Of a DNA stretch of 64,000 bases, positions 1 through 64,000 are shown one piece after another. A program made the translations under genes and the position numbers. This DNA comes from Bryoerythrophyllum caledonicum. Its lineage: Eukaryota; Streptophyta; Bryopsida; Pottiales; Pottiaceae. How positions within the stretch are numbered: position 1 is the first letter of the stretch; the number at the start of each line of letters is the position of its first letter. The stretch spans positions 4,624,168 to 4,688,167 of the forward strand of contig OZ020522.1 of the NCBI GenBank assembly GCA_963971425.1, given 5' to 3'. The notes below the pieces were generated by a model. It saw only the letters and a list, made by a program, of their open reading frames with translations, was not told the DNA's origin and did not search any database.

Positions 1-1400
1 CATTGTTGTTCTTTGGGGCGAATCCCCCCAAGCGCTCGTTCTCGGAGGGAAGATACTTCGACTGCAGCACATCGTACGCATGGCACAACGACGGGCCCTT
101 TGCAAACGCCATCACTTGAAGTTGGGACTGCTCGTCGCCGCAAATGAAGAGCTAGGCTGGAAAATCGGTGAGGAAAGGCTGCCCTTTCGATGCAAACATC
201 GTCATGAATTCGTCGAAGAAGGGCTTCTCCAACAATGACTTTGCTTTCCCAGAGAAACCAGGGATGTTCCGGAAGTCGATGATGCCGAGCTTCGTGTTGC
301 AGCCTTGGTTGCGCCACGAATCCGAGGGCCACGTCCCGAGCGAATTTGTCACCGCCTTGTACGAACGAAAGTGCAAGGCCCCCTATGCTGGAGTGTTTTG
401 CGACCGCACATCGAGGAAGACTCTGAAGAACTCCTTAGCATACGGAGAGAGATCTTCACATTTGTAGTTGTGAAACTGCGTCTGCCTCGAGTTGGTGTAG
501 TACAAATCCGGGGGATCCCAATCCAAGAGGGCACGATTTGAAGCCTTGTTGACATTATAGTCTTTCTTGAACTTTCGCCAGTTGGCTCGATTGTACGCTC
601 CAGCGTTGTTGAAGAGCGCCAGCTCCGGCCTAATCACTTGTAGCCCCATTCGAGCGACCTCTTTCCTCTTCTTCCGATCGACCAAGTCCCGGGCAGTGTA
701 GTAATCCTCCAGCACAGAATTCGGCTGCTTCACAACCACCTTAGGGTAAGGCAATTTCCGCGATGGCCCTAATGGATTGAGAATGTGCTTACACATTTTT
801 ACGTGGTCGGCCTCGGTCACGTTGCCGAAAAACTTGAAGAACTCGCGCGTCAACACCCCATCCTTCTCCGGGACCCAAGACTTCGCGTCTCTAAACTTTG
901 CCAAAGGCGTCGAAGTCGAATCGACATTGATGAGGTTGTCCTACGCCGCCGAAGAGATGACATCCGACCAGAGCTTGAAGGTCTCATCGGACAAGGTGAC
1001 ATTGATCTTCACCTCATTCGTAATCGAGAGCTCCTTCGCCTTTCCGGCTTTCTTGAGCACTGCCTGGGTCTTCGCAACGTCGATCATTGCGAAGCGCTCG
1101 CGAAGCACGTTAAGAAATGGCTGCACAGAATATAAACGAGGTCAAATCAGTTTATCATTACAGTAGAAAATGAACAAGTCCAGCAGGGTCCGAAAATTGC
1201 AAGTTAGCTCGAGTCTAGCTAACTTGCAACCTAAGAGTATACACTGTAAGCAATTTGAATCTATATACATCACTATACAGATAGTGAGCAAACATGCACG
1301 TTAGCTCGTGTCGAGCTAACTTGCCTGAGTTTGGTTTAAATTTCTTACCTCGAACTTCTTGTCATTAGCAATCTCCAGTGCCGTTCTCCAACCTGACCTG
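1..1400 (-). pseudogene. Decayed intron-containing gene with three in-frame TAG stops; possible distant methyltransferase-like relative
   Basis: One minus-strand frame is readable from 1126 to the window edge, broken only by stops at 941-943, 383-385 and 152-154, all TAG. An acceptor (TCTGTGCAG) precedes 1126, and an upstream exon ends at 1351 with donor GTAAGAAAT; the two join in phase 0 (TTCGAG|CCATTT), so this was a spliced gene. I recognise no standard domain. A stretch reading LGIIDFRNIPG, then PFFDEF, then QLFICGDEQSQ sits in the same order as VDMVIIDVPKGLPVPG, PFIHRC and PLIVFYPDSKF in the 60-62 kb gene, which hints at distant kinship (weak inference). The gene runs off the left edge, so its C-terminus is unseen. 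The upstream exon lies next to the truncated end of LINE copy A, which probably disrupted it. Confidence 0.45.
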
Positions 1401-1496
1401 TGAGACCTGCGAATGCCTGTGGCGGAGTGCATCGGCATTGGTCTCCCAGCTTGGATCCACAATGCCCAAGAGCCAAGGATATTGGTTGCCCACAAT

Positions 1497-1803
1497 CGGC
1501 AAACAAAATGGAAATCGTTACTCCCCACCCCAACCCATTGACCAACAGTGGCGGAACTTCATCAATAACCTAAATCTCACAGATATTCCTATAAACACAA
1601 GATATTCTAGACAAGGAGGATATGATTATAAAGATCCAAGTTTAATAGACGGTTTCTACATACTAAACCTCAATCACGCACGATACACTTGCACAACAAA
1701 AACTAAGATCATTCTAAACTCGGACCACTTTCCAATCCAACTAAATATCCCACAATACATACTCATTGGTAAAACACCCACAACACAAAACAAAGAAAGT
1801 GTT
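1497..1803 (+). pseudogene. APE endonuclease fragment of LINE copy A
   Basis: The frame reads QNGN, YSRQGGYDY, SLIDGFYIL and finally LNSDHFPIQL. These match GRQNGNQN, YSRQGGYNY, SLIDGFYI and SDHSPIQL of copy B. SDH is the C-terminal catalytic signature of APE-type LINE endonucleases. The N-terminal half, including the GDFN motif, is absent because the copy starts here. Later frames (1852-2046, 2250-2430) continue the endonuclease-RT linker with stops and shifts. Confidence 0.8.
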
Positions 1804-2689
1804 TGAATACTTAATCCCATCCCAAAAACTAATGTACAAGACTTCAACAAAGTGTTTTTTGAAGAAAACTCTATACAAATCAACTCCCTTTTTAACTGCC
1901 TAAAAAATAATGAACAGTTCTCTCAAAATCAATGGATTGAAGCTTGCAACACCCTAGACACAATAATAATCAATATCTCCAACATCCTAATGAAAACATG
2001 TAAATCTCCATCCATATCCAAACTATCAAATAGAGCGTCCAAGTAAGAAGGCTACTAATCACAAAAACTCTCAAAAAAGTGGAAACAACACTTAATCACC
2101 TACCATATAGTTCGGAAAACAATTCGTATTGCAAAAAATAATCCACAATGGTTCAATCACCCCATCTGTCAAGAAGTACAAACCCTCCAACATACTCAAA
2201 TCCCGCCCCTACTACCTCCCCATACACCATGAGGTGAATGGCTTTATGATATTGCATTAAGTGCAAAACAAGCTAATAAACAAGCCAAAAAAGAAACTAG
2301 TAAGTATACTAGAGAATTTTTTTTAAAATCCATCTTTAAAAACAGACAACTATATGAAACTAGCCTAAAGAAAATTAATAGAAAAGTCTTCAAAAATAAT
2401 GATTCCCCAACGCTAGATTGCATTACCAACCAACATTACAATATCCTAACTAGCCCTGAAGATATTGCACATGAGATATGTAACCAACAAACAAAAAACA
2501 ATAGACCTATCGTACCCACATGCAACTACTTACCAGACCACCCACCCACATGCACATGTGCGGTAAGACAATACCTATGGCATGACCTTGACGGCTTCAC
2601 TATAGATAAAAGAGGTGACTACAAATCCCTCTACACATTTATTTCAACCAAGCCACATATGATACATGCCTCAAAAATCTAGGAAGCAA

Positions 2690-3815
2690 TAAAGCCCCAG
2701 GGCCAGACCGCATTCCAAATTCCACATTAAAACAAATGCCCCCAAGATTTCATGACCTTCTCTCATTATTCTTCTCACTTCTATATACAAAAAAAATCCC
2801 TGCCTGAGTCATGGAAACTAGTTCTATAATACTCATATGTAAAAAAGGCGACCCCTCAATGCTTTCTAACCACACACAACTTGCCCTAGCCAACACTATC
2901 TATAAACTCTTCACAAGCACATTTACATCCATACTATCCTTATATGGAGAAAAACACCAAATCTATCACGATAGCCAAGAAGGCTTTCGCGTAGAAAGAA
3001 GTACTGCTAGACAACTCTAAACAATTATAGCCGCACTAGAAGATGCACAATTTACAAACCAAGACATATATATTTTGTATATTGACTTCAAAAATGCATT
3101 TGGCTCTATTGACCACGCAAGGCTATTAGCAATTGTGTCTTACCTCGGATACCCCAATGATGCACTTGCACTAGTTGAAAACATCTACTCTCACTTGTCC
3201 ACCTCATACATTGGAGAATATTTTGGAACAACCCACTCCATCCCAATACAACAAGGGACTATACAAGGTGATACTTTAAACCCATATTTATTCATTATCT
3301 TGCTAGAACCACTACTAAGATGGATGCAAAAGGGAAATAACGGATACACCTTTGGAACATTAGAAGTCACTGTTAACTCAACCGCCTATGCTATTGGCCT
3401 CGCTGCCATTGCCGGTGAACTTAAATCACTACAAATCCAACTCAATAAATTGAGAGATTCTGTCAGTGGTCCGGTATGGATGTTGATACTTAAAAATGTG
3501 CTGCCATGGGATGCCCAAACAAATCCAAAATGAACCCCACCGCATTCAAAGCACTCATGCAAGTTACTATCATAAAATATCGTAACCAACCCATCTCCAT
3601 AATACATTAAAACAAACCATACGTGTATCTAGTCATACATCTTGTTCTCTCACTAAAATAGAAGATCCAAACCACACTGCTACCACAAAACTCGCTAAAC
3701 AATGCAAAGAACTAATAACATGCCCGGCCACTATGAAACAAAAAATAAAGATGGTAGACACAGTACTCAGATCCGGAGTAGCATACAGTTTCTACACGGT
3801 CCTATACTCTATGTC
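2690..3815 (+). pseudogene. Reverse transcriptase fragment of LINE copy A, 5' portion
   Basis: Recognisable RT pieces are the fingers region (CKKGDPSMLSNHTQLALANTIY), the EGFRVERST block, YIDFKNAFGSIDHARLL with the first catalytic aspartate, and GTIQGDTLNPYLFIILLEPLLRWM. The YVDD active site of copy B has become YAIG here (about 3387-3400), so this polymerase cannot work. Frame changes occur near 3020, 3075 and 3533. The domain is cut at 3818 by the 3.9 kb insertion and resumes at 7717 with AIKKLDKK, matching AIKKLDQK in copy B. Confidence 0.85.
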
Positions 3816-3818
3816 TGC

Positions 3819-6800
3819 TGTTGCAGTTTGTAGAGACAGTATTCCTCCGGAATGCACTCAATCGTCACTAAATGCTTCCAAAGTAACCGCTCCGGTTTCG
3901 TTCCCACAGAGACCTACTGTTCTTTTCCAAATACTCCGGCTTACTAAATTTATCACAGCAAGTCGTTTATCAGTTAGCTATAATCTTTACTTTCATAATA
4001 ATGGTAGATCTGGATCCTTCCGGAGTCCGGATTATATACAATGGTTTCCGGAAAGTAGTTTCCGGAAGTCGGGAGGGTGGTTTGATTTGTCTTTGTTCCT
4101 CCTCAGAGAGTCTCCTGGAGTTTTTAAGCGAGTGGCCGGAGTCCACTGATCATGTTTTGTATAAGTGGCTGGATTTCCCACTGCCCTGTGACTTAAAGTG
4201 GCTAGGCACCCACTGTCCAGAACTTTATAGTGACCGAACACCACTCTCCCTACACTCCTAACTGAAGATTTGATTGCAACTGCTAGACTTAGACTCTCAC
4301 GACACTCGGAAGGCCTTCCGGATGCGGTCACACAGAGACAAGTTTGGACTACAACGACATTCCGGTAAGTAAGGTTGTGATTCTTTGAAGGAAGACTATC
4401 ATCTGCAATGGGGTACTTGGTCTAGAGTATTGTATTAGGTTTTTTTCCTATCGTGGGGGAAGACTCCGGTCTTGACCAGAATCCAGTTTAAAACGGATTT
4501 CTCCGTGATCTAGAGACTACTAGGAACACCTCTGCAGTTCATCTCTTCCCCTCCTGGCTACTTCCGAACCCTGGAGTCTACCGGGCACACCTCTGCAATA
4601 ACCCTCCAGCTCTCCCAGGCGATCTCCTGACACAACTCTGGACCAGGTTCCCTCTCGCAAAACAACCGTATCACTCCACTCCGGAAGAATACTACGCAAC
4701 CATACACACAAGAATGGATCCGTCGCTCACGAAGTTCCACACATCATCCACAAACACAAGATAGCAAGACTGGTACAAAAGGGTAACGTATAATTCTAAG
4801 TGAGAAGAAAAAGATGAAAGGTTTTTGCCCAAAACCTCACTACTAAGTACTAACTAAGTTCCTTCTAAACTTAGCTTCCTCCTAGCTATCCTACAGGAAG
4901 TCCGCTAGATCTTATCTAAAAGATCCGAGAAATCCGGAAAAGTTCTAGATCGGATCTCAGATCCAAAAATCTCGGAACAATTCTGTCTCTGGAATTCCTA
5001 CTCTAACTACAAAACTGGCACTCGATTCTGTCAGCAGCCGGGTGCACTTGGGGCCCCATCGTTAATTGCTGTTGATCCAAAATCGAAGATCCAAAAAGAA
5101 ATACAAGACCTAACTAATCCTAAGTCGGAGCACCTGGGCCCCAATTTCTCCAACTTCTACGGGAGGGGGAGATCTCCATCGGAGCGCTCTGCTTGCCCTT
5201 CGCCTTCTTCGACGTTGCAGGCGAAAGGTTGGTCTTCCGGGTCGATCGTCCGATCACTGGAGAGAAACAAGCCACCGGAGATCTGGAATCCGGAGGGGGA
5301 GGGGGTTGTTCCGGCGAATCTTTTGGAACAGACGGTGCTGGTGGTTCTGTTGCGGAAGCTGACCTGGTTTCCTAGACCAAGTCCGTGTAGCTTCCGGACG
5401 GACTCCTTAGTCCGGGCGCCAATCTCCGGGACACGAACTTTGGTGGATCCGGGACGTCGCCTTCTGCCGAAGGATCTGGTAGTCGCATGTTGGGTGGCGA
5501 CAATAGATCCGAAAGCTTCTTTAGAATCTCACTCGTACTTGGATTGGGAGGTAAGATACCATCCGTCGGTGTCCGAGGTGACGGAGTGTCGAGAGATTCC
5601 GGATTCACTAAGGTGCCCAGAGCTGGAGTGGTCTTGGTCGGTGGTTCCGGAGGGGCCGTAGTTCGTGTTGGGGTCGTGATGCCGTCCGGTCCAGGTACTG
5701 CTGGGTCTTCAGGAAGCTCCTCGGTGATGTTGTTGACCAACAGCTTCATCAGCCCCCAGGTCCGTCCCATCTTCTCCGCTTGATCCAGGAGAAACCGGAT
5801 GATGTTGGCCCTGGTGACCTTCTCCTTCTTCTCCACCAATTCGGTGAAGAGTTGACTCCGGTTGACCATATCAATTGGCACCTCTAGAGCCTTCCGGACC
5901 TCCGCCAAAGCAGCTGCGGAGGCATTGGCCTTCGCCTCTGCTAGTTTCCAGGTCGTCACCGCCAGAGCTGCTTTTGCGAGGTAGTGCTTCACCTTCTTCT
6001 CCATCTCCGTGTTGGCCTTATACATGGAAGAGATTTGGGTGTGCAGCGCCTTCGTGTCCGCCTCCCGGTTCCGGAGTTCCTCCACCCTGTTGATGGCGTC
6101 CTCCAGTTTGTCAACGTCCAGGCTCCGGAAGATTTGTTCTACGCTGGTGGTGATGATGTAGTTGGTTTCCTTAAGGAAGCCAACTCTCCAACCGATCTCG
6201 CGCGAGAGCTCGTCCATCTGCTGGAGCTAACCCTTGGAGTCCTCCCGGTCGACTTTCCTCCTCTTCCGGCTAGTTTCCGTTGAGTATCCGGACTCATCTT
6301 CTCCGGACGACGCGGATGAACTGCGGATGCCCGGATTCTCCGGCTCAGGCTCCTTTCCCCGAGGTCTCTTCTTAGCCCTCTTGCCTTCCGGAGTTTCTGC
6401 GGGGGTTGTTTCCGGTACCGGCTCCTTCCCGCTGGACTCTTCTTCCTCCGACTCATCACCTCTGTATTTTTGGAAGTTGAGGACTTTGTTGTATTTCCGA
6501 ACCTCCGCCGGAGCTAGCTACTGGTGGTGACAGTAGAGGTGCACCACATATGAGGCCAGAGGTATTGCCGACTTCTTCACCTTCTGGAGATTGGCTACGA
6601 GGCGGTTGATCAGCTCGGTCATGAGCATACCCCAGTCCACGACTATCTTCTCCCGGAGTGCTCCGAGGAAAGTGCAGGCCCACGTCGCCACCACCCGCTT
6701 TGGCTTTTCCGGATGGAAGATAGGGTTTAAAAACCCTAGCACGAGCTGGGCGTCCAGGTGCCGAAGGTCCTGCAGGTTGTAGCCATCCTTCGGGTCCGCC

Positions 6801-7711
6801 GGTCCCGCAAATTCGTCCGTCAGGACCTCGCCCCGCCGTTCCACCACCTTGGGACGGCCGGCCCGGAAGTCGTACGTCTGAGTCCATTCCGGGACTCCCC
6901 TGAATTCCGGATGGGCTCTCATCAACCCCTTGTACTTCTCGTCTGGGTTGCCTACAAGTTTCCGGACGTAGACCTCCTCCCGGATGCCCCAGGGAACTTC
7001 AAGGAGACCCTCGCACCCCATTGTCTTCAGGCTCGCCTTCAGCAGGTTATACTCGTCCATGTCTTCTGGGATGTCCGAAAGAATGCGGGTTAACCGTGGG
7101 AGCGCAATTGTCGGCTCTTCGTCTCTCCGGCCACACCCATCTCTCTCTGTCCTCTTCTTCTTCGCCACAGGTACCGTCTTCATGAAGCCTGCCTATTACC
7201 TTACAGTCTCTCAATGTTGTCCCTGCACGCACCAACCTTACCAAAACTCTCCCTAAGGGACGCACGTCTGTTCTAACCGTCTAAGCGCCAAACCCTATCG
7301 GCCAGCAGTTAGAAAACCGTAAGAGTGAGGGGGAGAGAGACAAAGGGAGAAAGAAAGTGCTGGAGCGGAACTTCAACACGCAAAGAAGAAATAAAAAGAA
7401 AGAGTTTCCCTCCAAACCCCACCCTTAAGTAGTCTGGCCGTTGGTACGACATCATGATGACAGTTGATGGTGACAGTTCCGGCTAACAGTTCCGGATAAC
7501 TAACTGATCCGAAATTCCGGTAACTACTTCGGCTTTGTTTTTAGCAGCATTAGGCTTAATTAGGGTTTGCAGTCAGGTCCATCCGACTTTATTCTTACAT
7601 CAAGACTATAGGTTGTATTCTAGCACGAACTATCGTAACTACTTAACTGATTTTCGTTTTGGCCGGAATTTATCGTTAACTTCCGGCACCATGTGGGGAC
7701 GGAGTCCTACA
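3819..7711 (-). mobile_element. 3.9 kb insertion with TG...CA ends in LINE copy A, carrying a gag-like ORF
   Basis: Copy B supplies the uninterrupted sequence, so the borders are sharp. The host pentanucleotide TCTGC (3814-3818) is repeated at 7712-7716. The insert begins TGTTGCAG and ends GTCCTACA, the TG...CA ends and 5-bp duplication expected of an LTR retrotransposon. The only coding content is the minus-strand gag-like frame at 5372-7183; I see no protease, integrase or RT. I could not find a pair of long terminal repeats by eye, nor a primer-binding site. The sequence is unusually rich in TCCGGA and TTCCGG. A large non-autonomous LTR-type derivative is the best guess; an unusual DNA transposon is the alternative. 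Confidence 0.6.
5372..7183 (-). pseudogene. Gag-like / plant-transposon-protein-like ORF with two in-frame TAG stops
   Basis: A single minus-strand frame runs from a Met codon at 7183 to the stop at 5372 and is broken only by TAG at 6518-6520 and 6232-6234; without them it would be about 600 residues. The N-terminal third (PTIALPRLTRIL, VPWGIREEVYVRKL, FHPEKPKRVVATWACTFLGAL, DWGMLMTELINRLV) resembles the domain of plant retrotransposon gag-region proteins that ends in a helical block after a conserved histidine. A charged Ser/Glu/Lys linker follows, then a long helical coiled-coil segment (about 5700-6200) and a Pro/Thr/Ser-rich tail. No zinc knuckle is visible. It is the only coding content of the 3.9 kb insertion. 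Confidence 0.55.
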
Positions 7712-7716
7712 TCTGC

Positions 7717-8046
7717 TATCAAAAAACTAGACAAAAAATCATAGCCATACAAAAACCCATTTGTGGCCTCCCCAAATGTATGTCAAGTGCCATAATCCAA
7801 CTTCCACATAATTTATTTGGATTGGAAGCTTTTTCCCTAAAACTGCTTACATCAGATGTATGGGGGAACAACTTCAAAATGCACTCAATGAGAGGAGTAA
7901 ACTAGGAAAGATTTATAAAGGGCTCACCCATTCTATTCTTGCCAAATACATTGGTGCTAAAAATATTCCCCGAATCAACAATGCCAATTGTATTAGATCA
8001 TTAATTTCCCCGTACACTCTTTCTACTAAAAAAAGCAAAGTCTACC
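7717..8046 (+). pseudogene. Reverse transcriptase fragment of LINE copy A, 3' portion
   Basis: After the 3.9 kb insertion the LINE reading resumes. Frames at 7693-8057 give GLPKCMSSAIIQLPHNLFGLEAFSL, then GEQLQNALNERSKLGKIYKGLTHSIL, closely matching copy B (GMPKCMSNAITQLPHNLFGLEAFSL). Two frame changes are needed. The segment stops at TTAA 8047-8050, where the next MITE begins. Confidence 0.85.
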
Positions 8047-8050
8047 TTAA

Positions 8051-9197
8051 CCCCTAAAGTTCCTTGACAATTTATGTCCAAAACTAGTCCAAAACTGCCA
8101 TAGTCAAACATGGCCGCAATAATCACATTTTTTAGAAGAATTCTCAACTTTTAACCGTAAGATCTAAAACTAGACTCATGTATAATAATCCTGTAAAATT
8201 TTAGTTGCAATCCACCGCACGGATGTGAAGATTATAGTGTTTGAAGTGCAAGAAGTAGTTATTTTTCCCTCTTGCCCGACAAAGTCAGCTCACTTTGACT
8301 AAGCATATCTTCTAGTATTTATAGTACATTGTGTTGGAAACCATTACCAATGTAAAGAATATGATGTTAGCTAAGTGTGTGCAAAATTTGAAGTCATTTC
8401 GAGGGGTACATCATGCTCAAATAAATACTTTAGTGAAAGGGGGTATAAAACAATGCAAATGACTACAAATGAAGTGAGAAATTATTTGCTAAATATGAAT
8501 TTACAAATTTAAAAATCCGTACGGTTGAAATGTGGAATTTAATTTTTTACTTATTTTAGAGATTTTCTTTTTCTAAAACGGATTAAATCTCTAATTTTAA
8601 TGAGTTTATTGAATTATTCAAATATTATAGGTGAGGGCAGGCTTCAAAATGGGGACCCTTCAAGAAATGAAGGGCCACGTCATTCACCCACTCCCCTGTG
8701 TAGGACCCGTGCAGCTCCTCGGGGGTGGCCCGCCACTGCAAGGCGGCGTTTTTTTTTTTTTTTATTTATTATCACACGTGCCATCTCTTTCAGTACCCAC
8801 AGCCCCTGCCATGCACCACTTTTTGCTATTTTAAAAAAAATTCTATTTATCCCTTTTCTTGGAATTTGTGGGGTCTTCCCTTCCACTATTCCTCCCCTTG
8901 ATTTGGGTTGCCCCACCCTTTCTCCACCCTTTGTGCCCCTACTTACTGCCCCTCTTTCACACTCGTGTTTCATTGGTTCGCAGAGGTGCCCAGGCTGCCC
9001 ATCCTCCCCATTTTTGACAATAGGTGGTACTAACTTTCAAACCGTAAATCCAAAAAAAAATTTAAAAATACCTCCACGAAGCTCTTATGAGGGGCAATCT
9101 AGAATAAAAGTTTTTAAAAAAAAGGATTTTTTTTCGAATTTTAGGAACCTGCCCAAAATGTGAAATCCCCCCGAAGGAGACTCTGGTCCTTTAGGGG
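8051..9197 (+). mobile_element. TTAA-flanked MITE, CCCCTAAAG family, copy 1 (piggyBac-like)
   Basis: The element begins CCCCTAAAG and ends CTTTAGGGG, with TTAA on both sides (8047-8050, 9198-9201). TTAA duplication with C-rich termini is the hallmark of the piggyBac superfamily. It interrupts LINE copy A, and the LINE frame continues on both sides. The interior is AT-rich with a GC-rich core near 8640-8750 and a T-run of about 15. Small ORFs in it are not conserved in frame with copy 2, so it is non-coding and non-autonomous. Confidence 0.8.
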
Positions 9198-9201
9198 TTA
9201 A

Positions 9202-10960
9202 GAGCACATCCACGGACTTTCTCTTAGAGCCCTCATCCCTGGAACAAATGTGGCTACAAGAAACCCAAAATGACAGAAGAATCAACCAACATCTATCCCA
9301 AAAACTCTTACAAAAACTTCTCTCCATAAATATTACTGACTTAAAACAAATCACTTTAACAAACGGAACACACATCATAAATCACAATGACTTCAAAACA
9401 TTCCACGCTACACCATTCAAATTAGTAAAAAGCGCTCTTAACATCACTCAATAACTATTTTGTTACCCCCCATGCACTAATATATGCGCCTCTCCATGTA
9501 CCACACATCCAAACCCCTACACACTTAGAGACACATATGTCACCACCAACAATAATATACATCCCAGGAACAAGCCACCACCAATTCACCCCCCCCCACC
9601 ACATCCATCCCTCCGCCCCCCAATACACATCCTTAGAAACCCATCCACATATTCTATAAATATCATTCTTGACCATAAACACAGAAAATATATTGATTCA
9701 AATTAAAATTATAAAAAAGGATACTAAATATCTATGCCAATGGCAACACAATAAAATACCTATATCAAATGGCTACCTCAACGAAACCTCTACCCATGGC
9801 ATCATCAAAACACTTCCACCTATAATTCAACACAATTAAAACAATATTATCTAAATACTTAAAACAAATCCTACCTAGAAATCATCCAAATACACTACAA
9901 CCAAGAGCAATCTTGTGATTCAAGATTCGTTACTCCACTCATAATCATTCCCCTCCTCAACATATTTACAATCGAATGCAATCACAAAAAAGACATTCTC
10001 GTATAAAAAAAAACAATTAAAATAAATGAAGACCTCCTACATATATACAAAGACAATGGGAGGCACCTAATCACTATTCCCATCACTAGACTATAATGGC
10101 TTTGGAACCAATACCATAACAAATTACAAACTTCCACAAACATAGAACCAACAATCCAACCATTCAAAACTGAAGTAGCTTGGTTATACCAAAGATATAA
10201 ATACAACATCTCAAAAAATGACCCCCTTAAACTTGCACAATACGCATTATCCATGCCCATCCTAGACTTACTAATCTCATCCTCTAACATCCAACATTCA
10301 TATTTCTCATTCCATGTCACCTGCCCCATCCAACTCAATAAATTCCACTTGCCCTTCAAAAGCGACAAAATCTTTGGCTCACTAGGTAACGCCTTTAACT
10401 ACAAATGGATTGGAAATGGTATTGAACACCTCCACAACGCAAAAGAAACGCAACAAGCAATACATTGGGCAAGACTTGCCGCCAAAAATGACTCAAGCTA
10501 CACCTCCACTCTAATTACTACACTAGATAAAAACTAGTACCAAAACTTTAACCCGCACTCAGGCCTTTCGCAGACTCTGATATCATAGCATTATTTGAGG
10601 CAGACTCCGTACCATATGAAGAACCCACTATCCCACTTGAACTAAAAAACAAACCCAAGCTCGAGTCATCTACCATACAAATACTATGCATACACCACCA
10701 AAATAATAACATTGGTAGAATCAAACAACTTGCTACACTTACCACCATAACAAATAACCTTAATGCCGATTATACACAAAAATATGCCGATTATGCCGGT
10801 TATATACAAAAATAGCCCCACCTACACCTTCGCAAACCTTGGAAAATTGGAATAAAAAATGGTCTAAACTTAAATATGCAAACATGGCACAAATCCATTT
10901 CACCACATCAACCCCCCCCCCTCCTACATACCACGCCTATACCCCTTTAAATTCAACCCC
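9202..10960 (+). pseudogene. Linker and pre-RNase H region of LINE copy A
   Basis: Frames at 9248-9454 match copy B (NITDLKQITLTNGTHI against NIFELKQITLPNGTHI). Frames at 10150-10537 match it again (WLYQRYKYN; KIFGSLGNAFNYKWIGNGI against KIFGSLGKAFDHKWVGNGI). The intervening 9450-9980 carries poly-C and Pro/His-rich decayed sequence with many stops. No intact ORF remains. Confidence 0.75.
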
Positions 10961-10964
10961 GCAC

Positions 10965-11400
10965 ATAGTTACTACACAAATGGCTCCTTAAAAGAACCAA
11001 TAGAAGTCAGCGAAGCACACTCACATAGAGAAAAAGTAGGATATGGCATCTATAACCTCACCAAAGAAATTAAAATATCCAAAAGACTACATGGACTTCA
11101 AAATATCCTCAGAGCAAAAATGATGGCCTCTATAAAACTCTCCAAATTATCACTACACAATACACTAATGAACCCGCACATCTTTACATATTGTATAAAT
11201 GTATTGAATCTATTAAACATATAAATAACACATCCTACCCTCCACAATAACCACCCAGACCAAGCCATATTACGAACATCTATGGTTCAATTTCTACAAA
11301 ATCGCAGACAAACTACAACTCTCCATAAAGCCAGCGCACATGTCAATGTAGAAGGGAACGAACAAGCGGATAAACTAGCTAAAGAAGGATAAGGTAAATT
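10965..11400 (+). pseudogene. RNase H fragment of LINE copy A
   Basis: SYYTNGS replaces the SYYTDGS of copy B, so the first catalytic aspartate is lost. KVGYGIYN and KRLHGLQNILRA follow, then KASAHVNVEGNEQADKLAKEG, which matches the C-terminal RNase H motif of copy B. Several frameshifts intervene. Confidence 0.7.
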
Positions 11401-11421
11401 CCGTAGAAATGTCAATCACAC

Positions 11422-12432
11422 ATGAACACGCCCACGCTACCCAATACTACCTCCAAAAAGAAAGTTGGTCTTCCATGGAAGACACCCTGGACAAAGGCCC
11501 CATTAGAGTTTTGGATAAATATCTCAAAAAACAAAGATTTAATTAACAACCTAGATTTAATCTTGGAAAGGTTTCCCAACATAGACAAATCGACCAGTAA
11601 CAACAACATTGACAACAAACTCTCTACAAACTTTTGGAAAAACCCCACAATCACAAGCCCACAAAAAACATGCCTTATCAAATTTCGCACTGGACAATAT
11701 ATGGAAAACGCCCGCAAACAACTCTTCTTTGGAATAGAAAGATTCCAATCCATAACATGCCCAATGTGCACCTCCACGGACCCGGACACATGGCTACACA
11801 TACTTCTTATATGCCGAAACCATCACATACACTCTCTAATCGTAAAATGGCCCAATAAAGCGACATGGAAAATTCGTAAACTAATAAAAACCTCCAATAA
11901 ATCACGATGCTTCACACCCATGAACGTAGAAACCTTCAACAACAAACCAGAAGAAAACACAGACCCTCCATGGCTACTCCCATGCACATGTGGAACCCAA
12001 AGATGTCACTGTAATGCCAAATTTAAGCCAAACATACTATGTGTTAAAGAATTATCATACAAAGACCCCCCATCGGACGACAAAAACACAAACCTTACTA
12101 TCCAATATATTGAATTCAAATATTGTAATGACAAATTTTTTCCACAAACAATTGAAAACAAAATTATTAAGTATCAACCACTTATAAATGACATTGTTGC
12201 CCTAGGCTGGAAGGTTGACCCCCTTATTGTCATCGCCGCTAGAGCCAGAGCCACTACCTTTATCATCTCTATGAAAAATCTCAAAAAAACATTCAATGTT
12301 CCCATTAAACCAATTAAAAAGACATTCACAAAAATCAACACCATGGCTATTCAATATGCAATGTCCTTGCTTATACACAAACAAAAACTTGAAAATAAAC
12401 AACCTCTTCCAGAATCATATGACATCCCTTAA
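11422..12432 (+). pseudogene. Open C-terminal Cys/His domain of LINE copy A ORF2
   Basis: This 336-codon stretch is the longest surviving open frame of copy A. It covers the tail after RNase H: a CPMC...H...C block of the kind that follows RT/RNase H in many LINEs (around residues 113-140), then a second cluster reading CTCGTQRCHC (around 190-200), and a conserved end with GWKVDPLIVIAARARATTF. It is collinear with the end of ORF2 in copy B. The Met at the start is not a natural initiator, because the domain is internal to a polyprotein. Confidence 0.8.
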
Positions 12433-12787
12433 AGACTTCTCAAAGTACACAACTTTCTCATCAAAGTCTTCTCTTGGAATTGGGCCCTGCGGCCTTAGTT
12501 GGTCCTTGGATACTGGTTACTGGATACTAGTCACATAGTGTCTACCTTTGAGAGGGGGGAGTAGTTCCATACTACTAAACCTATGCCCGGTGGACATGGA
12601 TTTAGTAGTGGAATGAAGAGACACTTTACACACTATGCGCACCTCCGGGACCGAAGTTTTTCTTCTTCTAGGCACCACGCCCGCATTTGGACTTGAATTT
12701 ACAAGCACCTCATGGGTATGCATGATCCAAACTAGCACATCGAGGTTGTAATGCCTCTAGAGTTCATTAACAAAGAGTAGTGGCTCC
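12433..12787 (+). other. 3' UTR of LINE copy A, conserved with copy B
   Basis: The block around 12535-12620 (GTGTCTACCTTTGAGAGG, GTAGTTCCAT, AGTAGTGGAATGAA, GACACTTTA) recurs in inverted orientation at about 23397-23505 beside copy B. This confirms the two copies belong to one family with a shared 3' end. Similarity fades after about 12670. No poly(A) tail is evident before the MITE at 12792. Confidence 0.65.
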
Positions 12788-12791
12788 TTAA

Positions 12792-13974
12792 CCCCTAAAG
12801 GACCAGAGTTTCCTTCGGGGGGATTTCTGATTTTGGGCAGGTTGCTAAAATTCGAAAAAAAATCCTTTTTTTTTAATTTCTTTATTATAGATCGCCCCTG
12901 ATAAGAGCTTCGTGGAGGTATTTTTTAAATTTTTTTTGGATTTACGGTTTGGAAGTTAGTACCACCTATTCTCAAAAATGGGGACGCAGGGTAGCCTGGG
13001 CACCCCTGGGAACCAATGAAACACATGTGTGAAAGAGGGGCACAAAGTAAGCAGTAAATAGGGGCACAAAGGGTGGACGGAGGGTGGGGCGGCCCAAATC
13101 AACGGGAAGAATGGTGGAAGGGAAGACCCCACGAATTCCAAGAAAAGGGATAAATAGATTTTTTTTAAAATAGTAATAAGTGCATTGCGGCGGGCGCGGC
13201 AGCTCATGGAAAGTGGCGCATGGCAGGGGCTATGGCGGGGCCCGGGTAATGAAAGAGATGGCACGTGTCAAAAAAAAAGAAAAAAAAAGACACCTCCCTG
13301 TAGTGGCGGGCCACCTCCAAGGAGCTGCGAGGGTCCCGCACAGGGGGAGTGGATGAATGACGTGGCCTTTCATTTCTTGAAGGGTCCCCATTTTGAAGCC
13401 CTGCCCTCACCTATAATATTTGAATAATTCAATAAACTCATTAAAATGAGAGATTTTACCCGTTTTAGAAAAAAAAATTCTAAAATAAGTAAAAAATTAA
13501 ATTCCACATTTCAACTGCAAAGATTTCCAAATTTGTAAATTTGTAGGTAGCAAATAATTTCTCACTTCATTTGTAGTCATTTGCATTGTTTTATACCCCT
13601 TTTCACTAAAGTATTTATTTGAGCATGATGCACTCCTTGAAATGACCTCAAATTTTGCACACACTTAGTTAACATCATATTCTTTGCATTGGTAATGGTC
13701 TCCAACACAATGTAGTGTAAATACTAGAAGATATGCTTAGTCAAAGTGAGCTGACTTTACCGGGCAAGAGGGAAGAAAAACTATTTCTAGCACTTCAAAC
13801 ACTATAATCTTCACATCCATGCGGTGGATTGCAACCACAATTTTATAGGATTGTTATACATGAGTCTATTTTTAGATCTTACGGTTAAAAGTTGAGAATT
13901 CATCTCAAAAATGTGATTATTGCGGCCATGTTTTGGACTAGTTTTTGACAAAAATTGTCAAGGAACTTTAGGGG
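12792..13974 (-). mobile_element. TTAA-flanked MITE, CCCCTAAAG family, copy 2
   Basis: It has TTAA at 12788-12791 and 13975-13978 and the termini CCCCTAAAG / CTTTAGGGG. Its sequence matches the reverse complement of copy 1 along the whole length, including the GC-rich core (about 13300-13400) and the GCGGTGGATTGCAA block. No coding capacity is seen. Two similar-length copies in opposite orientation, about 3.6 kb apart, can also form a large fold-back. Confidence 0.8.
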
Positions 13975-13978
13975 TTAA

Positions 13979-15590
13979 CTTCCAAAAATGATGTGAACAT
14001 GCCATGATATTTTGAGCGTAACTATTGCGCTAACAACACCAACAATTCCCTCAAAATAACAATTCTAACAAACTATAAATTTTGATGAACATTCTTATAT
14101 CATGACTTATAACGTTATGAGTTGACACCATAGGAAAATCCCGAAACCTTCAGAAGTTTCTTTCAAAGGGCTCTTGGGAATTTAGGGGTGAATCAATTAG
14201 GTCAATGTTTCAATAGAGAGATTGCTTTTAGAATCATCCAAAGTTTTGGTAAAATATCAATCTTATGATTAAATAAGATGCCAATCTTGTGATCAAATTA
14301 GATACCTATCTTATGATTAAATAAGATACCAATATTATGGTTAAATATGACACTATTGTACTAGTTTATTTTTTGAAGATTCAAAGGTGGTTACCAAATA
14401 ATTCATAAATCCAAGTTGTACCAAATATAACCCTCTAAAAGACGAAGTGTCCATGTAGGGAACAAATGAGATTTGGGCAAGTTTATAAAGATCAAATTTT
14501 GAATACTTCATTTTGAAATTTTTATTGAGAACAATTTTTTGATAAGCTTTGTAATGTATCTTTATTTTATTTGTTGGAGTTATAAAGAAAAAGTTACGGC
14601 ACTTCAAACATCAAAAGCTTAACTTTTTGGCAGTTGAGCAGGGTATTGTAGAGCTAAAAACACGCAATTAAGCAATTATGCACTTGGCCAAGTGCGCTAA
14701 TTGGAGCTCAATAATAACAAGATTTTGAGCGGAAATATGTTTTGAAAAAAATTAAATTAGGAAATCCCTATATCTTCTTTGTTATGTTTTTGTAACAATT
14801 TCATTAAATATTGGTTTCTTGATGTGTACATAAGTGAATATTTTTCACTATTATGCATAATATATGATTATGGCATTTTGTTCTAATTCCATGTACAAAA
14901 TTACATTGACCATGTATTTATAAGAACCTATTTATAAACATTTTGTTTCATGAGATGATTTTCAGTGTCGTGCTACAAATACAATTTGTTTTAGGAGATA
15001 TAATGATAATGTACGCAATACAATGATAAAGTGTGTGGTTTAGCACTGTATATTTATTATATATATATATATATACATACAGAATATAAATATTAAATAC
15101 TTCAAATATCATATGCTATAATTAAACATACCATCTCTAAAGCGAACATATGAATCACACTATACTAGTCACCTAAACATCATGTATGCTCAGGTACGGT
15201 ATGGCTCAAGAGTCTTCATCATCTTGTGGCGAAGCGACTCCCGCAACGACTCCCATAACGTGTTCCATGGCCACAATACTAGCTTTGACGTCACCTCCAC
15301 GGCGCTCCACCAACCGTACTGCTCCCAAGGATAACGTTGACTGGAAGCGATGGTGCCAAGATGCCACACGCAAGCAACTTCACCATGATCACAACACATA
15401 TATAATTATCAATACGGTGTATGCCTCTGTATAATGAAAGACAACATCCAACTCTTTCTTTCTTAAAATTCACATCGTAAATTGTTTCTTACATGAACTA
15501 TGTATGGTGGTTGAAAAACCTAGGTCTCATAAAATTATGAGCATCAAACCAGGTTTGATAACACAATCACGGATATTGAGCTAAACGTTA
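13979..15590. other. AT-rich region without recognisable genes
   Basis: It contains a small direct-repeat patch near 14255-14345 built on TGATTAAATAAGAT units, a TA dinucleotide run near 15056-15075, and a segment at about 14660-14690 (ACGCAATTAAGCAATTATGC) that reappears inverted near 21010-21040, pointing to a dispersed repeat. Short ORFs such as 14353-14607 and 15186-15434 have no recognisable domain. Confidence 0.5.
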
Positions 15591-15594
15591 CAGG

Positions 15595-15934
15595 TTAGTG
15601 GAGGACACTATATACGGTCACGTATTTTACCCTTAACCATATATAGATTCTACAACAAACACCTTTTATTTGGAAGTTATTTCAATATCTAAACCCTAAC
15701 ATGCTCAAATACAACACCATACATGTTGAATACATGGCAATTTTCTAGCTTCGCAAGCATGTACTAGGAGGTGTAATATTGATCTAAGTCATAAGTGTCA
15801 TATGTCGTTACATTGGGCTCAATACAAATACAAACTCTTGTAACTATCATATACATCAATTCTTACACCTTGTAAGAAAAATACACAAAAACATCAAGTT
15901 GGAACCCAAATGTGGCTTCCTTGACCTTTAAAGG
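15595..15934 (+). mobile_element. Degraded TTAA-type MITE related to the element at 39479-39805
   Basis: Shared blocks with 39479-39805 include TATACGGTCAC, a GGGCTCAA(T/C)ACAAATACAA block, CACCTTGTA and AATGTGGCTTC. The right end reads GACCTTTAAAGG followed by TTAA at 15935-15938. The left border is eroded (GGTTAGTGG) and its exact start is uncertain. Confidence 0.55.
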
Positions 15935-16189
15935 TTAATCCCTAATTTTTAAGACTCTTTAAAATGTCAAATTTTGAAAACGGTAGTTGCAATTTTTTTT
16001 CTTACTAGATGAAAACGCACCTAAAAAGTTCAAATCCGAAGTTGGAATTCAATTTTTTTTAATTTTGGGAGATATTAACTCACAATGAAATGAATTTGCC
16101 CAAATTACAATTTCATCCATAGTGGATAAAAAACAATGATACATATGAAAAACAATGACACGGACAAAAAAATGTGACGCGGATGAAAA

Positions 16190-16330
16190 ATCTTGATGGG
16201 GATGAAAATAGAAAAAGAGGATGATAACCAGCGGATGAAAACCACAGTAGATGGAAAACCACAATGGATGAAAATGTGGATTAAAAAAGAGGATGAAAAA
16301 AAGAGGATGGAAAACAATGGAAATGCCAAA
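16190..16330 (+). repeat. GATGAAAA-type purine-rich degenerate repeat
   Basis: Irregular reiteration of GGATGAAAA / GATGGAAAA variants produces spurious ORFs on both strands. There is no coding signal. Confidence 0.6.
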
Positions 16331-16799
16331 AAAATTCAAATTGGAATGGAAACTAAGCTTCATAAACTTCATTTCATTAGTTGGACTCAATATCAAAAAA
16401 TATCATTTTAATGACTCAAATTCAGATTTGGTGCTGGAGCTAGAATCTAGGAAATCGGAAGAATTTCTGCAAATCTTCACTGCGTTGAATTCAGCAACTT
16501 TTGACGATTTTTAGAAAAAAGAGAAAAAATGAAAAAAATCTGAAAAAAATGCGAATGATACCTCCAAAGTCAATCTACAAGGGAAAAAATTTCAAGCTGT
16601 TTTGCATTGTCAAAAATGAGTTATAGGCGTTTCCGTTTTGCCCAAATCTATGGAAAAAAATCTTTTTTTTTTCTTCCCTTTACACCGTAGCAACTCCAGA
16701 TGATTTGCCGGGCAGGGTATCATCACAACAAGGTATCAGCAAGGCAGGGTACCATCCGGGTATCCTGGTGGTGGACTAAGGACGTGAGGGGTGTGCGTA

Positions 16800-17160
16800 C
16801 GCAGGGAGTTTTAGAGGGAGAGGGAGAGACAACGAGCGCAAGGGGATGGAGAGAGAGGGTTAGAGTTAGAAGGAGAGGTGAGATTAGAAGTAGAAGAGAG
16901 AGATAGGGTTCTGAGGAGGCGTGAGGTGGTGGCTAGGAGGGAGGGAAGGTGGGTGAGGGCGAGGAAGTCGACAACAGGCGAGGACGACAAAGAAGACGAC
17001 CAAGTGAAGACGGCGAGGAAGATGACCAAGCAAGGACGGCGAGGAGAATGACCAAGCGGAGAGCAAGACGACCACGCGGAGAGCAAGACGACCACGCGGA
17101 GAGCAAGACGACCAAGTGAGGAGGAAGACGACCAAGCAGGGACGGGGCGGCTGCTCAAGC
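16800..17160 (+). repeat. Purine-rich tract and 20-bp minisatellite
   Basis: 16810-16920 is GA-rich. From 17050 a 20-bp unit (GACCACGCGGAGAGCAAGAC) repeats about four times, to 17129, with variants before and after. The long Ser/Leu/Arg ORF on the minus strand is a by-product of this composition. Confidence 0.7.
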
Positions 17161-17237
17161 TACGCCGCAACAACTCGTGGCTGTTGTTTGGATTTAGGTC
17201 GTGCAGGTTTAGCACGAGGAGCATAAACAGCAGCCAG

Positions 17238-18654
17238 CACTATAAGAAATCCCTGATTTTTGTGACGTTAGCTGTGATCGAGTGTGTTTCTCAAAACATA
17301 GTTTTGCAAACGGGCCGAGCCTTGGGCTCTCGGATTCTGGTGGATGTTGCACCAAACATGGAAAAATTGGCGGAAAAACGAAGAGATGTTAGCATAAACG
17401 TATTTGTTTTGCGGGACGTCCTAGTGAACATAGTCATGTTTTAGACAACGTCCTCAGAAAGGTGACAATGCCACGTCGGCAAGGGGGTTTCAACTTTACT
17501 GTGAGTAACTTCGAGATTGTTACTGCAACCTCCCGTAAAACACTGCCCAACGGTTAAAACACAATGGAGATGGGCTGACCCCTACAAAAATAAAAACGTG
17601 GATGTCGTTACTGACGTCACAAAAAATGTGGATGTCCTTACTGACATCACAAAAAACATGTTTGAGCCACGTAGGCAACGTAGAAATTGGCTTCTTTTAA
17701 AAATGTTTGTGCCACGTAGGCAAGGTTGAAATCAGCTGCCACGTAGGCAAAGAGGATGTTGAAACAGACGTCTGGATGGACGTCTACTGTGACATTTTAA
17801 TGTTTATGCTAACACGAGGCTAACACCATGACAAATCCAATAATCCCATATGGATTGTCATCACTTGTGCATCCCATTGTATATATATGTAAGGCCTTCT
17901 CTCCTATCTCATCACACTTGAATCAAGAGTGATTCACTTTCATCCATCTATTTGGATGAATTTGAATTACCCTTGAAATTTAAAGTGATATGGTACTTTT
18001 TGATGACATGGCGCTTCTTTTTGGTGACATGGCGCTTCTTTTTGGTGACATGGCACTTGCTTTTGCTGACCTGGTGCTTGCTTTTGGTGACCTCCATCTC
18101 AACAAACGCCACAGAAAACGTCATAACAAACGTCACAGAAAACGTCATAACGAACGTCACAGAAAACATACCGTGTTAGAAATGACGTCCCAGTTTATAC
18201 TGTCCACAATTAATTATGCATTAAACTATGCTGATTGGACATGCCACGTCATATTTTAAAAAGTGACACGTCATATTTTAAAGGTGCCACGTCATAAAAT
18301 GGCGGGTCCACGTATGCAAGCCTAGTCACAATCGTATGCCACGTCATGCGCCACATCATGGGCCACATTACCAAGGGCCCGGATGAAAAAGTTGGGGATG
18401 TGGCACTGCCCGTCCATGTGGCGATGACGTGGACGCGACGTGGCAGCCACATGGCAGATTTTTAACACCTTCAACCCCCAAGTTTTTGTAACATTTTAAA
18501 AAACGTGGGCCTGTTTTTTGAGATTTTAGCATGTTTTTCGCATGTCAATTATAACGGATTTTTTTGGACGTCAACGTTGACGTGCCGGATGCTGCACAAA
18601 ACATAATTGCACGTTAGCTGCCCTTTCACAAAAAAACACGGGTTTCTTATAGTG
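17238..18654 (+). mobile_element. Non-autonomous CACTA element, copy 1
   Basis: Termini are CACTATAAGAAA and TTTCTTATAGTG, flanked by the 3-bp direct duplication CAG (17235-17237, 18655-18657), diagnostic of CACTA/En-Spm. No transposase is encoded. The interior has GACGTC/ACGTGGCA-type subterminal motifs, a roughly 23-bp repeat around GGTGACATGGC (18000-18100) and a 24-bp repeat around AACGTCACAGAAAACGTCAT (18108-18170). A near-full-length copy lies inverted at 36827-38218. Confidence 0.9.
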
Positions 18655-19079
18655 CAGTTGCGAGGTGCAGCAACCTAGTTACGAGGTGCACCAGCCTAGT
18701 TGCGTGGAGCAACAACCTAACATCCCATGGCGAAACCCTAACACCCTAACACCTCATGCTTGAAACCCTAACACACCATGGACACCACTATCCTGGCTCC
18801 ACTTGAAACCCTAACCACCTAAGACACCTCCGCGTACGCACATCCTTGAGGTCAGTTTTCCAAACATGGAAACGGCCGCGCCGCCAGAATTAGGGTGTTA
18901 GAAATTAGGGTTTCCAGATCTGGGATCTCCAGATCTAGGGTTTGGTGTAAAAAGAACATTTTAAACCAAGTTAGACATTTTCACACATGTTGAGCACTTA
19001 TATTCTTCATAAAACCAGAGATCTTCGGTTTTTTTTTTAAATTTCTTTTAACCATAATATGTGGTGAAAACCTTATTAT
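18655..19079. other. CCCTAA-like interspersed repeats and AT-rich spacer
   Basis: 18690-18830 contains scattered AAACCCTAACA units resembling degenerate plant telomere sequence but not in tandem register. Nothing coding is visible. Confidence 0.4.
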
Positions 19080-19548
19080 CCGTTTGGATTATCACACTAC
19101 AACATACTTTGTTCACAAAAAAATAAAACGTGAAATGGTAATTTTTCAAAAGATTTTAACTTCCACTCCTTGCACAATTGTTTTGAATATGCTACACTCC
19201 GTTTCTATGCCTAAAAATTGGTGAATATAAAACCAACATGATGCTGAACACAACTGTAAACAAATTAGACCTTGTGTAGTGCAAAGATTTGATACCAAGT
19301 GAAGTCAAAGTTTGTTGACCTACAAAATGCAAGAAAGAAAATGAACCATTTTCTAAATTTCAGATACTATGTTTCTATCCGTGCGGTGGATTGCAGCATA
19401 AAAGTATGGTGACTTTATATAGATGCATGGTTTGAGATCTTACGGTTGGAAGTCCAAAATGAGACGTCAAAATTTGATGCTTTTGCCACTATTTGGTTGT
19501 GGCAATTTTGGGGTGTTTTCTTGATGAAAAAACGCTTGGGATTTTAGG
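19080..19548 (-). mobile_element. Terminal fragment of a TTAA-type MITE
   Basis: The right end reads TTTTAGGGG followed by TTAA (19549-19552). Internal blocks GCGGTGGATTGCA and GATCTTACGGTT(A/G) match copies 1 and 2 of the CCCCTAAAG family. 19100-19260 also matches, inverted, the segment at 22270-22440. The left terminus was not found, so this is a partial or diverged copy. Confidence 0.55.
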
Positions 19549-19950
19549 GGTTAATTCCAGCGGATGCTTATGTTCATTGAAATTTCAATATGCATATGCC
19601 CTTCATAACAGGTTTTTGGAGGTATTCAATTTATCGTATTTGCAATCATGGTTTGAAAGTTAGTTCATACCTAATAATGGAGACTTATGAGTTTTGTTAG
19701 AAGTCTCTATTGTTGTTAAAATTTTCCATACACGTAAAGGAAAAAATAAAACTTTTAGAATTGACTAGAAAATAATTATTGTCTTTTGTGTGAATTGAAA
19801 TTCTAAATCAAAGTCAAATGTTTCCTAGCAAGGGATTGGAAAAAACTTTACCTTCTCTAGTACAGAAAACTTATAAATCTTCAAAGCATTCCTTTTTGAT
19901 ATATTGGATAACTATGTTTTGGATACTTTTGTCTTCGTAGAGGAAGACCA

Positions 19951-20187
19951 TTGAATCAAGCGGTGCGTGGGGCGCAACGACCGGAACACAACCATGTTCA
20001 GGAACGAGTCGAACAAGGGGCAGGGGATGAAGTTAATCACGACCTTTTTCCACCATTCAATCCACAATCTGATAACCATTGTGGGCAATTTGTAGCCTTA
20101 AGCGTTGATAGAGCTGAGGTTGAAGGTGGTGTACCATTCTATGTAGGGAAGGTGATTGAAGATGGGATAAATCGAAGGAATCATTAA
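19951..20187 (+). pseudogene. Coding fragment, unassigned
   Basis: The ORF contains FVALSVDRAEVEGGVPFYVG followed by KVIEDG. This resembles the short beta-rich module (FVAV...PFxIGKV) seen near the C-terminus of some plant transposon-derived proteins. Downstream sequence to about 20500 still looks weakly coding but carries several stops. Function and full extent are unknown. Confidence 0.3.
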
Positions 20188-20189
20188 AT

Positions 20190-22043
20190 AAAGGTTTGTT
20201 GGTAGTGGCCCATCATGCTAGGGGAAAATGTTGACAAAACAAGGCGCACCGCACAACGGTATGCAAATTGCATGGATACATTCTAGGAGTCCTCATGTGG
20301 ACCCACAGCTGGATAGAGAATGAGGCATGCAATTTTTTATGGATAGAGAAAGAACGATGACTGGCGCTTTCCGGACGAAAAGGCAAAATGTATTCGGATC
20401 GCAAGTTGAAAGCAAGATTTGAATCCTTCGGTCGGCTAAGGCTTACATATTAGAATATATTGCAATGCAAACCGAAGCAATTGACAACGACCAGTTGCAA
20501 ACAACTTTGAATGATATGTAGTAGAGGAGGATACTACAATGAGTGTATGATAATTGTAAGGGTAATGTAAGACGTTTGGTGACAAATTACCAATAAATCC
20601 AAGAGGTTTTTTCCATTGATTGATTACATCACCAAGTACAAGAATATACGCATTATATTAATTTCCTTCCTCTTATGTAATCATGTTCCATGTGTAATAT
20701 ATTCATATCGATTGCCATTTATTGTATAATGTTCAAGTTTACATAATTGCATATTTTGTACAGTACTTGACAAGCTTCTTTCCAAAAACATAATGCTGAA
20801 TATGAAACAAATATTCATCAAATTCTAACCAAGTTCCATATTGAATTTGTCAAAAATGCCAAAAAAAAGCTTGTTGAATTAACATTTCTAGTTATACGGA
20901 AAATTGTTCCTAGATCTTAAATTTTATTTTTAAAAACAAGAATTAAAAAAAACAAATTGGGTTTTTTCAACGCATTGGCCGCCATTGTTACTAAGTGCAC
21001 TTTTAAAAGGCAAGTGCATAATTGCTTAATTGCGTGTTTAAATAGTACCATTGTAAAGGTAAATAGTGCAAGTTTTTGAATTAGACAACAGTGAAAAAAG
21101 AAGTTATGGTAGCACTCATTGATTTCACTTAAAAATGCATAGAAATTAAATATTTCGTTTTTCCAAATTTCACTTTTCCTTCGAAGGGGATAAGGCATGA
21201 TGCTTTCATCTACCATTCATATTAGATATTTGGACGTTATTTATTGAATATAAAAATGATATAGTTCTGCAACGGAAATGGTTGCATTCTATACCGCCAG
21301 TCATTGCAAGACCTTCTCCCTTATCCTATTAAACTCTTCTAGTACTTGTGAATTTTGGCATGCAATGATCAAACACAAGGTAGGACATAGCAATGTGAAA
21401 TGGAAAAATATCATGTTATTTTGAGTCAAAGATCAATGATCTTGTCCAAGTAGGGAAGGAAAAACCATATTCCACTCTTCAAATGCATGTATCATACAAT
21501 TAGTGCGGTCAAAGTTTACAAAATATTTTTAGTGCCTTTAAATAATAGTTAACTTGAAGATTCTATAGTTGAAATGAGTTAGAATTTGTTTGAATGAGTT
21601 CCATAGCTTCTAATCTTACAATAGTTACAATAGCTTGTATTAATGTTGAGCAAGATCCAATGGCATACGAAAAATACAAATTTAGATCATTATTGCTCAT
21701 ATGACATGCTTGAGAAGTTGCAAATTGGTCACATACCGTAGCCAAACCCCTCATATGGCTTTGATCAATTCAAAAAAGGCATGTGGGAATTATTAAGTGA
21801 AGATGCTAAAATTGAAAAAGGAATCAATTAACACAATTTGCTACATAGGAAGACATCTATGGAGAGCGAGGCTTAAAAAAGTCTTTCTCTTTGGTAGAGC
21901 ATGCATGAAGAACTTAATTTGGAGCCCCAAGGTATTGGGTTCATACCCCATGGTATCAACATATGTTAAATACTGTAATCTTTGATTTCCAACCAAAAAT
22001 CGTTTTTTTCTTATCCTAAAGCCAAACAACCTTTTCCCAAATT
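20190..22043. other. AT-rich region, mainly unrecognised repeats
   Basis: No gene is seen. A block near 21000-21040 is the inverted counterpart of about 14660-14690. The remaining short ORFs (for example 20917-21216, 21563-21754) show no domain features. Confidence 0.4.
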
Positions 22044-22047
22044 GACC

Positions 22048-22450
22048 CCTAAATTTTTGTGACAATTCCCTACAAAAAACTCATAAAAAATTGTAGATTC
22101 TAATCCAATGAGAAAAGAAGGAACACAAACTTTTACTTTCAGTTCTACCCGTTGGATCTCAATCAAGACTTATCAAGTAATGTACTCACAAATTTAATTA
22201 CTAAGTTTCATATACTTTGACCGTACGGATTGAAATATTATAGTGTTTAAAGATGAGAGAATGGTTCATTTTCTTCACTACATAAGGTCTAAATTTAATA
22301 CCATCATGTCAAGCATGATATTAGTTCATTTCACACCAACTTTTAGAAGTAGAGAAGGGGTGTAGCATTTTCAAAACATTGTGCTAGGAGTGGAGGTTCA
22401 AATTTTGCCAATTCACGTTACATTCCTTTTGTGAACTAAATATATTTTAT
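22048..22450 (+). mobile_element. Terminal fragment of a TTAA-type MITE
   Basis: It starts CCCCTAAATTTTTGTGAC after TTGA (a one-base variant of TTAA, 22044-22047). The interior (GTGTAGCATTTTCAAAACATTGT and neighbours) is the inverted match of 19100-19260. No right end was located. Confidence 0.45.
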
Positions 22451-22499
22451 AATGAGAATCCAAGTGGACCGGCCCTACAAAAGAAATAGCTGGTGTGAG

Positions 22500-22993
22500 A
22501 CAGAGAAGTGGTGGGAGTATTTGTGGCAGAGGAAGGTGGGGGTGGTGTTAGAGGGCCTCTATGTCAAGCCAAAGGCGAAGGCCATGAGCCTCTCCATCGG
22601 GGTCTGCACATTGTGCCGGCGCCGGACATGGTTTTTCTCCGCCCACAAGATGGCGCCGCTGCTCCACCCGTTGCAGGACAGAACAAAACAGTACAGGACA
22701 TGCATGTAGAGAACAAGGAGAGCAATGTTAAGAGTTGATTGATGAAGTCGAGTGCTGTATGTTTTTCCCAGATTTCTCCGTCCAGTCCTCTTGTAGTAAG
22801 CTTGAGAAGATGTTACTAGGTCGTTCAAGAGGTCACACAATGCTCTTGACAAGGTAGCCAAGTTTGATAGTTTTTCACAAGATCTACAGTAATCACATTC
22901 ATCGAGGAATTTCCCTAGACAATTAGTAGAAATCCTATACTTTGCAATCCAGTTGAGCATAAACTGAGGAGGACCTAAGGTAGAGGCACCCAA
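22500..22993. other. GC-richer scraps of possible coding origin
   Basis: Plus-strand 22508-22738 and minus-strand 22993-22750 are locally GC-richer and give short frames (for example DMVFLRPQDGAAAPPVAGQN on plus) without recognisable domains. They may be captured exon fragments or old transposon coding sequence. No product can be named. Confidence 0.2.
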
Positions 22994-23396
22994 TTCCGAT
23001 CACTTAAGCTAGTTCGGGACTCAAGTGACATTGTATGTCAAAAACATTTATGTAGGAAGATGCGGAATTAGAAATGAAACTCAACAAATATTTTTTCAAA
23101 TTTAATCCCAAAGATTTGGAATTGATAATGAATTTAAAAGCCCGTAAAACCACCGGAGCCCATAATCAAACTCTAGAGTAGGTGAGATTTGGTGCCCTCC
23201 CTTACCCAATGCCGATAAGTGAGAGTGAGTAATAGAGAGAAGACATGCCATGGATAACCAGCTCATGGAGAGTACCCAATACCAACCGGTCTTGTTTGAC
23301 TTTCGAGGCAATGCCACCAATGAGAGCGCAATTTAGGTGGAGCAACCCAAGATTGCACAGAAGAAGAATAACGCCGTTCACCTGAGGGAGCCGGCG

Positions 23397-23505
23397 TGAA
23401 TAAAGTGTCTGTTCATTCCACTACTAGGACCATGCCCACCAGACAAGGAACTAGTAAGATGGAACTACTTCCCCCTCTCGAGGGTAGACACCATGTGACA
23501 AGTAA
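23397..23505 (-). other. Conserved LINE 3' UTR block, copy B
   Basis: On the minus strand this reads GTGTCTACCCTCGAGAGG, GTAGTTCCAT, GTAGTGGAATGAACAGACAC. It is collinear with about 12535-12620 after copy A. It lies about 100 nt beyond the ORF2 stop and may carry the 3' RNA signal recognised by the element's RT (inference). Confidence 0.65.
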
Positions 23506-23610
23506 CCACAAACCATAAGACCAATCAATCAAAAGGGGTATCAAGGAAGGGGGGGAAGGGAGGTGTGTTTTGCGGTGTCAGGGTTTTGTAAAAACAAAGT
23601 AAAGGTAATT

Positions 23611-26107
23611 TTATGGGGGATTTTGTGTATCCGGGAGGGCTTGGTTGTTTTCAATTTTGCGTTTGTGTAGAAGGATTGACATAGCATGTTGTATGGCAAT
23701 GATGTTGATATTCTTGAAAGTGTTAGTAATAGTGTCAATAGGGATTTTGAAGGTATCTTCTAAAATTTTTATGGATGGAATAAAGGTGGTGGCACGGACA
23801 CCGGCTGTGATTATAATAAGGGGGTCCACTTTCCATCCGAGGGAAATGATGTCATTTATAAGGGGTTGGTATTTATTGATTTTGTTTTCGATTGTTTCAG
23901 GGGAGAATCTATCAGTACAGTATGTAAATTTGATGAATTGGATGATGTAGTTTTGGTTTATGTGGTCGGGTGAGGGGTCATTGTAGGGTAGGCCTCTAAT
24001 GCAAAGTATGTCCGGTTTGAGTCGAGCATTACAGTGACATCGTTGAGTTTCGCATGTACATGGGAGTAGCCATGGTGGAACCGTGTTTTCTTGTGGGTTG
24101 TTATTAAAGGTGCCGGCATTCATGAGGATAAAACATCTCGATTTGTTATGGGAGGTGATTAGTTTACGAATTTCCCATACGGCTTTGTTATGTCTTTTGA
24201 CAATTAGGTAGTGTATGTGATGGTTATGACATTTAAGTAAAACATGTAGCCATGTGTCGGGGTCCGTGGTAGTGCATATAGGGCATGTTATAGTAGGGAA
24301 TCTTTCTATTCCAAAGAAGAGTTGTTTTCGGGCATTTCCCATGTTTTGTCCGGTACGGAATTTGATAAGGCATGTTATTTGTGCATCGGTGATACTTGGG
24401 TTTTTCCAAAAATTTGTCGAGAGTTCATTGTTTATGTTGTTGTTATTAGTCCACTTTTCTATGTTAGGAAAGTTGTCTGAGATTGTGTCAAGGTTGTTAT
24501 AGAGGTCTTGTTTTTTGAGATATTTGTTCAGGAATCTAATCGGGCCTTTATCGGGGTTATCTTCTTTAGAAGGCCAATCTTCTTTTTGGAAGTAGTATGG
24601 GGTAGCATGAGCATGTTCGTATGGGTCTTTGGCGTTTTTATGTGATTTTTCGCGGCCTTCTTTTACTAGTTTATCTGCTTGTTCGTTTCCATCAATATTG
24701 GCATGGGCTCTAACTTTGTGGAGGGTTGTTATTTGTGTGCGTTTTTGTAGCATTTGGACCATTGATACTAATATACTTTGGTCTGGGTGACTATTGTGGT
24801 GTGTTGGGTGTGTTATTTGGGTATTTAGTAGATAAAGTGCATTTATACAGTCTGTGAATATGTGTGCAGGTTTGTTGTTGTATTTTGTTGTAATGATTTG
24901 TAATGTTTTGTGTATGGCCATAAGTTCGGCTCTAAGGATGTTTTGTAGTCCATGTAGTCTCTTGGCTAATTTAATTTCTTTAATATGATTGTATATACCG
25001 TATCCAACTTTTTCTTTGCGCCAGTTTCCTGGGCTAACTTGTTCAGGTGGTTTGAAGGAGCCATCCGTATAGTAGCTACATGCCGGGTCAAATTTTGGTG
25101 AGGTTAGAGTTTGGTAGTTTGGGAGAGGTGGGGATATCACAAGGTAGTCTAATGTATTATTGGTGTAGTCTAGCTTTGACCATCTTTTACTCCTATTTAT
25201 TGGGGTTAGTATAGTTGTTGGCGGGCCCATTTTTGTGTATAGACGGCGTATGTTTAGGGTGTTTGCTGTGGAGGTGAGTTCGGCAAGCTGTTCTAGGGTG
25301 CCCAGGGTTTGGTTTTGGTGGTGGACACATATTATTTGTAATGTAGATGGTTCAATCCGGGGCTTTTTTAGCTCATGTGGTATGGTGGGTTCTTCGTATG
25401 GTATTGAGTCTGCTTCAAATATTGCAATGATATGTGAGTCTGTAAACGGGTTTGATTGTTGGTTAAAGTTGTGGTACCAATTTTTGTCCGGTGCGATAAT
25501 GAGTGTAGCTGTGTTTTGTGGGTCATTTTTGGCCGCAAGATAGGCCCAGTGTAGTGCTTGATGAGTTTCTTCTTTGTTGTGAGGGTGAGCTATGCCATTT
25601 CCGACCCATTTATGGTCAAAGGCTTTTCCCAAGGAGCCGAATATTTTATCTCTTTCAAAAGGTGAGTAGAATTTTTTTAGTTTGGGGGAGCATGTGACCG
25701 GGGAAGAGAAGTATGATTTTTCGATGTTAAAGGATGAGATTAATGAGTCTAGGATGGGTGTGGGTATTGTGTATTGTGCATTTTTGGGGGGATTATTTTT
25801 TGAAGTGTGGTATTTATATCTTTGATATAGCCAAATTAGTTCGGTTGTGAATGGTTGGGTTATTGGTTCTATGTGTGTAGGAGTTTGTAGTTTCAAGTTG
25901 TATTGGTTCCATAGCCATTGGAGTCTAGTAGTGGGAATCGTGTGTAAATGTCTGCCATTTTCTTCATATAGATGGGCTTTGTTGTTTTCTATTTTAATTG
26001 TGTTTGAGGATGTGAGAATGTCGCTTTCGGGATTACATTCTGTTGTGTAGATGTTTAAGAGTGGAATGATTATGGATGGGGTTACAGATCTTGAATCATG
26101 TGATTGT
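23611..26107 (-). pseudogene. RNase H and Cys/His C-terminal segment of LINE copy B ORF2, open reading
   Basis: Open from the TAA at 26110 to the natural stop. RNase H motifs appear in order: YTDGS (about 25060-25071), RAELMAIH, FTDCINALYLL, and RAHANIDGNEQADKLVKEG. The four expected acidic positions are present. The tail carries CPICTTTDPDTWLH with a downstream H/C pair and a CTCETQRCHC cluster, the latter also in copy A (CTCGTQRCHC). Confidence 0.85.
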
Positions 26108-26721
26108 CCTTAGGGGTGGTGGGCTTGAATGATTTCCGAGTAGAGTTTATTTCTAATTTGTTGATAGTATTGTTTTAATTTTTCGGTGTTATGTGTGGAA
26201 GTATTGTGATCGTGTCTTGGGAAGAGGTTTCTTTGAGGGAGCCATTTGTTGAATGTGTTGTTGTTGTATTGCCATTGGCATAGGTATCTTGTGTAGGTAT
26301 TTTGTATATTGTTGGTATCTAGGTGTTGTATATGTTCATGTTTTATGATGTTACTAATAGGATATATGGCGGGATTTTTGGGGATGTGTGTTGGGGGACG
26401 GGGGTGGTGTGGCAAGGGGTGTCACATGTGGCGGAGCATGTTGGATGACAAAAGAGTTGTTTGGCAATATGTAGGGCACTCTTAATTAGTTTGGATGGGG
26501 TGAAGTGGAAGGCTTTGAAGTCTTCATTATTCATGATGTGTGTGCCATTTGGTAGGGTAATTTGTTTTAATTCGAAGATATTTTTTGATAGGAGTTTTTG
26601 TAGTAGCTTTTGCAAGAGTTGGGCCTTGAGTGTGACATGGTTTTGTCTTTCTTGGTGCCATAATATTTCTAACGATGTTCGATCCAAAAGGAAGTTTGAA
26701 AGTGTACTTTTGAGGTGAACT

Positions 26722-28467
26722 TTAGCTACATTTTTTAAGAGGAAAAGTGTGCAAGTTATTGGTGATCTTACACAGTCCATTTTTTTTAATTCTAGATATG
26801 TTTTCGGCACCTCCATATTGAGCAAGAACATAATGAGTTAGTCCATTGTATATTTTCCCGAGCCTTCCTTTATCGTTTAGGGCATTTTGTAATTGTTCTC
26901 CTATACACCGGAGATATGCATTTTTTAGGGAGAAAGCTTCAAGTCCAAATAGGTTATGTGGGAGTTGGGTTATTGCGTTTGACATGCATTTTGGCATACC
27001 ACAAATGGTTTTTTGTGTGGCAATGATTTTTTGATCAAGTTTTTTGATGGCTAGCATAGAGTATGGTACAGCGAAGAAGCTGTATGCTACGCCTGGTCGT
27101 ATTACGGTGTCAATCATTTTAATTTTTTGTTTCATAGTGGCCGGGCAATTTGTTAATTCTTTGCATTGTTTAATGAGTTTTGTGGTTGTAGTGTGAATTT
27201 GGATTTTCCATTTTAGGGAGGGAACGAGGTTTGTACCTAGGTATACATATGATTCGTTTTGGTGTAGTATGGGGATTGGTTGGCCACGGTAGTTGATGTT
27301 AGAAGCTTGCATTAAAGCTTTAAATGTAATTGGGTTTGTTTTGGATTTATTTGGACATCCAGTAGCGGCGCATTTTGGGACACCTACGTCCATACCAGAC
27401 CATTTGCAATATCTATCTATTTTATCAATTTGTGTTTGTAATGATTTTATGTTGTGAGTTATAATAGCGAGATCATCAACGTAAGCGGCGGAGTTTATGG
27501 TGATTTGTGACGTACAAAAAGTGTATCCATTATTGCCTCGTTCTAGCCATCTCATAAGTGGTTCTAAAAATATAATGAATAGGTATGGGCTAAGGGTATC
27601 TCCTTGTATGGTTCCTCTAAGAATGGGGATAGGTTTAGTTTTACCGAAGTGTTCACCGGTGTAATACGTAGATGATTGTGAGTAGATATTTCCAACTAGT
27701 TTAGTTGCGTCTTTTGGGTACCCAATGTCAATCATTATTGCTAATAGTCTGGCGTGGTCTATAGAGCCAAATGCATTTTTAAAGTCAATATATAATATAT
27801 AGATGTCTTGATTTGTGAATCTTGCGTCTTCTAGTGCCGCTATTATGGTTTGTATTTGTCTAGATGTACTTCTCTCTGCTCTAAATCCTTCTTGACTGTC
27901 ATATAGGATTTTGAACTTTTCACCATAAGAGGATAGTATTGAAGTGGGTGTTTTGGTGTAGAGTTTATATATTGTATTGGCTAATGCAATTGGTCTATGA
28001 TTTGGTAGTATTGAAGGGTCTCCTTTTTTGTATAGTAAGATAGGGGCACTTGTTTTCCATGAGGCTGGTATTTGTTTTTGTTTATAGCAATGAGAGAAGA
28101 ATATAAATATTAGTTTATGGAATCTTGGAGGCATGTTTTTGAGTATGGAGTTTGGTATACGGTCTGGCCCTAGGGCTTTGTTATTTCCGAGGTTGCGGAG
28201 GCATGTGTCATATATGGCTCTATTGAAGTATGTATGTAGTGGGGTTTCAGGTTCGCCACGTTTGTCTAAGATAAATCTGTCTAGATCATGCCATGGATAT
28301 TGGCGTATTGCACATGTACATTCGATTGGGTGTTGTGGGTGGAAGTTACATATTGGTACTGTGGGTCTATTGTTTTTTGTTTGTTGGTTGAATATTCTAT
28401 TTGCGATGTCTTCCAGGCTCGTTAAAATGTTATTATTTTGGTCAGTGATACAATCTAGTGGTAGAGA
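26722..28467 (-). pseudogene. Reverse transcriptase segment of LINE copy B ORF2, open reading
   Basis: Sense codons are uninterrupted from 28467 to 26722. The region holds GPDRIPNS, LLYKKGDPS, NHRPIALANTIYKLY, EGFRAERSTSRQ, YIDFKNAFGSIDH, GTIQGDTLSPYLFIIFLEPL and the YVDD box. All three catalytic aspartates are present (two in YVDD, one in YIDF), so the polymerase core itself looks intact. Confidence 0.88.
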
Positions 28468-30519
28468 TTATAGTTTTTTAAAAACTCTTCTATTTATTTT
28501 CTTAGGGTTGATTTCGTATAATTGTCTGTACTTTGAGATGGTTTTTTTGATATTTTCTTTGGAGTATTTTGTGATTATCTGTCTGGCTTGTTTGTTGGCG
28601 TTTTTTGCGATTAATGCAATGTCTCTTATCCAGGTATTGTGGGATAAGTCCACGGGGGGTGGGGCAGGAATTTGGGTGTGGTGCAAATTTAGTAATTCGT
28701 TACATATGGGATGGTTACGCCATAGTGTGTTATTTTTAACAATTCTAATAGTTTTCCCTATTATATGGTATGTAGCTAGTTGTTGTTTCCATGTTTTAGA
28801 GAGTTTTCGGGGTAAATATCCACCTTGCTGTGATGTTCGGTTTGTCATTTCTGGTATTGGTTGGGCTTTACAAGTTTGTTCTAATGTATCGGAGATACTG
28901 CTAATAATTGTATCTAGGGTGTGGCACATTTCGTGCCACTGTAATTGGGAGAGTTGGTTTTTATTTTCAAGGATATTAATGAGGGAATCAATTTGTATGG
29001 AGTTTTTTTCAAAGAATTTTGTGTTAAATTTTTCTAGGTTATCTTTTGGGATGGGGTTAAGTATTCGTATGGTGGTGTTATGTGTGTTTATAGGGGTCCG
29101 ACTGATTAATGTGTTGTTTGGGATGTGAAGTTGTATGGGTGAGTGATCCGAGTTGAGAGTAATGTCTTTATTTGTTGTGGAAGTGTATTGTGTATTACTA
29201 TTTGTGTTTATGTAGAATCCGTCTATTAGGCTCCAATCACCATAGTTATAGCCACCTTGTCTGGAGTATTGTGTGCCCGTGTTTATGTAGGTGAAGTTTA
29301 GGTTTTCTGTAAAGTGGCGCCATTGATAATCTATGGTTTGAGGGGGGGTGTTTTGATTTCCATTCTGTCGACCAATTAATGCTATGTCTCTGTTGAAATC
29401 TCCACACAACATATAAGTGTGATTAGGGTTATTGTTCATATGAGATGTGATAGTGTTTTGTATGTCTATAGTGAATCTAATATCTTCGGGGTGAGACGGC
29501 ATATACATGTGAAAGATTAGCCATGGTTGTAGTGGTTGGTTGGTGATTCTAATTATTTGGAGGTATGGTGATATGTGCATTGGGGTAGGGTTTTTTTTAT
29601 GTTACCCGGGAAGGCATATTTTTTGTGTATTAGTACAAGGAGGCCGCCGTGTCCTGGTGTGTATGGCCTTTGTTGTTGGATGCATCTTGTTAGTGCGTGT
29701 GTATTATTAAAAATAAGTTTATAGTCTTGAAAAATGTTTTGTATGTATTTAATAGATTTTGAGGCGGATAATTTTGTTTCTTGAATAACTATGATGGTTG
29801 GTGGCGTTTCCGTGTATGTGGTTAAAGCTTGTAAGCTGGATAGAGCAGTGTTTAAAGATGCCGCATTCCATGTTATGATGTTTGTATTTTCGTTGTTTAC
29901 GTTGGTGTTCTGGTTCTGTGGGGGGAGAAAAGAGGGGGGGTGGATGTGTATATTCTATTAAAGGGTCGAAACACTTTAGTGTCTCGTTAATAAGATTGTT
30001 AGTAAGGTACGGGAATTTTTGTTTTATTACGTCGTTTGGGGGTGGTATGTTTTGGCTATGTATGAAATTGTATAATTCTATATGTATTGATTTTCCGTGG
30101 TTTATAATATTTTGATTTTCTTCACTAAATTTTGTGTATGGGTGTGGGGTATGAATATGTCTTTCTGGTGGATTTTGTAAGTTTGATAGAGTTTGTAACA
30201 GTGTGTCGGTCCATGTAACTATATTCGGGTTTTGTGTGTTTAAGAGATGATTACACATGTCTATGTTAGGGTGGGTGGTAATTACTAGGGCGTATAAAAT
30301 ATGTGATGGTGGGTGTGTATATTTTTGTTGTATATATTGGGCAATATTTGGATGTGTGATGTTGTGTATATGGTGTAGTGTATGTGTGTTTACCAAAAGG
30401 GGGGCAAATGTTTGAGCGATGTGTTTGTATTCTAGTTGAAGTTTTATGGTCTTTGGTATAAAGTATATTTTGGCATTTTTCTTGTGTCAAGTGGGATGTC
30501 TTTTTAGTATATTAGGCAT

Positions 30520-30549
30520 TGGTCCTGGGTTGGTTTCTATGTCTCCACT
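30520..30549 (-). other. 2A (StopGo) translational recoding motif at the ORF2 N-terminus
   Basis: Codons 30549 down to 30520 read S-G-D-I-E-T-N-P-G-P, an exact match to the 2A consensus D(V/I)ExNPGP, preceded by the hydrophobic ILILL typical of the upstream helix. The motif ends 29 residues after the ORF2 Met (30606). Established knowledge: at this motif the ribosome skips the Gly-Pro bond and releases the upstream peptide, and 2A motifs occur in ORF2 N-termini of some animal and trypanosome LINEs. Inference: here it would trim a short leader from the ORF2 protein. Confidence 0.85.
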
Positions 30550-30902
30550 TAACAATATTAGGATTTTCAGGTGTTTTAATTTGTTGTTATGTTTTGGTGT
30601 TTTCATTGTTTATGTGTAATTTTTTGTGGTTTTTTTGTGTTATTTGTGTTATGTTTGTTTAAGAGTGTGTGTGTGTTTTTGTTTGAGTGTGTAGTTGTTT
30701 TTGAAATTTCGTTTATTGTTAGTGTATAAATGATTAATGTGAGGTGGGTATTGTAAGTTTTTGGTTTCGTACTAGTACGTGGAGTTCTGTTTTCTCTTGT
30801 GATTATGAGTTTTATTTTTTTTGTATATTTTTTGTGTGGTTGTATGTTTGGTTTTGTTCTCATGTATTTTTTTGTTTTTGTGTGTGATTGTTGTTTTATA
30901 TT

Positions 30903-31468
<566 letters not shown>

Positions 31469-31469
31469 G

Positions 31470-31615
31470 ATAGTATATAAATATACTAAGTTTTTTTTTT
31501 TGTTATTTTTTGGGTATATAATAAATACTTTTAGTATATAGATATACTTTGTTTTTTTTTGGGTATATAATATATACTTTAGTATATATATATACTATAA
31601 TATTTTTGTTAATTG
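31470..31615. repeat. AT-rich palindromic repeat next to the CAA tract
   Basis: Two or three imperfect copies of a unit containing GGGTATATAATA(A/T)ATACTT and a T-run, each with the self-complementary AGTATATATATATACT-type core. It could form small hairpins in the inter-ORF RNA. Function is unknown. Confidence 0.6.
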
Positions 31616-31633
31616 TAGCGTTGTTTGACGCTA

Positions 31634-33220
31634 TTAGTTTGACGTGTCCATCTTGTTTTCAATGGCTCTATGCTCACGCTCCAATGCTTGTGTTTCTGCT
31701 ACCATGATGGTTGCAATGAGTTGGGATCGAAGAGTTGTCATTTCACCTCTGAGGGATTTTATCGTGTTCGTTTGCACCATGTCTGCGTACTGTCTTGCTT
31801 CTTCAACAATGTCCCCTTTCATGGTATTCATTTCTTTTTTGAGTTGTTGGAGGGTGACCCCATTACCTTTGTTTGGGCCGTTTTCCATAGCTATTACCGC
31901 GTTTGCGACCGCCGAGTTTACATCCGTGAATCCGAGCCGTGTTAATTCTTCAGTGCTAGGTTTGTTGCTACCATCTAGGCTCTTGGGGTGGGGGGTGAAC
32001 ATTATGTATTTATCGTGGAGTTTTTTACTTTGTTTGACATATTTTTTGTATACAGCCGCATTTAGACATTCTATATTGCAAGTTCCCACATGTCGGCCAT
32101 GTTCGAGTTTGAAGAATGTGTCCACTACATTCTCCTCCCCAAGTAAGGATTTTATTCCCTCTACGAGTTCTTTTTCGTTTTTTGTTTTGTTAAGGTTTTT
32201 CGCAATTAGAATTAGGCAATTCTTCTTTGCAATCTCATCCTCATCCATTTTCCGGGTTGCAAAAATGGGTACAAAGATCTCATAGTAAAATGAGATTTTG
32301 TAGTCCTTTATTTTTGCTGCTTGTTCCGGGGAGGGAGTTTTGACCCATGCAAACTCTGAAGAACACTTCTTTTCTACCCCAGTGACTTCGAAGTCATAAC
32401 TCCTGAGAAAACTATCTTTCACAATCTCCTCATGTAAGCTGAATGGTTCTATGTTGACAAGGTTAAGACCGGTTATCTTTATTGATAAAAGATGTGGAAA
32501 AGCCAAGGAATCGTATGACTTGTATACTTTTCCTTGGTGTGGTATTCCTTCATTAAGGATAAGGATAAAGGGCCTTAGTCCTTGTAACAATCCTTTGGCA
32601 TCCGTCTCTGGGTTTTCAAGATGTAATTTTACCACACCTATCCAATTATCGGATAGGTGGTGGCAAAATATGGCAATTGGCTCGCCAATGCCTGTTCCTA
32701 AGGGAATACCCATCTCTTTTAGTCTTGTTTTCACCATGTCTAGCACAACATGTTTTGACCATATTTGACTTCCTATTTCAAAGTGGATAGAGATTTGGTA
32801 ATCCAAGGCAAAGCCATCTTTATCCACCTCAACTTCACTTGGAAGTTGGGTGAGATTAAAGTGGTTTCCTTCCTTCCCATCGGTCCTTTTATAGGGCCAT
32901 TCCTCTTGAGGGATAAATGGGAATGAGGGCATTGCCTCACAGCTTTCAGCTGCTTCTTTTTTATCCATCCCCCGCTTCACCATTTCTTCAATGGTGACAC
33001 TGGGAATTTTTTGACCTCCATTTGTTTTTTGGATTATGTTCATTGTTTGAAAGCCCAACCAGTACTTTGTTGAAAACAAACTTGTTGCTTTCACCTTTTT
33101 CTGGGTGGTACTTGTGATAATTAAAGAGTTTTGGTTTGCATTCACATTACTGGGATTTTCCTCAACCACATCAATAAAAAGGCGCTTGGAAGATGAGGCA
33201 ATAGTTTGTGGCTGAGACAT
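31634..33220 (-). CDS. LINE ORF1 protein (RNA-binding/coiled-coil type), apparently intact
   Basis: Open for 528 codons from the Met at 33220 (MSQPQTIAS). The frame is open further to 33565, but that extension is Cys/Ile-rich and unlike the rest, so I chose the internal Met. Residues about 170-290 (IGVVKLHLENPETDAKGLL) and about 310-410 (NCLILIAKNLNKTKNEKEL, then CNIECLNAAVYKKYV) look like two RRM-like alpha/beta modules. The last 80 residues are a predicted coiled coil (LQQLKKEMNTMKGDI, LRGEMTTLRSQL). By analogy with other LINEs it would coat the element RNA as a multimer. It sits directly upstream of ORF2 on the same strand. Confidence 0.75.
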   Translation of the reverse strand: MSQPQTIASSSKRLFIDVVEENPSNVNANQNSLIITSTTQKKVKATSLFSTKYWLGFQTMNIIQKTNGGQKIPSVTIEEMVKRGMDKKEAAESCEAMPSFPFIPQEEWPYKRTDGKEGNHFNLTQLPSEVEVDKDGFALDYQISIHFEIGSQIWSKHVVLDMVKTRLKEMGIPLGTGIGEPIAIFCHHLSDNWIGVVKLHLENPETDAKGLLQGLRPFILILNEGIPHQGKVYKSYDSLAFPHLLSIKITGLNLVNIEPFSLHEEIVKDSFLRSYDFEVTGVEKKCSSEFAWVKTPSPEQAAKIKDYKISFYYEIFVPIFATRKMDEDEIAKKNCLILIAKNLNKTKNEKELVEGIKSLLGEENVVDTFFKLEHGRHVGTCNIECLNAAVYKKYVKQSKKLHDKYIMFTPHPKSLDGSNKPSTEELTRLGFTDVNSAVANAVIAMENGPNKGNGVTLQQLKKEMNTMKGDIVEEARQYADMVQTNTIKSLRGEMTTLRSQLIATIMVAETQALEREHRAIENKMDTSN

Positions 33221-33565
33221 TCTATAGAAAAGAAAGATGAGAGTGTTACTATCTAGTTTGTACAATGTTACTACCGTTTTTCTCCTTATCATCTTGATCT
33301 TAACATCTCCCCTCAACATACATTGAGGGCTTGTTGACATTAAGATTTTCAAGAAGGAGTAAGATATGGCAATATTAACATTGTTCAAACAATACATTTG
33401 ACAATAAACTTCAAAGGGTTTGAGAGAGTGATTAGTGCTATGACTTATAACAAATATTGCACATACACACACACGAGAGGTGCCACAATGGGGGTCACCT
33501 CTCCAAGTAACATGATTTAATAATGAAATTTGAATACATGCCCATTGGTTTGCATAATAAACCAA

Positions 33566-33829
33566 CTGATAGCAATGATCATAAAACTTTAAGGGAGATA
33601 GAAGGGTATAACCTGAATGTACGGTTTCGAACTGAGGTATTTTTGTACTGGAACGACTTGTACTTCCCTTGCCCCCTTGCTCCCGTAACTCCAGTTTACC
33701 TTCAGTAGGTTGCCGCCTGTTGCAGCCGCCCCAACGTTCTCTGGATTCCTTGCCCTTTCCCTTCCTCGCGCCGGTGCCTTGTCCGCCTTTGTTTTCTTGT
33801 GTCTACGGACTGCCTACCTCTCCCTTAGG
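33566..33829. other. Probable 5' border region of LINE copy B
   Basis: The composition changes here from the AT-rich LINE 5' leader to GC-richer sequence. No promoter or target-site duplication could be identified. Nothing coding is convincing. Confidence 0.35.
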
Positions 33830-34090
33830 TCGCAAGTCAGCCCTGCCCTCACGCGAGCTGCCCTTCTCTACCCGATGGTGCGAGTCGGGACTGCTTACGC
33901 GCGGGTTGTCCTCCTCTTCCCGTGGATGCGAGACGGCACTGCTTGCGCTTGGGCTACCTTCCTCTTCCTGTAGTCTCGAATCGGGACTCCGTGCACACGG
34001 GCTGCCCTCCTCTTCCCTTTGTCTTGGTTCGGCACTGCTTGCGCTACAGCTGCCCTCCTCTTCCCGTAGTCTTGAATTTGCACTGTTTGC
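33830..34090. repeat. 48-bp coding-like minisatellite
   Basis: About five units of 48 bp. The period is a multiple of three, so both strands give 16-residue repeats: minus strand GKRRAAVAQAVPNQDK-type, plus strand PSSSRSLESALLA-type. The minus-strand version continues towards the basic ORF at 34118-35032. Whether either is translated is unclear. Confidence 0.65.
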
Positions 34091-34117
34091 ATACGACTTT
34101 TGAGGTCGGCTCCCCTT

Positions 34118-35032
34118 CTATTGTCGGTGGTGTGCGCAGATCTTGTTCGGGTGTGCCTTTGAGATGATGTGGGCTGCGGGGACTACGTTGTCGGTGAGTC
34201 GGGTTTGTGGGTCAGTCTCAGATGGCCCTTTCCCTCGCTCTATTCCCTCCTCGGTGGTCTTTAACGTCCAGCCTTCAAAGTCTGCACCTTCACCAACTAG
34301 TTGTTGAGCTTGTGTGAATGGTTGCGCCTGTGAACGCCTTCTGTTGGGTCTGGGTGTCGGGGTGGTTGCCTGATTCCTCGTCTCCCTTGGACTGCGGATC
34401 TTGTGCAGTAGGTTGGCACTCTTCTTTCTAGCTCGGTGGACTCCTTCTGGCTTCATCACTTCGTCTCTCGACTTCAGGTGGACGCAAGCGTGAGCTGGTA
34501 TCGGCGGTTGTTGCAAGTTGTACCTGTGAGAGGTTGCCTGGATGATGTGGGCTATTTCTAGGTAGTGTGCAACTTTTTCGTCTTCTTCTGCTCGTACTGT
34601 CTGTTCGTTTTTTCTCCGGCCTTGTATGATCTTCGTGTCTCTTGCTCTCTGGATCGTGATCTTCAAGTGCTCTTCTGAGTTTGCTTCTCCCTTGCCTCTA
34701 TTGTATTTCACCTTGTGTCCATCGCTGCTCTCCTTGTGCTGTGGGTATGTAAGAGGAGGGGGGTTAAAACATGCAAGGTATAATGTGTAGGTGACCGTGA
34801 GGTACCGAATTTGTGTTGTGCATGCGGATCTAGTGGTATAGACATAACATAAAGGTAGATAACAAAAATGTAGGGTTAGATGTACTTCACTACTGAAGTG
34901 ATTTAGTCTGGGATCGAGGAAGGTCGGCGATCTTCTCCAGGGCTCGTATCTTCGTGTTTGCACCTGCCTGCGCCTCCTCTCTTGTTGGTGTCGCTGGTCC
35001 GGTCTCCTAGAGCGGTCAGTGTTGTACTCCAA
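34118..35032 (-). CDS. Arg/Gln-rich hypothetical ORF
   Basis: A 304-codon frame, strongly basic (Arg, Gln, Lys, His), with no recognisable domain. A hydrophobic patch (about residues 53-90) looks non-coding or intronic, so the true gene, if any, may be shorter. It shares composition with the minus-strand frames of the duplicated block at 35.4-38.9 kb. Possibly a transposon-associated protein, but composition-driven openness is a serious alternative. Confidence 0.25.
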   Translation of the reverse strand: MEYNTDRSRRPDQRHQQERRRRQVQTRRYEPWRRSPTFLDPRLNHFSSEVHLTLHFCYLPLCYVYTTRSACTTQIRYLTVTYTLYLACFNPPPLTYPQHKESSDGHKVKYNRGKGEANSEEHLKITIQRARDTKIIQGRRKNEQTVRAEEDEKVAHYLEIAHIIQATSHRYNLQQPPIPAHACVHLKSRDEVMKPEGVHRARKKSANLLHKIRSPRETRNQATTPTPRPNRRRSQAQPFTQAQQLVGEGADFEGWTLKTTEEGIERGKGPSETDPQTRLTDNVVPAAHIISKAHPNKICAHHRQ

Positions 35033-35425
35033 GGATTTTTGCTCCTAGTCGATGCTTGATATAGTCAGTAGAACTGTGAAAACTGAGTGGTCGAAAGAGG
35101 GTCTCCTGGGTGAGGAAGGGTATGTTTTATACCTTGAAGAGTTGTCACGATATGCGTTGGGGTTTTCTGTCTCTGTTGTGTTCATTCGTCTGTTGGTTTG
35201 ATGGCGGCTAGGGTTCTGTAATGTTGCTGACTACGCGATTAGATCTTGAGGGTTGTAATGTCTTGATCTTGGATCTGTGGTTGCTGATTTCTTGGCTTGG
35301 TCTTTTTTTGGGATGTAGGCGTTAGGGTTTCGTTTTGGCACATTTGTCTTGACGTGTTGCTTGTTGTGTCTGTTGACAACTTTCGTCTTGACGTGGAGCT
35401 TGCTAGTGGTCTTGGTGGTAGTCTT

Positions 35426-36268
35426 TCACTTACATTTGAGTGCCATCGGCGTTGAGTTTTGGTGGTACCTGTGACAGGTTAGAGAAGGAAGACACAAATT
35501 TAAGACTGAGATTCTTGTGAGAGGGCTTACTTGCGGGTTTACGTACCTGTATGTTAGGTACGACCTTGAGTTGTGTGCAATCTTTTGATGGCTGTGGCTT
35601 TCGTTTATTGGTGTTGATCTTGGCTTCTTTGAACTGGATCTTTTGTTGATTTTGTTGCCTCTGTTGCAGGTAGTTCTTGAGCGGATTTTAAGTACCTTCT
35701 TCAAGTTTGGTGGCGGCGCACGTTGATTTTGGAGTCGGGGTTCTGCACTTGGAGCGTGTAGACTTGCTTGTTGTTGATGTAGCTGTTGCTCTTTGCTACG
35801 TTTGTTGTCCGTGGTGTCTCCACTGCTGTCTCTCATACTTGTGTTAGGTCTGATTTTAGAGTTTATTATATACACATAGCATTTTTTGTTTTGTACACAC
35901 AATTTCTTATTAATCCTAAGATACGTGCATGTATTAGAGATTGTATGATGCATTGTTTTCTCGATACAGTAACAACAACAAGAAAGGAGAGGAAAGTTGA
36001 GAGAGTGTGTATCTGGTTGGTATGATGTCTTTGATATTCTGAAGAATGTTGATGGGATTGTCGTCTTTACTCGTCTTGTTGCGTATTTCGAGGCAGGCTT
36101 GAGTGTCGGGTGTTGGTCCGTCTTTGATCTTGCGTTTTGGTGGTTTGAGGCAGGCTTGAGTGTCTCGTGCTGGTTCATCTTTGATCCTGGGCTTTGGTGA
36201 TTCAGCTGCAGTCTTGTATTGTGTTTTGTGGTTGTGGTCCTGCTCTCTATATGTTGTCCTTGTTCCAT
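35426..36268 (-). CDS. Gln/Asn/Thr-rich hypothetical ORF in duplicated block
   Basis: A 280-codon frame rich in Gln, Asn, Thr, Lys and Ser with reiterated NQHETLKPASNHQ-type peptides derived from the minisatellite beneath. No domain is recognised. A parallel frame occurs in the second unit at 38311-38937. The low-complexity composition makes protein-coding status doubtful. Confidence 0.2.
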   Translation of the reverse strand: MEQGQHIESRTTTTKHNTRLQLNHQSPGSKMNQHETLKPASNHQNARSKTDQHPTLKPASKYATRRVKTTIPSTFFRISKTSYQPDTHSLNFPLLSCCCYCIEKTMHHTISNTCTYLRINKKLCVQNKKCYVYIINSKIRPNTSMRDSSGDTTDNKRSKEQQLHQQQASLHAPSAEPRLQNQRAPPPNLKKVLKIRSRTTCNRGNKINKRSSSKKPRSTPINESHSHQKIAHNSRSYLTYRYVNPQVSPLTRISVLNLCLPSLTCHRYHQNSTPMALKCK

Positions 36269-36490
36269 TCCTCCGTTGTGGTTTGTACTCGTGTTCTTGC
36301 TCTTCGTATGCTCACCTTGCTTTGATCGTTTTCTTTGGCTTGTACTTCTGGTCTTGTGTGAGCGGGTATTCTTGCGTGCTATTGCTACTGTCGTGTTGCT
36401 GCTGGGAGGGGCCGATTCTGTATAGTCTGGGGTTGATCTGTTGTGATTTGTACTCGTGTCCTTGCTCTTCGTATATTGACCCTGCTTCGA
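35639..36490 (+). repeat. 852-bp tandem duplication, unit 1
   Basis: It starts CTTTTGTTGATTTTGTTGCC; unit 2 starts CTTTTGTTGATTTTGCTGCC at 36491. The two share GTAGTTCTTGAGC, TTGGAGTCGGGGTTCTGCAC, TTGTTTTCTCGATACA and GTGTATCTGGTTGGTATGATG in the same order. Unit 1 has two copies of the roughly 56-bp GAGGCAGGCTTGAGTGTC minisatellite. Confidence 0.75.
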
Positions 36491-36826
36491 TCTTTTGTTG
36501 ATTTTGCTGCCTCTGCTGTAGGTAGTTCTTGAGCTGGATTTAAGCTCCTCCTTCGAGTTTGGTGGTGGCGCATGTTGATTTTGGAGTCGGGGTTCTGCAC
36601 TTGGAGCATGTAGACTTGCTTGTTATTGATGTAGCTGTTGCTCTTTGCTACGTTTGTTGTCCGTGGTGTCTCCACTGCTGTCTCTCATACTTATGTTAGG
36701 TCTGATTTTAGAGTTTATTGTGCACACACAACATTTGTTGTTTTGTACACACAATTTCCTATTAACCCTAAGATACGTGCATGTGCTAAAGATTGTATGA
36801 TGTATTGTTTTCTCGATACAACAACA

Positions 36827-38218
36827 CACTATAAGAAACCCGTGTTTTTTGTGACATGGCAACTAATGTGCAATTATGTTTTGTGCAGCATCCGGCACGT
36901 CAACGTTGACGTCCAAAAAAATCCGTTATAATTGACATGCAAAAAACATGCCAAAATCTCAAAAAACAGGCCCACGTTTTTTAAAACGTCACAAAAACTT
37001 GGGGGTTGAAGGTGTTAAAAATCTGCCATGTGGCTACCACGTCGCGTCCACGTCATCGCCACATGGACGGGCAGTGCCACATCCCCAACTTTTTCATCCG
37101 GGCCCTTGGTAATGTGGCCCATGATGTGGCGCATGACGTGGCATACGATTGTGACTAGGCTTGCATACGTGGACCCGCCATTTTATGACGTGGCACCTTT
37201 AAAATATGATGTGTCACTTTTTAAAATATGACGTGGCATGTCCAATCAGCATAGTTTAATGCAATAATTAATTGTGGACAGTGTAAATTGGGACGTCATT
37301 TCTAACACGGTATGTTTTCTGTGACGTTCGTTATGACGTTTTCTGTGGCGTTCGTTGAGATGGAGGTCACCAAAAACAAGCACCAAGTCAGCAAAAGCAA
37401 GTGCCATGTCACCAAAAAGAAACGCCATGTCACCAAAAAGAAGCGCCATGTCATCAAAAAGTACCGTATCACTTTAAGTTTCAAGGGTAATTCAAATTCA
37501 TCCAAATAGATGGATGAAAGTGAATCACTCTTGATTCAAGTGTGATGAGATAGGAGAGAAGGCCTTACATATATATACAATGGGATGCACAAGTGATGAC
37601 AATCCATATGGGATTATTGGATTTGTCATGGTGTTAGCCTCGTGTTAGCATAAACATTAAAATGTCAGAGTAGACGTCCATTCAGACGTCTGTTCCAACA
37701 TCCTCTTTGCCTACGTGGCAGCTGATTTCAACCTTGCCTACGTGGCACAAACATTTTTAAAAGAATCCAATTTCTACCTTACCTACGTGGCTCAAACATG
37801 TTTTTTGTGATGTCAGTAAGGACATCCACGTTTTTTGTGACGTCAGTAACGACATCCATGTTTTTATTTTTGTAGGGGTCAGCCCATCTCCATTGAGTTT
37901 TAACCGTTGGGCAGTGTTTTACGGGAGGTTGCAGTAACAATCTCAAAGTTACTTACTGTGAAACTAAACCCCCTTGCCGACGTGGCATTGTCACCTTTCT
38001 GAGGACGTTGTCTAAAACATGACTATGTTCACTAGGACGTCCCGCAAAACAAATACGTTTATGCTAACATCTCTGCGTTTTTCCGCCAATTTTTCCATGT
38101 TTGGTGCAACATCCACCAGAATCCGAGAGCCCAAGGCTCGGCCCGTTCGCAAAAACATGTTTTGAAAAACACACTTGATCACAGCTAACGTCACAAAAAT
38201 CACTGGTTTCTTATAGTG
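36827..38218 (-). mobile_element. Non-autonomous CACTA element, copy 2 (inverted)
   Basis: Termini are CACTATAAGAAACCC and TTTCTTATAGTG, with the direct duplication ACA (36824-36826, 38219-38221). Its sequence is the reverse complement of copy 1 (17238-18654) over the full length. It is slightly shorter, lacking one or more units of the internal GTCACAGAAAACGT repeat. It is inserted in the second unit of the 852-bp duplication; unit 1 shows the uninterrupted site. Confidence 0.9.
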
Positions 38219-38335
38219 ACAGCAAGAAATGAGAGAAAAGTTAAGAGAGTGTGTATCTGGTTGGTATGATGTCGCTGAGATTCTGAAGAATGTTGATGGG
38301 GCTGTCGTCTTTAATCGTCTTGTTGCGTATTTCGG

Positions 38336-38560
38336 GGGAGGCTTGAGTGTCGTGTGCTGGTCCGTCTTTGGTCTTTCGCTTTGGTGGTTCGGGGCAGGCT
38401 TGAGTGTCGCGTGCTGGTCCGTCTTTGATATTGCATTTTTTGGTGGTTCGAGGCAGGTTTGAGTGTTGTGTGTTGGTCCTTCTTTGGTCCTATGCTTCGG
38501 TGGACAGGCTTGAGTGTCTCGTGCTGGTTCGTCCTTGACCTTGCGCTTTGATGGTTCCAC
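38336..38560 (+). repeat. Roughly 56-bp minisatellite (GGCAGGCTTGAGTGTC core)
   Basis: About four degenerate units, each with (G/A)GCAGG(C/T)TTGAGTGT followed by GCTGGTCCGTCTTTG. The corresponding place in unit 1 (36090-36200) has two. Confidence 0.7.
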
Positions 38561-39478
38561 TGCGGTTGTGTCTTGTGTTTCGTGGTTGTGGTCTTGCTCT
38601 CTCTATGTTGTCCTTGTTCCATTTCTCCGTTGTGGTTTGTACTTGTATTCTTGTTCTCCGCATGCTGACCCTGCTTCGATCGTATTCTTTGGCTTGTACT
38701 TCTGGTCTTGTATATGCGTGTTGTCTTGTCTGCTATTGTCACTAGTGTACTGCTACTGGGAGGGGCCGACTCTGTGTAGCCTGGGGTTGATCTGCATGAT
38801 AGACTGGACAGTATCCACTGGTTAGAAGATAAATATCGAGCAGTAAGAGAAAAGATAGTAAACGATGTGTAAGTGTGCGGTGAAAAAATATCAGACTGCT
38901 GAGGTTGTTGATTGATCGATTTGATCATGTGCACCATTGCTTTTGTTGAGTGTGCCCTGATTCGGTTGATTCAGGTGTATGATGTGTGGGTACTCTCCGT
39001 GGTTCAGATCTAGATTTAGATCTGGATCTTGTGTTGGAGGTTGTGGATTTGTTGCTAATGGTCTAGTCCAATACAGGGGCCCGCTTCAGATCTACCACAT
39101 AAACCATAGCTACTAGTTTTCCAACAACCTTCTTGCAAGCGTCCGTCTAAATCCAAAATTGCACACATCATGACCTAATGCCGATAATGATTGGTGTTTT
39201 CAGATTTTGAGTTATTGGTTTTGGGTCACTTCATGCACCATTTCAAGCATTTGCCATTTTCATGCACCATGCCATGCATACTCTATTGATTGGAATTGGA
39301 TGGCTGATCAAAATTGGGTGCCTCTACCTTAATTGTCACAATTATTAAACAGATTTTAGCCAAATACCTAGAACTTCAAACCTCAAGATTCTTTTGGACG
39401 ATCAGTGACTAACTTCTGGTCCTTCCTTTTTATTGACCAAGCACATATTTGAGTGAATTCATGGAGTTTTAGGATTAA

Positions 39479-39805
39479 TCCTTAAAGGACAGCAAGGGAC
39501 CATATATACGGTCACAAATTTTACTCTTGACATGCAAGAAATGTATTAAAATTTAGCAAGACATACACCTTTGGATTAAAGATTCTTCAACTAACATCTT
39601 TCATTTGGAGGTCATTTTGCAGCTTCTCGAGCATGTAGTAGGTGCAATAATGATCTAGATTAAAATTGTCATGTGTCATTGGATTGGGCTCAACACAAAT
39701 ACAATTTTTTGTAACTATCTTACAAATCAATTTTGCACCTTGTATGTCAAATACATAGAAAACATTATGTTGCAATGCAAATGTGGCTTCTTAGACCTTT
39801 AAGGA
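39479..39805 (+). mobile_element. 327-bp TTAA-flanked MITE (TCCTTAAAGG family)
   Basis: Termini are TCCTTAAAGG and CCTTTAAGGA with TTAA at 39475-39478 and 39806-39809. The flanks are duplicated at about 41440-41660, where a single TTAA (41527-41530) marks the empty site, proving both borders and the TTAA duplication. There is no coding capacity. A decayed relative is at 15595-15934. Confidence 0.88.
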
Positions 39806-40177
39806 TTAAAACTACAATGTCGAGTTCACAAATATCATGTATGGACATGCATAAAACTGTAGATGGAACATAGAATTCAGAGGAAAACTCAAAGAGGAAT
39901 GTGGCCCATTTTTCTATTAAATCTTCTCCATGTGTTTGAATAAAAACGGTCAATAAAAAGTCTTACACCATATACTGTTGTAGAAAAAGTAAAAAGGGAA
40001 AAATTTCAAGATCTTTAACTTTTTTTGTAGAAAAGAAGAAAGTTTTTTGTACCTTGCCCAACAATGTGTGACAATGGTGAAAATGATTGACTTGGGTGAA
40101 TATGCTATTTTCCAACAATGACAAGAAATGTTTTTTCACACTTTGTAATCCACTTGGTATACTACGAGGGAGCTTTA

Positions 40178-41269
40178 GGGCCGCTTCACATTTGGTGGCC
40201 AAATCAAGTGGCTGTCGATTTCCACCAATGAGATTTGCTAGGATGTCCAAAGTCTGGACTTTGGGCCTTCGCACTTGTGCCCAAACTCCAAAGGGCGTCG
40301 TCCTACATGGCAACACTTTTGGGCTGTTTTGGCGCCAAAGCGACAACCTCTCGAGCAAAACTTGGGTCGCCCATTATAGCGGATCCAAACTACAATTGAG
40401 AGTCCGTCAAATTTTTTAATAAAATAATTAAAAACTGACAAGATCTAGACCACTAGATGAAAGAGGCCGAAATTTTTGGCTGATTTTTATTGGCTGATTT
40501 TTTTGGGCTTTTTTTTTTGGGCGTAATGATATGGGGTTTGGACTTAGGACTTGGCCTTTGGGGCTTCACACCACGACCGGCCAAACCTTCAATTTATATT
40601 ATTTAATGTATTTTTCTGGCAGAAAAGTTTGGCCTCTTGCTATAGTTTGGCTACTCAGGGCCGCTTTACACTTGGTGGCCAAGTCGAGAGGTCGTCGATT
40701 TCCACCAATGAGATTGCTAGAATGGCCAAAGTCTGGACTTTGGGCCTTCACACTTGTGCCCAAACTCCAAAGGCCGTCGTCCTACATGGCAACACTTTTG
40801 GCTTGTTTTGGCGCCAAAGCGACGGCCTCTCGAGCAAAACTTGGGTCGCCCATTTTAGTCGACCCAAACTACAATAAAGACTCCGTCAATTTTTTTTATT
40901 AAAATAATCAAAAACTGACAAGATCTAGACCGTTAGATAAAGAGACCGAATTTTTGGGCTGATTTCTTTTGGGTTAATTTTATGGCCGATTTTTTTGGCT
41001 GATTTTTATTGGCTGATTTTTTTGGGCTGATTTTTTTTGGCGTAATGATATGGTGTTTGGACTTTGGACTTGGCCTTTGGGGCTTCACACCACGACCGGC
41101 CAAACCTTCAATCTATATTATTTAATGTATTATTTTGGCAAAAAAGTTTGGCCTCTCGCCATAGTTTGGCCACTCATTTTGACGGTCTGCCTCTCGACTT
41201 GGGCATAGTGTGAAGCGGGCCTCATTTTGACGGACGGTCACTCAACTTGGGCATAGTGTGAAGTGGCCC
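40178..41269 (+). mobile_element. PIF/Harbinger-type MITE, composite with an internal tandem copy
   Basis: It is flanked by TTA (40175-40177, 41270-41272). It begins GGGCCGCTTCACA and ends TGTGAAGTGGCCC, an inverted terminal repeat typical of Tourist/Harbinger MITEs. A second GGGCCGCTTTACAC start near 40659 begins a near-repeat of the first 480 bp, so the element is a partial tandem duplication or one copy nested in another. ORFs at 40087-40419 and 40551-40877 are the same unit read twice and are not genes. Confidence 0.8.
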
Positions 41270-41439
41270 TTAGCTTGCATGGGGTAGGACCCAAGAGCAT
41301 TGAGTTGTTGTACATCTCATTGGTGCAGAAAAAGGGAGTATGAAATTTTTGGACGTCTATTCTCGTGCATAAAAAAGTTTTGTCCTGTCTGGCACCATAT
41401 TCCTACTGGCTTTCCTCTTCTGGGTGCACTTTCAGGAAA

Positions 41440-41660
41440 ACTCTAATCATTGACTAACTTCTGGTCCCTCCCTTCTTCTTTTTTATGACCAAGCACATAT
41501 CTGAGTGAATTCATGGAGTTCTAGGATTAAAACTACAATTTCAAGTTCACAAATATCATGCATGGACATGCATAAAACTGTAGGTGGAACATAGAATACA
41601 CAGGGAAAGTCTAAGAGGAACCTAGCCCATTTTTTCTACTGAATCTTCTCCATGTGTTTC
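41440..41660 (+). repeat. Duplicate of the 39360-39930 flanks, carrying the empty TTAA site
   Basis: It matches the sequence on both sides of the MITE at 39479-39805 (ACCAAGCACATATCTGAGTG; GAATTCATGGAGTTCTAGG; then TTAA; AACTACAATTTCAAGTTCAC; CATGGACATGCATAAAACTG) without the MITE. It is a local duplication about 2 kb away. Confidence 0.8.
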
Positions 41661-42156
41661 CTGAGGCCCTACTGTCAAAGTCAAAGTGAAATGTATGTAA
41701 GAAGCTAACTTCAGAATTTCCATGGATGTTTGTTTTTCATGTTAAATATTCTATCACACTTGAAGAAACCCATTCAAACACAGATGTATCCAACATGTTC
41801 ATAACATACTGATTCAAGCTGTTGAACTTGCCTGAGTCCTTTCTGATTTTTTATTTATTTACTAACGAGTCAATAAAAACATCATGCTTGGAAGTTGAAT
41901 TTTGATAGTTGAACATAATTGACTTTGACTTGGAAAACTCAGATCTTCTCCTGTAATAGATTGGGAGACTTCTATACACAGTTTTGATTATGAGTGTTTC
42001 TACTATAATTAGTTACGAGCATCAAACTTGGTAACATGCTAGTAAATTTGATGGTCGTCAACTACTGTACCCACCCATTGGTCAGTTTTGGCACCTCCTT
42101 GCCAAATTATTTTTTCCAAATTGTAGTAGTATGGACACAAAGGACGTCATGTATGC

Positions 42157-42295
42157 ATTACATGGGTATCACCTAGGCACAATACGGGTATCGCCTTGGC
42201 ATTACATGAGTATCATCTAGACAAATATATTGGATTTTGGACATTCTCCATTGTGAAACAATTATGTACAAAATTGACCAACGCATAGGGTAGCA
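42157..42295 (-). repeat. 22-bp tandem repeat with associated flank, locus 1
   Basis: Three 22-bp units of the ATTACATGGGTATCACCTAGGC type, followed by GGACATTCTCCATTGTGAAACAAT-like sequence. The same repeat plus flank occurs at 43660-43800, and five units in opposite orientation lie at 59474-59583. Confidence 0.65.
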
Positions 42296-43655
42296 TGTCT
42301 CCACTACACTAAAATTTATGTTTAGTGTAGTGGTACTATACAAATTGGAAGTGCTACAGCTTTTTACGTGAAAGAAGATTTTTACTAAGGGCACAACTAC
42401 CTAAACCAGAGATCATTGTCAACATTGTTGGTAAAATTATTCATTGAAAGTAAAAGTTATGAACCACATAATGCGGCTCTGTAAACCCAAAGTTCAGTGT
42501 ACCATAGTGCCATGGAATGATATAATGTCCATTTTCTTCATGCTTCTCCCAATTTCATATCTAATTTGTTGGAGATTTGTATGCATTTCTGCGTGTTTCA
42601 AAAGGAATTAGTCATGATAAGTTAAGTACTTCAGTAAGACGCTTAATTCTTTTTCAGAGTACAGTATCTGAATTCAGTCATTAGAATTTACATATGTCTG
42701 TTGGGAGGTTGAAATACATCCAACATCGACCATTTCTAGATTCCTTCGCACATGAAAAACTCGAGCCCAACTTGCTGTACATTCATTTTGTGCCAAAGTC
42801 AATGGCTGTCCTGGGACTCAATGTAGGGAACCACTAACTTACATAGTCAATTAAAAAGATGCATCCAGTACAGGTCCATTTGGTTGTGAATAAAAAGTAA
42901 TTAGTATGCAGATAGTATGTTACTCATTTATGGTTCATAAGGGTGGTGTGACAAAACCATGCCCTGGATAAAGCAGGGGCCAGGAGGAGTCTTCCATTAT
43001 GATTCAAATTGTAGCGGCCTGAACCCTCTCTGGATTGCAATTGGTCACAGAGACAAAATCTTAGTTTCATGACATATCCATCTTGACTAGGTTAAAGATC
43101 ATGGTGCTGCATAGCTTTTGGGTGGAAATTTTCCATCATGGTTTTGTCACACCTTTCATGGGGTTGGTTCACATTTTACACATCAATTTCTTTCCCCTTT
43201 TGGGTGGAAGTTTGCCATCATGATTTTCTAGTGTCTTTCATGGGTTGCTTCTTATTTTAAATATCTACTTTTCTATTGTGCATTTTGTGATCCATCATTT
43301 CATCAGAATGTGCCAAGAAGAAAAATTCTAGTCTCCAAGTATGCTCGTGTAAGCGGGTATGAGAAAAGTGAATAGAACATCTATTTCCCTTTGGATGGGA
43401 CCCACCTGTTCCAACCAGTGGACACCATCCAGTGCTCAGGTGACAATTGCAACCAAAGTTTTTATTGTGTTCAAAAAAAGGAAAAGAAAAGATGAAGACG
43501 ACAATTGCAACCAAAGTCAATATTTTCTATTGCAACCGTTACCACAACCCAATTCGTTGTATGGCAAACAAAACAAAACAACCCTTCCGCACGTGCCTGT
43601 CAGTTTTTGCGGCACTGAGGTGCTGATATACTTAACTTTGCTTAACGCATGTATT
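42296..43655. other. Unannotated AT-rich intergenic sequence
   Basis: No gene is seen. There is a direct repeat of the motif TGGGTGGAA(A/G)(T/G)TTTGCCATCATG near 43120 and 43200. The ORFs at 43257-43520 and 43359-43772 overlap on opposite strands and lack domains. Confidence 0.35.
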
Positions 43656-43659
43656 TTGC

Positions 43660-43800
43660 ACAACAGATATCACCTAGGCATTAAACAGGTCGCTTTGGCA
43701 TTACATGAGTATCACCTAAACAAATCTCTTGAAATTTTTGAAATTTGTAAGACATTCTCCTTTGTGAACTAATCATGTATAAATGTGACCAAAATAGGGT
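43660..43800 (-). repeat. 22-bp tandem repeat with associated flank, locus 2
   Basis: Units ATCACCTAGGCATTAAACAG / GTCGCTTTGGCATTACATGA / GTATCACCTAAAC are followed by GACATTCTCCTTTGTGAACTAAT, parallel to 42157-42295. Conserved repeat plus flank suggests the subterminal part of an unidentified DNA transposon. Confidence 0.6.
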
Positions 43801-43898
43801 AATGTAAATGGCCTGTAAATTAAATTCCTAAATTTTTAGGTAAGATAGCTGCAGTGTTAAAAAATGTAAGATATTTACCATGTGAAGTTGGGTATGTA

Positions 43899-44178
43899 TG
43901 GCCAGGGCGAATTGACCCCCTCATTGGAGGATCAGTGGATGGACAGAGGTGGACAAGGACCATTCCCCTCCTTGTTCCCCCTATAACCTAGTTTCAAGGT
44001 TTAGAGAACCCTTGGGAGGGTTTTAGGGTTTTAGAGTTTAGGGTGTTTAGGGTTTAGAGTTTGAATGAAGCTAGGGGAACAAGTAGGAGAACATGGCTGC
44101 GGGAATGGGGAGGGGATGACCTAGTCCACCTCCGTCCATCCACTGACCCCCCAATGAGGGGATCAATTCGCCCCGGCC
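43899..44178. mobile_element. 280-bp Mutator-like MITE with 9-bp target duplication
   Basis: The 9-bp direct repeat GGGTATGTA (43890-43898 and 44179-44187) brackets the element. Its arms are long inverted repeats (GGCCAGGGCGAATTGACC against GGCCGGGGCGAATTGATC, with complementarity continuing about 80 bp inward). A 9-bp duplication with long terminal inverted repeats is the Mutator signature. The centre contains TTTAGGG-like sequence. Confidence 0.82.
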
Positions 44179-44187
44179 GGGTATGTA

Positions 44188-45900
44188 CCCTCTCCAGCAT
44201 GAGTACTTTACTTAGGAAAGTGGTGATATAATAGATTTGCATCACAACAGGTATCGAAGAATATTATTATTACTATTACTATTCTAATTATATTTTTCCA
44301 TAAAAATTAGAATAATAAAACCATGAGGAATCCATGGCTCCACACGATTCGGACAAAGATTGTTTGTCTTTGTGAAATAATAGTTCTGAATCCGCAGGGC
44401 AAAAAATCTGGTCTGAATAGTGACTAAAGTCCACTAACGATTAGTAAATAAACCCCAAAAACGAATCTCATGCTGGAAAAAAGGCATTAAAAACCTCTCC
44501 ACTTGGCACAAAATTCAATGATCACATACCCTCTTTAAAGTATTAAAAAGTAAAAACATACCCCTCTTTATCCAACATTCACAACATCCAAAAAAAAAAA
44601 AACTGTAAATAAACCAATCACAACCCCTCGTACAGAAATCTAAAAAAAGAAATAAGTTGAAATATTAAAATGTTCACCTAAACAAAAATGATAGAATACA
44701 GCGCTCCGTGCCAGAGCAAACAATAAAGCGGAAATTCATAATGTTTAATATTGTCAGCACAGTGATTGATCACATGACCACATGAAATCCAGACAACTCC
44801 GCCTTCCTTCAACTTCTTTTCACAATGAATGAACAAGAACACTGTAGCGCACTCTGATTCCTTCAATGGACGTGTTGAAGCTGCCTCTAGTCTCGGTCCT
44901 CCTCGTTCGCACCCAGCGCGTCCACACCTGCTTGACAATCCTCGTGTAAGTTGCTGCAGGGCGTCTTATCACCTTGGCCTCGGAAACCGATATTCCCCTC
45001 AAATCTAGATGCGTGGAAGCTGAGAAAGCCCTGCAGTTTGATGCTGTTGTAGCGGTGAGAGAATCTGTTGGGTGAAGCAGGTCATGGACACGTCTTTTCT
45101 CCAAGGTTTTGTGGGAGGGGGTGGTGTTGGTTACAGTTGAGTGTGTGTACTAGCACTTGAGAGGGTTGTGCCAGTAGTTGTCCTTGTGAGGGTTGACTGG
45201 GGGGATCCACTAGTTACAACAGAAACTAGATCCGTCCTTGGGAAGGTGATGGATCATTGCTGGTGCAGCAGCAGCGGTGGTGGAGAGGGAGTGGAATTCG
45301 GAGGATGTAGCTGCTAGCGCCACCAGCTTTCAAGGTGTTAGGTGGTGTTTTCGGCGAGACTAGTCAATATGTATCCGGTTGTGGTTTGAGGACATAAGCC
45401 ATTGAGGGTTCTAATTATGGATCTTTCCGGGTTTTTGGTGGCTGGCACTCCAACTTGATTCTTATTTACTCCTGGCCCAGTTGGTTGGAAGCTAGCTTTT
45501 GGGGGGGTTGATTTCACGTAACGATTTGCTTCTTCGCTGGTTTTTTCCATGTGTATCTAAATGGAATGATCAATAAAAACAGTTGTTCTTTTGGTCGCTG
45601 AGTCTAGAAGATTTTGGTTTGAAATTTTCTTTCGTTTAGGTTTACTCACGTGTTTTCTAGCTTCACCATAATCATTGATTTGGCTACTGACTTAGATGTT
45701 TTGATTGGCATGGGCACAGGAACGGAATACTAGTATGAACTCAGTGTCCCAAGTGTTAGTGAAGAAGATTAGGGTACTCTGAAGGCTGTTGGTGAGAAGG
45801 AGAGTTACCTATCCATGCCCTTTCCGGAGGCTGAGGAACAGGGTCCGTAGGCAGACAGAACAGGGGGCTGGGATTCGCATCTCGAATCTTCCTGGGAAAC
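44188..45900. other. Region upstream of BOP with no clear gene
   Basis: 44188-44680 is AT-rich. 44820-45560 is GC-richer, and its minus strand gives short frames (45550-45338 beginning MEKTSEEANRYVK; 45104-44820) broken by stops and without a recognised domain; they may be remains of a captured gene or old transposon. 45560-45900 holds nothing I can identify. Distal BOP promoter elements could lie here, but none is demonstrable. Confidence 0.3.
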
Positions 45901-45962
45901 TTCTCAAGTTGACAATTTAGTATATATATCCTTCATGAGCCCTCTTATAGATAAGACATAAA

Positions 45963-46180
45963 CTAACCTGAAGCATAAGGAAGCTAGCACGTTCATGAAG
46001 CTGCAGCAAGCTCGGAGCCTCAGATATAATCAATCTAGATAGAAAAATCAATTCTAGGTGGTCGCTGCCATATAGCTTATAGAACATCAGACCTTGTGAC
46101 CATCCTTGGAAGTCCAGTTGCATCATCCTCACATCTTTAACATCCTCTGAAGTGAACATTCTCAGGTGCAGAGTTGTGGC
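45963..46180 (-). pseudogene. Orphan exon-like fragment upstream of BOP
   Basis: The minus-strand frame (LHLRMFTSEDVKDVRMM, LDFQGWSQGLMFYKL, SEAPSLLQLHERASFLMLQ) looks protein-like and ends at 45969 or so in a good donor (CTTCAG|GTTAGTTT). No partner exon was found downstream. It resembles leucine-rich segments of F-box/LRR-type plant proteins, but this is a guess. It lies less than 200 bp from the BOP start codon, on the opposite strand. Confidence 0.25.
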
Positions 46181-46351
46181 ATGATCTCATGAAAATGGGG
46201 ATGTTACTCCTGAGCATCTAGTTCTAGTTCCAGGGGACTATGAAATCTTGCAGGCTTGCCGTATGGAGGTTGAAGTATGTGAAATAGTTGTTGGTTTCAT
46301 GGTACTCAACACTAGAATCAGGGTGGGATTGTGAAGATACGGCAGTGAAAG

Positions 46352-48678
46352 ATGCAGCAACCTGGGGGGTCGCAGCAGCAGAGCTCGATGGCATCGCCGG
46401 GCGGGGACGAGCACCATGACGCGGCGTCGCTCAAAACCCTGGCGTCGGACTTCCTTGGGCTGCTCAGCGAGGGCCGCGCCTTCAGCGACGTCACTTTCGA
46501 GGTGGAGGGCCGTCAGGTGTTCGCGCACCGTTGCGTGCTCGCGGCGCGCAGCCCCTTCTTCCGCATGATCTTCTGCGGCGACGCCAACCTCCTTAGCTCC
46601 GGCACCGCTGGACCAGTGCCACCGCTCCAGCGGAACTCTAGTCCAGCTCCCACCGTCATTCCGGTGGGCATCGTCGGCTACGACGTCTTCATGCTGCTCC
46701 TGCAGTTCCTCTACAGCGGCACGTTCCTGTTCACGGCACAGCACTGCGGCCGCGCCTGCACGGACAAGTCGTGCCGCCACTCGCATTGCAGCTCCGCCGT
46801 GGAGTTCGGCCTGGAAATGCTCAACGCTGCAGTCTTTTTCGGCGTCGAACAGCTCTCCACCATCACCCAGGTGTGGATTCCAACTTAAACCCCTCAGCTT
46901 CTCAATCCGCCATCTATGGAAGTTTTACGTCAATCAAACCCTCTTCTCAATCAACCAGACATCGGAATTTTTTACGTCAATTAAACTCACTTCGCAATTG
47001 ATCAGCTTGTTGAATAGGCATTACTGTCCACTGGAAATGATGGAAGCTGTCCTTTTCCCATCAATGTCATATTTGATCGATTCTGCTTTCAGGTCTCCAT
47101 CTGGGTATATATCGCCAGCTCCATCTACATGTTGGTCGCATCATTGAATGATGATCTCAATTTGCAGGAAAACTGGTCCGACGTTCTGGAGCCCTAATTT
47201 TTGTGGTTGTGTTTGCAGAAGTATTTGGGGGCGATGGCGGAGAAGGCTTCGATCGAGGACGTGATGCGCATGCTGGCGCGCGCAGGCAAGAAGGAAGACC
47301 TGCACCTGTGGCACCTGTGGTCGCTGTGCTCGAAGCTGGTGGCCAAGTCAGGACTGTCGGTGGAGACTCTGCAGAAGCACCTCCCCGCCGAGGTGGTCCT
47401 GGAGGTCGAGACCATCCGCCACAAATTCGGAAACAACTCCCACAATACTAGCAACTACCACAACAACTACTCCGAGCAGAAGACGAAGCGCATGCAGAAG
47501 GCGCTGGACTCGTCCGACGTCGAGCTCGTCAAGCTCATGGTCATGGGCGAGGGCCTCAACCTCGACAAAGCCTTCGCGTTGCACTACGCCATCACCTCGT
47601 GCAGCAGGTCGAATAATCTCTCTTACTCCTCATCCATTTGCTAATGATGCATTTGCCCTCAGATGACTCAAATTACTCCATGTTTCCTACAGGAAAGTTG
47701 TGAAGACGTTGTTGGAATTGGGAGCGGCGAACGTGAACTTGCGGGGCCCGGACGGGCGGGCGCCTTTGCACTTGGCGGCGCACGAGGGCGACCCGGAGAA
47801 GATCGGGATGCTGCTGGACCACCGGGCGGACCCGCACATGCAGGCCGCGATGGGTGCAACTGCAATGGACATAGTGCAGGCGGGCGCGACGGAGGCACTG
47901 GCCTCCTCGGGTGGCTACAACGCCAAGGTGGATCACAACCGCCTCCGCCTGTGCCTGGAGCTCCTGGAGCGCGCCGTGGCGTCCACCAAGCCCAGCGTGT
48001 ACTCCAAGGTGGAGATCAGCGGCGGCTCCGTGCTCACATCGGAGCAGCACGGCTGCAGCAGCGCGCTGGTGCCGGAGACAGAGAGCGACAACTTCAACCG
48101 CATCAGTCTGCTCAGCGACAGTCACGACGACTTCTTCGCATCTTTCTCCTGTGGCCTGTCAGGGAAAGGTAATCTACCATAAATCACGACATAAATGACC
48201 ATAAAAGAGTGTTGTCAATGAGGTCGAAAGAGCCGCAGCGGTTGTTTTGTTTTGGTGGTGTTGATGAACCTTGCTGACGCTAGTGTGGACAGTGGGTGGC
48301 AGGGGAGAGTCGGTCGTTGGGGGGAACAATAGTGTCAGGGACCACACCAGCGACTCCATTTCGAAGCTACTATTTACCTCCAACTCCTCCCTAGTAGGTG
48401 AGTTCGACTACTCGGAGCCGCAGCTGCAGGCGGAGTCCCGGAACTACAGCATGCTGGACCTGGAACCCGGCAGTGAGCGGCCGCACAAGCTGCCGCGCTT
48501 GTTGGCGGATCTCAAGGACTTGCCCATGCTACGAGAAGTAGTCTTGAAGGATATCACCAACGATGCCGCCGATCCAGGCTGCTTCAAGAGTGTGTACAAT
48601 ACTACTACCAACGTGGACGAGGAAGTGAGCTCTGGATGGCAGCTCTTGTTACAAGCGCACACAGACGCACTCACATGA
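46352..48678 (+). CDS. BOP-like: BLADE-ON-PETIOLE-type NPR1-family BTB/ankyrin co-regulator (four exons)
   Basis: Predicted exons: 46352-46870, 47219-47607, 47693-48168, 48293-48678 (589 residues). The start is the first Met after an in-frame TGA at 46346. All introns are GT-AG; the first two splices restore conserved BOP sequence (LSTITQ|KYLGAMAEKASIEDVM; SCSR|KVVKTLLELGA). Domains: BTB/POZ (about 20-165; SLKTLASDFLGLLSEGRAFS, FSDVTFEVEGR, AHRCVLAARSPFFRMIFCG), the BOP/NPR C2HC finger (CGRACTDKSCRHSHC), the NPR-type helical segment (LVAKSGLSVETLQKHLP), ankyrin repeats (about 265-390; DSSDVELVKLMVMGEGLNLD, GRAPLHLAAHEGDPE) and the conserved LRLCLELLERA. No NPR1-type C-terminal salicylate-binding region is seen. 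Established knowledge: BOP proteins act in nucleus and cytoplasm with TGA bZIP factors and CUL3. The last exon is least certain: acceptor 48284 is also in frame, and unspliced reading would stop at 48182. Confidence 0.9.
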
Positions 48679-49373
48679 CATCCTTACAACATGGAATTCA
48701 TCCAACCTTCACCTTTTGACAATAGAGATAGCTGTGAGTTTGGATGTAAGTTCGATCAGGTGTTTGTTGGTCCCCATATGCTCAGATTACTTAGTACTCA
48801 AGGCCCTATCAATATCGATAGTTAGCTTCTTGAATAGTAATCTTCAGTGTATTTGCAACTCACAGTCAAACTCTTGGTTCCCACCGCCTAACTCCTAACC
48901 TTTTAAGGATGTCTCGAATACATTTGTGCTTTTTAGGGGTTCCGTAGTTTGCAACTGATCAATGAAGGTTGGTAAGGAGTTGTTTGGGAGTAGGTTTTTA
49001 GATGATACTGAGGTTAGAATGGAAAGATGAAAATGTATCAAAATCAGAGAACAATACACGTTCAGTCATGTTGAGTAGATGATTAGCATGGTTTCTTGAA
49101 CCGCAAGTGAAGTGGTGGAGACGATTACCAGCTCATTGTGGAATTAGTCCCTTTCTAGGTGAGGAAGCTAGTTGAGTTGGATAGAGATTGTGCAATTAGT
49201 TTTTTTCTTCTTCTTCCTCCTTTTCTTTACATGTTTGTTTTTATGTACCTACACGTTAAAATTAAGAGCTTATTTCCCGCAGTTATATGATTTTGGAGTG
49301 GTCCAGCAACAGAGATCCCTGCATCACAAGAGAGGAGCGATGTATACTTGGAGATCTTGCTTGAAATCCTCCA
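48679..49373 (+). other. BOP 3' flank
   Basis: T-rich sequence after the stop codon, without further ORFs of note. A T/C-rich stretch near 49200-49230 and AT-rich segments could hold the polyadenylation region, but no canonical signal is certain. Confidence 0.4.
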
Positions 49374-50169
49374 TCATACTACTAAAATCATAATCCGCGA
49401 AGTGAACCACGCATCAATCAATTGCGCAGTCAACCGTGCAGTGAACTATAGGAACGGTGCAGTTAATTGTGCAGCCAACCGCGCGGTGAATCATGTTACC
49501 TCTCTTTTAATATAGTTTGTAATATAAAAACTACATAAAAATGGTTGGATAAATGCGTTGCAAAGCATTAGCTTGAGTTTTTGGGTGTGACAAATTTGCA
49601 ATTGTGTGTAGCAATTTGTGCTCTCGATTACAAATTTGACGTTCAAAATATTTTTTGAGTTAAGCACTAAAAGATAGAATTGTAAATTATGAATTGTAAA
49701 CTTGGAGTGAAAAAATTGTGAAGTTGGAGTTGTGATCTTGGAGGTTGGCATACAAAGTTGGAGTTGCAAAATTGCATATTCGAGTTGTAGAGATTGAAAT
49801 TACAAATTTTGAGGTGAGATTGCAAGTTTTGAGATTGTGATTGCAAATTGAGTTTGTGGGTGTGTGATATTTGCATTTGTGTGTTGCAAATTGCAATTTG
49901 TGCTTATCTAAAAGAAATTTGAAACTTTTGATTACAAATTTGACGTTCATAACATTTTTGAAATTCCATGTTAAAATGCAAAAAATCTAAAACCTAATTT
50001 ATTTTTTTCTATTCTATTCTATTACATTATTAAAATTCATGCATAGGTTTCAAAGACATATTTATATTTTATGTAAATTGTTGTTACCTTTCTTTTTTGT
50101 ATTTTGTGATATAAAAACTACATTAAAATGGTTGAACTACTGCATTGCAAAGCAAGCGCCAACTACTAG
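49374..50169 (+). mobile_element. Non-autonomous Helitron A
   Basis: It begins TCATACTACTAAAATCATAA (plant Helitron 5' ends are TC followed by a TACTA-type sequence) after a host A. It ends GCAAGCGCCAACTACTAG, with an imperfect hairpin (TTGC-AAA-GCAA) just before the CTAG terminus. There are no terminal inverted repeats or target duplication, as expected. The interior is AT-rich with TGCAAATTG-type repeats and no Rep/helicase. An older hairpin-like terminus near 49553-49575 may be a relic. Confidence 0.6.
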
Positions 50170-50507
50170 TCATATTACTAAAATCATAATCTGCATGGTT
50201 AATTACTGTGTGGTTTACTACGCGGTTTTGAAATAGATTGTTAATAGATTCTACCTAAATTATAATTCATCCACTGTGGATGAAATCGCGCGCAACGGAG
50301 GAAAAATAGTCTATGGATGACTATGCCTAAGTGCTAGAATCATCATTTATACTAATAACTATCACTTAATCTCTGTAACCTACTCTTTTTCTACACTGCC
50401 AATTTTCTGTAAAATTTTCAAATGAATATTTTTTTAATATTTTGTAATATAGAAAATGCATTAAAATGGTTGCTCTAATGCGTTGCAAAGCAAGCGCTAG
50501 CCACTAG
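50170..50507 (+). mobile_element. Non-autonomous Helitron B, head-to-tail with A
   Basis: It starts TCATATTACTAAAATCATAA immediately after the CTAG of Helitron A and ends GCAAGCGCTAGCCACTAG before a host T. The termini match those of A closely. Tandem arrays are known for rolling-circle elements. Confidence 0.6.
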
Positions 50508-50759
50508 TGATGTATATAAAAGGGTATTTTTTTAAAACAAATTTCTGTGAACAATAGTTGCACGCTTGAACGGTTGTGGAATATGGTTGGTTGTTGTGGC
50601 TTTCATCCATATTATGCACAACGGCTTTTGGGGCTACAAAACATAGTGAGGCATGTACTTTGAGTTGCAACTCTATCCCGAAATGAAGGACAATTGTAGT
50701 TAACCCTTAAGGACGAGCAATACCAAATTGGAAAAATTGAGGCATTTTTAATTGTCTTA

Positions 50760-51308
50760 GGGCCGCTTCACACCAGGCTGAGTCGAGAGTCTGTTCGTCA
50801 AAATTTATGCCCAAACTATGGCGAGAGTCCAAACTTTTGGATTTTAAAAAAAACATTAAAATATATATATTGAAGCCTTTGGGCGGCTGTGGTGTGAAGC
50901 TCCAAAGCCCAAGTCCAAAGTCCAAACCCCATTATCATTATGCTAAAAAAATCAGCCCAAAAAAATTAGCCAATAAAAATCAGCCAAAAAATTTAGCCAA
51001 AAAATTTGGCCTCTTTCATCTAATGGTTTAGATCTTGTCAGATTTTGATTATTTTATTAAAAAAATCAACGGACTTTCAAAGGAAGTTTGGGTTGACTAA
51101 AAACAGGGACCCAAGTATTGCTCGAGATTCCGTGGCTTTGGCGCCAAAACTCTCCAAAAGTATTGCCATGTAGGCACATTGGAAGACGATGACCTTTGGA
51201 CTTTGGCCTTTGGTGTGAAGGCCGAGAGGCCGGACTTTGGCCATTCAAGCAACCTCATTGGTGGAAACTGACGGACTCTCGACTCGGGCGTTAGGTGTGA
51301 AGCGGCCC
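50760..51308 (-). mobile_element. PIF/Harbinger-type MITE (549 bp)
   Basis: TTA at 50757-50759 and 51309-51311. Termini GGGCCGCTTCACACC and GGTGTGAAGCGGCCC extend into a longer imperfect inverted repeat (GACTCTCGACTC). It is an inverted relative of 40178-41269, sharing the CCAAAGTCCAAACCCCAT and TTGGCGCCAAA blocks. Non-coding. Confidence 0.85.
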
Positions 51309-51311
51309 TTA

Positions 51312-51779
51312 GGGTCTGTTTGCACCTGGAGGTATAAATTGCTATTTAGGTTGGTGGAATGGAGGTAGGAATTGGTGCATTTGCACAAGAAATAGTGGTG
51401 AGGAAATAAATGACATGGTGGTTGAAATCATGACAAGGATAGTGGAGGTAGACTAGAGGTAGCTTGGAGGTAGGAAGTATTTGCGCAATTTCTAGGTACT
51501 TCACAATTCTTCTGAAAATGAATTTGTGCACCCTTACTATCTATGAGTCACTGCCATGATAATGAAGGTATGGAGGGTATGCAAGTAGTGGCACTTTAGT
51601 CATTTGTAAAGTGGTTTGGTGCGTATGCACAGTTTTCTACTTTTGTAAATCTTGACTTCTTGTCAATGAATTATGAAATTATTTTCTGTCCTTTAGTGTG
51701 AAAAGATTTCAATTTATCCGGTTCCCTTACATACAAGGAATATTTAAGGATGTACAAACCTCCAAGTGCGAATAGGCCC
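51312..51779 (+). mobile_element. PIF/Harbinger-type MITE (468 bp), second family
   Basis: Termini GGGTCTGTTTGCACCTGGAGGT-like and its inverted partner ending ACTTGGAGG...GGGCCT orientation. The left TTA (51309-51311) is the very trinucleotide that ends the previous MITE, and the right TTA is 51780-51782. No coding capacity. Confidence 0.75.
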
Positions 51780-51782
51780 TTA

Positions 51783-53690
51783 CTACACAATAATCAATGC
51801 TTGTGACATAGTGGTCAAAGCTTGTCCACATTTGATCCCAACTCACATGTTGATTGCGCTTTCCAAATTAAAATTTGGCCGCTTGGATTGCACTTTCAGC
51901 ACATTTCAAAAACGCTGCAAAAACCACCATCGTCGTTAGAGGGTTAATGTTACATTGTGATTTTACAATGACCAACCATAGTTTATCCTTTAGGTTCATT
52001 AGTGGATAAACCTCCACCATTAGGCTTTGTATCATACTACATACCTCCCTCTAGTTGTTGATTTCCACTCTTGGTTGTTTCCAAAACAAAATCTTCTTCA
52101 AAAAAATTTCCTCCTTGCATTGAGGACATCCCTAATTTAGGATGTATTTCTTGATTGTACACACAATCTAACATTTGGACCATGGATTTGTCCTTTCTAT
52201 AGTTGTGTGTACTCAAATGTCATCTTTCCATTAATGAATATCACAATCTATCTCATTGCCATGATGAATGAATTGATTATAATCTCAATTACAGATTTCA
52301 TTTGTAGAAATTTGGTTTCTTTGGCAATAATTCACAAATAAATCTCCACTATTGAAAATTTGCTTGTTTTTGCAAAAATCAGTTATTCAAGAAAAGTTGT
52401 TATGGGCATATTTTTACTTAACTATGTTGTTTTAATGAGTTGTTCTTGAATAAAAACCAAGTCTAATAACCAGTTTGACAACAAATTGCAGATGATATTC
52501 ACATGATGTTATGGAATTGGAAATTGTTTGTGATGGATTTTGTAGTGGATAGTAGGTGGGTTTTGCAGGGTCTTCTAACAAGACTTGAAGAATAGAATAG
52601 ACTAGAACAACACATGTGGCAATGCAAACATCACCTTCACACTTTAGCCTCTACGTGGATCACTAGGGCCTCGGAGAATGTATGAGTATAATAGGTTACG
52701 TAGAACATCTAGATAGCGGATACATTTCATTCTGACCCCACCTCACGGAATTCATTGTAGTTTGTCAATGCTGGCATCGATTGGAGATTATGAAGATCCA
52801 TTGGAAAGCTAACAGCTTGCTCAAAGTGCACGCATTCTAAAGACCACAATGACAATGGGCAATTGTGGAAAAAGTTAAAACACCAAGAGCACCAACATCG
52901 TCCCTCCTAAAGCCTCACAGTGTTAAAACCCTTTATACTTCCTTTATTTCATATTTTTGGGTGTGAGTCTGATCAAGGTACCGGAAATAACTATCTATGT
53001 ATTATTTGTGAAATTTGCATGCACCACGAGAATAGAAGGAAACTTGAAATGACATGGAAGCATCAAAGCCTCTTCAACATACATCTTTTCACACACAATA
53101 ATAATTGATAATATACTTTGAAAATATGGAGACACATTCATTCCGTAATGTGTTCATATATTATTAAATATTTTAATCAAAAAATTTAATTGGCTTCTAT
53201 TAGTAAAGAACTTGTTATTTTTCACAACTTCTAAATTAGGGATTAATGTTGGTTTTGCTCCAAATTCTCATTGAACCTTCTACACCATACAAAACTCTAT
53301 CCTGACTTACGAGATGTTCCTACGAAACTTTATTCTTCCATCATTTTCTTCAGAAACAAGTTTTTGGTGCCTTGATTCAACATATATACAACACAATATA
53401 TATTTTGAGCCTCTATAGTATGCAATATACTCCATGTTGCTTATGAATATGGCTAATGAACTCAATACATGTTAACTATGAACACGAAGTCCAAAAAATC
53501 ATCACCTTGTCCAAGATATCTTATGATCACCTAACATTTTATCAACCAAGATTTCTTCAAACTTCTTCAATGAAAGGTTGACATCCAACAACAATTTTAC
53601 AAAGTGCTCCAGAACAAATATACTACATAGTATATTATTTTTGTGCAAAAGTGAGTACCCTTGGTGTACTTCTACTCCAATCCAATGATT
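51783..53690. other. AT-rich intergenic region
   Basis: No gene, RNA gene or transposon terminus could be recognised; short ORFs only. Confidence 0.4.
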
Positions 53691-53849
53691 CATCGCTTAA
53701 ACACTCACAAGCACTACCACCGCATGTAGCCACTTCTTGTAAACTGTGATTAGCTGCATATTGCCACTTCTTTTAAGCATGAAGCATATAAACTTCCTAA
53801 CAACAACAATGTCTAGATGGTACCAAATTTATTGGATCTTCTCTCCTAA

Positions 53850-54612
53850 GCCACTTCTATAAGTAGATTTCCTCTCAGACCTTCTCAAACATTGATCTAC
53901 TTCAATCCAAAGATGTTCTATTGAATTGGGGTTAGATGATTATTGAGAGTGTCCAATAAGGAGAAATTCTTGAGCAAGCAAATCACAACATAATGTGCAG
54001 TATGCTTTGGGTCATTGTCATGTTGGAAAATAACATGATCATCTTCTAAACCTTGCATTTGAATTGTGCCCATGAGTTCCGTCTCTAAAAAATTACGATA
54101 CACATATTTATCCATTTTCCATTCAATCAATGAAGCTTGTCAATTCCTTCCCAACGCATATTACTCTAAACCATCGTGCTTCCTCTCCCACGTTTAACTG
54201 TAGATTGCACAAGCTAATGTATAAGACGTTCTCCACTCTTTTTCTAAGAATACTGATGCCCATCAGAACCAACAAAGTTGAATTTGGACTCATTAGAAAA
54301 ATGTCATGAGCCTCTAAACTTCCAATCACCATGCTTGCACTTCTTTGTCCACTGCAAATGACATGCTAGATGCTTGTTTTTCAAAAGTGACTCCTTGGTC
54401 TTCACACATGCTCTCAACCCTTGCCTCCAAAGACTCCGTCTAACTGTATAATTACTTAATTGCATGCCGTTGGATTGTAATGATCTTTCTATAACTACCG
54501 GTGTACTAGTATTTTGATCATTGAACCTCCTCACAATGTCACGGTCACAACGTTCATCAAGAATTCTAGGTCTACTGGGTGAAGTTTTTTCTCTTAGACT
54601 ATCTCCCATATC
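53850..54612 (-). pseudogene. Tc1-like (DD34E-type) transposase pseudogene
   Basis: In minus-strand order: a helix-turn-helix region (54609-54310; TSPSRPRILDERCDRDIVRRF, YTVRRSLWRQGLRACVKT), then, with frame changes, SDES-type sequence and VKRGRGSTMV, then MDKYVYRNFLETEL and FQHDNDPKHTA (about 54000-54040), the second catalytic Asp in the classic Tc1 QxDNDPKHT context. After one more shift comes NPNSIEHLW with the final Glu. By my count the last two acidic residues are about 34 apart, i.e. DD34E. Frameshifts and stops (including in 54123-54332) make it inactive. TA-flanked terminal repeats were not found. Confidence 0.75.
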
Positions 54613-54849
54613 AAACCTTCACACTATGTTAGAACAAATGCTTTGAGGAATGTCCAAAATTGTTGAAATCTTGCCATATGAGTTGCCTCACTCATACATC
54701 TTAAGAGTTCCCCTACACTGATCATCAAACCTTCTAAGAGCCATAGCAAATCATCAAAGGCCTCTCCAAAACTTACAAAAATTTCCAAAACAAAAGCCTC
54801 ACAGATGCACTTGCATTGATAAGATTGTGGTGTCCACAACTTGTGTGCA

Positions 54850-55640
54850 TATTAAGTTGTACACATCTCTTCATGATGTTTGCATGTGTACTCCTTACAA
54901 GTAACAAACTTTGAAGGAATAAAATTTAATTAGGGGCCATGTGGTATGCTAAATATATTGGCTGAAAAAATCTCTCACCACCTCCAAACGGATATTTAAC
55001 TAAATATGGACAAAACAAAGTCCAGAAATGAAAAAAAGTCACAAACAAGTCACTAAGAACAAAATACACAGTTGGTGGACAATAGAGGCCAAAGTAAAGT
55101 GAGCGCTGAGAACTCAAAGGGCAAACTCGATGTTCAAAAAAAGAAATAGAAGTTGCAAAAAATAGACGTATATTGATCGAAACAAATCACAGTGTCGGTT
55201 GGCAGCCAATCATAAAGTTGAGATCTCGAAAACTAATAAATACATTTGGTTGGCAACTGGAGAAGAAAAACATCCTAGAATGAAGTTGAGTAATCGGAAA
55301 CTAATGAAACGTACATGGGCACACTAAAACAAATTGTACAACACAAATGTTTACTTTCATGTACTTTACAAAAAGTCCTCTTTGAATAATGAACAAAAAC
55401 TATTTTGAAGACCATCGGCTGGCCGCCGTAGAAGAAGACCTAGTACCATCCGATTTCGTCCCATCGGACAACTGTGCACCCATACTCACGCGCCTTTGAA
55501 ACCGCCCAATGCTCCTATCCAGGTCGATGTGCTTGCTTCAAATATTCAGAGACGCTTGAAAATCTGTAGAGCGGGTAGATGAAGGAAAGAATGTCGGTCG
55601 CCACGTTTGGGATAAGTTGGTCATCGTCTCGAAGGCTCAA
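54850..55640. other. Spacer with first palindrome-related motifs
   Basis: AT-rich to 55190. Then degenerate copies of the 17-bp palindrome occur at 55194-55210, 55244-55260 and 55414-55430. Minus-strand 55500-55440 may be the end of the decayed FCP1-like array. No intact gene. Confidence 0.4.
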
Positions 55641-55655
55641 ATGACCTTGAAACGG

Positions 55656-56147
55656 CTAGGGAATATAACAAATGTTGTCGGGATTTTTTCGGAGAGACCT
55701 TGGGTTAACATCCACAAACAGAACTTGATGAGGCAGGCAGACAACACGCGAATGATTCTTCTTAGAAAGAATAGACATTGTTTTGTAATTCCAAGGGAAA
55801 TTTATGCTTTGAGCTAAGTCACATCTGCTATAGACAAATGACTGCCTATCAATAATACCAACTGGAAGAATATGCCCCAAGACCAGTTGTAACTACGCTA
55901 ACGGCAATGTTGACCAAAGCCCGACGTTAAAGCACGGGAGCAACATATCAAAAAGCTTTTTCAGGCCCGGCCAGCGAACAATATTCTCATGAGTACAAAA
56001 ACCAGAAGATGGCACACGCAGTTTCACGAAGCAAAGGAGCCCATTGACGTAGAGGACAACACTTTCAATACGGTGAAAAGGTTCCATATATGCATTTGAA
56101 ATAAAAGGATGACCCCTGGAGACAATCATCATGATGCCGAATATCAA
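55656..56147 (-). pseudogene. FCP1/NIF-like (HAD phosphatase fold) domain, copy 3, degenerate
   Basis: The 56147-55893 frame reads VVLYVNGLLCFVKLR, then RWPGLKKLFDMLLPCFNVGLWST, the layout of plant NLI-interacting-factor HAD proteins (hydrophobic strand with the DxD motif, then RPG...FL...F.VG.WSS). The catalytic DxDx(T/N) is replaced by YVNG. The 55880-55656 frame continues with VLFVDVNPRSLRKNPDNICY, equivalent to the conserved VxxVDxxPxxxxxxPxNxI motif. The two frames are separated by a shift or short intron. The missing aspartate argues against phosphatase activity. Confidence 0.55.
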
Positions 56148-56599
56148 GGACGGATGAAAATATTATACTGTCGGCTGCCAGCCGACGGTGCATAACATTG
56201 AACAAGACCATCATAAGAAATCAATCACAGACATGTAATAAAGAGAATACATATAAACAGAAAAATGCAATGAAAAAATAAATCTTAAGATCGCAGATAT
56301 TGTGTAATTACAAGGTAATTAAAGTTCAATTTTTGATTGTCGATAGCAGTAAGAAAGAAGAGAAACTCGGAAAAGCCCGTTGTAGAAACAATGGATACTC
56401 AGTGGGAGTAGGCAATTATCAACTTGGATTGCACTTCATCAAGACAATATGGCGCGTCAAAACCCAATGCATAAGAATAGATGACCTGCTTGTACTTTCA
56501 ATGGTGAAACGACCCCAGATACGTTTGAGTCGTTCCGAATTCCCAATTTGATCAGTAGTACTCTTGGACATTGACTCCAGACTTCAAAAGTCCCGAGAG

Positions 56600-57598
56600 C
56601 TAGGGAATTAACGCACTCACGAGATACGGCTGCATTCCGAAAACTGAGATCTCTGGTGGATTATATTTAAATAGAGAAGGATGAACAACATTATAGGAAC
56701 TATTGAGGATATTTTGGAGAGGGAAGGGATCAACAAGAAGCGTGTTCCGCTCATTTGCATTAGGCCCGACTATATAGCGTTTATCAGAAAACATATGGGT
56801 CAACCTCTTCAGCAACGGCGCAACTAAAGTCGTGGGATTCTTGGCCGCAGAGGAATCACAATAGGTAGAGCTCAACACTTTTGTGTCCCTTCGCAAGTTG
56901 GGGAAAACATCGAACAAATGATCCATGTGTTGACAAATATCTTTTGACTTATCGGTTGACCAAAAGGCCAAAGAAAAGGACGACTAGAAGAAAGTAAGGA
57001 ACTCTTGAAGCCCAGGCCTAGATTTATGGTGAAAGCTCTTCTTCTTAGCATTGCCACGACAAACAAAACTTTTGGCGAGAAAAATCCCCCTTATTTCAAG
57101 GACAAGGTAGTAGCTTGAAGGACCCACCTGGATGTTTCTTGGAACCACATCGGAGCTGAGGTCGGCCGAGGGTATTGAAGCAGATGAAGGTGTCGGCTGG
57201 GAGCCGATGACATTGACACCGATAGGACAAGCACCATCTGAAACTAAAGCGTCGACATCAACCTCCTCAAGGTAACAGCGGGTGGAGCCGGAAACTACAA
57301 CAACATTCCCAAGACGCACCACTGACGCGATCTCAACTGCAATAGCCGGTCCGATTACTACAGCAGGCTCCCCGATACGCTGAAGTGAGCATTAGCCAAA
57401 ATCAACATGAAATCCACGATTGCAAGAGGCTCCAGGGACGCCATGATGCTCTAGTCTCTTGTAATCACCGAATAGGGACTGGAGGCCGCTGAAGCACGGG
57501 GAGATGTCGGTCAAATCATTGTCTCCCGGATCAGTCGCGACGGCAAGTTGGTGCAAAATTTCCCCAGGAACTCCGATCTCAAGGAGAGAATTTTGCAT
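56600..57598 (-). pseudogene. FCP1/NIF-like domain, copy 2, degenerate
   Basis: 57598-57392 gives a short N-terminal frame (MQNSLLEIGVPGEILHQLAV). 57322-56600 is one frame broken by a single TAG at 56984-56986. It contains SYYLVLEIRGIFL, SRPGLQEFLTFF, LAFWSTDKSKDI, and ERNTLLVDPFPLQNIL followed by a P-rich end. NTLLVD..P matches the NTLLLDDSPYKALRNPP-type motif of plant NIF proteins. The nucleophile Asp of motif I is Glu (LEI instead of LDx), and the second Asp is Arg. Confidence 0.6.
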
Positions 57599-58155
57599 CT
57601 GAAGTCAATAGAGCAGATATGCATGGGTTCAGTGAGGCACCAATAGCAAAAGATTGTTCAAAAAATGAAAGAGCTTTATTACCAAGAAAATTGTATTTAC
57701 AGCAAGTCAATAAGAGTCTGACAAAATGAACATTCAAGGGCATCGGTTGCAAGCCGACTTTGGTGTCCTATGAGAAAGAAATTCTCTGACGCATGGAGTT
57801 GGGGTAAGCTTCAACATATTCTTCCCACTTTGGGTCATCGGGCCATAGACGAGGATATCCTGTCAAGTCGATGTTCTGACAAACATACTCAGGAACAAAC
57901 AAGCGCAAAAGAAGTTGAGATAATTACAAGCAATGTTTATTATGAGAAAACATTCACACAAAGATATTATCACTATACAAACTCAAAAATAAAATTCCAT
58001 AGTCATGTCAAAAGTCACGAAAAGAAATGGGATCAATTTCAGCGTCGGCTGGCAGCCGACGGATTAAACTAACGTCTACTTGGAAGTGATCTTGGACGCT
58101 TCTCGCTTGGAAATGACCAAACAAACTGCTCCCACTCCGGTTGACCTGGAAGCAA

Positions 58156-58958
58156 TCAAGGGTTCCCCAAGATGGCGACTAACATAGTCTTCCAAGGGTC
58201 GACGGGCTTTGGATGAACGAAGGTCTCCTTGCGGCCGTGAGGCTCAGGAGCAACGTCACCCGCATCAGGCACGACCGTATCAACTCTGGCAGAGCACTCA
58301 TCATCCAATTCCGGATTCGCAACTTCAAGGCAAAGACGACGAGGCATATCACTCTCAAGGGGCTCGGCAAACTTCTTCACCATGATAAGGTGGTCCATAG
58401 TTGAGGTATACTCAAGAACTGTCCAATCCAACTTTTTCATCGCACTCAGAAAGGAAACTATCACCGAGAGAGTTTGCATGCTCTCTTCCGCAGTCTCAGT
58501 TGAAGTGAGAGTGTACGACATCGGATGAATATCGTTATATGGAGATTTTTTAACGTTCGAGTACGGATGAACGTCAATCAAGAGGGTGTTGGCGCTATCG
58601 GCTCCTTTTTCTATCAATTCCCCTTAACTAAGAAATCTTGTGGTAGCTGCTTAAGGTAGAATTGCTTCCCATCGACAGAATACCGAGCTACATCATAAAG
58701 TGTATTATCGAAGACATGATTGATTATGCAAAAAATGTATTTGAACTGATCTTGCAGGTCATTAAGAAGAGTCCCCACTCCAACCGAACTTTTGGAACTC
58801 CAAGTCACGATAGTAAAATTATCAACACATTACTTGGGAAATTATTGGGGGTAAGGCCGGAACTTAGTAACACGGTTATCGCCATGCCTCAGAACCAAAC
58901 TTTTCAATTCAAGTACGAGGTAGTAATTTTTGAGGGGTGTCAAACTGTCGTAGTCTAG
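58156..58958 (-). pseudogene. FCP1/NIF-like domain, copy 1, degenerate
   Basis: The 58958-58614 frame reads YYLVLELKSLVL, KFRPYPQ, two in-frame TAA stops (about 58845-58860), then TIVTWSSKSSVGVGTLL and a hydrophobic-to-basic stretch. After a frame change near 58617 it continues with SANTLLIDVHPYSNVKKSPY and NDIHPMSY to 58156. Motif I is LELKS, so both catalytic aspartates are lost. Order and spacing of the blocks match copies 2 and 3, indicating a local tandem family. Confidence 0.6.
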
Positions 58959-59098
58959 TAGTTCGTAATTCTCAAAGTTAACCGAAATTAACCTTAAGCG
59001 AGCCCACCTTACAAGATTGTTTCCAGGGATTTTTATCGTGCATCAAACTCTTTCAATCTTAACAATAATTCACACTTAATACCTCAGGATTGCTATCT

Positions 59099-59134
59099 TG
59101 TGAGCCGTGAGCGGCGAGCGGCGAGCGGTGAGCA
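59099..59134 (+). repeat. GTGAGCSGCGAGC short tandem repeat, left copy
   Basis: Five 7-bp units of GTGAGCC / GTGAGCG / GCGAGCG type. A similar array (TTGAGCC GTGAGCC GTGAGCC) lies at about 62814-62836 on the same strand, preceded in both cases by a GCTAT(C/T)TTG-like sequence. Confidence 0.6.
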
Positions 59135-59473
59135 CTGAATTTTATTGTTTTTTTTTCCACAATTTTTTTACAAAATTTGAAAGCAACGCCTATGGCCGTA
59201 GGTTATATTTAGTCTATCTTGACATATGTAAAAAATCATGTAAAACTCTACAATATTTGGACATATTGAAGTATGAATTGTTGACAACTTGATGGTCCTA
59301 GAGCAACAATTTTTCTTCAAAATGAAAGGGGCACTTATGGGTTTGGTATTTAGGTTAGGATAACAAAACAGGTTTGAATTACTCATTGGTCGTATTTGTA
59401 TTTATTTCATTGAGAATAAAACTCTCCCAATAATTGAAAAATTAAAAGGATTAATGGAAGGCCATACCCTTAC

Positions 59474-59583
59474 AATACATAGATGATACCCATATAATAC
59501 CAAGGCGATATCCATATAATACCTAGGTGATATCCATACAATACCTAGGTGATATCCATGTCATATCTAGGTGATATCTGTGG
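59474..59583 (+). repeat. 22-bp tandem repeat, five units, locus 3
   Basis: Five consecutive units of AATACCTAGGTGATATCCAT plus two bases, the inverted form of the arrays at 42157 and 43660. Confidence 0.85.
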
Positions 59584-59944
59584 TGTGGGAACCACCTGTA
59601 ATTGAGAATTTGACATACTTCAATAAAAAGTGGTTGATACCAACGATTGCGTATGGTACGAAGCACGGAAACACGTTCATGTTGTTTAGCGTACTATAAA
59701 AGACGTGGTAAATTCTCTACATTACTACAATTTCTTATGAATTTTATAAAGTACTCAGTTTTGTCTACATGTAATACACAACAATACCTTGGTTTATGGA
59801 TGGATTGAATAATGGAATAGAGTTGTTTGATAATGTGTTAAATCATTCCATGTGTTTCAATTAATATAAGATGGGACATCGACAATTTCAAAGATAATAT
59901 AAAACAAAAGTAGGCCCCATATAAAATTAAAAAACAATCCAAAT

Positions 59945-60243
59945 AGAGGAATCACAAATCCTCCGCTGAAAAGTCATCAAAGTCATCCTCGTCCAAACAA
60001 GGGGCACTGCTTTCCGACCCACTACCATCAGCCTCATCGTCAACGAATTGCCTTGCGATGGACCTATGACGGGGTGCTCGAGGAACACCTGGAGGGGATG
60101 ATTGTGCTGCCATCGCATTTGCAACACCACCATCCCAAGGAGCCAAATCATATGTCCGTGGCGGACTATTAACCAGCTTTGACAACCTTAACAACATCCC
60201 CTCCCGCGTTGTTGATGGTGAAGCCATCAACGACCTCGACCAA
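59945..60243 (-). CDS. Possible terminal exon of the methyltransferase-like gene (acidic tail)
   Basis: After an acceptor (TTTTTGCAG at 60244) the minus strand codes for SPSTTREGMLLRLSKLV and ends with an acidic tail (VDDEADGSGSESSAPCLDED, then DDFDDFSAEDL and stop). It follows directly on the exon ending at 60361, but the phase does not fit that exon's donor (two bases needed, one available). Either another donor is used, there is a frameshift, or it is a separate relic. Confidence 0.4.
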
Positions 60244-60360
60244 CTGCAAAAATCAAAGCAATTGTGTTGTTAAAGTCAGAAATAAAATTACAAACTCTCT
60301 AAATCACATGGATGCAAAATTCACCAAAGAAGTAGAGAACTTACTTACAAGTTCTCTTAC

Positions 60361-62805
60361 GAGCCGTCTTCACCTCTGGCTCATCGTCATCGAGCTCCAA
60401 GGGGCGCTTACGAGACTCCTCCTCCACCGCTGGTGCCATTGCTGACTCCACCTCCACCGATCTCGGAATCAAGGGTTGGAGGACCCCCTTAACCAAATCC
60501 AGGTCAGACTCCAATGCCAAGATGTGGCGCTTTAGAGCCTTGCAAGCCTTGATTGATGCCCCTGTACAAGATAAACAAAATAATTAGTACTAGAGTTGTA
60601 ATACAAAGAAGGATAATATAATTTGACGTAGTAAGAATACTTACCAGTAGATGCTGTCAAATCAAAAACTACGTCGTCCTCCTGGGTGCAAAGGTCAATC
60701 AAAGCCTCCATGAGGTTCGTAGACTTCTCCCGCGCTCCCCGCCATGGCTCCATGGTGGTCCCTCTCATCGTCAGCGTGTCCTGTGTAATAAGATTGGTCA
60801 AGTGACCATCCGAGGACAGCTGAATCCCTTCGCGAATCAGCTCCACCCTATGATAGAAAGAAAAAGGGGCTGCTGACTCAGACTTCCTCACAAAGCACTT
60901 CACCATGAAGCACTTGTGAGTGCGCCCGGGTTGCCCATCGCGCGAGAGTGGCAAGCCATTAATGGCAAACCACTTTGTCTCCTCGACGAACTCTGCCCAG
61001 TCTGCCCAACCAAGAAGTTCATTGGAAATGAACTTCGAGTCTGGATAAAACACGATGAGTGGCGCTCTGTCACGAAGCAGCTCTCCAGCCATCTCAAAAC
61101 AACGGTGAATGAAAGGAGATTCCATCTTGCCACTCTCGTTCAGCTGAGTTGGATGCTCGTTCCAACTGGGCACTTTAGTGCCACAATGAATCCCTGGGAC
61201 CGGCAACCCCTTCGGCACGTCTATGATCACCATGTCCACCAAACCAAGATCACAAGGATCTCCACGCAAGGTTCGGAGCCTAGAGCCAGCATGCGCCTTC
61301 GCAAATTGGCGCAACTCGGTCCAAACTGGGGGGTAGTCAGCATCTTCGGAGATATCGTCAAAGAGAGGCATGATGGAGAGGGCACTCTCACACATCACCA
61401 ACACTCCAACAGAAGAATCAATCTGCTCGATCACTGGGATTGTGTACACAGTCTGCGAAGGCTTCGTAATGAATGCTGAGGGCCGGCTGCTGGCTGATGG
61501 CGAAATTCCGTGCAACGGTGCAACCGCAGCAGGAATGGCAATCGATGCACCCACCCCAAATTGAGCAATGAGCTTCTCGGGTCCCTCCCTCAACACCAAC
61601 GCGGCCAACTCTTTGTTCCTCTCCTTGACTTCCTTCTTCAGTGTCTTGGCAGTCTCCTTCTCCACCCTGAGGGCTTCTTTCTCTTCCGCCTTAGCTGCCA
61701 CCTTCGCTGCCTTTGTAGCTGCTGCCTCTCTCTCTTTTGCAGTCAACTCTACATCCACTTGCGCAGCCATTGAGGGGACCGATGGAGGAAGCATCCCGTC
61801 ATCACCACCTGAGACGGGTAAGGAGTCACAGCGAGACCTTAGCTGCATCTCCTCGCCCGGGGTAGGATCAGAATCCTTCAGCTCCAAGAACCAAGGGCAC
61901 TGCTCCAAGTGGTGACGAGAGAAGCGTCGCAACTGCACCTCCGTGAAGATGCACTGGACATCAGTGGGATCCGTCCACATATTCAAGCGAATCGGAAGCT
62001 GTTCAGGCTGCATGGCTCCCTTGGCAACAAGCTCTCTCCAAAAGTAGCGAAGCACTGCCCTCTTCATCGATCTCTCACACTCGGGCTGCGTTAGAAACTC
62101 CTCGGTCTTCGTGAACCCAATCTTCTTCCCCACATGGGCAGAAAACGCTTTGTCCCACAGCCTGATGCACCACGATTCGATCCATGCTCCAATCCCTTTC
62201 ACGGGATTGGGAAGCCCTTCCGTCTGGATGACAAGATTGTCCTCCTGGACAATCTCCGCAAATTTCTTCTCACATTCGTCTTCCAGCTGAAACCAACCAA
62301 ACAACAAGTTAGACATAGAAAATATTAGCAATGAAAATCTACATTAACTAAAATGCCATGATATGGAAAACTTACCCCAGCCCAGAAGGCAGCTCTATCG
62401 ATCCACCCTCGAAGACTTGTGTCTGAAGCTGGAGATTTTGGGAAGTGATACTCCTCCCTGCTCAACTTGCTCATGTTCCACCACTTACACCAGCGTGCCT
62501 TGAACTTTGATGGCACCTTCGCGGTACAAAAGAGTTGTAACTTCTCCGATGTCATCTCCGGCTTGAACTGGTAAATGTCAAAATGACGCAACACCTAAAC
62601 AAAAGACCCACAAAATTTGTGTCAATTTGGTATACATTCAAACTAATTTGGAAATAAAAAATATGAGAAACAATGAATAGGACTGTGGACAGTAAGAAAA
62701 CTTAAAAGATCAAACCTCTTTGAAGAAGTCTTCGCCATTAACCGGATTGGCAACTGCCAATAGTCGATTGAAACTGGTTTGACACGAGACGGGGAAAGCT
62801 ATTTT
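60361..62805 (-). CDS. Beta-class DNA methyltransferase-like protein (spliced, open)
   Basis: Inferred exons on the minus strand: about 62805-62716, 62594-62376, 62286-60645, 60561-60361. Donors and acceptors are canonical and phases agree, with no stop across about 720 codons. The N-terminal part (about 280 residues) is unassigned. Next comes a Lys/Glu/Ala coiled coil (about 61770-61590). The C-terminal half has VDMVIIDVPKGLP (about 61205-61245), resembling the DPPY region, then KSTNLMEALIDLC leading into DVVFDLTASTG, which after splicing continues ASIKACKALKRHILALESD. That layout, catalytic motif before the SAM-binding D-x-x-x-x-x-G and the terminal E, is the beta class of N4-cytosine/N6-adenine DNA methyltransferases. 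The strict S/DPPY is not conserved, so catalysis is uncertain. The 5' end is not defined. Confidence 0.6.
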
Positions 62806-62810
62806 GCGTG

Positions 62811-62846
62811 CCTTGAGCCGTGAGCCGTGAGCCTTTGGACGTGAGC
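62811..62846 (+). repeat. GTGAGCC short tandem repeat, right copy
   Basis: TTGAGCC GTGAGCC GTGAGCC, then TTTGGAC GTGAGCC. It lies just beyond the 5'-most recognisable exon of the methyltransferase-like gene, with a counterpart at 59099-59134 beyond its other end. Confidence 0.55.
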
Positions 62847-62849
62847 CCA

Positions 62850-63620
62850 AAGCCAAAAAGTTGGAGAAAAAAAGTAAAAGATAGTAATTTTTTATGAAGA
62901 TATTTATAATTTTAGTATAAAACTTGGACCTATTACCGTGGATTAAATAACAAAAGTTTCAGTGCTTACAGTTATTTTAATAAAAATTTACGATGGAACA
63001 CTCCATATATTTTCATATAAAGAACTAAAGGTTTTAGGTTTATGGAACCTTAGGGAGAAGGAGAGGTCCGGATGTGGATGATTACGGTGAGGGAGAGGTA
63101 TGGAAAGAGACAATTAAGGAGATGCCCTTGTCTAGTTTAGGGACAATTTTGGAGAGAAATATTCTATGGTCTCGGAGAATTATTGAGAGTTCTAGACAAG
63201 GATAATAAGACAATCAGAAAGTTTAGGATGGAGAGGATTGAGGATAAGGGAAATTACGATAGGGAGACTTCATGGACACGGATAAGCAGGTAGGAGGACT
63301 GCTGGAGAGACAGACTTTGAGATTGATAGAGAGATGGAGAGTTTGGAATAGGGATAAATAGGGAGAAGAAGAATTTAGAATAGGAAGTAGGTATGGGTGG
63401 AATTTAGGGTTGAGGATTTAGGGCGTAGATGGACAAAAGAAAGTGATATAGACGAGGGCATTGGGTTTAATGTAGCGGGGAAGTATTTTCCATCATCAAA
63501 TGGTGCATGCAGGGTTTAGAGTAGTGAGGTATGTTATTTAAAACTCAAAAAACTGTGGCCCTTGTAGTCTCACAGCATTCTCATAAGTAGTAGTACAATA
63601 CAAAGTTCTGATACACTTGA
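62850..63620. other. Purine-rich spacer
   Basis: Plus-strand GGAGA/GATAGGGA-rich sequence with no gene; AT-rich at the start. Confidence 0.5.
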
Positions 63621-63625
63621 GATTA

Positions 63626-63964
63626 CTAAGGACCATAATGTTTAAGAAGTAGAACTTGGAGAATCCGCATAATCTCGTACCAACTAAAACTAGGACTGTG
63701 GATGAAGACATCTACCTCCGGATCTAGTCCACAAACAATGTTGAGGATGTAGTATAAGTGCTTACAGTATGCCCATGCCCCACGTTTGCCAAGTGACTTC
63801 TTCAACATCTCTGTAAACGCTGAACAATCGCAACTTGGAAACTGTCCAATGGTAACCAAATACCTTGATACTTGTGAAATGGATTTGGACTCGAACGTGA
63901 CAATGCAACCCAATGCGTTAGGAGGAACCATACGAATCCTACAAATCTTACCAACAATAGACAA
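63626..63964 (-). pseudogene. SWIM zinc-finger coding fragment
   Basis: The frame contains SRYLVTIGQFPSCDCSAF, then WAYCKHLYYIL: a CxC...CxH pattern typical of SWIM fingers, here with about 22 residues between the pairs. SWIM fingers occur in plant Mutator/FAR1-type transposases and related domesticated proteins. The part after it (EVDVFIHSPSFSWYEIMRIL) looks coding up to the stop. The frame is open to near the window end, so the N-terminal part may lie beyond it. It could be the end of another transposon gene or an exon of a larger one. Confidence 0.55.
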
Positions 63965-64000
63965 TGCAGAAGCGCAACTGTTGAGCTGCTTAGTAGTAGG

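Follow-up and report, generated by a model that had tools for sequence, protein, structure and literature searches.

The StopGo (2A) consensus that the original prediction placed ahead of ORF2 of an APE-type LINE is real, and relatives of the element keep the motif. It lies on the minus strand of the window (the whole 64-kb stretch of DNA analyzed here), in a copy, now decayed, of an APE-RT-RNase H LINE family that probably uses StopGo translation. The 2A site in this family is, by its sequence, very probably functional. We put forward tentatively, as one possible reading, that StopGo serves a land-plant LINE lineage as a means of splitting a polyprotein: at a single 2A site, or at two in tandem, a long low-complexity leader in frame with ORF2p would be cut off from it, so that each ORF yields two or three products. 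This would constitute natural, selectively maintained StopGo in plant genomes.

A StopGo consensus at the ORF2 boundary

Positions 30606-30520 of the minus strand (a strand had not been given before) translate as MKTPKHNNKLKHLKILILLSGDIETNPGP, 29 residues ending in GDIETNPGP; the predicted leader with an exact 2A consensus is therefore present, and its core octapeptide DIETNPGP matches D(V/I)ExNPGP exactly. The first codon behind the site is the ATG (30519-30517) of MPNILKRHPT, which is followed by a TGA (30489-30487), also found as predicted, and then by HKKNAKIYFIP. Release is predicted between GGA (30523-30525) and CCA (30520-30522). In a six-frame scan, NPGP occurred once in the 64 kb, the remaining matches being bare NPG. 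The residues at p6-p11 are LILLSG, and by sequence this context, with SG before D12, fits the L-rich StopGo class, in which upstream motifs end in (A/S/C)G before D12 (Li, 2026; PMC12846837). The hydrophobic run expected just upstream of the motif is there, but it is five residues long in this copy (ILILL).

Conservation of the site among relatives

Two homologue searches were made: one with the region 29749-30606, the TGA being read as Trp, which gave 50 proteins among 234 candidates, and one with a read-through query scored on residues 1-345 and with longer candidates, which gave 13 among 1346. All 63 proteins were examined, and the site was placed by the residues behind it only, the 2A itself not contributing. 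The site region is present in 59 of the 63, the other four (P0047, P0048, P0049, and P0081) starting beyond it. Ten of the 59 begin exactly at the Met behind the site, with nothing visible upstream, and two more, P0038 (7 upstream residues) and P0027 (10), are without a 2A and apparently out of frame; these twelve were left out, and the counts are based on the remaining 47, in which both the site and residues ahead of it can be seen.

The exact motif D(V/I)ExNPGP is found in 37 of these 47 relatives and a His-14 form, DIHPNPGP, in two; NPGP is kept in 42. The eight sites that are neither canonical nor His-14 have NPRP (two), NLGP (two), NPSH with DIK, GHIE, DIK, and DTAH (one each). Among the 13 proteins of at least 700 residues the site is in view in 11, nine of them exact and two with DIHP, and when duplicated upstream cassettes and P0027 are added to the count, the motif is exact in 38 of 52 sites. 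In alignment A2 (40 rows: the window and 39 of the 63 relatives, chosen by us) of the 244 windows of eight columns, the seven that vary least are all found within GDIETNPGPMPNIL, with a mean entropy of 0.29-0.37 bits against a median of 1.35. Position p11 is Gly in 46/47 relatives; every row that extends to p7 and p8 has Leu, Ile or Met there. A Met stands directly behind the site in 46 of the 47, P0079 having Lys after NPGP. Compared with the first aligned sequence, the relatives have 36-89% identity in their N-terminal regions. On this comparison of sequences the 2A is a feature of the LINE family and not of one copy. The original prediction had proposed a search for the motif in other copies of the genome; it is kept in the relatives, but these are database proteins, with sources mostly ENA and JGI, and not copies from the window's own genome.

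Two relatives have two 2A sites each, P0077 with GDVEPNPGP and GDIHPNPGP, and P0078 with GDIHPNPGP twice. At the first site of P0077 the 2A is intact, and behind it stands a duplicated piece from the beginning of the N-terminal domain that is much decayed (score 88); by eye, P0078 has the same arrangement. Duplicate upstream cassettes with a broken motif were found in P0007, P0014, and P0080. Across the five duplicated cassettes (four scored, that of P0078 by eye) the motif is kept in two and lost in three, so that these cases are few and mixed.

Architecture and decay of the window copy

By the sequence matches summarized in Table 1, the element is an APE-RT-RNase H LINE.

Table 1. Positions in the window of the LINE features and of a second copy of the family.
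Feature	Positions	Strand	Remarks
Second copy of the LINE family, interrupted	1495..12669	+	about 71% DNA identity
3' part of ORF2	23611..26109	-	one open frame to its stop
RNase H	24652..25077	-	
PCIF1_WW (Pfam) segment	25600..25878	-	between RT and RNase H; 40.9 bits, cut-off 31.1
Reverse transcriptase, RVT_1	26722..28467	-	94 bits
APE-type endonuclease region	28468..29919	-	in two frames; frame changes ~29.86-29.92 and 29.6 kb
ORF2p N-terminal domain	29960..30519	-	MPNIL directly after NPGP; contains TGA 30487-30489; extent from P0016 model
StopGo/2A core DIETNPGP	30520..30543	-	L-I-L-L-S-G ahead of it
29-codon leader, window copy	30520..30606	-	ATG 30604-30606 overlaps upstream-frame TGA 30603-30605 (ATGA)
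ORF1-ORF2 spacer, 1,027 bases	30607..31633	-	(CAA)n-type array 30872-31467; frame open 31502 to TGA 30603
ORF1, 528 aa	31634..33220	-	ATG 33220, stop 31634, no internal stop

ORF1 is modeled as an RRM fold with a long C-terminal helix, in keeping with the RNA-binding fold and coiled coil looked for in an APE-type LINE. The N-terminal domain of ORF2p is all-helical in an AlphaFold2 model of the relative P0016, in which the folded domain is predicted to begin about 9 residues after the break between NPG and P. The APE match of the window piece reaches 24.1 bits, below the Pfam cut-off of 27.4; four of the seven relatives scanned reach a Pfam cut-off (P0070, P0077, P0078, and P0079), and a profile made from alignment A2 matches exonuclease III (E 7e-4). 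The best PDB sequence matches of the RT are R2 (E 7.5e-29) and then LINE-1 ORF2p. For the PCIF1_WW segment, no literature pairing "non-LTR retrotransposon" with "PCIF1" was found. An Rfam search of positions 20000-36000 at E up to 1 returned one match, far under its gathering score (19.6 vs. 100 bits). The (CAA)n-type array of the spacer, about 600 bases on the LINE strand, is open over nearly all its length in all three minus frames, and immediately ahead of ORF1 (33862-34090) stand GC-rich tandem repeats of 48 bases, perhaps 5' UTR monomers.

The window copy is dead. The TGA behind the 2A had been taken as the only lesion nearby, but there are also frame changes at about 29.86-29.92 kb (N-terminal domain/APE) and near 29.6 kb, an in-frame stop at 28468-28470, and further frame changes at about 26.7 and 26.1-26.3 kb. 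Nor is the proposed origin of the TGA by deamination of CGA upheld, since the relatives vary at this position, with no Arg in the closest two full matches (P0001 and P0024). ORF1 is open throughout, as against the several lesions in ORF2 of the same presumed element. The second copy of the family says nothing on the 2A, because its homology begins inside the APE and the copy is hence without the 2A region.

The host looks like a land plant, judging by the genes in the window. This is supported by an NPR1-like gene, as NPR1-type proteins are to our knowledge plant-specific: the best match of its BTB exon (46349-46888 on the plus strand, residues 24-174) is NPR1, with E 2e-11, above all animal BTB chains. 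The gene, which could presumably also be named BOP-like, spans 46349-48182(+) and has the BTB exon followed by an ankyrin exon, so that it contains at least one intron. By eye, two further long open frames, 5372-7192(-) and 60532-62343(-), have the look of transposon genes; the latter gave no Pfam match.

The leader upstream of the 2A

Ahead of the Met behind the site, 44 relatives have 25 or more residues; in these, the open frame continues upstream of the 2A region for 8-885 codons, 8146 codons in all, 489 of them Tyr. The 15 of the 59 outside this count are the ten starting at the Met, P0027, P0038, and three with fewer than 25 residues. The open upstream codons have a mean of 185 and a median of 124, whereas a mean of 53 or 23 is expected from the stop rates of the window spacer (1.85% for the whole spacer, 4.24% for its non-repeat part; P about 1e-25 or less), the proteins being gene-caller output and the expectation using the composition of the window, which may not be that of the relatives. 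A stretch of about 90 residues ahead of the 2A aligns gap-free in 8 of 13 rows of one subfamily, two rows having gaps and three starting inside.

Short and often repeated elements occur in the leaders, SAYRPRH-like in nine proteins and ARPTGLAH-like in nine others, never both (P0005, P0028, P0035, and P0069-P0074; P0007, P0008, P0009, P0031, P0032, P0040, P0050, P0075, and P0080). Back-translation indicates that both could be readings, in two different frames, of one GC-rich 20-base DNA word. In the seven proteins with more than one copy, all copies matched by our own patterns, of which that for the third frame is narrow, are in one frame; a shared frame is expected if the leader is translated. 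The word is possibly an RNA or DNA element within a leader that would be translated. It is absent from the window at up to 5 mismatches.

In the window copy the leader ATG shares bases with the TGA that closes the upstream frame (ATGA), an overlap which may be decay; this frame is not continuous with the 2A. The similarity of the window leader to the leaders of P0001 and P0024 was reached by 18/300 and 16/300 shuffles, respectively, and in different frames; not being convincingly above shuffles, homology to these leaders was dropped as evidence. The native product is probably not this 29-residue leader but a longer one, because the frame is open so far upstream in the 44 relatives. We infer that the 2A is internal in working family members, where, to judge from the relatives, what it separates from ORF2p is more likely a long and basic leader that evolves fast.

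Translation of ORF2 and alternative explanations

Under StopGo translation, the ribosome would translate a basic, low-complexity, fast-evolving leader and then the L-rich 2A peptide; the leader would be released after NPG, and translation would resume from the Pro to make an ORF2p that starts with a compact helical domain ahead of APE and RT. Leader and ORF2 would thus form one polyprotein with ribosome skipping at the site, and its purpose would be the freeing of the ORF2p N-terminus.

In the window copy there are lysines, a short hydrophobic run and an ATG that lies 29 codons upstream, and the gene calls of 8 of the 47 relatives begin only 12-35 residues ahead of the Met behind the site, all of which would suit a short N-terminal, signal-like leader, skipped off or retained to send ORF2p elsewhere, like the 2A signal sequences of sea-urchin NLRs; a dual-targeting 2A signal sequence is known (PMC4981915). 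We nevertheless regard such a role as unlikely, as the open upstream frames of the 44 relatives mean that the 2A is not N-terminal in most of them, and the hydrophobic run here is a mere five residues. The 29-residue targeting leader of the original prediction is doubtful, the 2A being internal where the frame continues upstream; the window copy could fit such a leader, but a signal-peptide role is probably not general in the family.

The Met behind the site in all relatives except one, together with the ATGA stop-start overlap in the window, might instead suggest that ORF2p begins at the AUG behind NPGP by reinitiation or internal initiation, the upstream peptide being incidental. The context of this AUG is poor, however, with C at both -3 and +4, the 2A peptide is among the least variable columns of the alignment, and P0079 has Lys in place of the Met; ORF2p is therefore very unlikely to begin in this way, although termination-reinitiation at an overlapping stop and start is known for SART1 (PMC5972666). 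A relic or a chance run without any role in a dead element would agree with the state of the window copy and with a second copy that is without the region, and yet this is hardly credible when the motif is conserved in relatives with N-terminal regions as far apart as those aligned here. Chance as the origin of the motif was rejected because relatives picked out by their similarity across the entire 285 residues of the region retain it.

Comparison with known systems

StopGo is treated as a virus trick that is rare in cellular genes (PMC12846837). A conserved 2A in a plant-lineage LINE would, if true, mean that plant ribosomes naturally encounter StopGo signals. Co-expression work could then draw on 2A sequences native to plants, and one could study in a natural context how a LINE benefits from a freed ORF2p N-terminus. 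The tandem sites and long leaders of the relatives suggest polyprotein processing in non-LTR elements.

The work of Odon in 2013 reportedly described 2A encoded by APE-type non-LTR elements of multicellular organisms, the species being animals; the 2A on an APE-type LINE is shared with those elements, whereas the host here looks like a plant. Cellular proteomes are said to have been scanned by Rao in 2025. Among the literature matches listed, no title named a plant LINE 2A. The trypanosome element L1Tc, which we take to be a single ORF that lacks a separate RRM-type ORF1 and has its 2A close to the N-terminus, differs from the window LINE, in which a separate ORF1 lies upstream, and from the relatives of that LINE, whose leaders are long and of which two have tandem 2A sites. 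The likeness between the two lies in the APE, RT, RNase H, and 2A, the last of which is active in L1Tc of Trypanosoma cruzi (PMC4748587).

The 2A signal sequences of sea urchin NLRs resemble the LINE site in having D(V/I)ExNPGP behind an N-terminal stretch; they are N-terminal, mostly predicted signal peptides of host immune genes, whereas the LINE 2A is internal in most relatives and belongs to a transposon. Their skipping works in N. benthamiana, and 2A functions in plant cells, as has been reported (Roulston, 2016; PMC4981915). With the L-rich viral StopGo classes 2 and 6 the LINE family shares an LLLLSG-like hexapeptide, the D at p12, and the His-14 variant, which in the viral study was over 95% active in reticulocyte lysate (Li, 2026; PMC12846837). 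Those StopGo sequences are from RNA viruses, and for plant viruses the same work, a large survey of viral sequences, reports no evidence of natural StopGo, six matches being judged host misclassification (Li, 2026; PMC12846837). StopGo in a LINE is thus known in kind, and what is apparently new in the present family is the host and the arrangement.
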